NCBI GenBank assembly: GCA_028532985.1
Contig: JANCIK010000008.1
Span: 1,302,001-1,366,000 of the forward strand
Direction: 5' to 3'
DNA length: 64,000 nt
From: Stropharia rugosoannulata
Lineage: Eukaryota; Basidiomycota; Agaricomycetes; Agaricales; Strophariaceae
Positions within the stretch are counted from its first letter, which is position 1, and each line of letters starts with the position of its first letter. Position numbers and translations under genes: made by a program. Shown here in pieces: positions 1 to 64,000 of the stretch. The notes under the pieces were generated by a model that saw nothing but the letters and a program-made list of their open reading frames with translations, was not told where the DNA came from and did no database searches.

Positions 1-1753
1 GCCGGTCATATGCGCGCATCGCGCTTGGACTCGCTCAAAGGAGAACTGGCTGTTTAGGACACTATCTTGAGAAGAAATAAAGGGCTCAGGATCACACAAG
101 AGGGAGGCAAGAAAATAATTGAAAGCATATAATACTAAACAAAGGCTATTCTACATATGCTAGATAGAATAGTAAGGGAGGGTACAAGAAGAAAATACAT
201 AAAGAAAATTAAAGGTCAAAACGCGCGTCCCGCAGCAAGACTCAGGTCTCCATATTGTCGCCCTCGTTGACAACTTCTTCGTCAGCGGAGGCCTCGGGGC
301 TCGAGTCGTCAACAACGACGGGAGAAGACTTGTAGGACCGAATAGGCGCCTTGCCTTTGCCTTTGCCCTTGCCCTTGCTTTTGGGAACTGATGCGCGGAC
401 CTTGGAAGCTTTAGAAGGTTGGGGGGCGGGGATGAAGGACGAAGGGTCTTGACGAGGGTGCGCGGGATCGTAAAAGGAGGAGGAGGGAACGAAGTCGACC
501 GGATGGTCGGGGTCCAGAGGCTGGCATAGAGCATCGTAGGACGCGCAGAGAGCTGAGAGATCCATATGACGCAACGCATCGAAAGTCTCACAATCGGAGA
601 AGCGCGCACCGATCACGACGTTTGTGGGGAGGGTCGCAGCCATAGCCTGCGCGAGCTGGACGAGCTGGATCAGCTCTGCAAAGTAAAGGTGCTGAAGGCC
701 TCGGCGGGACTCTTCCGCGGTGTGCGCCTGCTGACCATAGGCCTCGAGACGGGCGAAGGAAGCTTGAAGCTCTGAAAAGAAGAGGAAGTCAGTGAAATAG
801 AAAGAAAAGATAAAAGATGCGCGCATACCACGAGGAGAAGTTCGATGCCAACCAGAAGTCCCCTCAAGGGCACTGTTGAGTTCGACACTAGTCATTGTAT
901 GGAGGCAAGGGCCCTGATTGCTCAAGCGACAGCTGGCGCATTTCCTGCCAGGACCGCGCAGGAGACAAAATGACTTGTGAGAAGTGGTGTCAGAAGATTC
1001 GTCTTGAGGGCGCCCGCAAAGAGAACAAGAAAACCCAGGCTAGTGTTGAAAGAGTTAGATAACACAAAATTTTGAAAGGAAACACAAAACGTACGATCAC
1101 GGCAGTGCTCAGCTGCTCTTGTGAAGGCAACTGGCGCATCTGGATGGCGTCAGGTAAAGGCCTGCCAGCCAGAGCGAGCGAAGCCGAATAGATGCCGGGG
1201 AGAAGGTTAAAGATGGGATAAGTTGACTGGTAGGCAACTTTTGAGCTGTCCACGCCGACCAGGCAAGGAAGCTCGGGGAGACCACTGGGGACCATCTCCA
1301 AAGGCACCACTTTAGTGCGCGACGCGCATTTCTTGGGAGGAGGGGCGGATGGGCGCGTACGCGAAGGACCAGCAACGGCCTCTTGAATCACTGTAAAAGC
1401 GTCAAGAAGAAGGAGGAGTCCCGTAATCAAAAGAACATTACCAGGGTCAGCGGCTGCGGAGCGCGCACGCTTAGCCATAGGAACGGGGGGCACGGGCAGG
1501 GAAGAAATGGGGACGGGCGTGGCGCGCTTGCGTTTAGAAGGCTTAGAGCCAGTGGGAGCGACAAGTGCCTGCGCTCGACTAGGAGGGGGCGCGGGGATTG
1601 GACTTGGGAGGGGGACAGGGTCCGGGGACGGCAGAGGTGGAGTCGGTGAAGGCGAGGCGTGCTTGCACTTTGCAGGCACGGCGGGAGTGGGCTCGGTGGG
1701 TGCGGGGTCTGGAGAAGGAGGGGGCGGAGTTGACGAAGGCGAGGCGCGCCTCT

Positions 1754-2216
1754 TGTAAGGGGACGCTGTGCGTCACCCTTTATTTTTATTCATTTCGTCT
1801 TCCTTCACTTTCTTTTATTTTATTTTATTTTTATTTCTTACGCCGCGCGCAGCCCGTGCAGTGTACACTATGCTCTGCAGTGTGTACTGTGCACAGGCGC
1901 GCGCGGTTTACATCATGTGACGTACTGATGGGACACGTCCATCATGTGTTGTGCATATGATGTATGATGCACATCACATGAGGACGTGATGTGGTGGCTT
2001 CTTGTGGCGGATCAACTGTATAGTTTATTCTCACGCATCAATCAACGCTTCTATTATGTACTGTGGCGCCCAGCAGCGGGTTTCCTTAGGCTTTTGTCTT
2101 CGGAATCCCTCTGCTAGGTGCGCTTCTATTGTATTTATAGTTTACAGCTTAATAAACTTCGGAATCCCTCTGCTAGGTCTCGTGTGAGCTCGACACTGCG
2201 CAGAGTCGCCCTTACA
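1754..2216 (+). repeat. Ty3-A 5' LTR
   Basis: Starts TGTAAGG and ends CTTACA, an inverted terminal match. It holds a TATA-like TATAGTTTA near 2019, an AATAAA at 2151-2156 and a perfect 22-bp direct repeat (2098-2119 and 2157-2178). A block at 1908-1990 repeats catcatgtg/acgtc words in both orientations, which may be transcription factor sites (inference). Confidence 0.95.
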
Positions 2217-2218
2217 GT

Positions 2219-2228
2219 ACAAAAGCCT
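2219..2228 (+). promoter_or_regulatory. Ty3-A primer binding site, self-priming type
   Basis: Two bases after the LTR lies acaaaagcct. Its exact reverse complement aggcttttgt is at 2088-2097 inside the same LTR, about 70 bp after a TATA-like box, where the transcript could begin. In Tf1 and related chromoviruses the 5' end of the RNA folds back on such a site to prime reverse transcription. No TGG-start tRNA complement is visible here. Confidence 0.5.
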
Positions 2229-2301
2229 CTGCCTGGGACCAGTTTTGGACGCCTACTGCCTTCGGAAACGGCCTAGGACTCCAACACCCCTCCCTGCTTC
2301 G

Positions 2302-4110
2302 ATGTCGATGGATACAGACGCCTCTGCGAGCCCTGAGGCGGGAAATACCTTGTCCAGACCCGCCCTCACCCTCACGTCGCTTCTGGAGTACGTCGACCAC
2401 AATAACGCGATTTTTCGGAAGGAATTGGCCGACGTTTCGAGCTCCCTTCACACTATCCGCACCCTCCTCGAGACTACACTTGCCAGCTCGCATTCTGCAC
2501 CTGCACCCGCCCCTCCTGCGCCTCGTGATCCCCTCCTCATCTCGACGCCCACACGGCTCCTGCAGCTGCAGTTCCCACTGTCTCTCGCCTCAAACCTGCG
2601 TCTCCCAAACCATTTGATGGTTCACGCGAAAAAGGGCGCTCTTTTCTTAATTCTTGCACCATTTATTTCGCCCTGGCTGGCTCGCAGTTTCCTGACGAAT
2701 TCTCTCGAGTTCTTTGGGCCCTTTCTTTCATGAACGAGGGCCGCGCCGCCCAGTTCTCGAAACGCGCCATGATGTCTGGATTTTCCGACTTCAATCTGCG
2801 TAGCTGGGACGCCTTTGAAGCCGTGTTCATTCGCGATTTTTGCGAGCAGCACGAGGCCGAGCACGCTCAGCTCGCCCTCGAGAGCACCTCCTACCATCAA
2901 GGCCGCCGCTCTGCTGAAGAATACGCCGACGCCTTCAAGGACCTTGTCCTCAAGTCTGGGTACATTGACGGAAGGCGTTGATTATGAAGTTCCGTCGTGG
3001 TCTATCCCCTTCGCTGGACAGTCAAGTCGCCAACCTGCCCTCGGAGAGTCGACCCGCCTCGCTTCAGGGATGGTATGAACGCGCCGTGGAGGTTGCTCGC
3101 AACCGCGAGACCAACCAGCTCTTCCGCAGCACACCCTACGCCTTCTGGTCCCCCGCGGCTTCGCGTTCATCCGCCTCCCTGCAACCGTTCCACGTGCTTC
3201 TCTGCCCATTATTCCTGCCCTCGCGCCTGCTGCCCCTGCTCTTCCTCTGGGCGCTTCCATGGACATTGATCGTGCTCGTAGTGCTGGGAAGACACCCCTA
3301 CCTGCTATCGCTGTGGTAAACCTGGTCACATCTCTCGAGATTGTCCCGGGCTTTCGACATTCGCCACATGACTCTCACGGAGCTTCAGGAGCAACTCGAG
3401 CACACAGCGCTGCGGAGGGCCAGGAGGATGCTATTCCGCCGGTGGATGAAAGGAAGGAGGATGATGTCCAGGAGGAGGAGGATTTTGTGCATCGCGACGA
3501 GTGAGCGGCGCGCCCTCGTTCGCGCGTGGCAGTCGTTATAGTGTACTGTCGGTAGAGCCCTGCGAATCTATTTCTGTTCCAGACCTACCTTCACGACTGC
3601 CTGACACGCCTAAATCCCCTGCTCCCAAGTCTCACTCCATTGCTGCGTTACGCATCCAGGCCCGTGCTCGCCGCTGGGAGCGCGCACTTCCTCTCATTAC
3701 ACCATTGCCGCTACTCCGAGTCCCAACTCCCTTCACCTTCCAGTGGAGATCGAGACCACGGACACGGGCCAGCGTTTCGCCTCAGGCCCCTGGTTGACTG
3801 CGGCGCTGACCAGTGCTTCATCAGTCGCAAGTACGTCCAGCAGCACAAGCTGACGGAACGCCTCTCTTGGTCCCCATTCCAGTCCACAACGTTGACGGTT
3901 CACTCAATGAAGACGGCTCTATCACGCCCATTGTGGAGCTCATCCTTCGCTACAAGGACCACACTGAACGCGCCGTCTTCCCGTCACCAACCTCGGACGC
4001 CAGGATATGATTCTGGGCCACACTTGGCTTCGAGAACACAACCCTGAAGTGGACTGGATCACTGGAGAGGTGAAGATGTCACGGTGCCCACGCCGGTGCT
4101 CCACGTGCCG
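2302..4110 (+). pseudogene. Ty3-A gag and protease, frameshifted
   Basis: Gag starts around ATG 2302 and moves between frames. Recognisable pieces are a capsid-like stretch (2730-2981, continued 2978-3200 in another frame) and a zinc knuckle C-x2-C-x4-H-x4-C at 3303-3344 (CYRCGKPGHISRDC). The protease active site reads VDCGADQCF near 3795-3821, matching the D-[ST/C]-G-A pattern of retroviral-type aspartic proteases. A following hydrophobic ILGHTWL patch (about 4010) is also typical. At least four frame changes are needed to read this part, so it cannot make a working polyprotein as written. Confidence 0.85.
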
Positions 4111-4331
4111 TGATGAGATCCGTGCGGAGAAGTCTAAGCTTCACGCAGAGATCAGAGCGGTAGAGACCTGTACCCAGGGCCCTATGCCCCTCCTTATGGA
4201 GCTGGAGGACGATGACGACGAAGTCCCCGAGATGGAGTTGGAGGAAGTTGAACCGCTGCCTGCTCCTAAGGACGCTTGCAGCTTACTAGAGGCCCTCCAC
4301 TCTGTCTGGGAGGACGACGACAACCGGCTGT

Positions 4332-7300
4332 TTGCGGCGTCGTTACCCCGAGTCCCAGTTCATTCAGTCTACCTCCACCGTGTCCCAGCGGCTCGCAGAA
4401 GCCTTTGCGTCCAACTCTGGACAGAAGGACTTCCGCGACGACGTTCCTAACCATTTGCATGACTTCAAGGACGTCTTCTCAAAGGAGTCCTTTGATGTCT
4501 TGCCAGAATGTCGACCTTGGGATCACGCCATTGAACTGGAACTCGGAGCAACACCCAGCAACTGCAAGGTGTATCCTATGACGCTTCCTGAGCAGAAGGA
4601 ACTAGATGCGTTCTTACAGGAGAACCTCGCCACTGGCCGTATTCGTCCCTCTAAGTCTCCGATGGCGTCTCCTGTCTTCTTTATCAAGAAGAAGGACGGG
4701 TCATTGCGCCTCATCCAGGACTACCGTGTGCTGAACGCCATGACCATCAAGAACCGCTACCCGCTTCCTCTCGTCTCTGACCTCATCCAACAACTCCGTG
4801 GTGCCAGCTACTTCACCAAGCTTGACGTGCGGTGGGGGTACAACAATGTGCGCATCAAGGAGGGAGATGAGTGGAAGGCAGCGTTCCGAACAAACCGCGG
4901 TCTGTTCGAGCCTACGGTTATGTTCTTTGGTCTCACCAACTCGCCTGCAACGTTCCAGACCATGATGAACGAGATATTCAACGACCTCATTTTCGAGGGC
5001 ATTGTCTGTGTCTACCTTGACGATATCCTCATCTACACCAAGACCCTCGAGGAACATCGTCGGGTGACATGTCTGGTCATGGAGCGTCTGCGACTCCACC
5101 GGTTGTATCTCAAGCCGGAGAAGTGCGAGTTTGAGAAGCGTCGCATTGAGTATCTGGGGCTCATCATCTCGGAAGGTCAGGTGGAGATGGACCCGGTCAA
5201 GATTGCAGGTGTAGCAGAGTGGCCGGTTCCCAAGTCACGCAAGGAGGTACAGAGCTTCTTGGGCTTCGTCAACTTCTATCGCCGCTTCATCGAGGACTTC
5301 TCTCACCATGCCCGTCCGCTTTTGAGCTGACGCGTATGATACTCCCTGGTCGTGGTCCTCTGATGCTCAGGCCGCCTTTGACATGTTGCGTACTGCGGTG
5401 ACTTCGCTCCCATCCTGGCTTTCCTCGTGACGACCTGCCCTACCGCGTTGAGGCAGACTCCTCGGACTTTGCTACTGGTGCTGTGCTCTCTCAGCAGTCG
5501 CGTGAAGATGGGAAATGGCACCCTGTCGCCTATTACTCCAAGAGCCTCAGTCCCGTACAGCGTAATTCACGAGATCCATGACAAGGAGATGCTAGCGGTC
5601 ATTCGAGCCCTGGAGGAGTGGAGACACTTCCTTGAAGGTGCAGCTCATCCGGTGGAGATCTGGACAGACCACAAGAATCTGGAGTACTTCATGACGGCCA
5701 AAAAGCTTAACCGCAGACAGGCCCGCTGGTCCCTCTACCTCTCCCGCTTCGACTTCACGCTCCGCCACCGCCCTGGCCGTTCCATGGGGAAACCTGATGC
5801 CCTCTCGCGACGAGCTGATCATGGAGACGGCGCTGGGGATAATGCTGAGATGACACTCCTCAAGCCCGCCTTCTTTGCTATCCGGGCGCTCGAGGCGGTG
5901 GAGCTGGTGGGCGAGGAGAAGGACTTGTTGCACGAGATCCGGAAGGGAAACCGTCAGGGGAAACATGAGGAGATGGTGGCGAAGGCAGCAAAGGGTTTGT
6001 TGAGCAGTGGGGCCCGTTCTGTGCGATCCTCGGAGTGGAGGATGCAAGATGGTCTCCTCAGCTTCCGGGATAAGATCTACGTCCCCAACGACCCTGATCT
6101 CCGCCGCCGTATTGTCTCCTTACACCACGACACCAAGGTGGCTGGTCATGCTGGACGTTGGAAGACACTGGAGTTAGTATCGCGCAACTACTGGTGGCCC
6201 CAGATGTCTCGGTACATTGGACAGTACTGCAAGACCTGTGACCTCTGTATTCGCACCAAGATCCAGCGTCACCGCCCGGTTGGTGAGCTTCATCCTCTCC
6301 CTATCCCTGAGCAGCGCTGGGCGGTTATCAGTGTGGACTTCATCGTGGAACTCCCTCTCTCCAATGGACATGACGCCATCATGAACGTGATAGACTCAGT
6401 CTCCAAGCGCGGTCACTTTATCCCAACGACTACCACTGTTAGTGCACTTGGAGCGGCCCGGCTCTATCTCCGTTATGTCTGGCGCCACCATGGTCTCCCT
6501 CGGATAGTCCTCTCGGATCGTGGGCCTCAGTTCATTGCCGAGTTCACTAGAGAGCTTTACCGGTTGTTGGGAATCCGCCTGGCGGCGTCCACTGCCTACC
6601 ACCCCAATCTGATGGTCAGACGGAGCGCGTTAACATGGAGTTGGAACAGTACTTGCGGACCTTCGTGAATGAGCGTCAGGGCGTCTGGGAGGATCTCTTG
6701 CCTCTGGCCGAGTTCCAGTACAACAACCATGTCCACGCCTCCACCCAGCATACACCTTTCATGCTCGACACTGGACGACACCCTCGGATGGGCTTTGAAC
6801 CTCATGAAGCTCCATCGTCTCTGGAGACTGTGAATGAGTTCAAGGAGCGGATGGCTAGTACATTGGAAGAAGCCAAGTCAGCGCTGGCTAAGGCCAAAGA
6901 TGACATGGCTCGCTTCTACAACCGCGACGTGACCCTCTCCCGGTGTACAAACCAGGTGACAAGGTCTACCTGGATGCGTCAGACATCCGTACCTCCCGTC
7001 CCTCCAAGAAGTTGTCCCACCGTCTCCTGGGCCCGTATACGGTCGAGGCTGCTGTTGGATCTCATGCCTACCGTCTCAAACTCCCAGTTTCTCTCAAGCG
7101 TCTCCACCCTGTCTTCCCTGTTGTCAAGCTCACGCCCTGTCTCCCTGACCCTATTCCGGGCCGCATTGCAGCGCCTCCTCCGGAACCTGAGCTGGTGGAT
7201 AACGAGCTGGAGTACGAGGTTGAGGCCATCCTCAACAGCCGCATCCATCGAAACAGGCTTCAGTTCCTCGTCAAATGGAAGGGGTATGGGTATGAGGAGA

Positions 7301-7488
7301 ACTCCTGGGAGCATGCGGAAGACGTCTTCTCACCTCAGCTGGTGGCCAAGTTCTACCGGGAACATCCTGATGCTCCGCGGGTTATTGGCTCCTGGCAATT
7401 GAGCCTGGACGGTATAGAACAGTCAATGGTGGCGAGTGGATCACCTTGCCACGCCAGGACGCCGTGTCTTGAAGGGGGGGTGATGTAA
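4332..7488 (+). pseudogene. Ty3-A reverse transcriptase, RNase H, integrase and chromodomain, frameshifted
   Basis: The reverse transcriptase (4332-5330) shows [24 protein letters not shown] and the catalytic YLDDILIYT. RNase H is read in another frame (5427 on; EIHDKEMLAV, then TDHKNLEYF and DALSRR). Integrase has the H-H-C-C zinc region (HHDTKVAGH...CDLC), a first Asp in VDFIVELP, a second in LSDRGPQF, and is broken near 6605 before the Glu. The C-terminus (6943-7488) ends in a chromodomain, LVKWKGYGYEENSWE. Single-base indels occur near 5335, 5410, 5570 and 6605. The last codons run through the polypurine tract and the stop codon (7486-7488) lies inside the 3' LTR. Confidence 0.9.
7471..7483 (+). 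promoter_or_regulatory. Ty3-A polypurine tract
   Basis: gaagggggggtga directly before the 3' LTR is the expected plus-strand DNA primer site. It overlaps the last codons of the pol frame. Confidence 0.8.
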
Positions 7489-7946
7489 GGGGACGCTGTG
7501 CGTCACCCTTTATTTTTATTCATTTCGTCTTCCTTCACTTTCTTTTATTTTATTTTATTTTTATTTCTTACGCCGCGCGCAGCCCGTGCAGTGTACACTA
7601 TGCTCTGCAGTGTGTACTGTGCACAGGCGCGCGCGGTTTACATCATGTGACGTACTGATGGGACACGTCCATCATGTGTTGTGCATATGATGTATGATGC
7701 ACATCACATGAGGACGTGATGTGGTGGCTTCTTGTGGCGGATCAACTGTATAGTTTATTCTCACGCATCAATCAACGCTTCTATTATGTACTGTGGCGCC
7801 CAGCAGCGGGTTTCCTTAGGCTTTTGTCTTCGGAATCCCTCTGCTAGGTGCGCTTCTATTGTATTTATAGTTTACAGCTTAATAAACTTCGGAATCCCTC
7901 TGCTAGGTCTCGTGTGAGCTCGACACTGCGCAGAGTCGCCCTTACA
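7484..7946 (+). repeat. Ty3-A 3' LTR
   Basis: Same 463 bp as 1754-2216, with no difference found by eye. Followed by the target duplication cctct. Confidence 0.95.
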
Positions 7947-8569
7947 CCTCTCTTCAATGGGAGGTGCAGGGGCGGCCTCCATAACTGTCCCGCTTCCAGA
8001 GGACTCTCCCATCGCTACGTCGGGTCCCGTCGACGCTAAGGGCACGCATTGAAGACGAGGCTCAGGCTCGTCTCCAGGAACCCAGAGCGGAAGGAAGGCG
8101 GTGGCGAAAGCCCCCTGGTACGAGAGAAGCTAGGGAACGAAAAGCGCGCATCAAATGTAAGCGGAGTGAAGAAGAAAAATGAAGAAAGAAAAGGGCGCAC
8201 CGGTTCGTGGGTAGGCTCTGAGTACCACACTGCCCGCCTAGGGGGGTCCTGGGAGTCCCAACCAAAGGAGGTGTTGCTATCGTTCAGACTCAGAATAGAA
8301 AGAATAAGGGCAAGTTCTCGAATGCCAGCATGATGGGACAGGTCCTGAGGAAAAGCTAGGAGATGCGCTGTGAGACCCGCGCCCAGTGCGTCCTGATAGC
8401 TGTTGAAAAGCGACGCTTGGGCAGCGTCAAGAGTGTCAAGGTCGCCTAAGTCTTCGAGCGCGGCGAAATTGGTAAGGGCTGGGCGCAGGCGGTGGAAACG
8501 GTCGATGCCATCACGTTCGCGATCCTCGGTGCGCTGCGCGATAAAAGAGAAAGCCTTTCTGAAGCCCAT

Positions 8570-9165
8570 GAACGTCTTGTGGTCCAGTTTGGAGAAGTAA
8601 AAGAGGAAAGCGGTAGGGATTTAGAGAGGGAAGCGAGAGAAAGAAAGAACGGGAGGGGCAGAGGACCTTGTTATATACCCAGGAAAGAATAGTGAAGGAA
8701 AATTCTGGAGCATGAGAGAAGCTGAACGGCAATGAGTGCATGTTGAATAAACTTACCGGCGACATACTAGAATAGCGTGCAGTAAAAAGGAAGAACTAGC
8801 AGGGCCCAGAAAAGGAAAGGGCAAGGCCTGATCAAGAAGGTGACTCGAGAAGGGATGTAGGCTGGCCCGAAATAGTAATAGTGGGACCATTAGGAGCAAG
8901 AAGTTAGAAAACAACGATAGGCGTGGTGCGCGCGGAAGAGGGTTTGTCTAAAAAACAAGTCTAGTTCGGTGGAGGCCCAGTAGGGAGTGCCCGAAGAGGA
9001 AAATCAGGGCGCCGAATAGAGATAGGATGTAGGAAGAAGGGAGCTCTGGGTTACAGTAACTAAGCCAGGACCCAGTAGGATGGGAAAATAGTGGACTGCT
9101 ACTATAGAAGCGATGCGCGCATCTGAAGTTGACTGAGGACAGTCAAGATTTTAGTGGGGGGGAGA
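8570..9165. other. Ty3-B internal segment: asB promoter region and polypurine tract
   Basis: No gene is supported here. On the minus strand TATATAAC (8671-8678) lies about 100 bp before the asB start. At the right end gggggggaga (9156-9165) is the polypurine tract of Ty3-B, next to the LTR; it matches the tract of Ty3-C at 35730-35738. Confidence 0.6.
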
Positions 9166-10382
9166 TGACAGGGCTGCTTTTTGGCTACAGGTGTAAACAG
9201 TCAGAAGGCCCGTTAGTGGGATAGCTGCGCGCGGGAAACACAGAGAGACTAGAGTTGAGCCTGCCTCGTAGTCTATAGCTATCAGCGCGCGAGCATCATG
9301 ACTATAAGCGCCTGTGCGCTCCGTATTGCGAGAGGGATTGGTCAGCGAGCTGCACAGTCTAAAAAGTGCATAGTTTGACCATCCGTGCGAGCGATCAGGT
9401 GTGCGTAGAACGGTTAAGCACCGGCCAAGTGCGGTGTGAGTACAGCTGAGCGAGTACCAAGGGCGGTGTGAAGGGCTGTGCGTGCATCTCATGTGCGCGC
9501 ATCGCAAAGGCAGAATTTGCCTAAGTCCACACATCATGTGACCGTGGCGGCGCGCATCAAAAGACGCGCAAAAGCCCGAGGGAACGACCGACATGCGCGC
9601 AGCGAGTGCCAAGGGATCAGGACACTCGAAGGGAAGCCCGGATGCGATGCGCGGACCTTTGGCCGCGCGTTGCTAGTATTTACTTTACCTTATTATTAGT
9701 ACACATGAGCGCATCGCATATAAACCTGTATCCTTGTCTATAGTAATCCAAGCAATTGTCTACCCACTAGATCTGTGTGCTGGGTTCTGTCCCAGGCCGT
9801 CAGCGGGCTGTGTTTAGCTTTTGTTAGGGTTTTAACTGTGAAGTGTTTGTGAATCATAGGAGTTTTGGATAGCTTCTGACCACCGGGTCATTTGGAGAGC
9901 TCAGTGAGGAGTCAGTACAACCGTGTACGGAAACTCGCACTGTAGTGTTTAGACTGTGAGACTGCACCGCCGGGTGAAAGACTTTGGAGAGTCTTGGATT
10001 ATTGGACTTTGGAGAGTCCGCGCATCGTACGAGGTCACCGGACCCGGAAGTGCGCGCAGCGAAGCCGTTCGCTAAAAACAACTTATTTCATTTATCATTT
10101 TGCTTTGCGCACGCCACTAGCAACCGGGCTCTATCCGAGATTTACTAGAATTAAACCCCTCCTTACAAACGAACTTGCAGGCACTACTTGCTATTACAAA
10201 GACTAGAGGACACGAGGTGCGCGCATCGCACGCCCAGAACGGGAACCAGAGCAGAGCATAGATTATACTAGCCATTTAGTTGAGGGCGTTCGCTCGATCT
10301 AAGGGATAGGATCTCGCTCCGCTGGGTGTGTGTGTGTGTTGTGTTTCGCGATTTCGAGTCTAGCTACGCAGTAGACCTCTCA
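9166..10382 (+). repeat. Ty3-B1 3' LTR
   Basis: Begins TGACAGGGCTGC and ends GACCTCTCA. The inverted near-copy is at 42112-43325, where gag follows the LTR on the minus strand and so fixes the orientation. It contains catataaacc near 9717 as a TATA-like box and a (GT)n run near 10327. It holds only shadow ORFs. Confidence 0.85.
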
Positions 10383-11229
10383 CCGTCATCTGATGAGGGA
10401 CGGCTGCAGCATTGCGGCCTGGGATATCCTCCTGGCTTGTATGCCAGAAGTTGCAAAGATGTGGGTGAGGCTGCCAGTGCAGCTCGGCTGCGAGAGGGTG
10501 TTGCTGATTTTGCCATTAACGCGGGCTGGATGCAGCTCGCAGGAGTACTAACAGTACTAGTGGAGCAGAGACGGTTTCTAAGCAAGAAAAAAAGTTGACA
10601 AAATAAGTGTTCGGTTGTTTGTCAACAACTTCTGAATTAACAGCCGCTCGGAGCAGCTGCCAGCGAGGGGGTGACTGACGAGGGGGTTACTGACTAGCTG
10701 GGTGACAACTGGGGCGAGTCTGGCAGACTTCATATGGGACATGGCTATGGAAATTTCTTCATCGTTGAGGAGCAGTGGGATCATATCAGAGGCTGATCCA
10801 GTCGGAGGGAGCCTTCGGAGCTCTCTAATGAAATTAGCATGATTCTGCCAGTACGTCAAAGGCGGACATCTCACGGGCTACCAGTGGGCTCGTCTTTTCC
10901 CTGCTGCCTTTGAAGAAAAGCGATCTGCTTGGACACGACGTAGAACTCACGGGTTAGAGTCATCTAGCCTTGAAGAACTTGGTCATGGAAGAATATAACT
11001 CGGAGTCTTTTTGTGCCATTTGAACATGGGCAATCAATTGCAGAGACATCGCATGCTGTTGAGACGGACCAGAATAGCGTAGTGGAGAAATGAAGGGTTG
11101 TGGATAACGGTAAATGTAGTGAGGTGGTGGTATAAGTTGAAACAAGAGCATGTGACGTTCTCGTCTCATCACGCCGTATTGGGCGTTTACATTGTGCCCC
11201 TGGCTGACCCTCGTTACAGTTCCAGACAA
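10383..11229 (-). other. possible remains of a hypothetical spliced gene cut by the Ty3-B1 insertion
   Basis: Three minus-strand stretches look coding but could not be joined in one frame: 11229-10960 (ends QMAQKDSELYSSMTKFFKAR), 10874-10630 (contains NHANFIRELRRLPPTGSASD) and 10585-10383. GT/AG pairs exist between them, with phase conflicts. The last piece runs into the Ty3-B1 LTR, so the insertion may have removed the 3' end. No family is recognised. Confidence 0.25.
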
Positions 11230-11332
11230 TCAAAAATACCCACTGTGTGATTTGATTTAAACAGGTGTACAAAAGTATGTATATACAAGGATGCTGCTGC
11301 TCAAAGCACTGCGTAATTCAACCGCCGAATGA

Positions 11333-12218
11333 CTACTGAGCAGCTGAGCCGCTCAGCACAGCAGAGCGTAAGTCGTACAGTAACCCTTCAAAGAGTTGAG
11401 TGATGATCTTGCTCTTTTTCTTGTCGCGTCGGGCCTTATTCAATGCCTTGTCCAGCGGGCCTTGCAGGATTTCATTCAATTTCTCCAGAACAGTGTCAAC
11501 CCTGACTTGTAGGTTGCAAATGTCTGCCTTGTACTCCCCTTCCCACTCTTCGAGGGCAACACGAAGAAGCCTTTCAGCATTCAACTGTGCCTTCGTTTCT
11601 TCGAGCTCATGGCAAAGCACCGCAATTTTGGCCTGCGCCAAAATCGGTATATCTATTAGATGTATATCAGAACATAGAACATATCGGTGTACAAACGAGT
11701 GCCATATTTTACCTTCATTTGGCGAAGGAGATCGCCGGGCAAGCTTGTCTTGATGGGCTTGCAATCCAGCCTGAATATAGGCCATCAGATCTTGTTTGAG
11801 TTGACTGGTAGAACCCAGATTAAACGAGGTTAGTAACAGTGTACTACGGTGCATTGCATGAAGAACGATGAACTTATCCAATTGACCACCCTGCTGTCTA
11901 CAATGCCCAGCCAATAACGCCACGGTGGGACTCAGTTCGATGTCATGCAAGGCCTGCATTGACAGAGTTGCTGAGTGTTCGGCTTTTAGCAGAGTCTGGA
12001 TCATGGGCACAGTGGAACTTGATGAGGAGTTGGGTGCGGTCAGGCCGGGAGTGCGATTGGATCGTTTTTTCGACAAGAGTGTGGCCTTGGGCATTGTATC
12101 TTGGAAGTCAAAGGTCTAAAGAAGGATCGGACAGTGCAGTGTGCGTGATTTAAAATTGTAAGGCAATAAACATCTCCAAAGAGAGCCGGAGCAAACTTAC
12201 CCCTTCACCGCTTGCCAT
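11333..12218 (-). CDS. hypothetical coiled-coil protein next to the Plavaka transposase
   Basis: Not recognised. Three exons fit with GT-AG introns and consistent phases: 12218-12201, 12115-11713 and 11652-11333, giving 246 residues. The N-terminal third is basic and serine-rich. From about residue 140 on there are charged heptad-like helices (ELEETKAQLNAERLLRVALE), then a lysine/arginine cluster (KARRDKKKSK). It is probably a small coiled-coil or DNA-associated protein (inference). Its start codon lies within the last codons of the Plavaka C-terminal exon, in another frame, so it may be an accessory gene of that transposon rather than a host gene. Confidence 0.5.
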
Positions 12219-13757
12219 ATGTCAGCCCTCGTTGTCGCTCCAGCTGTGACTGTCTCGCCCTAACTTCCTGCCAGTACTTGTCCACTAGGTACTGAAAGAG
12301 ATAAAAGTCCGTCTCTCGAATGTAAGGATTCACATAAAAATCTTTGGCCTGCGAGAATATGTTCTGCAATGTCCAGGTTTCGTTGCATTTCGAGCCAAAA
12401 ACGGGAATAAGATGACAGGTTTGTAGAATAGAGTCCATGGTAATGATTGAGGCGTGCTGTTGATGGTTATGAGAGGAAAGGGATGTTCGACACATGCCTA
12501 TCTCAGACTTGGGCGCTGACAGTGGCTTGAACCAATTTATGTAAGCCAAAGGATGTGGGTAATAATTCTGAAACTGCGCAGGTAATTTGAAAAGCAACCT
12601 GACCTGGCCAATTGCAAGGCCTGCAGGTATAGTATCAGCACCAATAGTAACTGCAGAGTAAATATAGCTGACCTTGTAAGGGATCTATAAGTGTTTCGCC
12701 TGACGCTTTTTTCCCAGTAGGCATTTTGAAGAGAACGGTACTCATACTAGCCGGCTTGGCCTTTTTGATACCTCGCTCAGCCGAGACTACCTGGCTTGTT
12801 GGTAGTTTGGCCTGGATGACATCCCGAATTGGCTCCGTCTGTCCAATCTCATGGTTAGGTGGAATGAATAAGATAACCTGCTTGTACACGGGGATGGCAG
12901 GGGTCATGCATATTTTGCATACGACCTCTCTGGGGATTGAAGGCCAGGCTGAAAGAAATGCTCCTAGGTGTTTGGGGAAGTCCTTGGCGCCATAAGTGTC
13001 GGCCAATGTGGTCGTTAGCACACGCGGATATGGAGCAACCTTTGCCACTGTGTAAGTTGGCTCAGCTCGGCCTCTAGAGAAAGCGTCCATAGGCTGATCT
13101 TCATCCTCCTCCGATTCCGGCTCAGACCCCGCCTCTTCGGAACTGCTGGAAAGTTGTACACCAGCCCATTCCAAATATGCGCCAAATCAATGCACTGCTA
13201 CCTGATGCTGAATCCAGAAAGTCATCTGCCATATGTATTCCTTCTTGTTGCTCGCGCGGTATCCCGTTTTAGCACAGTCGATGTGCAGCCGCTCAGTAAA
13301 TTCAGAATTGTATCCATCTGTGGTTCTGTGTGAGCGTATATGTTCAATATAGTGACTGATATTGTGAATTTTTCTTATCGCGAAATGATCTCGAATGCCC
13401 AGTTCAATAAAAATATCTTTATTTTCGTGAAATTGCAACCATGCGCAGTGAAGTTGGTGCAATGTACGGTCGGTGTGACATTTCAACTGCGAATAGTAGA
13501 TAAAATCCAAAACACCGCGAGCAGCGGAAATAACCTTCGCATCAGTCGCCCCTGCGAGAACACCTAAATAGACCTTCTCCATGTTCTTGTGCTCCGTTCC
13601 TGTCCACTGAGATGTGACTGATATGCCGTTTGTAAAATGTTGCAGGTCCGGGTGGCGGGGCATGCATCGGAAGTGCGCATCAACCTCCCGGAGGCGTTCA
13701 GTCTTGTGTTTCCGGTCCACAGCCTTGATCAACCAGCTGACCAAATGATCCTTGAAA
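12205..13757 (-). pseudogene. Plavaka transposase, C-terminal part
   Basis: Reading starts at KDHLVSW (13757) and continues with ISVTSQWTGTEHKNMEKVYLG, VLDFIYYSQ, HNISHYIEHIRS, DGYNSEFTERLHIDCAKTGY and a WIQHQ patch, all hallmarks of the Plavaka family. Later exons (13174-12635 and 12597-12205) hold an acidic stretch, IPVYKQVILF and CHLIPVFG...NPYIRETDFYLFQYLVD. The part that should precede it lies inverted at 13760-14890. It cannot be expressed as a full transposase. Confidence 0.8.
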
Positions 13758-13759
13758 GT

Positions 13760-14890
13760 TGGTAACCTCGGGTGTCAGCAAATCCAAGACTGACCAGTTC
13801 TTCAAATTACGTTCGGTGAGCACTAAGGTACTATATGTTTTGAAGCTCTTGATTGACTCAGTCACTACAGATTCAGCGGGGTGTCGACCCGTCCTTCCAT
13901 AATACACGGGCCATGTATAAATGCATTGACAAATTACCCCAGGGCCCTGACTGGCAGTGTACCCCCATCCGAGTCACTGGCGACCTGCTGGATGCAAAAC
14001 AGAATGAACTCATGGAAGACTATGAAATATGGCACGCAAACCCTGTTGAGAGCATTGCAGAGCTCATGGGCAATCCTGCAGTTTCAAAGGGAAGCAGTCA
14101 TATGCTCCCTGCAAGATATACAAAGATCGATTTTTCTCTGAACGCGAGTACAGTGAAGCTTGGACCGGTGATATGTGGTGGGATTTGCAGGTACGATTTC
14201 TAAGTGTTTTCAATATCAGGTCTCTCTCTTAATGCACTGTTAGGATCGTATCCCGGTGGGCGGTACTGTAGCGCCCATCATTATAGCCTCCAACAAGACA
14301 CAGTTAACCCAGTTCAGCGGTGATAAGTCAGCCTGGCCGGTCTACATTTCTATTGGCAACATCAGTAAAGAAGTCTGCCGCAAGCCCTCTGCTCGTGCTA
14401 TGGTTCTTGTCGGTTACATTCCGGTAGCCGCTCTCAACTGCTTTTCGCAGGGCCGACGCCAAGTGGAGGCCTACCAATTCTTTCATGACTGCATGAAAGT
14501 CATATTACAGCCATTAATCCAGGCAGGAAAGGAAGGCATTGATATGCTTTGCGCTGATGGTTATGTGCGCGCAGTGTACCCCATTCTTGCGTCCTACATT
14601 GCCGACTACCCAGAACAGTGTCTTGTAGCATGCGTGCAGGAAAACAGTTGTCCTAGTTGTACTGTTGCATTGCAAAATCGAGGTGACTATCGAGACCGAC
14701 CGAAGCTGCAGGACCCCGAGAAAATGCTGGAGGCGATATACACACATGCACGAGGCAATCATTCCGAGTACTTTGAGAAATACAAACTGCGCCAGGTGAA
14801 TCCTTTCTGGCATGATTTGCCGAATTGCAACATCTTCCGGTGTTTTACACCCGATTTGCTGCACCAGTTACACAAGGGCGTATTCATCAG
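13760..14890 (+). pseudogene. Plavaka transposase, central catalytic part, inverted
   Basis: On the plus strand the frame reads VTSGVSKSKTDQFFKLRS, an intron near 13816-13860, KCIDKLPQGPDWQC, an intron near 14190-14244, IASNKTQLTQFSGDKSAWPV and YISIGNISKEVCRKPSARA. It ends with CFTPDLLHQLHKGVF at 14889. These blocks normally sit between the zinc-finger N-terminus and KDHLVSW. Both neighbours are on the minus strand, so this segment is inverted in place. The shared reading (HKGVF continued by KDHLVSW) shows that the breakpoints are almost seamless. Confidence 0.85.
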
Positions 14891-14892
14891 GA

Positions 14893-15930
14893 AAAAGACT
14901 TTTTTGAAAAAAGTCTTTTAAATTTTTAAAAAGACTTAAAAAGACTTAAAAAGACCCCAGGAGACCTGGGTCTCTAGGAGACTTTTAAAGCAAAGTCTCC
15001 AGGTATCAAACTTTTAAAGACTTTTTTATGTCTCTGGGAGTCTCTTTAATGTCTTTTTATGTGTTCATAATGTCTCTAGATGTCTCTAAATGTCTTTTAA
15101 TGTCACATTTTTGCTTTATAAAAACATTAAAAACATGACCTCATCTTAGCCAAATCACTACTACATAGATTAGATTGTATTTGTAAGTGTTTGTAAGTAG
15201 GTAATTAGATATATTTAAATTGTACTTAAGATTTGTCATGAAGTAACTATATTAGTCAGCACATTACATAAACATACAATGGCAAATAAACCATCACATC
15301 AACTTGGGTACAATGGAAAGGGGAACTTATGTTGTGGAAATAATTTGCATTTGCCAGGAATTGAACCAACAGCTTCATGCATCACTTAAAACCAGCATAC
15401 TTTCCCCTACACCATGTGCCTGTGTATATAGACTCACTGCAGGTCAAATATGATGATAATGCTCTAGCCTACATTAATTTATTACATCATAAGTCATTGA
15501 ATTTAGTCATGTTCAGATGTATTTTATATAAGATTTACAATGTAGATTACAAGTAATAGTTGACAATAGCTATTTATAAGTCAATTTTTTCCCAGGTTTT
15601 AATGTCTTTAAATGTCTTTTTGAGTCTTTTTGTAGCTTTTTAATACACTTTATAAGACATTTTTAATATCTTTCAGAGACATAAAAAGATTTATACAATT
15701 ACATCAATACATTTAAATACTTAAAAAAATTGAAAGACTTTAAAAGACATAAAAAGACCTAAAAAGACATTGGAAGAATTACATATTTCCCTAAAGTCTC
15801 TAGGAGACCTTTAAAAGTATAAAAAAGACAAAAAATTCACCAAAAGACATATTGATGTCTCAAAAAGACACTAAATTTCCCAAGAGACACATAGATGTCT
15901 CAAAAAGTCTCTTTTCCAAAAAGTGATTTT
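14893..15930. repeat. AT-rich insertion with many gtcttttt / aaaaagac words and a tRNA-like part
   Basis: About 1 kb of AT-rich sequence separates the inverted middle and the N-terminal part of the Plavaka gene. Its left end is a near-perfect hairpin (aaaaagacttttttg... at 14892-14925). The left part is rich in gtctct and gtcttttt, the right part in aaaaagac, so the two arms are roughly inverted. A 13-bp inverted repeat (14883-14895 and 15927-15939) brackets it. It encodes no protein. It may be a foldback or other non-autonomous element. Confidence 0.55.
15347..15420 (-). other. tRNA-like sequence, possible SINE head
   Basis: The minus strand holds TGGTGTAGGGG, fitting a polymerase III A box, and about 35-40 bp later GGTTCAATTCC, fitting the B box consensus GGTTCRANNCC. 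The end reads CAAATGC, but the 5' acceptor strand does not pair with it and the T stem has mismatches. A working tRNA is therefore unlikely; a tRNA-derived SINE or a decayed tRNA fits better. Confidence 0.45.
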
Positions 15931-16482
15931 CCTGATGAACCATTTGGCCATCTCCCATTCGTCAGTAGTCTCAAAGGGTGCCCAGGGAGGCTCATTCTGT
16001 TCGTGCTGCTCATTGCAGATGCGTTCAAAAGTCGAAGTCGAGCGTCCTTTGGGAACACCTGCGGCATGTGGGTAGTCTTCCATGTAAATGCTATTTTTCT
16101 CATCACTGTTAGCCTCAGTGAGCAAGTCTTCTGGCTCATTGTTGTCATCAACGTCCTCGATTGTCATCTTGCGTGGGCTCGAACGTGGTACTGGTATGGC
16201 AGAATCCGCGGGTTTCGGTGTTCCATGTGCACGGGGTGGATCAATTCCCACAGCGTCCGATTCGTACGCGTGCCCTGACTCTTCATCCTCCTCATCCATC
16301 ATGTCTATGTCCGCAATCCCTTCCTGTTCGTTGTTCTCTGGTTCAATTGGGTCAGATTCATCAGCTTCTCTCTCCAACTTTATGCGACACGGGCGAGACT
16401 GAAGGTAATGCAAGTGCATCCCTCGGTTTGTTGAAACTGATTTGCCACAGTACTGACAGGCAAATGAGCGTACAGCAGGCAT
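15928..16482 (-). pseudogene. Plavaka transposase, N-terminal C2H2 zinc-finger part
   Basis: Starts at ATG 16482 and shows CQYCGKSVSTNRGMHLHYLQS, a C2H2 finger with the RGMHLH core usual for Plavaka proteins. An acidic stretch (residues 40-65) follows, then PPWAPFETTDEWEMAKWFIRK. After FIRK the family sequence stops at the 13-bp inverted repeat and the AT-rich insertion begins. The expected continuation (VTSGVSK) is found on the other strand at 13763. The 180 bp up to the divergent DUF6532-like gene would be a shared promoter. Confidence 0.8.
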
Positions 16483-16661
16483 TCTGACCCAGTGCGAGCA
16501 AAATGGATAGCAGGATGGGCTGTACTATACAGGATGAAGACATGTGCGGATACACGGCCAGATGAGGCTTCCGCATGTCCCCCAGTGGAACAACGAAAAT
16601 TTTGTCGATCACACAAATCCTGGGCTTGCCTCTCAACCACCACTTCTTTGCCATCGACATT

Positions 16662-18504
16662 ATGGCCAAAATGCGTGTCGAAAGCGCAGAAGAATCGTGC
16701 TCGTCGTCTTCAGAAGAAGAAGAAGAAGTCTGTCCTGCAGATAAAGCCCGTCCTCTGACAAGGCTCAAGCAGGCACGCTCGCCCGAGCCAGAAAATGAAA
16801 ATGGTGAGTTGTTAGCCTCGTGATTTTCACGGCTCTTATGTTTCTCATGTCTCTGCGCACACCTACAGGCAGATCTACCCGCTCTTGCAAACTGTCGCAG
16901 AAAAAAGTCGCCATTGGTGAGTGATTTTGTCCACTGTTTCTCGCCCACTTCACTGTGTTTGTCAGACGAAGATAATGTTGAGGCAAAGCTGAGGCAAATT
17001 GAAAAGTTGAACAAGAATCTTGAAGACTATGACACCAAAAACATCCTCTCAAGCATTCAAGAAGAAACCCTCTGATCTAAACCTCACAACAGCAGACATG
17101 GAGCAACAGGGCACTGATGATGTACCTTCTTCAGTTCAATCCGAGTCACCCGAATCGTCTTCGCCTTGTACTGATGGACACGGCACAAACACATCCTCCA
17201 GTTCCGTTATAGCTAATGATTCCTTGCCTTTAGCTGGCTGAGGATCTGTATCATCGAAGCAGGCAACTAAACCCAATGTGCTCACTTTGCTCCCCTCTGG
17301 TTCGCCTCATACCGATTCTGGGACCTCTTTATCGAAGCCATTGCGAGGGTGTTCCCCACCTCAAGCCAATGCCATTCAACTCATGTTACGCCCAGGTGTC
17401 GACCTTGCAGGTAAACGTCCTAGAGCTAACGACTTCATTGACATTGTCCAGGCCATCATTCTCCGTGCAGCGTCCGAGTACGAATGTCTCGTGGCCACAT
17501 CAAATGTGTTTCCTGACACTCCACAGCGAAGCAAGTGGTGCCGAGGTTGTTGGAAGCGAGCATTGGAGACCGCAGGGGAGGATCACGTCCTAGTAGACCC
17601 CATCAAAGTTCTTGTATGTTCGTTTTATCTCTGGAAAATGCGGAGGGGCTGTGTTGATTTTTCTTCTTCTTTTCAGCTACGTAACAGAGGGTCTTGTATT
17701 CGTGGCCATGCGCTCAATATCATCCGGCTGCTTGTGGCTTCCTATTACGGCTTCAAATTGGAAGACAACAAGTCAGCTAGACGACACAACATGGAGCTTG
17801 TCACGGCTCTGAAAACCGACTCGGCCTTTCATTATAAGGTAAGATCATTTTCATCTACTTTATGTAAAATTTGTAATGATATGTCCCAGGATTATCACAA
17901 GTTGAAGGGTTTTGCTCAGAGCAAGATCATATCTTCGGCAATTCAAGCTGTTTGGTTCGAAGGAAAACAGTCTCAAGGTGTGATCTTCAACAAGTTATTC
18001 AACCCCATTCCCCTCAAGACCCTTGCGCTGGTCATGACCATCGTTCGTCATTCAGTGTCTTTACTTTCGTTGCTATGAACTCACATCTGGTCACCTTATC
18101 ATTAGGTCAATTTTTGCATTGATGAGTGGTCATCGGGCAAGCGTGAGAAGGCCAAAATGTGGGAGTCAGCGATCTTGGAGCGTCACAAGATTTTTCGTCT
18201 AGATTTGGAGGAATGGAGCAAGTTGAATGAGGATGTCACACGGGCGATATGCAAAAAGCTATATATGCGGGCAAGGTATGTAAATTTGTAAGTTTAAAAG
18301 TTGGCGAGGACTAATGATAACTTGGTAAGTCGGCATGCTGGTGCTATGGACGAAGAAGAACCACAGCAAATGTTGGTCGGCAATGCTTTGGACAGAGTGC
18401 GAGACGAACTGGAGGGACGAACAGGAGAAACTGACAGTGAGGCGGAGGGAGATGGAGATGGAGACGGCGAGGCAGAAGATCAAGGAGATGCTGTGGAGGA
18501 TTAG
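16662..18504 (+). pseudogene. DUF6532-like protein gene, probably decayed
   Basis: The first exon starts at ATG 16662 (MAKMRVESAEES, acidic). Later exons give ANDFIDIVQAIILRAASEYE, SARRHNMELVTALKTDSAFHYK, DYHKLKGFAQSKIISSAIQA, FNPIPLKTLALVMTIV, NFCIDEW and an acidic end with DEEEPQQMLVG. The order HYKDYHKL..VWF..GVIF..FNPIPL..CIDEW fits the basidiomycete DUF6532 family, whose function is unknown. Clear introns are 17614-17676, 17839-17889 and 18043-18105. An in-frame TGA at 17239-17241 and a frame conflict near 17020-17075 suggest a pseudogene. It is head to head with the Plavaka N-terminus. Confidence 0.6.
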
Positions 18505-18884
18505 AATGATACATAACAGTGAATGTCGGAATCAAGTAACAATCATGCAATATTTTGCTTTATTACACCTTTTGTTTTGTGGCGGTCTCTAAGAATCACG
18601 ACAATAACAATATCAGTTACATAGGCAATATAAACTGTGTGACATTGGGATTGTACATCAAATATGTAAGCACCATAGGATGTATAGACATTGTTAACAG
18701 GCGTTTAGGTAGACCTTTCAGGTCACGCAGACGGATCAACGGGCCGTTACATAGGCATGTGCCGTGTCTATATTTGTCTACATAGCCACGGCAGATAACT
18801 ACAGGTTCTATAATAAGGGGGACTATACGATCCAGCTATATGGTGTACTGGACCTACATTGCTCTATCTAAATTCCTTGTTTAT
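18505..18884. other. no gene seen
   Basis: 380 bp between the DUF6532-like gene and an LTR fragment. Short ORFs only; nothing recognised. Confidence 0.5.
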
Positions 18885-19110
18885 TCCTGATGTTGCTCCC
18901 TTACTCCTTTGAACTCCGTGTAATTCTACGACTATTTATATCATATGGTAACAGGTATATAAGATGTAGTAGATACTGAGCTAACTCTCCAGTTAGTTCT
19001 TTGAGAATCTTACCTCTTTTACCTTTACTCAACTTAGGGCTCATAAGTCGGCTAACTCTCTCTTCATGACTCTGTCTTGTCACTTGATAAGACATTTGTC
19101 AAGAGATTAC
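18885..19110 (+). repeat. Ty3-D LTR fragment
   Basis: About 225 bp match 19340-19562 of the adjacent Ty3-D LTR, including ggtatataagatgtagtag and ctaactctccagttag. It stops abruptly at 19110, where a full Ty3-D LTR starts. This is an older LTR piece cut by the later insertion. Confidence 0.75.
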
Positions 19111-19640
19111 TGTTACAAAATCTGTACTATCTTTTTCCTCTTACCTTTATCTTATCGTGATATGATCCCTTTTATCTTATCATATCACCTTCATCTTCCT
19201 TTACTTAAGCGAACGATCTCGCATTTGTATTACTACTTACCTTCTTGTCAGAGAGAGTACGACTACTAGTTCTCTCTCTCGCGCTTGTGGAACCCCGTCC
19301 CACACCCGTGGCAGTGGAACCTGAGTATTACTTACTTCTTGCCATGCCACCCTTCCCCTTTGGATCCCGTGTATGCACACAACTATTTATACTGTATAAC
19401 AATAGGTATATAAGATGTAGTAGCTACCGAGCTAACTCTCCAGTTAGTTCTTTGAGAATCTCACCTCTTATACCTTTCTTCGACTTAGGGCTCATAAGTT
19501 GGCTAACTCTCTCTTCACGACTCTGTCTTATCACACCGATAAGATATTTGTCAAGAGATTGCCTCGAACCTCTGCTTGAAAGATCAAGAGATTTGATCGA
19601 TTGTTCAGGACTTATAGACTCTGTCTTTGAAGTCCTAACA
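19111..19640 (+). repeat. Ty3-D 5' LTR
   Basis: Starts TGTTACAAAATCTG and ends CCTAACA, with TGTTA/TAACA as inverted ends. The homologous LTR, split by a Tc1 element, is at 46579-54159. It contains ggtatataagatgtag as a TATA-like region. The gag gene starts 160 bp after it. Confidence 0.8.
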
Positions 19641-19801
19641 AAAGAACTAACTCCTCTTATTGTTACAAGTCCCACCTTGTAACACCCCGATACAACGACA
19701 CCACGGCAACCAGACCCTGGACCAGTAGATCAACAACCCTGACCGAGTCAACAAGAACCTCGGAGTCATATTTGACAAGATCAGAAAGATTCCTACCAAA
19801 C

Positions 19802-20956
19802 ATGGAAGGAGAAGGACAAATGTTTGAGCACTCTGCCGAACAACAACCAATGCCAGCGCCACAGCCCACCACAGCTGAATTCTTGGAACAATGGCACCGG
19901 GCAAACGAACTAATGGAAACAAGAACTCGCGACCTAGAAGAAAGGGAGTGAAGATTGACAGAGGCCATGATAGCCAGGACTCAGGCGGAAGCCATCCGTC
20001 CCAAAAAAGAAGACAAGGTAAAGATACCCTTGTTCAACAGAGCTCCAAAAAAATGCCGCAAATTCCTCATTAACTTGAGACTTCACTTCGTGTCAAACCC
20101 TGGAAGATACACCGATAGCACCTCAAAGATTATTTTCGCCCTCAGACATATGCAGGACGGAACCACAGGACCATGGAAGAACAACTACATCGCCTAGAAC
20201 ACAACTGTGCTCGACAACCTTGTCATCAGTGAATCATACGCACACTTTAGAGACAAAATCGAGACGGCATTCACAGGAACTAAGCTCGAGCTAGATGCTG
20301 AGCAGAAACTAAGAGAACTCAGGCAGGGATCCATGCCAATTCAGGAGTTCATCACGAAATTCGAAATCCTGACCGACCAAGCCAGGATCACCGACAACGG
20401 AAGAAAGGTCAATCTCTTTTGCAAAGCACTTAACCCTGCCGCTTGGAAGAAACTCCTCTTCCACGAATCCCCACCTGAAACCTACTCTGAATGGAAGGAG
20501 CAATCCATCAGACAGGAATGCAATTACAAACAAGTGCGTGAACGAATGAATGAGGTCAAACACATGACCTACAAACGAACCAACAACGGCGGATACAAGG
20601 CCGCCAGAGACCCTTTCGCAATGGATGTTGACGCCATTGAGGTCAAGAAAACCAAGGAACAGAACGAAGAAAAGGCTGTCGCAGCCCTCTCCTTCGCGGA
20701 AAGAGGAGAACTCCTCTGCAAGGGGGCATGTTTCAACTGCAAACAAACCGGGCATCTTGCGAAGGATTGCCCAAAGAAAGCCTCTTCATCCAACACGAAC
20801 CGAACCACCAAACCATGGTGGAACAACAACAAGAAGGAAACCCCAAAGAAAGCTGAACAGCTGCGGAAGTTCAACTTCAACTCTGCCAAGAAATTCATTG
20901 CCCAGTGTAAGAATAGCCTCAGCTCGTTGCCTCGAAGAGGGTGCAAACGACTGAGG
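19802..20956 (+). pseudogene. Ty3-D gag, 3' truncated by the copia insertion
   Basis: One frame from ATG 19802 gives an N-terminal helical part (QWHRANELMETRTRDLEERE), a capsid-like part (KIIFALRHMQDGTTGPW, LGSMPIQEF-like and ALNPAAWKKLL patches) and a zinc knuckle CFNCKQTGHLAKDC near 20730, followed by a lysine/asparagine-rich end. Two stop codons interrupt it: TGA at 19949-19951 and TAG at 20195-20197. Both can be explained by a single C-to-T or G-to-A change. The frame ends at the copia LTR (20957). Confidence 0.85.
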
Positions 20957-21217
20957 TGTAGCAGATTTATGCACAACATTATATACTGAAAATGAGAAGA
21001 ATAAGAGCTCGAGAAGAGCATTCACAAGTAGTAAGAAACATGAAGAGTAAAAGGTTTTTAAGTACGTATGAACGTGTAGTTAAATAGCTAGTAATCGAAG
21101 CTAGCAATTGCATAGGTAACGAGAGTGCTAAAAATATACATATGACACAGAAAGAACTCCGCGTGGCGGCGGCAATCCTCGTGTCGTTATTTGTCCTTGA
21201 CTCTCGGAATTCCAACA
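20957..21217 (-). repeat. copia 3' LTR
   Basis: Read on the minus strand it begins TGTTGGAATTCCGAG after the purine tract atttgagggggag and ends CTGCTACA, 261 bp in all. Flank toward Ty3-D gag is tgagg (20952-20956). The 5' partner is not in the window, so the right end is inferred from the TG..CA rule. Confidence 0.65.
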
Positions 21218-21224
21218 CTCCCCC

Positions 21225-24200
21225 TCAAATCGACACGAGCCCAAGTTCACGTGCGAAATGTTTGACTTTCGGGGAAGGCAGTGCCTTAGTAAGCGTGTCA
21301 GCAACCATCTCGTCCGTAGGGCAATACACAAGACGAAGGGATCCGTTCTCGACGATCCAGCGGATAAAATGGAAGCGGATGTCAATGTGTTTCGTGCGTG
21401 CGTGATATTGATGATCTTTCGTAAGAGCGATGGCTGATTGGTTGTCTGAAAATAGAGTTGTAGCTGCCAGAGATGTGTCGTAAATTTGGGATATAAGGGA
21501 ACGAAGCCAAAGTGCTTCCTTAGCCGCATATGTTGCCGCAACATACTCGCTTTCCGTGGTTGACAGTGAAATAATTTCCTGGCGTTTAGTGGACCAAGAA
21601 ACAGCTCCGCCGTGCAATAAAAATGCGTAGCCAGAAATAGCGTGCCTATCTTCGGCCATATTCCCATCGGCATCCGCGTAGCCGGTTAATTCTGTTGCCT
21701 GACAGCTGTATGTAAGCCAAAGATCAATAGTCCCCTTTAAGTACCGAAAAATCCGCTTAACAGCAGTCCAATGCGCTTCGCCAGGATTGCGTGAGTATCT
21801 CGAGACAGTCTGAACAGCATAAGCAATATCTGGGCGCGTACCCTGCGCTGCATACATGAGAGATCCAACAGCCTCGTGGTATGGCACGTGCCGCATTTTT
21901 GCTATTTCTTCCGTGGTAGATGGACTTTGTGCAGTCAAAAAATGGATATTTGTTTCCATTGGGATGGAAACGGGCCGTAAATCCGCAAGATTATATCGCG
22001 TGAGTATAGAGTTAATGTAGGAACGTTGTGAGAGATGTATGGAGTGCCGTTCTCGATCACGGCGCACCTCGATGCCCAAAATCCAGTGAATTTCGCCCAA
22101 GTCCGTGATGTCCACGTGCCGCGTGATGCTGAGTTTGAAATCAGTGATGAGATCGTTTGTTGATCCCACAATGGTACAGTCATCAACATGCACTGCCAGT
22201 ACCACCATGAAGTCTCCGTCGCCACGTCTCCTGAAGAACACAGCCTGGTCCACCTCGCACCTAGTAAATCCTAGCTCCTTCACCATGATCTCGACCAGCC
22301 TCTGATACCACCTCCTCCCAGATTGCTTCAAGCCATATAGGGTTTTCTTCAACCTGCAAACCATGCCAGAAGACGAAGGGGATGGGTAACCAGGGGGCTG
22401 CTGCATGTATGTATATGGTTTCGTCTGAGGTGAGTACCCCATTTAAATAAGCCCCTTTAATGTCGATTTGATGAATCTCGTGGTCCTCTGCAGCCGCAAT
22501 TGCAAGGACAGTCCGGATAGAAGATAGACGCGCCACGGGCGCAAATGTATCGAAATAATCGACCCCTGGAACCTGCGAGAACCCCTGCGCGACCAGACGC
22601 GCCTTGTACCTCACGACATTCCCTGCCGCATCCTTCTTGGCCCGAAAAACCCACTTCGAGCCTACAATGTTGGCGTTCTTGGGTGCGTTGACTAGCTCCC
22701 ATGTTCCTGCAGTTCGTAGTGCCGACAGTTCCTCCTGAATAGCCGCCTCCCACAGTGGCCAATCTGGCCGCGCCTGTGCATCGGTAAGTGACGTAGGCTC
22801 GAGCGCCTCAACCTCGCTGATCTCGGCTGCCATAGCATATTCCTCCACAAAATCCACGGCCATCGAGACTTCAGCTAGCTCGGTCATGGGCACGGAGTCT
22901 GCAGCGTTGGAGTCAGCGCTCACACTCGAGACCTGCTCTGGCGTAGATGGTAATTGAATGCCCGTTGCGATTAGCTTCCCGGGCCCTTGTCCCATGGTAC
23001 CACGCCCTTCAAGCACATCCTGTACATGCTGCGACAGTTTGCGAATGCGTTTGGATCGCTTCGGGTCCTCGGCGGGCTCCTCAAGCTTTGTCGAGTGTTC
23101 TGGGGGTGCCGTGGATGCTCTGGAAGCAGCTGGTGCTGTCGGATTCGAGGTATGTTTGTCAGCATCCATCTCGAGCATTATCAGCGGCTGATGTGGCTCC
23201 CCCTCGAGATGAGGGGCTGACAGTGCTCCCGTCTTGTCGTAGTAGACGTTCCGTTCCACGGAGACAGTACCCTTTTCCGGCCAGTATACCCTCACGCCCT
23301 TCGAGTTCTCATCAATGCCCATCCACCTGCCCTGCCGTACCCGTCCTCCCAGCTTTGTACCACCCTCAACCCGTACCCAGACCTTCTCGCCCCATTCCCG
23401 AACCTTGCTGAGGTCGGGCTTCTTTCCGTAAGCAGCTTCGTATGGCGTCTTGCCGTCAACAGCCTTAGTCGAAGTGCGATTGAGTAACCATACTACGTGC
23501 CGCGCTGCCTCGGCCCAGAGAGATTTCGGAAGGCCGCTGGCATGCAACAATGCGCGCACGTGCTCCATGATGACTCGGTTTCGCCGCTCCGCAACGCCGT
23601 TATGCTGTGGGGTGTCGTGAACAGTGCGCTTCGCATGCGTGCCGCGTTTCTTGAGATGAAGTGTGAATTCCTTCCCCTCGTACTCGCCGCCCCGATCAGA
23701 GTGCAATATCTTGATCTTCACGCCATGCTGTGTGTCCACCCAGGCCTCGTACTCCTTGTATGAGTTGAAGGTCTCCGATTTCTTCTTCAAGAAGTCAATG
23801 TTGGTGAGTCGAGTTTTGTCATCCGTGTAGGTGATGTAATAACGCTTTCCGCCCTTCGTGCGTATAGGTGCTGGTCCCCAGAGATCAGAGTGTATCTCGC
23901 CGCCAAATTCGGCCGCATGCTCCCCCTCGCGCTCATGAGAGACAGGCTTTCTCGTAGCCTTCGCGTACACACAGGACTCGCAGAAGAAAGGCTCGCCGGC
24001 TGGGGTGTCCTCAAGACGAACTCCAGTCACAAACTTGTTGGCAACAAGCCGTTGCGCAACCACAGGTGAGATATGGCCCATTCGTCGGTGAAACTGATCC
24101 AACGTGATAGTATCCACGGCATTTACAATGTCGCCTTCCATTGTGAAGCGATACAGGCCCTTTGAAGATTTCGGAAGCTGTCCCATGTGCTCGCCGTCTG

Positions 24201-25155
24201 GCCCAGTGATGGTACACTTCCCGTTTCCGAATGTGAGCATAAACCCAAGCTCATCAAGCTTCCCAACTGACACAAGAGTGTAGCCCGCCTCCGGAGAATA
24301 CAAGACCTCATCAAGACGGAGTTTGGTGATGTCGACCCCATTTGGTATGTCTATTGTGATGCTTCCCACGCCCGTAGCACTGAAGTTGCCCTTGTTCGCA
24401 GCGCGCAAGGCTTTCGGAGGGATTTCGTGGAAGTTTTCGAAGTCATCACAGTACGGGGAGATGTGTCGGGATGTACCAGAGTCCATGAGGTTTATGCGGG
24501 CAGCGTCTGGGGTTTCCGAAGTGGGGTGAGTAGCCAAAACCTCAGAGAGTGAGTCCTCGGAATCACTGGCTGACTGCATGTCTTCCCCATCAGAAATTCT
24601 GTCCCAGCTGCCATCGGAGCAGTGCTCAACATCATCCACCTCACCATCCTCATCGTCAGAGAACCAGTCGCTAGCGTTAGCCACGCTGCTCTCGCAATCG
24701 GAGTCGTCAGTCTCAGAATCAGAGTCAGAGCCAGAAATAGAAGCAAGATCCACAGAGCAAGAGTCAGAATCGGAATCCTCGACATTGCTATCCGCAGCCA
24801 GCACACAATCGCTGTCTGCATCGGAATCGCCAGCTGCTACAGCATTTGCAGCTTCTGTGGTCTTCTTGGCGGAACTCCCTTTGCCCTTGTCGTCTTTTGC
24901 GGGCTTGGGGCACTTGTCCTTGTAGTGACCTTTCTCGCCGCAGTTCCAGCATACACCACGGGGTAGTTTCGCCTTGCCCTTGCCGCCCTTCGACGTGTGA
25001 CCTACAGCGAGTGCCTCGTCCTTGTCACTGTCCTTTGACTTCGAGCCACCATAGCGCCTGTTGCGCTGGGTTTTCTGGCGCTCGTACTCCTCGGAAATGA
25101 GTGAAATGAGTGAATCAGGGGCAATGGTCTTGGTCTGAGCAAACATCCGGGCCGC
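21225..25155 (-). pseudogene. copia gag-pol, truncated and frameshifted
   Basis: Domains in order on the minus strand: a gag zinc knuckle CWNCGEKGHYKDKC (near 24950), an acidic Asp/Ser linker, a protease site MDSGTSRH, integrase (HRRMGHIS...CESC, then DLWGP, SDRGGEY and GVAERRNR), reverse transcriptase (KWVFRAKKD, IDIKGAYLNG, AVHVDDCTIV) and RNase H (GYADADGN, STTESEYVA, KHIDIRFHFI). This is the Ty1/copia order with integrase before reverse transcriptase. A 4-base duplication (atac) near 22410 shifts the frame between the two long ORFs. The first ~40 residues of the upstream ORF come from the neighbouring Ty3-C LTR, not from copia. Confidence 0.9.
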
Positions 25156-26120
25156 TGTGAGGGGCTGGGGCTGGCCCCTCGTGAAAACATGAAAAACCAT
25201 AAGGTTCAGAACATAGATACACAAGAAGCGACATATCCGCCATAACGATCGGAAACTACTATCGGAAACTGAAGGAACAAGAAGAAGCACGAAATATGAA
25301 GTCTAAGATATGAAGATGCAAGTTTATTCGAAGATATGAAATATGTACATGATGAAACAAGAAGACAAGCACAAGGAAGACTCAAGATGTTATTACAACT
25401 CAATGGCAGATCAAGAAAGATAACAGCATCAGAGCAATATTGGACTTCTGATGCCGACAACATCAGATCAATATTAACAATCTGATGTAACTATGGACCC
25501 ACAAGGGAGTCAATCACATGGAAATACTCGTACATACGACATGGGACAAATATGGCAACGGATTCCGACGATATGCAGGGGTTTCCGACGACATGCAAGC
25601 GTGTGGTAGCAGAAAGCAGAAGTATCTCGATACAAACACAAGGGACATAGGTGTGGAAAGAGGGTCGGAGGAGATGTATGTTTAGGGGAGAACATGGAGT
25701 TGATCCGGTCGCAGGAAGATCTCTTGTGCTTGGGCTTGGTTTCCGAAGATAAGGATATTTGTGGCCAAGATATGAAGCATGCTGTAGTGCAGCATGGTTT
25801 CCGACGAGATAAAGTCAGCACGGGCGGTCGGATCTTCGTGGATGGATATGGTACGATCTGGGCATGGCAACCAGACGGGTATTTAAGGAGTAGAATATCT
25901 CTGTACTTCTCCAGCTTCCTTCAGGGTTAAATTCTACCTACACACACCATACCAGTTCGCATCGGAAACCGTTGTTTAAACCTCGTACACTGGAAGCTCC
26001 TTGTTTTGAAACAAGTAAAACCTTTTCAACGTGCTATCGTTGTACACACGTTGCCTTCGCACATTGTGAACTTTAGAGACAGGCTTTTCAGACCAGTCCA
26101 ACCCAACTTCGCACCTCACA
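25156..26120 (+). repeat. Ty3-C 5' LTR
   Basis: Begins TGTGAGGGGCTGGGG and ends GCACCTCACA. TATTTAAGG near 25880 is a TATA-like box. The 3' copy is at 35739-36702 and an older inverted solo copy at 44536-45500. ORFs of about 85-120 residues on either strand here recur in each LTR copy and are not genes. Confidence 0.95.
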
Positions 26121-26123
26121 ACG

Positions 26124-26140
26124 TGGAGCCCACCGCGAGG
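26124..26140 (+). promoter_or_regulatory. Ty3-C primer binding site
   Basis: TGGAGCCCACCGCGAGG, three bases after the LTR, starts with TGG as expected for pairing with a tRNA 3' CCA end. The same 17 bases occur after the Ty3-B2 LTR. The tRNA was not identified; its discriminator base would be U. Confidence 0.75.
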
Positions 26141-26310
26141 GTCTACAGTTCACAATAGATCCGTCTGTTCCAGACCGTCGGATAACTCGTCAACTTGCTG
26201 CAGAATTTGCTATACCCCTACAACCTCCTGAAGCACCCATCAAGAGAAGAAGGAAAAGACCGACACCGTCAGGAAGCCAAATATCTTCAGTACTCAGCCA
26301 TATATCGGAA

Positions 26311-28293
26311 ATGGATCACGGAATCGAAGCAAACCCTTTTGAAGTTCAAACCGTGGCGCCCAAAGTCAAGCCTTACCCAAATCGCAACTCAAAAGATGCT
26401 CCATCGTTTACAGGACCCACTACTCCTTTACATCGATAGCTAGAGGACATCGAGGAATTATGCAAAGACAGGGGAGACACATCGGATATCACACGGATTA
26501 CAAAAACCCTGTGGTATGTGGATTACCGATACCACGAAACATGGAAGAATATTCTAGATGAAAACAAATCCTGGAAGGAGAATAAACAAATATTACTGGA
26601 ATATTTCCCTGGGTTGGATTCGCTCTACAAATACTCAGTCAACGATCTGCATAAATTAATACAGAAGTTTTCGAGCAAACCCATGGATAATCAAGAACTT
26701 CTAGCAGAATATCATTGTGAATTCATGATTATAGCTACTTATCTGGAGAAGGAGCAATTATCATCAAGAGACGACATCAACAGAAACTATGTTCTAGGTC
26801 TTCCAAAAGAATTCAGGGCGAAGGTTCTTACTCAATTAACGGCTGAAGACCCGAAGCGGAAACCGGGCCTGGTTCATGATTATCTTCAAGTTAATCGAGC
26901 GGCTCGATATGTTCTTCAAGATAACGCTTATTCTGACAGGTATGGCCTTGAAGACACACCTCGTGAACGGACGAAAACCGAAGAAACTGCTCTTGAGCTC
27001 ATGCTAAGGAAAATGACATCGGAATTAGGATCAATAAAGATGTTTATGCAAGGCCAACCTAATACATCTTTTCCGACGCAAGAAAGACCTATGTATCGTT
27101 CCACTCCGCGCTACGCCCCTGGTTGCTTGTTTTGCGGAGACATTAATCATATTATGAGGTCTTGCAACTTGCCGGATGAATTTATAAACAAGGGAATCAT
27201 CAAACAAGGGCCGAATGGTAGATTCACAATGGCTAACGGCGACTGGATCAATGGAACTGGAACAATAAAAGAAAGGATTGAAAACATCCTCAAACTGCAA
27301 TGTGCTCGAGATGTACCCCCTCACCTGTCGCCAGCTACCACGATGATGTTTTCCTGTACTACGGCTGAAACCTTGTTTAATTCTTCCAGTAAACTCGAAG
27401 AAGTCGACGAAGAAATCGGTGAGGTTTATCTGAAGACAAGGTCTTCGCCCCAAGACAAACCTGGACCAGGCAAAAACTCATCTGCTTATGAAAAAGTCCC
27501 TGAAGTCGTGATTGCCGAAAGGAAATCGGAAAAGACAATACCAGAAGCACATGTAAGATTTGAACCGGCTAAAGGACCCCAGTACCGATTCACCTCAGGA
27601 GCGGAAAATCTGGATCTTCTTAAGAAAGTCATATCAAAATCTTTGGATGCAGAAATTACTATTTCTCAAAGAGAGTTGTTGGCTATTTCTGGAGAACTTC
27701 GGAAATATTTCAAGGAAACAACTACACCAAAGAGAATTCCGACGGTTAGCTATGTTCATGGCGAAGAAAATGAAGGGTCTTATGTGCTACAATTTGCTTC
27801 GGAAAATGGGACATCGGATAGAGTCCTTTTGACGGCTTCTCCCCTTATGAAACTCAGGGTGATACCCGCGTTGCTAAACGGTGAATTCACGGCGGAATGT
27901 GTCTTGGACCAAGGATCGGAAATCATGGCAATGGACAAGCGCATATGGAGAAAACTGTCTCACAATATAAACCCAGAAAGGAAAATATATATGGAGTCTG
28001 CCAACACGGAATTATCGCAAACGGATGGAATGTGCGAAAACCTTAAAATCACTATTGGAAGCCTTGAACTCTATTTTCAAGTACATGTCGTGGATAAAGC
28101 CCCTTTTCAAGTTCTGATAGGACGACCGTTCTTTGTGTATACTGGATGCACTACTAGGGATTATACAAATGGCGACCAGGAAGTTACTTTGACTTGCCCC
28201 AACACACAAAAAGTGGTTACTATTCCAACTCAGCCCAGGAACAAGGTTTCCGAAAAAGAGTTAGCGGATTTTCCAGAATCCCGACTGAATTAA
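26311..28293 (+). pseudogene. Ty3-C gag-protease, one nonsense codon
   Basis: The frame from ATG 26311 is interrupted by TAG at 26437 and then stays open for 591 codons from 26518 to 28293. The first half is capsid-like (WYVDYRYHETWKNI, LLAEYHCEFMIIATYLEKE). A knuckle C-x2-C-x4-H-x4-C (CLFCGDINHIMRSC) lies near 27127-27168. The C-terminal part is a retropepsin-like domain with VLDQGSEIMAMD where LDSGSQ is usual, then VLIGRPFF. Asp is kept but the following Ser is Gln, so activity is doubtful. Ty3-B2 has the related domain with LDSGSQ. Confidence 0.8.
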
Positions 28294-28308
28294 AACGGTC
28301 GGGAAAGA

Positions 28309-31300
28309 TGTTCATGTTAAATATAGTGCACAAGAAACGACATGAACAGCAAGAGAAGGATATTCCTTCAGCACTATCATTTGGACGATTTATAACTCCC
28401 TTATTTGCGGCAAGAATAGATGATGAAAGAGGATCATCATACCATGAAATATACCCTACTAATTTTAATTTTGAAGTTTCGGCTAGATTTATCGGCCAAT
28501 GTTTACAGAAGACTTATGCTTACTCTTTTCAACAAAGAGCATTAATAATAAAAGCCAGGAAGAAATATAAACCTGTGGCAAGACGGACGTTTCCTGTGTC
28601 AACTACACTTCCCGAAGAATATCGTGTTATTAGAAGAATTCCATCGGATCCTCTGGCTAATATGAAACCGTTACCTTTTAAAGTGGACCATATTGAACCA
28701 GGAATACGCTATACTAAAGAACGAATGGATGCCTGGAACATAAATGAAGATGGCTTCTTGACACCGGATGAAGCTCGTCTAGTTCAATGGATCATTAAAG
28801 AACATGAGATGGGATTCGCCTGGAATGAGATGGAGAAAGGTGCCTTCAGAGAAGACTATTTTGAACCTCTAAAGATACCCGTTGTACCACATGAACCATG
28901 GGCGGAAAAACCGATACCGATACCTCCAGGCATCGCTAAAGAAGTCATGAGAATTTTTCAAGATAAAGTCGCAAGCAAAGTATATGAACCTTCTAGTTCA
29001 CCTTATCGGTCCAGGATCTTATATGTGCCAAAGAAAAGCGGAGCAATACGGGTGGTGCATGACCTGAGAAGGTTGAATGCAGTAACCATAAAAGACTCAG
29101 CTCTACCGCCAGTTGTAGAACTTTATGCGGAATCTTTCGGTGGAAGAACTATCTATGCCATGTTTGATTTGTTCGTAGGATTTGACCATCGGATTCTTCA
29201 TCAAGATTCAAGAGATTATACTACGTTCTCTTCGCCTATCGGAAACCTGAGATTGACCCGTCTACCACAAGGATTTACAAATTCGGTTCAAGTACAACAG
29301 GGAGATGTGTCATTTATCTTGGAGCCTGAGATTCCTGAATTTACGGCACCTTTTGTGGACGATGTACCGGTCAAAGGACCACGATCTTATTATCAAGATG
29401 AGAATGGGGTCTATGAAACGATTTCCGAAAACCCTGGCATCAGAAGATTTGTCTGGGAACACTTGAACAATGTACATCGCATTATTCAAAGGATACAGCA
29501 TGCTGGAGGAACCTTCAATGCCTCGAAATCCTTTTTGGCTGTACCAAGAATTAATGTTGTTGGCCATATGTGCAGCATCCAAGGAAGGACGGTTGATGAG
29601 TCAAAAGTCAGAGTTATCAGGGATTGGAAACCTTGTGAAAACTTGACAGAAGTTCGCTCATTCTTGGGAACATTGGGTGTAATGCGTATCTTTATAAAAG
29701 ATTATGCAATGCATTCAAGACTGTTAACTGAACTAACAAAGAAGGACGTTGAATTCACATGGGGACAAAGAGAACAAGAAGCAATGGACAGTTTAAAGCG
29801 TCTCTTAATTCAGTCTCCAGCATTAACGGCATTGGACTATGAATCCGAAGGACAGATAATAATGGAGGTGGACTCAAGCAACATAGCCGTGGGTTTTATT
29901 TTATCTCAGGTTAAAGAAGACGGAAAGGAACATCCTGCGCGGTTTGGTTCTATAACTTGGAACGAAAGAGAATCAAGATACTCACAAGCCAAGATCGAGT
30001 TATATGGCCTATTTCGCAGCCTTAGAGCGTATCGGATATACCTGGTTGGAGTGGAAAACTTGATAGTCAGGACTGATGCGAGTTACCTCAAGGGAATGTT
30101 AAACAACCCCGATATACAACCTAATGCTACGATAAATCGCTGGATAGCCGCCATACTTTTGTTTGACTTCAAGCTAGAACACGTCCCTGGAAAATCACAT
30201 TCACCAGACGGTCTGTCAAGAAGGAGACGATCAGAATTAGATCCTCAAGAAGATTCCGAAGAAGAAGTAGAAGACTGGATCGACAGGGCATGCGGCTTCG
30301 GAATCTGGGTCTTAAACAAAAATGACGATCGGAAATTCACTCACATGTCCATGGTACAGAAGAAAATACCAGGATCGTCATTGTCTTACAAGGCTATGGT
30401 ACTTATTGCAGCTAAATCGGTACCTCACCGTTCGGAAATTACTACAACGCTTAAATTACCGGTTTCCGACAGAGGGGCTGACATGGATGAGGAATTAAAG
30501 AAGGTCAAAGAATTTCTAGGCGACCCCGAAAGACCCGCATGGATTCGCACAAGAAAGGAGTATGACCGCTTCCTCAAGAAAGTAAGGCAATTCTTCATAC
30601 TGGACGGAAAGCTATGGAAAAGGTCCGATGATGGTGAACATAAACAAGTGGTACAACAAGAAGATAGGCTTCGGATACTTCAAGAAGTACATGATAACTT
30701 AGGACATAAGTCTTATTTCACTGTGTGGAATAGGCTCACGGCGTTTTTGGTGGCCTAACATCAGTAATGATCTTACGTGGTACTTGAAGACCTGCGATAT
30801 ATGTCAGCGACAGTCTAGGGTAAAGAACCTCATTCCGCCAACGGTAGCTCGTCCATTGTCGCTTTTTGTCAAAGTTCACGCGGATACTTTCTTTATGCCC
30901 AAAGGAAAAGGGGGAAAACATCTCTGTCTTCATCTACGATGTTCACTTTCGGGAATGCCTGAAGCTCTGGCTGTAGCGTCGGAAAACCATACGGTTATAG
31001 GAGAATTTCTGTTGGATGTTATGTCGCGATGGGGAGCTATGGCTATTATCGTGACAGACAATGGTACACCTTGGGTTAAAGCCGTGAACTACTTGGCGGA
31101 AAAATATGGAATCTACCACATCAGAATTTCGGGATATAATTCGCAGGCAAACGGCTTGATTGAAAAACGACATCTCGATGTTAGGGAAGCAATAGTCAAG
31201 ACTTGTGAAGGCGACTTATCAATATGGCCATTAATTCTCCGATTTGTTTTATGGGCTGAACGTGTTACGGTACAAAAATCAACAGGTTATACTCCCTACT

Positions 31301-31841
31301 ATATCGCACACGGAGTGGAACCATTATTTCCATTTGACATTACAGAAGCGACTTTCATGTTTCCGATCAAGTTGATATGATTTCCGAAGAAGAGCTAATA
31401 GCACGAAGAGCTATAATGCTGCAGAAGCGACCGGAAGATCTTGAAAGGGTCAAGGACAAAGTGGAGCAAGCACGGCTGAGGCAAGCTCGTTATTTTGAGC
31501 AATACAATAAGCATCGCATCGTGTTACAGGATTTCGCACCAGGTACTTTGGTCCTAGTCAGAAATTCACCAGTTGAAAAATCACTTGATCGGAAAACAAA
31601 ACCGCGATACTTTGGGCCTCTAATGGTGTTACGACGAACGAAAGGGGGGTCTTACATCTGCGCTGAACTCAGTGGAGCCGTATCCTACAAGAGATTCGCC
31701 GCATATCGCCTAATACCTTATATATCAAGAGAACCGCTTGAAATACCATGGGAACTATTGTCTCAACCCAAGGATCTAATTGAAGGCATGGTACGCGAAG
31801 AGGTACCTGAGGACTCGCAAGTGGCGCCTGATGATGAATAA
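28309..31841 (+). pseudogene. Ty3-C reverse transcriptase, RNase H and integrase, two frameshifts
   Basis: Pol is in the -1 frame relative to gag and probably starts at ATG 28309, 15 bp after the gag stop. The reverse transcriptase shows SSPYRSRILYVPKKSG, VVHDLRRLNAVTIKD, RLPQGFTNSVQ and FVDDVPVKGP at the active site; the related Ty3-B2 has YIDDVP. RNase H has MEVDSSNIAVG, KIELYGL and RTDASYLKGM. Integrase has HDNLGH...CDICQ, VHADTFFM, VTDNGTPW and GLIEKRH. A one-base loss near 30745 and another near 31360 split the integrase. The last part (31377-31841) is an SH3-like tail without a chromodomain. Confidence 0.85.
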
Positions 31842-32100
31842 CAAGTTTCCGACAACGCTTACACAACCTATATTTCTTAATGGAGCTTCAACAGTTTCAA
31901 GTTCATTTCTTCTCATTTGTTAAATAAACTCTTTTTCTTTTAGGTTATGTTTCTGTTTTTACAAGATTATAAAATTATTGCTTTCAAACTAAAATGTGCA
32001 TGACCAAGACAATTTATTGACTACAAGATACTATGACAATATGGTTTCCGACGAAGGGCGAAAGGAAATGCGACAAGAAGAAATACATATAAATCCTTTT

Positions 32101-33108
32101 TTACCTCCTGCGGAATCTTTTTACTTCCCCGGACATTCTACGGATCTCCTCGATACGCTCCATTGATAATTCCACCAGATCGCGAAGCCGATTTTCCATG
32201 TCAGAATAATGTCGCAGGTTTCTTTCGCAAAGGTCGTCCAGCTCTTCAAGCCCATCTGTTGGGTTGGCAGTCGTTTGCCATTCGCGGAAATCTCGCACCA
32301 ACTGCGTATATGGTGCATACGAGGGTAAACCCTCAACAGGACCGCTAGAACTTGCGTTGGGACTAGAACGCGTAATACCTGTGCAACGAGGTTACCGAAA
32401 CCTGTTAAAGATAGGGAATTGTAATTACTCACCTGAAGTTCCCTCGCCAACATCTTTTTGCTTTGCGACGATGGACTCCGTGTACTCGAAAACAGGCGTT
32501 GCCTCATAGTATGGAAGAGGGCCATCATCCTCAATTCGCATAGGGCTCGAAGGCGCGTTGTAGGGGGCTACTGCGTTGGCCGTGTCGTCTGCTTCAAGTT
32601 CGTCCACTTCTTCGACCTCGTTGTCCTGGCTGCTGTCGCTTTCGCTGTCGCTGTCGCCGTCGCTATCTTCTTCGGGCTCTGGGTGGACGGTACGGGACCG
32701 TCGGTCGTATGAGAAGTCGCTGCCAGCTAAGGCACGAGTCAGGAAGTCGCCCGGGTGTTGTTTCTAAATTACGGATGAAGTTATCAGCATGAAAGCGACA
32801 GAATACAATTAACGGACACTTACACATTCGGCAGTATTATTGCTGCAATTCTTTTTGTCAACCTTGCAATTGGTACATGCCCTGCTCCAGCGAGGTGTGT
32901 AGCGCAAAGTACACATATAGCCGGGGTGACTTTGGCACCAAGAACACCGCTAGGTCAATGCTTTAGTATGGCTGTAACTCAGTATGGCATATTTACTCAC
33001 CTGGTCGTACTCATACCACCCTTCTGCAAGTCCAAGAATTTGTGGAGCGGACCAGCGCATATCGACTTCATACGTAGAGGCGGGACGAGCGGTGCGACGA
33101 GGAGGCAT
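32101..33108 (-). CDS. asC1: four-exon antisense zinc-finger-like gene of Ty3-C
   Basis: Function unknown. Exons 33108-33001, 32949-32824, 32763-32433 and 32378-32101 join in frame with GT-AG introns of 51, 60 and 54 bp and give 280 residues with no defect seen. Exon 2 starts directly with six cysteines, C-x2-C-x7-C-x11-C-x2-C-x6-C (RCSWC ... ACTNCKVDKKNCS), likely a zinc site. Exon 3 is acidic with a D/S repeat. Exon 4 is a charged coiled-coil helix (LCERNLRHYSDMENRLRDLV) ending in KRFRRR. A TATA box TATAAAAAG on the minus strand (33172-33180) lies 64 bp before the ATG. The gene converges with pol, whose stop is 260 bp away. The 33109-33728 stretch holds this promoter and no other gene. Confidence 0.75.
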
Positions 33109-33728
33109 GTCTTAAGCAGGTGATGAATGTGGGGGGGGAAGAATGGTGAAAGTATGAGTGGAATGGGCAGGCTTTTTATATTCTTCTGGGACAGTGGTTC
33201 AGCACGCTTTCGGAAATCGGCTAGCTTTGAATGGGTCCGGCATCAGGCGTGGATGGCACTATGAAGAAACCGATAGAATGCTGTGGATTCTTCTCTATGA
33301 CTCGGTCCTATATGTTGGACAATTGGCCTGCCTTTACTGGAACCGCGATAACTTCGACGCGAATCTTGTTCAGATTTTCTATTTTTAGGTCGGAAATCAC
33401 CGTGGCTCATGTTCTGGAAAGCGGCGTTGCCTAATCAAGTATGACGGCGTGATGGCGTCGGGTTTATGGTGACGTGCCGTGCTGCTTTAGGGAATGGCGA
33501 TACCTCTTTTGTCTGCCGTCCGGTTGTTGCTGCGGCATTGCTCTGGGTTGCCGCGGAATTTTCAACTGGCGTTTTCGGCTGTAATGGCGCATGTGTAAGC
33601 TGGGCGGCTTGTTCAGTTTTACTTCGGCATCTTCCATTTTCATTCGGCATTTTTCGGCATCGTATGGCAGTGTCAAATTTGTGTGCGGAAATCTATCATA
33701 AGGAGTTTACATCTATGGGCAGTTGTAT

Positions 33729-34238
33729 CTACGGCTGATTGGCTTGTTTCTCAATCCAGTCCCTCCATCTCTCTACTCCATCTATGGTGAAGTCAGTTTC
33801 GCACAAGTAGCAGTGGCGGAAACCTTGCGACTGCTTCTCAGCTGCTTTGAGTAGGCTCAATGCCTTATCCTGCTCGCTGTCTACAAGAACGGCCCGTATT
33901 CGCTCATGACCCGGCGAAGCAAGAGTAGTGTCCACGATGACTGGGGTCGGAATTGTTTCGCGGATATATAATCTTCGAAATGGTCATTCTGTGCAGAATA
34001 GGGATTGTCAATTGGGTTTGATTTCAACGGGACAAGTGGGTCAACTTACAATGTAATGGCACAGGGCGGCAAGTGTCCGATGTGTTTCCATCGCGTCTGT
34101 TGCGGAACGAGATAGCATTTGATCGGATATCAATTGGTCTATGGTAGGCCGAATGGCATGCTCTAGGACCTGCATGATGTCCGCTGGATTCTTCACAGCT
34201 GTGGTCAATAATGTGGTGAATCGCGTGGTGGTGCTCAT
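33729..34238 (-). pseudogene. asC2: short antisense gene of Ty3-C, possible frameshift
   Basis: Not recognised. Exon 1 is 34238-34050 (63 codons, helical, ending THRTLAALCHYI) with donor gtaagt. The acceptor at 33989-33990 starts exon 2. In phase, exon 2 ends after 34 codons, while the more protein-like frame (FRHCYLCETDFTIDGVERW, 33935-33729) is one base off, so either a one-base error is present or an exon was missed. TATAAAAGGG on the minus strand (34268-34277) is 30 bp before the ATG, a strong core promoter. A single C-x2-C pair is seen. Confidence 0.5.
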
Positions 34239-34381
34239 TTCTGGTGTTTGGGCAGACTAGTTGCCTTCCCTTTTATACAGATTTCAGGCGCTGGGCTACT
34301 TGGCATTGGACGATCTGGACGCATGGATACATGTCACTTGTCTGGAGATTATCTAGCTAATTTCCGACAGCCGGTTGTTGG

Positions 34382-34870
34382 TTATGGGTCGCCTACTCCG
34401 CACACACATGCCTGTTGATACTGGAAGAAAACGTCGTCCATGCGCTCCTTGATTTCGGGAATCTCGTGCCCGGTGTATCCAAATGTCATCGTCATGTATC
34501 GCATACGCATTAACACCCTCAATTCGGCCATGGTGATTTGCTCGTTGGGCGATTGATGTATGCCTACATGTTGACAACCATGCCATGCTATATACTATGA
34601 TAGTGTTAGGGCGGCACGTCCCCTCAAGACGTTACTTACTGCTATGGTTTGTCCTAGGAACAAGAAGGACTGGAGATCGGTTATGACAGGCTGCAAGTTG
34701 ATGGTGTCAAGCTGGAGTATTCGTGTGTATTCATATTCTAGGGCTTCGACGAATGGATCAAGGCAATGTTTGAAGACATATGGGATCGGAAATCGCGATC
34801 GGAAATCGTTTAGATCGGTGGGCAACTCAAGCACTAAAGATTGAAGATATAGACGTAAAGGCGCTTGCAT
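34382..34870 (-). CDS. asC3: two-exon antisense gene of Ty3-C
   Basis: Not recognised. Exons 34870-34640 and 34594-34382 join in phase across a 45-bp GT-AG intron to give 147 residues. The first exon is helical and leucine-rich (LRLYLQSLVLELPTDLNDF); the second holds AELRVLMRMRYMTMTFGYTG and ends ACVCGVGDP. TATATAAAG on the minus strand (34907-34915) lies 37 bp before the start. It is between asC4 and asC2 on the same strand. No stop codon or frameshift was seen. Confidence 0.6.
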
Positions 34871-34908
34871 TGCGGGTGCTACGGAATAATCTACTAGAGC
34901 TCTACACT

Positions 34909-35652
34909 TTATATATCCATCTCTCGCACCGATGTTCGGAATCTAGCATGTGGACGCTGGGAGGGAACGGCCGTTTGAAGATGAAAGATCGCCGCTGGAA
35001 TTTCTTCGATGTCTGATGTGTCTTCAGGTGTTGCGGCTGGCCTGAATGCTGGCAGGTGTTCTTCAAGGGGGTCTTCGGCTTTGACGCGGTTTGAAAACTG
35101 TAACCACCACCGACTGTTGCTGTCCAGGTCATTAAATTCTTTGAAGTCGACTTGGTTTTCTTTGGTGGCATCGGCAGTGTCCTCAGCATATAGCGCCATG
35201 AACCGCAGTATGGTCGACCAATACTCAAACCCTTCATGTTCCTCCATCGGAAACATCTCCAGTAAATGCCTGGCACTGGCGCTTAGGTAGCGGCATTCAG
35301 GTGGAATCATACGCTCGATTTCACGCTCATTTGACGGCCGCATGTTGACGCGCGAGCATAGCAATAAACGCTGCGCTATCATTAGCAGGGCTAGTTGTGA
35401 AGCGGTTCGAGGGCTTACCATGTGATCAAAATGATCATGAGCGTACGCTTCCACTTGCGCATGGTCGATTATGTTCAGTTCTCGTACGCTGCGAGTGCGG
35501 ATGTCCTTGTAGATGGCGAGGCATAGGATTTCATGTTGGTGACGGATGGTCAACGCAAATTCACGCATGGTTGTTGGTACAACGAATGCATGGCTTCGGT
35601 TTCCTGGAGCAAAACAGAGCGAGCGAAATATTCTTTCTGCTGCGGGGTCCAT
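34909..35652 (-). CDS. asC4: single-exon antisense gene of Ty3-C next to the 3' LTR
   Basis: 247 residues from ATG 35652, not recognised. The protein is mostly helical, with SQLALLMIAQRLLLCSRVNM near residues 85-105 and RHLLEMFPMEEHEGFEYWST after it, then an acidic C-terminal third. TATAAAT on the minus strand (35685-35691) is 33 bp before the ATG, and the 3' LTR starts only 87 bp upstream. Transcription would thus start inside the element and run against pol. A longer in-frame reading upstream enters the LTR and is not a better start. Confidence 0.65.
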   Translation of the reverse strand: MDPAAERIFRSLCFAPGNRSHAFVVPTTMREFALTIRHQHEILCLAIYKDIRTRSVRELNIIDHAQVEAYAHDHFDHMVSPRTASQLALLMIAQRLLLCSRVNMRPSNEREIERMIPPECRYLSASARHLLEMFPMEEHEGFEYWSTILRFMALYAEDTADATKENQVDFKEFNDLDSNSRWWLQFSNRVKAEDPLEEHLPAFRPAATPEDTSDIEEIPAAIFHLQTAVPSQRPHARFRTSVREMDI

Positions 35653-35729
35653 GGTGCTTGATGGCGACGACGCTTTTGGCTGAAATTTATAGGTTTCCGA
35701 CCACCCAGGAGGGTGGTGTTTTAAAAGTT

Positions 35730-35738
35730 GGGGGGAGA
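35730..35738 (+). promoter_or_regulatory. Ty3-C polypurine tract
   Basis: ggggggaga directly before the 3' LTR; the same word precedes the Ty3-B1 LTR. Confidence 0.8.
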
Positions 35739-36702
35739 TGTGAGGGGCTGGGGCTGGCCCCTCGTGAAAACATGAAAAACCATAAGGTTCAGAACATAGA
35801 TACACAAGAAGCGACATATCCGCCATAACGATCGGAAACTACTATCGGAAACTGAAGGAACAAGAAGAAGCACGAAATATGAAGTCTAAGATATGAAGAT
35901 GCAAGTTTATTCGAAGATATGAAATATGTACATGATGAAACAAGAAGACAAGCACAAGGAAGACTCAAGATGTTATTACAACTCAATGGCAGATCAAGAA
36001 AGATAACAGCATCAGAGCAATATTGGACTTCTGATGCCGACAACATCAGATCAATATTAACAATCTGATGTAACTATGGACCCACAAGGGAGTCAATCAC
36101 ATGGAAATACTCGTACATACGACATGGGACAAATATGGCAACGGATTCCGACGATATGCAGGGGTTTCCGGCGACATGCAAGCGTGTGGTAGCAGAAAGC
36201 AGAAGTATCTCGATACAAACACAAGGGACATAGGTGTGGAAAGAGGGTCGGAGGAGATGTATGTTTAGGGAGAACATGGAGTTGATCCGGTCGCAGGAAG
36301 ATCTCTTGTGCTTGGGCTTGGTTTCCGAAGATAAGGATATTTGTGGCCAAGATATGAAGCATGCTGTAGTGCAGCATGGTTTCCGACGAGATAAAGTCAG
36401 CACGGGCGGTCGGATCTTCGTGGATGGATATGGTACGATCTGGGCATGGCAACCAGACGGGTATTTAAGGAGTAGAATATCTCTGTACTTCTCCAGCTTC
36501 CTTCAGGGTTAAATTCTACCTACACACACCATACCAGTTCGCATCGGAAACCGTTGTTTAAACCTCGTACACTGGAAGCTCCTTGTTTTGAAACAAGTAA
36601 AACCTTTTCAACGTGCTATCGTTGTACACACGTTGCCTTCGCACATTGTGAACTTTAGAGACAGGCTTTTCAGACCAGTCCAACCCAACTTCGCACCTCA
36701 CA
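35739..36702 (+). repeat. Ty3-C 3' LTR
   Basis: Differs from the 5' LTR by one substitution (near 36168) and one missing G (near 36270). It ends CACCTCACA and is followed by ccggg and the truncated Ty3-B2 integrase. Confidence 0.95.
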
Positions 36703-39590
36703 CCGGGGACATGTGCATAGTGTCCGCGTGTAGTTGCTGGAAGATAGACGGCGTGTGTGTCTCGGTGCGCGGGATCTGAATGATCGTCTTCTGCCTTAAC
36801 TGACAGACATGACATGTTTTCACATACCAATAGACATCCCTTTCCAACTCAGGCCACCAGAAGCGCTCGGCTAGCAGTTTGCGCGTAGCGTACGCTCCCC
36901 TGTGCCCCAAGCTGTCATGCGCTGAGCGCAGCATGCGTGTCCGCTGCGCCTGATCTATCACCAATTTATGCGCGTCATCTATGGATCTCCGGTACATCCG
37001 CCCATCCTTGTCTAAGAAGAAGTTACGAGCATTCCTCGTAAAGTTCTGATATTCTCGCTCCGTCATGCCTTTAGGCCTAGTGGTTGGATTCTGCAACCAG
37101 TAGCGTATCATCGGCAATTTCTCATCCATATCTTTTCCTGCAGACGTCCTGTTGTGCTCATCGTACTCCTCATCCTCCAGATCCTCTATTCTGGAGTCGG
37201 GTATGGCGTGCGCTAGTATGAATTTCTCTAAGTACTCGCGCTGCACGAGCGGTACACTCTCTTTCTGTATGAAGTCCCGCACGGCCCGCTTTTCCGCTTC
37301 CGTCTCTTCCCGTGCGCGCTCGAGCTCCTGCTGGAAACAGCCTATAGAGCGCGCTTCTGGCAACTTGCGCGCGGTGGGACCTTCAAACAACTCGTTGAGT
37401 AGTCCTGTGTATAGATACCCGCCGCGATCGTCAATCTGTTCTTTGAACTCCTCAAAGTCCAGGGGATCCGGGTCCTCTTCATAGACTTTCTCATATTCGA
37501 GCGGTCCTACCTCTTGATCATCATCTTCTTCAGAGTGCGCGTACGCCTCATCTCCCAATTGCCCTTCCCTACGTGATAAACCATCCGCACCAAAGGTTTT
37601 GCCCGCAACATGTTTCAACTGGAAGTGATACATAAGTATTTTATCTATCCAGCGATTAATAGTCGCATTAGGGCCCATGCCCGGATTATCCAACATGCCC
37701 TTCAAGTATTTGGCATCCGTTTCCACCACCAGCTTGCGCGCACCGATGAGCCAGTAATAACAGGCTTGTAGCGCACGTAAGAGTCCATACAACTCCCGTT
37801 TGGGCTGTGAGAAGCGCTGCTCGCGTTCCGTTAACAGTATTGATCCGAAGCGCGCATATACCCTCTTCTTCGAATCTTGTGGGTCCTGCTGATAAATATA
37901 GAACCCTACTGCTCGCCACGATGTGTCAACAGCCAAAGTAATCGGCCCTGGCAATGTGTAGTCCAGTGGTTTCACGCAATGTGCGTTGCGCGCACCGTCT
38001 TTCAGCGAGTCCATGCTAGCTTGCTGAGCGGGCCCCCACTCAAAGGGTTCTTTCCCACGCAACAGCCGCTGTATGTGCTCTGCGCGCTTCGCGTAATCCG
38101 AGATGTAAATCCGTAGCAGACCCATTGTACCCATGAATGCGCGCACATCACTGATGTTCTTGCATGGCCCCCAATTGAGGATCGCATGCACTTTATCAGG
38201 TGCTGGCTTTCGTCCTTCGTATGTACACAAGTGCCCCACCACTACTATCTCAGCCGCGCACAGTATGGACTTCTTTCCACTAAATGTTCCTCCTGAGTAC
38301 TTCATGCGCTGCACGATTCTGTTGACATTCAACATGTGTTCCCATACAAATCTCCTTATTCCCTTATTCTCTGGTATCGTCTCATATCCTCCTCCTTCTA
38401 ACTCGTAGCGCGTTTTAGGTCCCCTAATAGGTACATCGTCTATATAGGGTTCTGTAACTTCAGGTATTTCATCGCGTAATATATATGCGACATCCTCATG
38501 AAAGATGGGCACGGAGTTCGTCCATCCCATAGGTAGGGTTACTAAGCGCAGCGCACCGAACGGCGTCTGGAATGTAGTCAGGTCTCTAGAGGACTCAGCT
38601 AACAGCCGCTCATCGTACCCAACATACAAGTCCAGGATGCCGCCACATGCGCGCCCCGCAAAGTGTTCCGCTAGACTCTCTGCTGCTGGAGGCAGTCCTG
38701 AATGTGCAATGGTTACCGCATTTAACGGTTCGAGACTGTGCACAATTCTGAACGAGACCCCATCTTTCTTAGTCACTGTAAACCAGCGCGACCGGTACGA
38801 TGAGCTCGAGGGCTCATACGTGCCTGCGCGAATCTTGGTGGCGATGAATTCACATACGCGCTCATACATCCCAGGTGGTATTGGAATGTTCTTCAATACC
38901 CAAGGCGTGTGTTCTACAGTGGGAATGTCTACTGGAGGGAAGAAGTCCGTACGGAATCTACCCTTCTCTGTGTCATCCCACGCGAACGCCTCGTTCTGCT
39001 GCATGAAAACTTGATGCACCAACTTGCGCTCCTCGGACCACAGGAAATCCCCTTCATGCGCCTTGTCAATTCCCTCCATGCGCTCAGCGGTGTACCGACC
39101 TGTAGGTACGAAGTCTGGCGGATGTGGTGACAATTGCGGCATGTCCTTTAGTGGGTCTCCTTTTATCTCCCTCACTATTCTAAACTTCTCTGGTAAATCT
39201 TGATAGACAGGCCTGACTTTCTCAGCCACTGGCTTATACTTCTTTCCTGCGAGCACCGTAACGGTTGTGGCATTCTTGCCAGTCAAGCGCTTACGTGTTA
39301 CTCCTTGTCTCTTACTAGGGACCTGTTCCTCGTGCGATGCGCGGAACTGCCCCCTAGGCTCTCCTTTGACTACTTCCTCTTTGCGCCATTCGCGCTGAAA
39401 ATACTTGTATATTCTTTCTTTCTCATCATCCTCCATCTTTGCCTCATGTACTGCTTGAGCCATGTATACATCCCTGAGCTCAGCGCTCCCAAACCGCTTC
39501 TTATTCTTTGGTAGCGCGTACCCCGCTATCTCTATTTTCCCCGTGCGATCATCTCTGTCAAACATCAACGCGACCTCTCCTTGACGCATC
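36703..39590 (-). pseudogene. Ty3-B2 pol, truncated in integrase
   Basis: An open frame of about 960 codons. Reverse transcriptase: YEPSSSSYRSRWFTVTKKDG, IVHSLEPLNAVTI, LPMGWTNSVPIFHED and YIDDVPIRGP at the active site. RNase H: LAVDTSWRAVGFYI, KRELYGLLRALQA, ETDAKYLKGML. Integrase: HDSLGHRGAYATRKLL, CHVCQLRQK and the first Asp in LHADTMHMSP, where the frame meets the Ty3-C LTR. The ATG overlaps the protease stop codon as TGATG (39589-39592 area), an arrangement that allows termination-reinitiation. Up to the truncation no stop or frameshift is seen. Confidence 0.9.
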
Positions 39591-40164
39591 AAATCATCGA
39601 GGATTGAAAATCCTGATCTGCGTTAGGGTTTTCCATCGTGCCAGGGTCCTGCAACTTAGGTTCGCGCTGCACAATCTTGGGACCGCACCCTCGGTTATAG
39701 GTGGGTACGACCAATTTGCGCTGTGTGTTGGGATCGGTGAGCGTAAGCTCAACCGTTCCATCACCGCGCGTCTTGACATTGCTCTCCGTGAGGATCTCGA
39801 ACGGCCTGCCCAAGAGTACCTCATAAGCCGCTGCGCTGATGACATGTACTTGTAAATACACTGTCAGCCCGTTAAACACAAACGGTACATTGCGCGCTAA
39901 ACCCTTGGTGGATTCCACCTGCTTATTCGCGCTCTGCATTCGTATAGTGAAGTCCGGGTCCCAACTAAGTCCTAAGCGCTCAGCGGTGTCCTGTGCCATT
40001 GACACAATCTGCGACCCACTGTCGAGCAACGTCTCTGCGTGTCCCTTGCCGTTGATGAGCGGAAATACCGCCTTCAGATGGTGCGATTTGCGCGCCACAA
40101 TAAGTCCCTTAGGCTTTTCGCCTGGTTGCAGAGTCGAGACGTACTGCTCGTACGGGTCTTCCAT
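39589..40164 (-). CDS. Ty3-B2 protease ORF
   Basis: 192 codons in the -1 frame relative to gag, overlapping it by 91 bp. It shows LLDSGSQIVSMAQ, the aspartic protease active site, then VLLGRPFEILT, matching the flap and hydrophobic-glycine region of retropepsins. A frameshift during translation, or one sequence indel, would join it to gag; in Ty3-C gag and protease share one frame. Ends in TGA, overlapping the pol ATG. Confidence 0.8.
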   Translation of the reverse strand: MEDPYEQYVSTLQPGEKPKGLIVARKSHHLKAVFPLINGKGHAETLLDSGSQIVSMAQDTAERLGLSWDPDFTIRMQSANKQVESTKGLARNVPFVFNGLTVYLQVHVISAAAYEVLLGRPFEILTESNVKTRGDGTVELTLTDPNTQRKLVVPTYNRGCGPKIVQREPKLQDPGTMENPNADQDFQSSMI

Positions 40165-41927
40165 GATGATGGTCCCCGGTTGCAGTCCGCTGCGCTCATC
40201 TGAGCAAGTAAGGAAAGTGGCCCAGGTGCCATATACGCTTGCTGCGCGGGCGGCCCATTCTTCTTATGCCATTCGTCGACGCGCTCTTTGATCGCGCGCG
40301 AAGGGTCCCAAGGTATCGATGACCCGTCAGGTAACTGTAAGCGCCCCGCCTCAGTAATGACAATCCTCCCCGCTGACAAGTCTTGCTGCCGTACGATGCA
40401 CTCAGCAACCACATGTCCCGTCTGCTTGCAGTAGAAGCAGCGAGGCTCCGGGCGTTGTTGGTATTGGAAGGGCCTAGGCGGCGCTCCACCAAAACTCGGT
40501 GCGCTCATGGGCATCATGGGGGCTACTGGTTGCACAGGCACCGACATCGGTGCGGCGCGCGCAGCCATGACATTGCGGATAATGTCCTCCAACTCTTTCC
40601 TACTCGACTCCTTTGACTTCGCCACTGTCTTCTCCACTAGTGACAAGGTATCCTTGAAGGAAGCGACGAACCCTTTCAGGTCCTCAATCTCTCCGCGCAG
40701 CGAACCAACATCCGCGGCCTCAGTCTTGATGGCGGGCACCGGCATGAGTCCATCAGTGCTATCGCGCCCTAGGCTCAGCGTAGTGCTTGGGTTCTTGGTG
40801 CGGGCCATTTGTTCCGCCATCTCGGCTACCTGTTTGAGAGGGTACATGTCCTCGGTGCGCGCTTCTACCGTCACCCCAGTAGGTGCAGTGAACTGTATAT
40901 TGCGCTCAGTCAGGAACTTGTCGAACGATGCGCGCGTTGTGTAATCAATGTCCAGTTTATTAAACAATCGATCCCTGAACCCCGCAGTGAGACTATTGGT
41001 GAAGTAAGTCACCAAGGTATGATTCGCAAGCAGGGTAGGCGCCTTCGTGAGCTTAGCGGCCTCGGCCAAGAACGCGCGCTTGAAGTCCAGCAACACCTGG
41101 AGGTCTTCCTCCGAGATGCGCTGATTCTCCTTGCAGAGCTTCTTGAGCCGCGCAATGGACCCTGTCTGAATGCTGATCACCTCCGGGTACTCGTTGAGAA
41201 TCATTTTCTTGAGCTCCGCGTACCCCTTGGTATCATAACCTGGTAAATTCTTCCACTCCTCCGCCGTCTGCATGGGTACATATTTTATTACATATCCCCT
41301 CTTCTCATCGTCCTCCGTCACCTCCGCGCGCTTAAACCAATCCTCCAGGTCCTCGAAGTACCGCGGTAGCTCATCGCGCTCTGCAGCAGGATCGAAGCTC
41401 GGCGCGCCGCGCGCACCGCGTACTGGCATGGACATATCCTTAGGCATAGTTTCTGGTTCTCGTGGGGGTGAATTTCGTTCGCTTTCTGAGAGATCTGACA
41501 AGTCTCCTCCAAATATATCTCTCGCTACGCGCTCTGCCTCACTTTCGCTATTTTCCGCCGTGCGCTGCGCGGATGTCTTAGCAGTCCCAAATACTTCCGA
41601 GAATGGAGGAGGGGTGTCTTGGGTAGCTTGGCTATCAGAAGTACCGAATGGTGCGGTTTCAAGTGTAATATCACCGTCCACTAATTGGTCTTCTGATTCA
41701 ATGCCAGATGGTGGTCCCCAAAATCCACTAGTCCCTACTCTTAATTCCGAGTCGCTTTCGGTGAGCGCACCTGGGATGCGCTGCGCTAATCCCTGAGTCT
41801 CGATCTGCAACTGCGCTTCCTCCCTCGCTCTTTTCTTTGCTTTTCTGTCTCGCGTCGGTGTAATTACCAACGGCTCTACCAGCTCAGCGTTTTTCTTGCT
41901 CCTCGTGGTTCTCTCGCGTGAAGGCAC
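40074..41927 (-). CDS. Ty3-B2 gag
   Basis: 617 residues. The N-terminal 170 are charged and of low complexity. The capsid-like part contains RYFEDLEDWFKRAEVTEDD and FFTNSLTAGFRDRL-like patches. A helical linker precedes the zinc knuckle CFYCKQTGHVVAEC (about 40440-40400), then GRLQLPDGSSIPWDPS, which resembles the sequence after the Ty3-C knuckle (GRFTMANGDWINGTG). This supports common descent of families B and C. Confidence 0.85.
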   Translation of the reverse strand: MPSRERTTRSKKNAELVEPLVITPTRDRKAKKRAREEAQLQIETQGLAQRIPGALTESDSELRVGTSGFWGPPSGIESEDQLVDGDITLETAPFGTSDSQATQDTPPPFSEVFGTAKTSAQRTAENSESEAERVARDIFGGDLSDLSESERNSPPREPETMPKDMSMPVRGARGAPSFDPAAERDELPRYFEDLEDWFKRAEVTEDDEKRGYVIKYVPMQTAEEWKNLPGYDTKGYAELKKMILNEYPEVISIQTGSIARLKKLCKENQRISEEDLQVLLDFKRAFLAEAAKLTKAPTLLANHTLVTYFTNSLTAGFRDRLFNKLDIDYTTRASFDKFLTERNIQFTAPTGVTVEARTEDMYPLKQVAEMAEQMARTKNPSTTLSLGRDSTDGLMPVPAIKTEAADVGSLRGEIEDLKGFVASFKDTLSLVEKTVAKSKESSRKELEDIIRNVMAARAAPMSVPVQPVAPMMPMSAPSFGGAPPRPFQYQQRPEPRCFYCKQTGHVVAECIVRQQDLSAGRIVITEAGRLQLPDGSSIPWDPSRAIKERVDEWHKKNGPPAQQAYMAPGPLSLLAQMSAADCNRGPSSWKTRTSSTSRLCNQAKSLRDLLWRANRTI

Positions 41928-42092
41928 CGTTCCAAAGGATGGTCTGGCTTCTTCTGGCTCGGCGAGCGATGAAGGCGCAGGAAATTTGCCTCGCTTGTTA
42001 CTCGTCCCCGTTTTATTTGAAATTTTTGTAATTTATTGTAATAGGCGCAAGCCGTAGTTCCCGAAACACTAATTGAGATTTCTGAACCTTCC

Positions 42093-42109
42093 CCTCGCGG
42101 TGGGCTCCA
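42093..42109 (-). promoter_or_regulatory. Ty3-B2 primer binding site
   Basis: On the minus strand TGGAGCCCACCGCGAGG, two bases after the LTR, identical to the Ty3-C site. Confidence 0.75.
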
Positions 42110-42111
42110 GA

Positions 42112-43325
42112 TGAGAGGTCTACTGCGTGGCTAGACTCGAAATCGCGAAACACAACACACACACACACCCAGCGGAGCGAGATCCTATCCTTTAGATCGA
42201 GTGAACGCCCTCAACTAAACGGCTAGTATAATCTTTGCTCTGCTCTGGTTCCCGGTCTGGGCGTGCGATGCGCGCACCTCGTGTCCTCTAGTCTTTGTAA
42301 TAGCAAGTAGTGCCTGCAAGTTCGTTTGTAAGGAGGGGTTTAATTCTAGTAAATCTCGGATAGAGCCCGGTTGCTAGTGGCGTGCGCTAGGCAAAATGAT
42401 AAATGAAATAAGTTGTTTTAGCGAACGGCTTCGCTGCGCGCACTTCCGGGTCCGGTGACCTCGTATGATGCGCGGACTCTCCAAAAGTCCAACAATCCAA
42501 GACTCTCCAAAGTCTTTCACCCGGTGGTGCAGTCTCACAGTCTAAACACTACAGTGCGAGTTTCCGTACACGGTTGTACTGACTCCTCACTGAGCTCTCC
42601 AATTGACCCGGTGGCCAGAAGCTATCCAAAACTCCTATGATTCACAAATACTTCACAGTTAAAACCCTAACAAAAGCTAAACACAGCCCGCTGACGGCCT
42701 GGGACAGAACCCAGCACACAGATCTAGTGGGTAGACAATTGCTTAATTACTATAGACAAGGATACAGGTTTATATGCGATGCGCGCATGTGTACTAATAA
42801 TAATAAGGTAAAGTAAATACTAGCAACGCGCGGCCAAAGGTCCGCGCATCGCATCCGGGCTTCCCTTCGAGTGTCCTGATCCCTTGGCATTCGCTGCGCG
42901 CATGTCGTTTGTTCCCTCGGGCTTTTGCGCGTCTTTTGATGCGCACCGCCACGGTCACATGATGTGTGGACTTAGGCAAATTCTGCCTTTGCAATGCGCG
43001 CACATGAGATGCGCGCACAGCCCTTCACACCGCCCTTGGTACTCGCTCAGCTGTACTCACACCGCACTTCGCTGGTGCTTAACCGTTCTACGCCTCTCCG
43101 ATCGCTCGCACGGATGACCAGACTATGCACTTTAGGCTGTGCAGCTCGCTGACCGATCTCTCTCGCAATACGGTGCGCACAGGCGCTTATTGTCATAAAG
43201 CGCGCTGATAGCTATAGACTATGAGTCAGGCTCCACTCTAGTCCCTCCGTGTTTTCCCGCGCGCAGCTGTCCCACCAATGGGACTTCAGACTGTTTACAC
43301 CCGTAGCCAAAAAGCAGCCCTGTCA
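42112..43325 (-). repeat. Ty3-B2 5' LTR
   Basis: 1214 bp; read on the minus strand it begins TGACAGGGCTGC and ends GACCTCTCA. Near-identical to 9166-10382 in inverted orientation, with scattered substitutions. Confidence 0.9.
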
Positions 43326-43331
43326 ACGGAC

Positions 43332-43545
43332 CTAACTACGCATGACCACCCCCTGAATTAATCGACGGGGAGTCTGAATATGAAGTGGAACGAATTATGC
43401 ACCATAGAAGGAAGGGTGGCAAAAGAACTGAATACTTGGTCAGATAGAAGGGCTACAACGCCAACAAGGACTCTTGGGAGCCACCAGCAAACCTGAAGAA
43501 CACCTCAGACATACTTAACAAGTATCGAACCCAACACCAGCTATA
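43332..43545 (+). pseudogene. Ty3-D chromodomain, end of pol
   Basis: The frame reads PPPELIDGESEYEVERIMHH, then TEYLVR, a stop codon, then KGYNANKDSWEPPANLKN. A chromodomain has LVKWKGY at this place, so the stop is TGG changed to TAG. An upstream TGA (43350-43352) fits CGA changed to TGA. The piece ends NKYRTQHQL and a TAA. In chromoviruses this domain follows integrase and steers insertion to particular chromatin. Confidence 0.85.
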
Positions 43546-43553
43546 AGTTAAAA

Positions 43554-43880
43554 ATGTCCCTCACCGAAGTCTACCACTACTGCAAGAGAACGATACGCAA
43601 CTGGTTTAATAAAACTCCCACCATAACACCCCACTTTCCCATAATGCGCAGCATGAGGACCCCTCTGCTCTCACCAGAAGACGTCCCATGGCCATTGCAA
43701 ACCCAAGACTTACAGCAAGCGCTGGAATTAGTCAGGATATTTAAAGAACACAGCGAAACTAGCGAGTCAGCGGACCCACTACAAGAAATTTATAAGGACA
43801 TCGTGGCAGACCTTGCGGGAGTTGAAGAAGACCTGAGGGAAAAAGAAGCGAGAGGAGAAAGAGGCATGCTGATAACCTAA
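43554..43880 (+). CDS. small ORF after the Ty3-D chromodomain
   Basis: 108 residues from an ATG eight bases after the pol stop. Not recognised. The first 25 residues are basic and aromatic (VYHYCKRTIRNWFNKTP); the rest is acidic and helical (DLAGVEEDLREKEARGERG). It may be an accessory product of Ty3-D or chance. Confidence 0.35.
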   Translation: MSLTEVYHYCKRTIRNWFNKTPTITPHFPIMRSMRTPLLSPEDVPWPLQTQDLQQALELVRIFKEHSETSESADPLQEIYKDIVADLAGVEEDLREKEARGERGMLIT

Positions 43881-43958
43881 AAATAAATAAGATAACAAAA
43901 GGCTTAAAAAGACCCAGAACGAACGACCACCCCTAACAGCCTACCAACTTGATAAAAG

Positions 43959-46544
43959 ATGACCTCCTCCTTCGAAAACACCCTCTCACACTTCGCTGAT
44001 CAACTCAACCCCTATACCGACGGGAGCTACTGTGCTGGAGAATGGGCCCGCTACGTCATATTAGGGAGGATTATGTGATACTGTCTGGCACTAGCTAGGG
44101 ACGAAATAACCCCTCCCAACTTAAACGAATGGCCTTACCCCATGCCCGAAATCGCAGCCGTATATGGTACTCCCATTCCGCTAGATCCACCCCAGATCGG
44201 ACATACACGCTCGCAGTTCCTACAAGCGAGCTATCGGGAAAGACTAAACGAGATCAAGTACCTCCTCTCTCTAGTCAACCAAGCATTTGAACCCGAATCA
44301 GCAGAAAACCTTGCACACAGGCTGAACCTCTGCACCACCCTCACCGGAGTTCGTCTATACATCCGAGCAAACCAAAACCAGCTCACCACTGACAATGACG
44401 AGCAAACCGAAATCGACACCCCATCACCCATGTCCATTCCTATCGAGTCTCCCGACCCATATGTTTCCCTCGACGAGTTCATTGAGATGATTGACCCGAG
44501 GAGGAACTTCCAAACCCTAACCGCCCGAATCCCAGTGTGAGGTGCGAAGTTGGGTAGGACGGGTCTGAAAAGCCTGTCTCTATAGTTCACAATGTGCGAA
44601 GGCAATGTGTGTACAACAATAGCACATTGAAAAGGTTTACTTGTTTTATAACAAGGAGCTTGCAGTGTACGAGGTTTAAACAACAGTTTCCGATGCGAAA
44701 TGGTATGATGTGTGTAGGTAGAATTTAACCCTGAAGGAAGCTGGAGAAGTACAGAGATATTCTACTCCTTAAATACCCGTCTGGTTGCCATGCCCAGATC
44801 GTACCATATACATCCATGAAGATCCGACTGCCTGTGCTGACTTTATCTCGTCAGAAACCATGCTGCACTTCAGCATGCTTCATATCTTGGCCACAAATTT
44901 CCTTATCTTCGGAAACCAAGCCCAAGCACAAGAAATCTTCCTGTGGCCGGATCATCTCCATGTTCACCCCTAAACATACATCTCCTCCAACCCTCTCTCC
45001 ACACCTATGTCCCTTGTGTTTGCATCGAGATTCTTCTGCTTTCTGCTACCACACACCTGTGTGTCGTCGGAAACCCTTGCATATCATCGGAATCCGTCAC
45101 CATTATTGTCCCATGTCATATGTATGAGTATTTCCATGTGATTGACTCCCTTGTGGGTCCATAGTTACATCAGATTATTAATATTGATCTGATGTTGTCG
45201 GCATCAGAAATCCAATATTGCTCTGATGCTGTTGTCTTTCTTGATCTGCCATTGAGTTTGTAATAACATCTTGAGTCTTCCTTATGCTTGTCTTCTTGTT
45301 TCATCATGTACATATTTCATATCTTCAAATAAACTTGCATCTTCATATCTCAGTCTTCATATTACGTGCTTCTTCTCGTTCCTTCAGTTTCCGATAGTAG
45401 TTTCCGATCGTTATGGCGGATATGTCGTTTCTTGTGTATCTATGTTCTAAACCTTATGGTTTTTCTTGTTTTTACGAGGGGCCAGCCACAGCCCCTCACA
45501 CCGGGCACACTAATTGCAACGATGAACCACCTAGACGACGTCAACAGAACGATCAAAAGACATCAAGTGGAAACAACCATCCTCACTCGGACAAGAGAAC
45601 AACTCTGGCAAGAGTTAAACCGAAACCCCGACTTCCAAACCCGTGTATTAGCGGAACGACACGCCATAACCACCACAACCCCCGAAAGACAAGACCCTGT
45701 AGTGCGATACTCGCGAAGGTTCCTACACCACCCTTACCCTGACTTCGCGAACACTGAAGAATCGTCAGGAGAAGAAGATGCCCCCCTCGGAATCATAACA
45801 CGACCCTACATTGCTACACCCAGACGTCGCACCACGCCATACCCCCGAAGCAGAATCCAAATGTTGGAAAGATCAGAAGAAAATCTTCTCGAAGGTTCCT
45901 CGTCTCCGTCCCCCGAACCTTGGCTGATTCGACTCTCACCGTGTCCAGAGGAAATAGAAAACCGGTTCCCATACGAAATCTTGACTCAGGTACCACCTAC
46001 GCACGCGCCAACCTTGCCAGTTGGCTTAGAACCAGTACCCTATACAGAAACAGTTGAAAGCCTGTTAAGAGAAGAAGTAGGACGGGTAATGCTTCCCGGC
46101 CAATACAGGCGGATCGCCTGACGACACTTGCTCCCCCTGCGCAACCCAAGATCCTCGCCTGAACCTGGACAGACTATGTGCATCAACTGTGGATCCTATG
46201 GCCACCCAATGCACCTATGCAGACAACCTTGCGGGAGCTGCAATCAAATCGGTCATCTCGTCCTCACGTGCACCATACTCCCGAAGGACTGGAAACTCCC
46301 CCCTCGAAACCTGCTACCACAAGAAAAAGTCCATCAACGCTCCCCTCCGACCCTTAGACCCATCGAAATACCCTCCAGAGGGTCTTCCCCTTTCTTTACT
46401 CCTGCTGAAGACATTAGCAACCTCATCACTCAACTCGAGCACACACCAGACCACGCCGGCCTGCAGACAAACACCAAAGAGAATACCGACAATGAACCCC
46501 AAACCCTTTACGACATCCTTGCAGAGTGGACCAACGGCTCTTGA
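43959..46544 (+). pseudogene. Ty3-D accessory ORF with two zinc knuckles, downstream of pol
   Basis: One frame runs from ATG 43959 to TGA-like end 46544 if the solo LTR (44536-45500) and one 4-bp duplication are set aside: about 538 codons. Two in-frame TGA codons (near 44076 and 46119-46121) fit CGA changed to TGA. The N-terminal half is helical (FLQASYRERLNEIKYLLSLV); the middle is Arg/Pro/Ser-rich. Near 46160-46260 two knuckles follow each other, CINCGSYGHPMHLC and CGSCNQIGHLVLTC. It lies where env would be, but no signal peptide or membrane segment is seen, so a gag-like nucleic-acid-binding role is more likely (inference). Confidence 0.6.
44536..45500 (-). repeat. solo Ty3-C LTR, older copy
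   Basis: 965 bp in inverted orientation relative to the Ty3-C LTRs: begins TGTGAGGTGCG and ends GCCCCTCACA. It differs from them at many positions, so it is older. Flanks are ccag and ccgg, a 4-bp duplication with one transition; with it removed the accessory ORF reads through. Confidence 0.9.
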
Positions 46545-47591
46545 TCCATGCAGAGCATTGATCCTAATACGGGGGTAATGTTACGAAATCTGTATTATCT
46601 TTTTTCTTTCACTCTTATCTTATTGCGATATGATCCTTTTATTTTATCACGTCGCCCTTATCTTACTTTACTTAAGCGAACGATCTCGTGTTTGTATTAC
46701 TACTTACCCTTTCGTCAGAGAGAGAACAACTACTAGTTCTCTCTCCCGCACTCGTGGAATCCTGTCCCACACCCGTGGTAGAGGAACCCGAGTACTACTT
46801 ACTTCTCGCCACGTTACCCTTCCCCTTTGGATCCCGTGTATGCGTACGACTATTTATACTATACAATGATAGGTATATAAGATGTAGTAGCTACCGAGCT
46901 AACTCTCCAGTTAGTTCTTTGAGAATATCACCTCTTGTACAGTGGCGATCAAAAGTATCGCACAGCCACCCCCGCATCACTTAAAATAGATCTACTCTTC
47001 GTAAAATATATGCAATTCAGATAAAAAGACATACAATGTGTAGCTAGATGTGTATGGAACAGAAAATAAATACATCACATACTGTCTGATTGTTCATGAT
47101 ATAAAAATACGAAGCATAGTAAAAAAGGTACTGTGCAATTCTTTTGCTCACGTCCTGTCAGATGTGGGAATGAGCATATTCTGGAAGAACGGTTAAAGCA
47201 ATTGCCTACTGGGTTTCAGTACTTTGTAGCCCCACCTCGGGCCTTCACCAACGCAGCTATGCGGCGAGGCATACTCTCATACAGAGTGTCGAGGGCCTTG
47301 CGCGGGAAGTTCTCCCATTCCTCCTGCAGTGCCTCCCACAGCTCCTCCTTGTTGCGCGGCAGAGGTAGTGGTGTGCCAGCTCAGGCTTTGCAAAATAGCC
47401 CGGGCTTTGGCCTGGCTTTGAAGGCTCAGGCCTGATCACATCTTAGGCCAGGCCCAAAGCCTGCTGTAGGGCTTGGCCTGGCCTGGCTTGGGCCTGAGCC
47501 CGGGCTTTTCATTAAAATTTATTACTACCCACAAAGGCCAAATCTATCATGATTCATGATGCAAAACATAATTTGTACCGTATATATGAAT

Positions 47592-50500
47592 TTATTCACA
47601 GTTGCTATCTATATCAATAACCAAATTAGATTCCATAAGATCCACCCATTCAGGGTCATTGTCATCATCGACAACCTCTAGCTCATACTCCAAGACTGAT
47701 GCTGGTTGTTGGGCACGGAACATATCCTTTGAAATAATGGACTTCATGAATTGTAGCGCTTCGACAATATCACTCTTGAGGCAGTTACGGCGCTTCCTAA
47801 TAGTAATACCTGCAGATGAGAATGTACGCTCACTTGAAACAGAAGATGCCATAATAGCCAGATAATCTCGAGCAAGAGATGCCCAGACAGGAAACCGTGA
47901 TTTGTTTCTCTACGAACAACAATATTAATAAAACATAAATGAGACTATGAATTATGTTGACTTACTCCCCACCACTCGGGAAGAGACATATTTCCCGGAA
48001 CCTCGTCGAATCCATTAAGATATTGGTCAAACTCGAGTAACCACGGTTTTGAGACTTGAGTAGATGAGACATTAGCTAGTGCAGATGATGTCGACATGCT
48101 GTCATTGTTATCACTCTGATACCCTTCCATGAGCTTTGCAAGTTTACGGTGCCACTTTTTCTGTACAGTAGGTGCAGGGCCGTCTTGTCTGTACAGTTGA
48201 AGATAGCGTTCCTTAAACTACGCATTATGAGGCACTGATTATGTACATGTAATTGTGTGGGAACTCACGATCTCTTCTGCTGACTCACGGATTTCGGCTT
48301 GAAGGTTTGCTGGCCAGTAACGTTTGAAATGTGACATCTTCATATCGGGATCAAGAACTAGATGCATATTGATATTTATGTCAGAACAGTTAAGGTATAA
48401 ACTAAAACTAACATACACATAGAGAATGTGTACGCATGAGATGTCGATGACTTGTTATAATATGCATCAACCTTATCAAGCGCTTTTTCAAGACCATCGC
48501 GGAAAGGCCCAAACTTAGGGTGAGCCTTTCGCAAGCTCCAAGCGTGGTGTAACGCCTCCAATGCAGGTAGTGCGTTGTGAAGTGTTGGTGTATTCTCATA
48601 CGAGAATGACTGCTGAGTAAGATCAGCTTGCTACAAGTGCTGTTTGTGAGTAAACCAATGAATATATATATATATATATATAATCATACCTCGAGAAGCT
48701 CAACAAACAGTATCAGGCGCTCCCACTCAGCGGTCGACATCTTGAGAGCCTTGAGACTGAGATGTTTTCCCCAGTCTGGTTCATCATTCATCATCGCTAG
48801 AATAAACTCATTAAAGTACTGCACAAAGAGGTCAGCAGATAAATATATATAATGACTTATCCCAGAGAAAAACTTACCGGTCGTAACTGTACCGCACGCT
48901 TAAGCATAACATAAGTGGATGACCACCGAACCTTCATATCAAGCAGCAGAGTCAATACCTCCTGCTTCGAAACATACTTAAGCTGAATTTGACGAAATGT
49001 CTCTTTTCGCTTAGCAGATGAGCAAGCCTGTTGATAAATAGATTAGCTAACTTCACGTTCCGTTAATGAACTTGCTTACCTTTACGGTAATGGCTCGTAC
49101 AATACCGACCTCATCCCTGTCACCAATGTCCAGCTCGTGGGCAGATGGATCGTGCGGATTGTAATGTTTAGATTTGCTATAACCTCCAATGAGAGCTTGC
49201 ATTGCCAGGTTAATAACATGGGCAAGGCATCTGCAATAACAACAGTTTGAAGTAAGCATTAACTCTATGTGAAGAACAAAGTCTTACCGGATATGAGAGG
49301 TCACCCAGGACCATTTTGTTGTACAAGCTTTTCTTGCCTTCGATGCATTAAGCATCAGCTCAAAATGTTTGAGCATTGTTACATTATTGGCCGCGTTATC
49401 GCATGTAATCCATCCCACCTATAACAGGGCCGTTACTATTGGAACTGTTAAAAATAACTTAAGTTACTTACCTTTGACCCAATATTCAATCGGCACACAG
49501 TCTTGAAAAGTGCCTGCCCTAACCGTACTCTGTCATGAGAGCTATTGAGCTGAGTAAAACCAAAGAGCGCAGATTGCTCTTCCCATGTCCCATCAGCTGT
49601 CTCCTCTATCCAGTGGCCCGTCACAGCAAAATAAGTGTCAATGTTGTCAGCCTGCCATGCATCACAGGTTAGGCTCACAAGCCCAACTTTCTCACTCTAG
49701 AAGAAGATAAGTCGATGTGGATTTAACTAAGAAGCAGAAAGAACAAACTTACCGCTAACCTATTCCGAAGATTTGTCATATTTTTCTTGAAAAGTCTGAC
49801 TATATAGGCGCGATTTGATTTTCGGTCGGGTACTAGCACACCATCGGTAGAGCGCACTGCAACGTTAATCATTTCTTTGAACTTCGGATGGTCCATCGCA
49901 GATAGTGGCTGTACAGAGCATTGTGAATATGTCCTCACAAGAAGAAAATAGATAACATACTTGATCCATTGCAATCAACCATTCTACAGCAGCCTCCTGG
50001 AATAATGCATCCGTGTAAGGAACAATACGTGGCGGCTTGGGTGCAGGTTCCTTAAGATGAGGGTCTAGTGAGCTTTGTTTCTTGCGATCTTGTGCATGGG
50101 CTTCATCCTTTCGAGCTTTGACAGCACCGGGGAGTTTTGAAAGAAATGAGTTGGCTTCGCACCATTTGTCGTACGCAACCTTAGTTGCAGTTATAGTGAG
50201 TACATCAAGGTTGCATAAATCGTAGAGCTAAGAGAACTTACAACATGAAATGCTTCGAGATGACGACGAAGAGTTGTTGGGTCAGCTACCAGAGGTTTGA
50301 GGTTACCCCTGCCTTTCTTTCTGTATATTAGATTAGTAATGAATTAGACCTAATATCAAAGTAATATGCACTTGCAAATTATGCATTGCCTTCTGGACTT
50401 GCTACCAGACTTGACAATAGGCTCAAAAAATGTGTTGCAGTCTTGAACCTTGTCTTTAATTGTCGGCTTGATAGGTGCTTCATGGTCGGAAATGTCGAGC

Positions 50501-51010
50501 TCAATCAGATCAAGCTCTACAACATTGGGCGGTGGGGGACTATTAACCATGCGCTTACGCAGGCGCTTACTTGGGGGATCTATATTATAGATTCATTTAT
50601 CCGTTGTTTAATGGAGATAATGCATATGTTTACTCACTTTCTGTCCCATCGTCGTCATCACTAAGCGAAATCGGTGTATCTCGCTTGCTGCCACTAGTTG
50701 GTGTGCTTGCATCCTTGTCCTGGGCCGATGGCTGAGTAGACTCTGCCGTGACACCAGAATTGGAGGTCGCAGTCGCAGATGTTGGTGGTATCGAGGTTGA
50801 GATGGGGGATGTCGATGCAGAGTCCGGGTGACATGTATCAGTATGTGTACTAGTTTGTTGACTAGTGACAGGCGTGGGCATGGGCGTGGAAATAGAAGCC
50901 AGAGCGGCCATGCAGGCATTTTGGTGAGATTTCAATTGGATTTCAGCAGTATTTGAAGAATCTCAGAGTCTTTCCGAGGGCCGAATTGTGTGTTTACCAT
51001 TGCGATCCAT
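47592..51010 (-). CDS. hAT family transposase
   Basis: A multi-exon gene starting at ATG 51010 (MDRN, then an intron). Domains in order: a Ser/Thr-rich N-terminus, a BED-type zinc finger (CIIC near 50380, then TTLRRHLEAFH after an intron near 50260), the RNase H-like core (LTCDAWQADN, VTGHWIEE near 49640; GWITCDNAANNVTML near 49400; CLAHVINLAMQALIG near 49215; DMKVRWSSTYVML near 48930), and the C-terminal dimerisation region (SVSSERTFSSAGITIRKRR near 47830). GT-AG introns of about 50-60 bp separate these. No stop codon was seen inside the conserved exons, so the gene could be functional. Exact exon borders need RNA evidence. Confidence 0.85.
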
Positions 51011-51236
51011 GCTCGAGGTTCGGTCAAGGTGTTGTTTGGTGGAGATTTATGTTATTGAGAAAAAACAAATTAAAATTTACAACTAGCTAGTTACATCAAA
51101 ATATTGAAGCAGCGATCAAATCTACAATAACAAAAGGATCCGAGCTACAGTTGCTGAATGACTGCAATGAGGACACTGTTCAACTCTCAAGTGTTCTGTG
51201 TTCTGTATGAGGCATAACTATTAACGAGTCAGAGGG

Positions 51237-51520
51237 GTGGGCAGAGAAGAACAGCGGCGATGGAGAAGGGCAGCAGGGGTGCTATTTGCAGCATCGCCAG
51301 TCGGAGGTGTCAAAGGGTGGCAACAGGGAAGGGCAGCGGGGGTGCTGTTTGCAGTGTCGCCGGTTGGAGGGGTGGGAACGAGGGTTCTGTTTGTGGTATT
51401 GCTGGGCAGAGGAGAAGGGCAGCAACGGAGAAGAGTTGCAATGGAGAAGGGCAGCGTGGGTGCTGTTTGCAGCATCGCCAGTCGAAGGGGTGGGCAGAGG
51501 AGAACGGCAGTAGTGCGTAG
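51237..51520. repeat. imperfect minisatellite in the hAT 5' region
   Basis: About five imperfect copies of a 50-60 bp unit built of ggagaagggcagc, gggtgctgtttgcagc and atcgccagtcgga words. The several reading frames that stay open through it are a product of the repeat, not genes. Confidence 0.7.
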
Positions 51521-51574
51521 CGACAGAGACATGCAGTAAACACTGCAGCGGGGTGGATGGGTCACAGTGATGTC

Positions 51575-52216
51575 CAAGTCACTGACTAGTCAGTGACTAC
51601 GGGCAACTAGTCATCAAAAGTCAACTGACTAGTCGGTTGACTAGTCAGGTGGTGCGGTTGACAGGTGGCTATGCCTAGGTCAAGCGAGACATGGGTAGAT
51701 TAGATAGAGCGTGTCCTGGCGTACGCCGTAAATAGCCTCTGTACCATCTTAAGTGGATTTAACAGCTAATAAATAAGTTTTACCATTTCTCAGAAACAAA
51801 ATAAGGTACAGAAACAGGATACATAATCAGTCAGAGCTATCCAAGTAAAGTCTGAGCAGTAATTTCATCAATTCCAGTGTCTATATCTCCTGGCAAGTTC
51901 CCATCCATATTAAGTAGCTCATAAGCCTCCAGTTCTTTGCCAAACACTTTTCAACTCAGTTTCAAGGGCTATCATGATAAACAGTCATACAAATGATTTT
52001 ATTGCAAAGATGCTCTAGTATAATCAAAATCTCGAACACATCTGGATTTTGCACGCGCGCGATATCGTGCGAACGCGCGCGCAACCATTATATAATCATG
52101 GCACAACAGCGACTCGGCCATCACTTGACTAGTCATCTAAAAGTCGACTCTAGTTACATGACTAGTCACTTGACTAGTCATCGTAATTGTGACTTGACTT
52201 AGGTGACTAGTCAACG
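51575..52216. repeat. two clusters of the palindrome TGACTAGTCA in hAT
   Basis: Four ACTAGTC-centred sites at 51575-51650 and four at 52121-52216, mostly in the form TGACTAGTCA. They lie between the transposase start and the right end of the element. hAT transposases often bind short subterminal repeats; a promoter function is also possible. Confidence 0.6.
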
Positions 52217-54159
52217 TCCGGCCAACACTGATGGGTCAGGCAGGCCAGTAATGCAGAAGGGCGACATACTGGAGTTATTTGGTAACTGCAGTGTGTCAAA
52301 CAGCAGCCCAGGATGCTTGAACAGCGTCCTGGCTGCTGTTTGCAACGTCGGAGGGGCGTCTAGATCTTGCCTGCTTGGTCGGCATGGCAAACAGGCCCCG
52401 GAGGCGGCATTCTAGGCATTATTCTGATGCTGCTGAACATAGTATCTGCAATTAGGGGTAAGCATTATGTGGACGAGACAATGTAGTAAGCATACCTTGT
52501 TGACAAGCAGCAACTACTCCCAAACTACTAGTAAGTAAGCAGGAGGCGGTAGGAATCAAGTACGGATAGAGGTACTTACCTGTGTGAGTTCTAATAGGTT
52601 CGAATCCAACTTGAACAGAGTTTCTCACAGAGCATGATCAACGGTATTCAATCTCCGACTAAAAATTAACAAAGCCGCGGCCTAAGCCATGGGCCTGGGC
52701 TTGTGCATATGCGAGCCGGGCCGCAGGCCGTCACAGGCCGTCAGAAAGGCCCGGCCTTGCCTGGCCTCAGCAGGCCCGGTACCCGTGGCCTGGGGCTTTC
52801 AAGCCCGAGCTGGCACACCACTAGGCAGAGGGTTGCATGCACGCACAAGTGCATCCAATTGATCCCACACGTGCTCAATAATATTCATATCCGGGCTAGA
52901 AGGCAGCCAGGGCAACATCTTGACATTTTTGCGTGTGAACCATTCCTGAGCAACCTTGGATTTATGTTTTGGATCATTATCCTGCTGAAAAATGAGGCCT
53001 TCTTTGCCCGTACACAGAATTTTAAGATCCTTCAGAGTCCCGAGAAATTGTTTTTCCAGGATTTCGACATAATCTGGGCCACACATGATGCTGTCGATGT
53101 GATGAAGCCTTCCCATGCCCTGTGATGTGATCATCCCCCACACCATGAGGCTTCCAGTGCCATGTTTAATGGTTTTCTTTAGGAATCGATCATCCAGGGC
53201 CTGTCCGGGCTGGAACCAAGCATACTGGCGGCCATCAGACTTAAAGAGCAAGAATTTGGACTCATCCGTAAATCCAACCCTTTTCCAGTCCTCAACCGTC
53301 CAGCTTGCATGTGCAAGTGCCCAGAGCCGGCGCTTCTCTCGATTGGCTGGAGAAATGTAGGGCCGAGACCTTCAAACACGGCACACAAGTCCATATGCCT
53401 CTAAATTGCGTGCAAGCGTGTGGCGAGACACTTGTGGGAATGCCTTCTTGACCAATTCAGTAGCATTTGCGGCTTCGGTTCTCGCAAGCATTCGGGCTGC
53501 AACACGGACATTGCAGTCATCCAATTTACGAGGGCGGCCAGTTTTTGGATTTACATGGTAAGGATCAGCTGTTTTCTCAAAGTGCTTGAGTATATGGCCA
53601 ACAGTAGTGCGATGAATACCAATTTCGGCAGCAATCTCATTGTCATTGAGTGAGAGGTTGTGGAGATGAGCAACTCGGGCAACTTTTGTGGGGGAAGTGT
53701 AGACCATATTCATAGGAAGCTAGCTGTTAATTTTTTCGTCCAGCAGCGCTCTCAATCTTTTTAAAAAGCCCTGCCTTTCTTGCTGAAACATGTGAGCAAA
53801 AGAATTGCACACATGTTTTTACAATAAATTGTGCATTTTTAATGTGAAAGCCATTAATATATACAAAACATGTTTGCAACATATTCATTACATCCACACC
53901 TATGTAAAACAGTTGTTCGACCCGACATTAAATAGTAATCTACATTGCGAGAAGGACATATCAGAGTTGTGTAGTGGCTGTGCAATACTTTTGATCACCA
54001 CTGTACCTTTCTCTGACTTAGGGCTCATAAGTCAGCTAGCTCTCTCTTTACGACTCTGTCCTGTTTTGTCAAGAGATTATCTCGAACCTTTGATCTTACA
54101 AACAAGAGATTAGATCAGTTGTCTAGGACTTATAGGCTCTGCCTTCGAAGTCCTAACAT

Positions 54160-55500
54160 AGACAATGTCAAATGCATGATGTACTGCCATACTATTTCCT
54201 GTCAAAATATTGAATCAAAGTTGTTTCCATCTATTAGGAAGCTGTCCATTTAGTTTTTTGCCATTTCTTAAACCCCAAAACGGAATTTAACTTTTTTTAT
54301 AGAAATTTCTTGTGCTTCTATTGTACTTCTTGAGTTTAATGCTTGTCTGTGTTTCCAGAAACAAAAATACTGACCAAAACAGGGTACATGGGAAAGTTGA
54401 TGCAAAAGGTTTGACTGGTGGGAACAGCCATTTGCATTGGACAGAACCCTCCTGTCCTACAGCCAGAGTCAGGGATATACTTTTAGGGCCTTGCTCAAAC
54501 ACTAAATATACAGCATTATCATAGTTACTACTAGTATAATTGTGCATAATAAATGTGCATTTACATGCATGTACTTTGAATGTCAAAGTAAGGGCATGTT
54601 ACGGAGTGCGGAAAGGAGTACGTGGGAAGAAATACAAAAAAAATCATGTTATGAAACGAGGCTGTTTAGGGTTGACGTGCAGTTATCCGGTTTTGCACTA
54701 ATTATGATGCCATGGGAAACAGTCAGTACGAGTAGTAAATGTGAGTTTTAATCCACGGTTAGCTCTCCAGTAGCCACCCGTTGGGCCGTTACCTTTTAAA
54801 TGTATGATAAAGCCGAGATCAGCAGACGCTGAGCGCCTTGTACACACGGTACGCAGAGTCGCACGACATGCAGATTGAACTGCATTTTATCTCAAAGACA
54901 TGACGCCCTTCGTGTTATCCAGTAGTAGCTAAGGGTCTACAGCAGTAGCATTTACTTTCGAATTCCTAACATTGTAAACTTGTAAACAATGAACATTAAA
55001 TACATTAACACTTGCTTGTTAAAGCTAGTGTCCTCCAGCTTGAAGTCAGAGCACTCCATTGTGGTCAGCCCCCAGACCGAGTATGATTTAAGGCATTGAA
55101 AGCTTGAATATCGAATGGTTTTACTGCCTGATAGACCTGGCTGCTTGCTCAATTTCTGCAAGGTAGCGTACCGTTGCCAATTGATGTCGCCGGCAGACCA
55201 ATGGTCTAATAGACAATCTATAAGTTACACAGTCAATAAGTAAAAAGGGTCGCTTTATTGTCGGGTCCGACCAACGGTTTTATGGCGTTCGGACATCGAT
55301 TCTACAGCTGCATAGTGTAACATATTTACATTCCGTTCAGTTGCTTTTGCAAATGCACACATACCCATGAACATCTCAATTGACTGTCCGTGAATTATCG
55401 TCTAGCCGTGTTGCAAGAGCCCTTCCGGAACTGTCAAAATGTCACTGACATTCATCTCACTTTGTTTTGTCTTTCGCATAGCGAATGTATCTTTATATTT
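54160..55500. other. intergenic, no gene seen
   Basis: 1.3 kb between the Ty3-D 3' LTR and the monooxygenase gene. Short ORFs show no family motifs and none can be joined by splicing with confidence. Confidence 0.5.
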
Positions 55501-57317
55501 TCAGCCATATAAATGCACATGTTGACTTCCGCCGGTACCTGTCTCTTCGCGTTCCCACCAGTCCAGAACCCGCCACATCAAATCGACCCATTCCTCCTCC
55601 GCCGTGCGTCGTCTCCCGTCCTTCCCTGTCGATTCCCCCTTGCCAACGCCTGCGATCCAGTGTTCGGCTTCCCCACGTGCCTCGAGCGCACGCCATGCGC
55701 TCCTTAGCGGTCCCTTGTGGGCATAAATCTCCTTCTCCCATGGTTTGGTTTTATGCGGCGGTGTAGTCGACTCGGACAACAGATGCGCCAGTTCATCCAG
55801 CGCGTCCCTGTATTCAAATTGCTCATCTTCAGGAATGCGTTGCCATTGTTTGGAAATGTATTCCTCGATTTTGTAAGATTCGGGGTGTCCGCCTTCCGAG
55901 ATGTACTGCGCCTTTAATGACTCCTTTCTCTGCAGTAGAGAATCCTCCTCTCCGCGCCACATGTCTGGGCTGATAGATGATGCATGAGCAAACGCAGCTA
56001 CTGCAGCGCGGGCCTGGCATTCAACCAAAGGAAGTGGAGCCACGCGCACTAAGAGGCCTAGGAAGGCAATGGAAGTCGGAGGCGGCTCAGAGACCATCTC
56101 TGAGAAATCAGCGAAAGAGCTAGACGGCATTGAATGAGCGAAACCTGGAAATGGGAGGACGTGACGAGCGAGGGGTGATACACCCCATGTTGAGTTGACA
56201 AGAGACTTGGAAGCAATTTCTACGGGAGAAGACAATACCTTTGGGAGGCTGAACATAGGTAGAATACTTTCACGGATATCGTCTAAAGAGTTTGGAACCC
56301 TCCCTTCGAAAAACGGGAAGTCGACCTCATAGCCAGTTGCCAGAATGCAGTAGTCAATTTTTTCTTCCGTTCCATCAGTGAATGTAATAGTCTTAGTACG
56401 CAAGTCAAAATGGCTGGTGCGTGGCTTGGTTACAGGGGCCTTTTCAGATGACCCACTCGACGTTGGCGGACCTTTTCCTTTGCCAGAAGATGAAAAGACC
56501 ACTCGACCGGCGACATCTAATAGGTCACTCGCCACGTCAATGCCACTGGGACCACCCCCCACAACTAAGACTGTGATTTTGGACAAATCAGAAAAGGGAA
56601 TAGATGCAACGGGATTCCGATAGTACATCGAATGGGAAGCTAGACCTTCGTCGAGCCAAGACTGCAGACCGGAAATGATGGGATAGCGGGGACGATTGTG
56701 ATGGCCGTTGCAGACAAACAACAAGTCGCAATCGTGGTCTTCGTGTTGCATACCATTCACGGAAGAGACACTAACTGAAATTCTCCATCTATGCTTTTCA
56801 TAGTTCCATCCCACAGTATCGACTCTGGAGCGCAGTCGGATGTGAGGTAGCAGCCCAAAGTGATCAGTGAAATTCCTCAAATAGGCTTCGACGGCTGCAG
56901 CTCGCGGAAAAAGAGGCGTTTCCGGTGGGAAGGGGAAGGATGAGAAGCACATAACCGGGTGTGGTAGATTGGTCGTCAACGAGTCGTAAAGTGGGGTCGA
57001 AGGTAGTGGTTGACATTGAGCAGATCCATCGGACAAATTGTCAGCAGGAAGCCTACATACCGTCAGAAGATATCGCGACTTCAGCTATAGTAGAACGCAC
57101 CAGACTCCACCTACATCCTCGCGAGCTTCAAACACTTGAACTGACCATTGCTTTGAATGATAGTGGGGGCTGTTTAGTACTGTCTTGAGAGCCACGAGAC
57201 CTGCAGGTCCGGCACCGATGATGCAGATGTTCTCTGAGCCACGGTTCTGTTAGCAGAGTGCATTTACTTCAAAACGAAGATGGAAGAGTTATGCATACTG
57301 AGTGTCTCGTCTACCAT
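55501..57317 (-). CDS. flavin-containing monooxygenase
   Basis: Three exons (57317-57299, 57233-57101, 57052-55501) join in phase to 567 residues. The FAD-binding GAGPAG lies near the N-terminus (CIIGAGPAGLVALK), followed by FEAREDVGGVW. The FMO fingerprint region reads FVCNGHHNRPRYP, the second dinucleotide motif VVGGGPSGID, and LATGYEVDFPFF is the usual late motif. Such enzymes use NADPH and oxygen to oxidise soft nucleophiles or, in Baeyer-Villiger relatives, ketones; the substrate cannot be told. The next gene on the same strand is an oxidoreductase. A longer start upstream was not seen. Confidence 0.9.
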
Positions 57318-57801
57318 GGTTGGTGAAGAAACACGAAGTAATGAGCAAGATAGATTATCTCCAAATCACGCCATCATCATTCTGCATTTGTACCATGAGT
57401 TTGGCCTTGTGTATGCGTTGTATACGCGTTATGTACGCGGCGCCACCAACATGGTGTCGACAAATCCAAACAGAGTGGCAAACAAGGACTAAATACCTTC
57501 CTAGATTCAATATCTGGAGGCTGAGACTGCAGACTACAATTCCCAAATTAAACTGAAACTGAGCCGCAATCATTCCAAAGAATTTTCAAAGGTATTCTAT
57601 CTGTGCAACCAGTATACATAGTCTCCGTGATCAATGAGCGCAATGAGCTCGATTGTGACATTATTGACGATAGCAGACTTTATGGCCAGTTTTTTGTTTG
57701 CAGTAGCACTCAATCGAACAGTTGAAAACTTGTAACACATTTTACCAGTGTCATGGTCGGAGGCCTTGTAAGTAACTTGGTCACAGTGATAGCGTAAATA
57801 T

Positions 57802-58784
57802 CTAGTGATCAAAGGCTACATCTACACTCCACTTTTCTGCAGCCCGAACATCCTTTTTCACCCCTTCCAAATGCTCAGAAATGACCTTAATAGCATCTTT
57901 CCCAATGGGCACGCGGAGACCAACGCCGTCATCTATGGCTATTTTATATATCTCGCGGGAAGCTTTGCTGGGGTCTGATCCGTTTGCATCTGCATGCCCC
58001 TCTCCGAAATACTTTCGGGCGCGATTTCCACTGAGGTCCTCATTGGTATACGCCGGATGACGGGGGGCGACGGTTATCTTCGTCGGGTTTAAAGCCCTCG
58101 TCCTGAATTCACCAAGTTGCAGAGTGGTGATTTTGATGTTCCACGAGGGGTCTAACTCGCCAGCTAGAGTCCCCATTGCACCTTCAATGGCGTGCTTTCT
58201 ATTGTCAAATATTAGAATTTGGACAATAATTTCTCAGTTCAAAACTCACGAAGCTGTATAAAGTGCAAGAACAGGCATAGAGACTATTCCAGCCATGCTG
58301 GACACCTGAAGGAAGCGGCCTCCCTGCGGTTTGTTGACGTCTCTGAAAACACGCAGGGACTCGTTGGCTACATTCACCGAGCCCCAGAAATTCACATCGA
58401 ACATCCGACGCCCAGCTTCCTCTGTTGTCGATTCAAATTCGGCAACATCCGCATAACCTGCATTGCTATACACGACATCGATGCGACCAAACTTGTCGGC
58501 GGCCTGCTTGAAGGCGTTCTCAATGTCGTTGATAGATACGACATCGAGTTTGACGACAAGGAGTTGTTCCGCTGGATATTTCAGAGCCAGGTCTGCTAAG
58601 TCCTTAGGGTTGCGCATCGTGGCGACGACTTTATTTCCTTGTTCAAGGAGGTACACAGTCATCGCCTTCCCCATACCGGAAGAAGCACCTGTCACTAATA
58701 CAATGTCGGTAAGTCAAATAAGCCATGATTGATAGTTGAGCTAGTATACATACCAAACCAAACTTTATCCTTGGAAGAGTGCAT
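57802..58784 (-). CDS. short-chain dehydrogenase/reductase
   Basis: Exons 58784-58754, 58694-58250 and 58198-57802 give 290 residues. The nucleotide-binding TGASSGMG follows VWFV at the N-terminus, SNAGYAD is the NAG motif, LQVSSMAG carries the catalytic Ser, and YTASK (split by the second intron) is the YxxxK site. Length and motifs fit a classical SDR. The cofactor and substrate are not clear. It is tandem with the monooxygenase, 484 bp downstream, and the two may act in one pathway (inference). The gap 57318-57801 holds no other gene. Confidence 0.9.
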
Positions 58785-59920
58785 ATGGCCAAGCTTATCT
58801 GAACTTGGAAGATATGAAGATAATATTCTAGGTTGGCTATCGACCGAACATTATATACAGGCAAAGTTGCATTAATCAGCAAACAGCTTAGTGGATCCAA
58901 CGCCGTGCAGAAGGTACTATTTATAAGAGGAAAGTAGTGACAAACCGGCTGAGTAAGTTGCATAGTAGGCATCTCGTAAATGTCCAGCGGAAGCGAGAAA
59001 TCTACAGTGATTCATTGTCCACAGACGGTAAATAGGCAAGGGCTCTCGAGTAAAATTTTGAAAGGCAGATGGAAAAGAGGGAAACGGATAATGCATGTTT
59101 TGAGAAGTCCCGGATACGACAGTGAATAATACATAATGTATGAGGAATAAGTATGTCAATACCGAAAAGAAATCAACGATGTGATAAACTCGAAGTGGGG
59201 GCAAATAGTATAAAGTATGTACAGTTTGAATGGTATAAATGGGAACATAGAAATCTAAAACGAGGGAAGAAAGATATAAAAAACGAAGGAGTGGAAGGCA
59301 AGATCATTATACGTCGTGAGAGCGTGAATGTCAATGCGGGATTGTCAGTCAAAGGAGAGGCGGTGAGCTCATTGGTAATGGGTGACATGATAGGAATCGC
59401 TTGGGGAGGTATAGTAATATGCAGGGGAATTCATACGAAGAATATTATGGATGCCGAGGGAGGAAGAAAGCGGAGGTATCAGGGAGTAGCGTAGACCACA
59501 GGAATGAAAACAAAGGAATGTGGATGTGGACCTGCCTTTGGCCTACGCTGAAGGGAGGGGTGGTATTACCAGGAGAGTTAGTGAAGGAATCCCTGACAAA
59601 TCAAGAGCATCGATAAGCTCTGTGAGTCCTGAGGGCGGGACATGCAACAAAGCATCGCTAGAGCTACAAGCAGGGATATTGATGCAGCGCCGGCGTCGAC
59701 CATCGGCTCCGACAGCGATGCAAAAGCTGGGCTGTAGCACAAAGAGCATTGGAATGCTCGTGGCAAGCAAATGAGTGTGGGTGTCTGCTGTGTGTGATTG
59801 AAAAGCTATACCCCTCGGAGTACCAAAGGTAGGGCTGTGTGTGTGAAAGGACGAATTAATGGTGCGGCTCGAATGCCGGGGAAGTTAGTGAACGGTATGA
59901 TAGTAGAATTCCTGCGAAGG
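58785..59920. other. intergenic, no gene seen
   Basis: About 1.1 kb between the SDR start and the kinase stop. It should hold the SDR promoter and the kinase 3' UTR. ORFs here lack recognisable motifs. Confidence 0.5.
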
Positions 59921-62509
59921 TCATGCCTGTTTCTCCCCCTTTTCAGTGAACCGCTCGCCGCCTTCTCCGCCACGCATGATGGCCTTCATGAAAGAGAAGA
60001 AGCGGTCCCCATATTCTCCAGGTGGAACAGGACTTATCTTGTGCTAATGAATACAACGATGTTTGGTAACTGCTTCGAGATGAAGACAAATTAAGGGACT
60101 TACGCGATCAGCTTTCATACCCTTCCACATATGCTCCACCTTCTTGAAGAAGTTGTACGGGGTGAGGATGTCGATCACGCCAAGGTAGTAAATCGTGTTC
60201 TCAGGGTCATTATTTTCGTCCGTTGCTCGCAGTCCACTTTCATCTTGATAAAATAGAAAGTGCTGTCGATCCCCTGTGTCTTCTTCCGGCAGGCGGATGG
60301 TGTGTTTCCCAAGTCTTTTAGGATCCGAAGAACGCATCGCGCGACGCATCGCGATAGCCTCGGGAGACGACGATCCTACTTGTGAGGACTTCGTGCGGCG
60401 CTTCTCAGGTAACACAGGCTGAGAGAAAACGACATATGAGCGTGGAACTTATAACAATATGTCCGTCAAGAACATACCGAGAAAACTTTCAGCGTATTCC
60501 TCCGCAGGTTATCCCTGTTTCCACGGCTCAGGTGGTGAATGCCCACCAACAAACTATAATCCATCACGTGAATGCTCTTCAAGAACTCGGTATCCCGCCG
60601 CAGCTGCTCCGTTAGCAGTGCACGTTTTTCGGGGCCCAACTCGAGCATTTTGTTACGATTAATCCAGTTCATGTCCTTCATGACCGCGCGGGGATTCTGG
60701 GCGGCTTTATCTTCCGGATACTCGCGGCCAACAGTACTGCCTTTCAGGTCGTACGTCTCATGAACATCTTTATGGGGAGGGAAAAGGTTGTTCATGATGA
60801 CGAAGTGAATCTTGCGGCCATGGGGCAACTTGACACGGTGCAGGCCGTAAAACCGACTAAGTAGTGTGTGCGGATTCTCCTGGACATGAGCATAGTACTT
60901 TTTAAGAATGCTGAGAAGGAACTTGTGTTCCGAGTGACGGATAGTCTTGATGATGAATCGATAGTCGCATGAAAAATAGAAAAACGAGCCCGACTTGCCC
61001 GGCGACCCGAGTTCAGAGAGAATGTATTTCGCAGTGAGGGAGAGCAGATAATCGGCAGGGTCCAATTGAAAGCTATCTTCACGCAGATAGCGAAACACCC
61101 AGGGAGCATAATCTTTGAACTTGAAATCATATTTGGCAGAAGGTGTAAGTTCATTTCCGATGCTGTACAATATTAGAACAATGTAATCTGACATATATTG
61201 TTAACTCACATATCAAACGAGAACTTGTGCCGAGCCGTGAAATCCTCGTCGGTCAAAGGTCGCTTGATCTTGGCCTGACAGCGTGACACCTTGAAATCAA
61301 AAATAGATGAGTTTCCAACAACATTGCCTCAAACGATTATCAGTGACGCACGCCAATGCGGATCCCGGTCAACATGTTGTACATGAGCACGTAGTTCACA
61401 TGGTCCTCGCCGATGAGATTGCCGACGAGTGGACCATCTTTTGGGCCATCCTTAGCACCCTGGTCGCCAGCATTGCGAGTTAAGGCCGCTTCCGCTTCTT
61501 GTTGCTGCTTAGCCCGCTTCGACATGCGCTCGCGGCGAATTCGCTCCGCTTGCAATTCGATGTCCGATTCCAGTTCGACCGTGAGTCCGCCATCGACTAG
61601 TATCGCGTCGTCGTACGGCTGCGAAAGACCTTTTCCGTGAGGAGGGTGTTGCTTCACTGAGAGAGGCGTCGAACCAGTGGTATTTCGGCGAGCCGGACGA
61701 CTGCCGGACGCGAGGGGCGGAGGCTGGAGATAACCATCGACAGACAGATGGGCATTGGCCTTTGACGACGACGGCTCGGAAAACGACGACGATTGCTGGT
61801 GGTGGGGCAGAACCGGAGAAGGGGATGTCACGATGGTGTACGGTGTGCTGTACGATGCCTGGGTGTCCGTTGACGACCGTTGCAGCTGCGCAGGCGTGAC
61901 ACCATGCCGTGCATACGTTGTGGTTGACGCGGGTGCTACAGGTGCTCCATCCGCATTCATTGAATCCGCACGTAAGGGTTCAGCTGCCAGGGGGGCGTCT
62001 TGCACCCAGAAACGGTCTGCCTCTTCTTCGTCCGCGCTTTGTTCTACGCTGGCGGGCGGAGATGGGGGAGGCGGACCTGCTTGTAGAGTAGGCTGAACGG
62101 CATGTAGAACAGACTTTCCCACTCGTTCAAAATATGACTGGGGCACAGGGCCAGACTCGATCTCAACGACGTCGTCCGTAACCTTTACTATGTGTATCTC
62201 CTGAGTTTTCGCCTTCGCCATGGCGTGGATCGGATTTACAGTTGGAGAAGGGAGAGGTGGTGTATCTCGTTCTCGCTGGGGGCCGATCGTATTCACTGAC
62301 GATGAGATAGACGGTGTGAAGGACGAGCGTTGATCCTGCGCTGTACGATAAGATGACGACACGGCCGAGTTCGTTGAGAGCAGACTCTGTCGGGACTGCT
62401 GTGTGCCGTCGAACTTTTCATATTGAAGCCCGGCCCTTCCATTCACCGCCGTATGCGGTGTTGGGGAGGACGAATCCTGACGGTGGGGAAGTATGGCGGC
62501 GCTGGCCAT
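59921..62509 (-). CDS. MSS4: phosphatidylinositol-4-phosphate 5-kinase, Mss4 type
   Basis: Five exons (62509-61352, 61289-61210, 61162-60478, 60418-60104, 60037-59921) keep phase throughout and give 784 residues from ATG 62509; an in-frame ATG at 62563 is an alternative. The first ~370 residues are low-complexity and poorly conserved. The kinase core has RPLTDEDFTARHKFSFD, KSGSFFYFSCDYRFIIKTI, MNNLFPPHKDVHETYDLKGS, the catalytic-loop motif MDYSLLVGIH, and VIDILTPYNFFKKVEHMWKG followed by the specificity loop ADRISPVPPGEYGDRF. The enzyme makes PI(4,5)P2 at the plasma membrane, which controls actin and endocytosis in yeast. No defect is seen. Confidence 0.93.
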
Positions 62510-62933
62510 TTTCGTGATGAAAGAGTAAGGGATAAGGTCATTCAACGTGAAAATCCAATTCATGTGGCTGTGCTTATGCCGAAGTGCCGCTCAAGCTCGA
62601 TAGACGAAGTACGACGACCAGGTTCAACGAGTACCGTTATTCCCAGAGTATTCAGTTCAATTATACATGCTCTGATCAGGGTTGCACAATGTATACATAG
62701 CAGCGCATTCAGCTCCTTCAGAAATAGGAATATTTACTATTAGTATGCGAATCTCTCCAGAGTACTTGGCAATAGCCATTTTGTAGTTACCTCGAAAGGC
62801 GTCAACTAGTAATATGATACAACAAACAGTGGCATATGTATTACATTGATATTACGGAGATAAATATAGAGAGAAGGGCGGACATGAAGACAGGAAGGTA
62901 TAGAGAACACGTAAAGGTGAGCAGAGATGAAAA

Positions 62934-64000
62934 TTACTCGCTGACGTACATGTCGTCGTCTTCAGGGGGAGCTGCCGCAGGTTTCTTCGCACGAGTAGCT
63001 GTTGCTATGCTCAGCTTCAACTGATACGATCATATAGAAATACAAGCTCACCTCTTTTTGCTGCTTTCCGCTTGGCCGCAGCCTTCTTGCCTTCAACCCG
63101 CTTCTCGAGGGCTTGATCTTCTTGCCCTTGAGATCTGTGCTCCTCTAAAATCTATTGATAGTCAGAGTTCGTGAGCAAAGTACAAACAGTAAACGAAAGA
63201 TGGTGGTTACCTTTTCGAACTCATTCAACTCGGTGTCAGGTTTGTCCTTTGACTTATTCTGCCTCGCCTATATCCGTCTCGTTAGCAGGGCAGACAATGT
63301 GTATAAATGGTCTTGACCCAAATTCACCTTTGTAAGAATTTCGCTGAACCTGTCAAACACCGTAGGCTCATGCAGTTTATCCCGATAGAATTGCAGTCCT
63401 TCGATAAGTTTCCGCACCGAACGCTCGGATTTGAATGGAAGCAGAGAAAGACAGAACGATATATCGCGCCATTGTCGAGGGTCTTCGCTCAATCGGAATC
63501 GCTGACACAGCTTCTCGACCACATTTTCTGCTTGCTTTTCCTGCAGAGATCGTCAGTGGATGTCTTTCATCAGTGACAAAAGACAGCACCTTTTCAATGT
63601 ATGTGAAGATATGGCGGAGGGTGTTTTTGAACATCTCCTCGTCAACGGCATGCTCGCCAGAGGACAAGTGGCTGATAACTACGGAACTGATGAACCTCGA
63701 TCCCTGAGTCGCAAATATAAAGACTGACCATCAGGCAGATTATTATAAATAGCATTTTCCTTGGTGGATAGTTCCTTGAAGAACAGCTTCGCCAAATCCG
63801 AGATACGAGGCTCAGGGTCTTCAATACACTTCGCCATTTCGCCTAGTTGGCCCTTGACCTTGATCATGCCGTTGAGAATCAGATGCGTGAGCACCATCAG
63901 GGTGTTCTTTTTCACAACGAAATCTTTGTCCGATAGACCCTTGTACAGTTCATTGCTGTTCTCGTCGATGATACTATTGAACGAGACAGCGACGTCCCCC
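62934..64000 (-). CDS. CND1: condensin complex subunit 1 (Cnd1/NCAPD2), C-terminal part, runs off the right edge
   Basis: Exons 64000-63729, 63678-63590, 63540-63328, 63267-63211, 63151-63052 and 62998-62934 read in one frame. Family blocks are VVKKNTLMVLTHLILNGMIK, GQLGEMAKCIEDPEPRI, LAKLFFKELS, AIYNNLPD, QAENVVEKLCQRFRL and FCLSLLPFKSERSVRKLIEG. This is the C-terminal HEAT-repeat part of condensin's Cnd1, which binds the SMC-kleisin core and acts in mitotic chromosome compaction. The end is a basic stretch (EGKKAAAKRKAAKR) and DDDMYVSE. The N-terminal part lies beyond 64000. Confidence 0.93.

Follow-up and report, generated by a model that had tools for sequence, protein, structure and literature searches.

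The window analyzed here (the whole stretch of DNA, 64,000 nucleotides long) carries a Ty3-type LTR retrotransposon whose pol is followed by a block of four antisense genes, asC1 to asC4, numbered from pol outwards such that asC1 lies beside pol and asC4 beside the 3' LTR. We regard the insertion as young because its two LTRs are 99.6% identical. The features of the element, with each TATA-like box being a putative promoter element, are as follows:

25156..26127, plus strand: 5' LTR, aligned with the 3' LTR over 972 columns with 3 mismatches and 1 gap
26440..31841, plus strand: gag-pol, in four overlapping frames (26440-28293, 28158-30758, 30703-31380 and 31338-31841)
32101..33108, minus strand: asC1, exons 33108-33001, 32949-32824, 32763-32433 and 32378-32101, 280 aa, with all phases fitting
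33172..33180, minus strand: asC1 TATA-like box, kept in 8/8 copies compared
33729..34238, minus strand: asC2, first exon 34238-34050, second exon starting at 33988; 149 aa in other copies, where the frame stays open to 33729
34268..34277, minus strand: asC2 TATA-like box, kept in 7/8 copies compared
34382..34870, minus strand: asC3, exons 34870-34640 and 34594-34382, 147 aa, intact
34907..34915, minus strand: asC3 TATA-like box, kept in 8/8 copies compared, overlapping the asC4 stop and frame end
34909..35652, minus strand: asC4, a 247-codon open frame, 231 aa if 35418-35371 is spliced
35685..35691, minus strand: asC4 TATA-like box, kept in 8/8 copies compared; a TTTCCGA site (35694-35700), found in 18/20 copies, is two bases away
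35739..36709, plus strand: 3' LTR, defined by alignment with the 5' LTR

In the window copy, pol is broken into three overlapping frames, and 1228-aa frames are present in several other copies. In a Pfam scan of frame 28158-30758, RNase H domains passed the cut-off and reverse transcriptase fell short of it. The nearest relatives of pol are fungal Ty3 pols, those named among the best 120 coming from Rhodofomes, Leucocoprinus, Pleurotus and Candolleomyces, and judged from these named relatives the host appears to be an agaricomycete-like fungus. The two pol-end frames have dN/dS of 0.10-0.12, with 25 and 2 stops across 20 copies, and the longest sense frame in the antisense block reaches at most 159 aa. 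Elsewhere in the window, a Copia-type pol frame (22261-25302, minus strand) continues into the 5' LTR, an arrangement suggesting that the element's insertion interrupted it, and two identical 300-base direct repeats (1754-2053 and 7484-7783, 5.7 kb apart) are probably the LTRs of a further young element.

The initial annotation had proposed four antisense genes with promoter-like boxes of their own, and both the genes and their position hold up across the family. We searched the 48-Mb genome at the DNA level with the block, obtaining 36 matches, 20 of which were aligned (9 of them after reversal). All asC introns are GT..AG in 20/20 aligned copies, the frames are open in 14 (asC1), 17 (asC2), 16 (asC3) and 15 (asC4) copies, and dN/dS over the 20 copies ranges from 0.11 to 0.26 (bootstrap limits computed per gene). 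Correct frames contain 0-2 stops over the 20 copies, compared with dozens to hundreds in most wrong frames; in most asC genes a low dN/dS is also seen for one frame of the opposite strand, a mirror of third positions, but this frame is full of stops. The candidate boxes are likewise conserved, in 7-8 of the 8 copies compared. Nor is the block a separate insertion: the genome contains 41 pol matches, and in all of the 25 that reach the query end, which were those used, the block follows pol on the same strand at a spacing of 249-267 bases (25/25), with a diverged form of the block's first 280 bases in 4/25. Mean identity between copies is 93-97% for the pol end, asC2-asC4 and the LTR, and 84% for asC1. 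As judged from these alignments, the four antisense ORFs are real protein genes with introns, conserved between copies, and they belong to the element as a constant component. Among individual copies, L018 has many Arg residues replaced by Cys, His, Gln or Trp in its antisense proteins, which has the look of C-to-T decay (methylation or RIP), and a candidate different LTR in copy L010 proved to be an LTR merely interrupted near 36.19 kb.

Among the best candidates scored, genome searches with asC1, asC2 and asC4 returned matches from this family alone, except for one asC2 hit at E 0.07, leaving the earlier suggestion of captured host genes unsupported. In a database of 5.8 billion proteins, from which spliced genes may be absent, neither asC4, with 174 candidates, nor asC1, with 1893, had a relative at E 0.001; the same database does contain Ty3 pols of agaricomycetes that share as much as 84% identity with that of the element. 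Viral contigs searched with asC4 also gave no relative, and Pfam scans gave no family for asC3 or asC4 and none above cut-off for asC1 or asC2. The possibility that the asC genes are mutual paralogues was rejected for the two pairs compared, asC4/asC3 and asC3/asC2, both of which gave negative profile comparisons.

The gene beside pol, asC1, encodes an N-terminal cysteine cluster (C-x2-C-x7-C-x11-C-x2-C-x6-C) and an acidic middle region. Its dN/dS is 0.16 (0.13-0.20) over 20 copies and 0.05 in the Cys-rich exons 1-2 alone, while its dS is 0.55, compared with 0.08-0.20 for the rest, and its introns differ between copies by a mean pairwise distance of 0.22-0.30 with their ends retained. asC1 has several old allele types, apparently exchanged between copies. 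Cysteine positions are identical in four aligned asC1 types and in nine copies aligned over the Cys exon, and the product is likely a zinc-binding protein. The Zn2Cys6 consensus is C-x2-C-x6-C-x5-12-C-x2-C-x6-8-C, and the typical target of this family is a CGG triplet. Set against this consensus, the Cys spacing of asC1 is close to that of fungal Zn2Cys6 (Gal4-type) factors, but asC1 differs in a first loop of x7 rather than x6 and in having basic residues in the second loop; the Pfam Zn_clus family does not match it. A PDB search with asC1 returned nothing below E 0.1, and structure models reached a pLDDT of 55.9 for the asC1 Cys exon and 43.7 for asC4.

The exon models of the initial annotation were upheld for asC1 (four exons in phase), asC3 (two intact exons) and asC2, including a one-base fault in the latter: in the window copy asC2 runs out of phase and its frame stops at 33881, and a copy on contig C11 is split likewise. 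The 149-codon asC2 frame is open in 17/20 copies with dN/dS of 0.26 (0.15-0.45), although exon 1 taken alone is weak (0.50, vs. 0.36 in one wrong frame and 0.29 in one opposite-strand frame), with values of 0.20 for the second exon and 0.12 for the tail. For asC3, which is open in 16/20 copies, dN/dS is 0.19 (0.09-0.32). The model of asC4 also holds, the 247-codon frame being open in 15/20 copies with dN/dS of 0.11 (0.07-0.16) computed without the candidate intron. This candidate is a 48-nt GT..AG stretch within the frame (35418-35371); it is more variable than the exons and related families show an intron in a similar place, whereas its dN/dS of 0.29, with limits of 0.05-1.14, points neither way. 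In the related families of L021, L029, L030, L031 and L027, an antisense gene at the inner edge of the 3' LTR also reads as two exons with a phase-0 intron, as asC4 may do. The antisense gene of F52/F55 shares place, strand and a similarly placed intron with asC4, and comparison of the two did not establish homology (BLASTP E 0.08 and 0.49, hhalign probability 1.3%).

Across the element, coding and non-coding sequence alike, we found a dispersed heptamer, TTTCCGA (TCGGAAA on the other strand; consensus R-TTTCCGA-H), with the following features:

25249..36550, both strands: TTTCCGA/TCGGAAA sites, dispersed over the whole element
34786..34805, unstranded: paired motif TCGGAAA-N6-TCGGAAA, within asC3 exon 1
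25249-25268 and 35832-35851: a further TCGGAAA-N6-TCGGAAA pair in each LTR
36708..44530, minus strand: for comparison, the WIN2 piece, of a second Ty3 lineage with private motif TGCGCGC (21 sites)

Positions 26126-36707 hold 30 TTTCCGA sites (12 on plus, 18 on minus) vs. 2.9 expected, with 16 sites in 26126-31841, and the sites occupy both strands and all codon phases. The window as a whole contains 50 sites vs. 8.9 expected (maximum of 18 in 100 shuffles), with LTR densities of 5-6 per kb and a gag-pol density of 2.8 per kb. Elsewhere in the window the density is 0.2-0.3 per kb, and another LTR of the TTTCCGA family accounts for 5 of the 14 sites there. The median gap between sites is 233 bp, 17/21 500-bp bins are occupied, as Poisson scatter predicts, and most single-base neighbours of the heptamer are at or below expectation, with a few mildly raised (maximum 7 vs. 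2.1). The paired motif has 97 matches genome-wide compared with 0 for a reversed control pattern; a longer motif pattern showed no genome-wide enrichment (608 vs. 585 for its reversed control, with some double counts). Two further observations in the window are an inverted LTR of the TTTCCGA family (44531-45504, minus strand, 93-95% alike, 5 sites) beside the WIN2 piece, and a ACTAGTCA/TGACTAGT cluster at 50859-52206, partly closely spaced, whose 8-mer occurs in 13 contexts (50-60 kb) vs. 0.3 expected.

Synonymous-codon shuffles of gag-pol gave 2.61 sites compared with the 15 distinct sites present (0/500 shuffles as high, top shuffle 9). Frame by frame, where two sites in frame overlaps are counted twice, gag holds 6 vs. 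1.15 and pol 6 vs. 0.65 (0/2000 each), the third pol frame 2 vs. 0.55 (105/2000) and the last frame 3 vs. 0.18 (0/2000). Among the antisense genes, asC3 holds 2 sites vs. 0.21 (9/2000), asC4 1 vs. 0.13 (249/2000) and the asC1 coding sequence none. Over 19 sites of the 3' half, 0.921 of copies retain an undamaged heptamer, compared with 0.809 for random same-segment heptamers (15/5000) and 0.765 for CpG- and GC-matched heptamers (0/5000), an advantage that is modest when taken segment by segment. TTTCCGA appears largely confined to its own family, and its behaviour is that expected of a DNA word under selection as such.

Two further Ty3 lineages in this genome with antisense Cys-cluster genes have dispersed heptamers of their own, TGCGCGC and CAGCGGA, and dispersal of TTTCCGA, TGCGCGC and CAGCGGA was absent from four families in which no antisense Cys-cluster gene was seen. 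The TGCGCGC and CAGCGGA lineages share 88% identity in pol but no more than 36-46% in the Cys-cluster gene, and their motif is switched, with the Cys-cluster gene and its LTR-side neighbour being the most diverged genes of the block. The CGG triplet typical of Zn2Cys6 targets is present in two of the three private motifs; comparisons of asC1 with the WIN2/Z Cys clusters did not establish homology. A WIN2-type Cys-cluster exon, 59% identical, also lies at the window's left edge (821-1039, minus strand), and L025/L026 and L034 (F50) carry a long antisense ORF block in which we found neither a Cys cluster nor a dispersed gag-pol motif. Two other candidate motifs were rejected: CATCGCA in F50, with 11/12 sites past pol and one in gag-pol, is not dispersed over the element, and TGCGCGC sites assigned to the C8 element F52 lay in flank outside it, the motif belonging to the WIN2 lineage.

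The private motif array suggests that the element makes a protein recognizing its own copies. Retention of the motif in either strand and in every codon phase suggests that whatever reads it does so on double-stranded DNA, and its switch between lineages whose gag-pol is nearly the same points to an antisense-block product as that reader. A precedent exists in the VANC proteins of Arabidopsis VANDAL elements (PMC5735166, PMC10398659), where a self-encoded protein recognizes a family motif and removes silencing, and different VANCs have different motifs, protein and motif co-diverging. We give about an even chance to a VANC-like self-recognition system encoded by the element, probably anti-silencing, in which an antisense product, most likely asC1, would bind the heptamer along every copy and might thereby keep element chromatin open against host silencing, as VANC does for VANDAL. 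Host genes would be little affected, since the dense heptamer array is confined to the element; antisense orientation would allow the introns to survive the RNA stage; and protein and motif would change together between lineages. The broader proposal, that some fungal Ty3 elements encode an antisense DNA-binding protein reading a lineage-private heptamer, that this heptamer is selected as DNA along the whole element, coding sequence too, that protein and motif switch together, and that this represents an independent VANC-like origin in LTR retrotransposons, we hold to be evenly balanced. The initial annotation had offered control of copy number or silencing of host defence as roles, and the dispersed motif, which it did not report, points towards self-recognition.

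Other readers and other purposes must be weighed. The motif might be read by a DNA-binding protein of the host, be it a silencer, an insulator or an activator, while the antisense genes serve otherwise, a reading we consider unlikely. In its favour, the tie between motif and antisense protein comes from sequence comparison, and asC1 has no relative in the protein search or Pfam; against it, a host protein does not predict three private motifs in one genome, each in a lineage with an antisense Cys-cluster gene. Doubtful, too, is self-repression or copy-number control, whereby an antisense protein would shut sense transcription or block insertion and lineages would be mutually blind. Motif density in the LTRs, the site adjoining the asC4 TATA-like box and the coexistence of deep asC1 allele types all fit such a repressor, yet it would need promoter sites rather than sites throughout gag-pol, and the near constancy of Cys domain and motif over the asC1 allele types makes the alleles unlike separate immunities. 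We see little probability that the motif instead marks newly made double-stranded cDNA to be protected, imported into the nucleus or preferentially integrated, a role consistent with sites over the full length, on both strands and in coding and non-coding sequence, and analogous to bacterial DNA-uptake sequences. Least credible is that these are genuine accessory genes of plant Retand/Grande type with the enrichment a compositional or mutational by-product, since although the genome has other enriched heptamers too, the synonymous shuffles, off-diagonal controls and retention above matched heptamers speak against it.

Under the preferred reading of VANC-like self-recognition, the private and apparently selected motif supplies a testable target for antisense genes without established function. 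If true, sequence-specific transposon self-recognition would not be peculiar to plant VANDAL elements, and fungal genomes would contain a repertoire of DNA-binding proteins, each paired with its own short motif and blind to the others.

Among known systems, HBZ-type antisense genes of some retroviruses were the comparison drawn by the initial annotation. HBZ is the antisense gene of HTLV and encodes a bZIP protein; the likeness is that an LTR element carries an antisense gene towards its 3' end, and Pfam scans found no bZIP family in the asC proteins. PMC7264820 and PMC11963269 place the HTLV antisense promoter within the 3' LTR, whereas in the present element each gene has a TATA-like box of its own within the block. 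To call such genes rare, with HBZ as the comparison, was incomplete, as the same two papers describe antisense ORFs in the interval from pol to the 3' LTR for the plant Ty3 elements Grande, RIRE2 and Retand and in fungal Boty, for which regulation has been proposed and function not shown, along with an own promoter and nuclear product reported for Grande gene23; LTR-retrotransposon antisense genes have, per PMC7264820, been described since 1997 with function not established. The block shares with plant Ty3 elements and Boty its antisense position, conservation between copies and the absence of relatives found outside transposons, and differs from these antisense ORFs (aORF-3R in plants) in its four genes, several introns and private dispersed motif; Pfam scans of the asC proteins found neither the Retand TRP28/transposase_28 domain nor any other above cut-off. 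Judged by titles and abstract openings, chiefly of open-access papers, we found no private dispersed motif described in a retrotransposon, and a 2026 meeting report (PMC12859917) mentions unpublished work on VANC-target co-evolution in Arabidopsis. Like VANC/VANDAL, the element has a short motif enriched in its own copies and rare elsewhere, as counted in the window and the compared families. VANDAL, however, is a Mutator-like DNA transposon, in contrast with the Ty3-type pol and LTRs found here, and VANC motifs are mainly non-coding tandem repeats in one orientation, whereas those described here are dispersed, in both orientations and in coding sequence too. The element would thus work like the VANC system without being a member of it.
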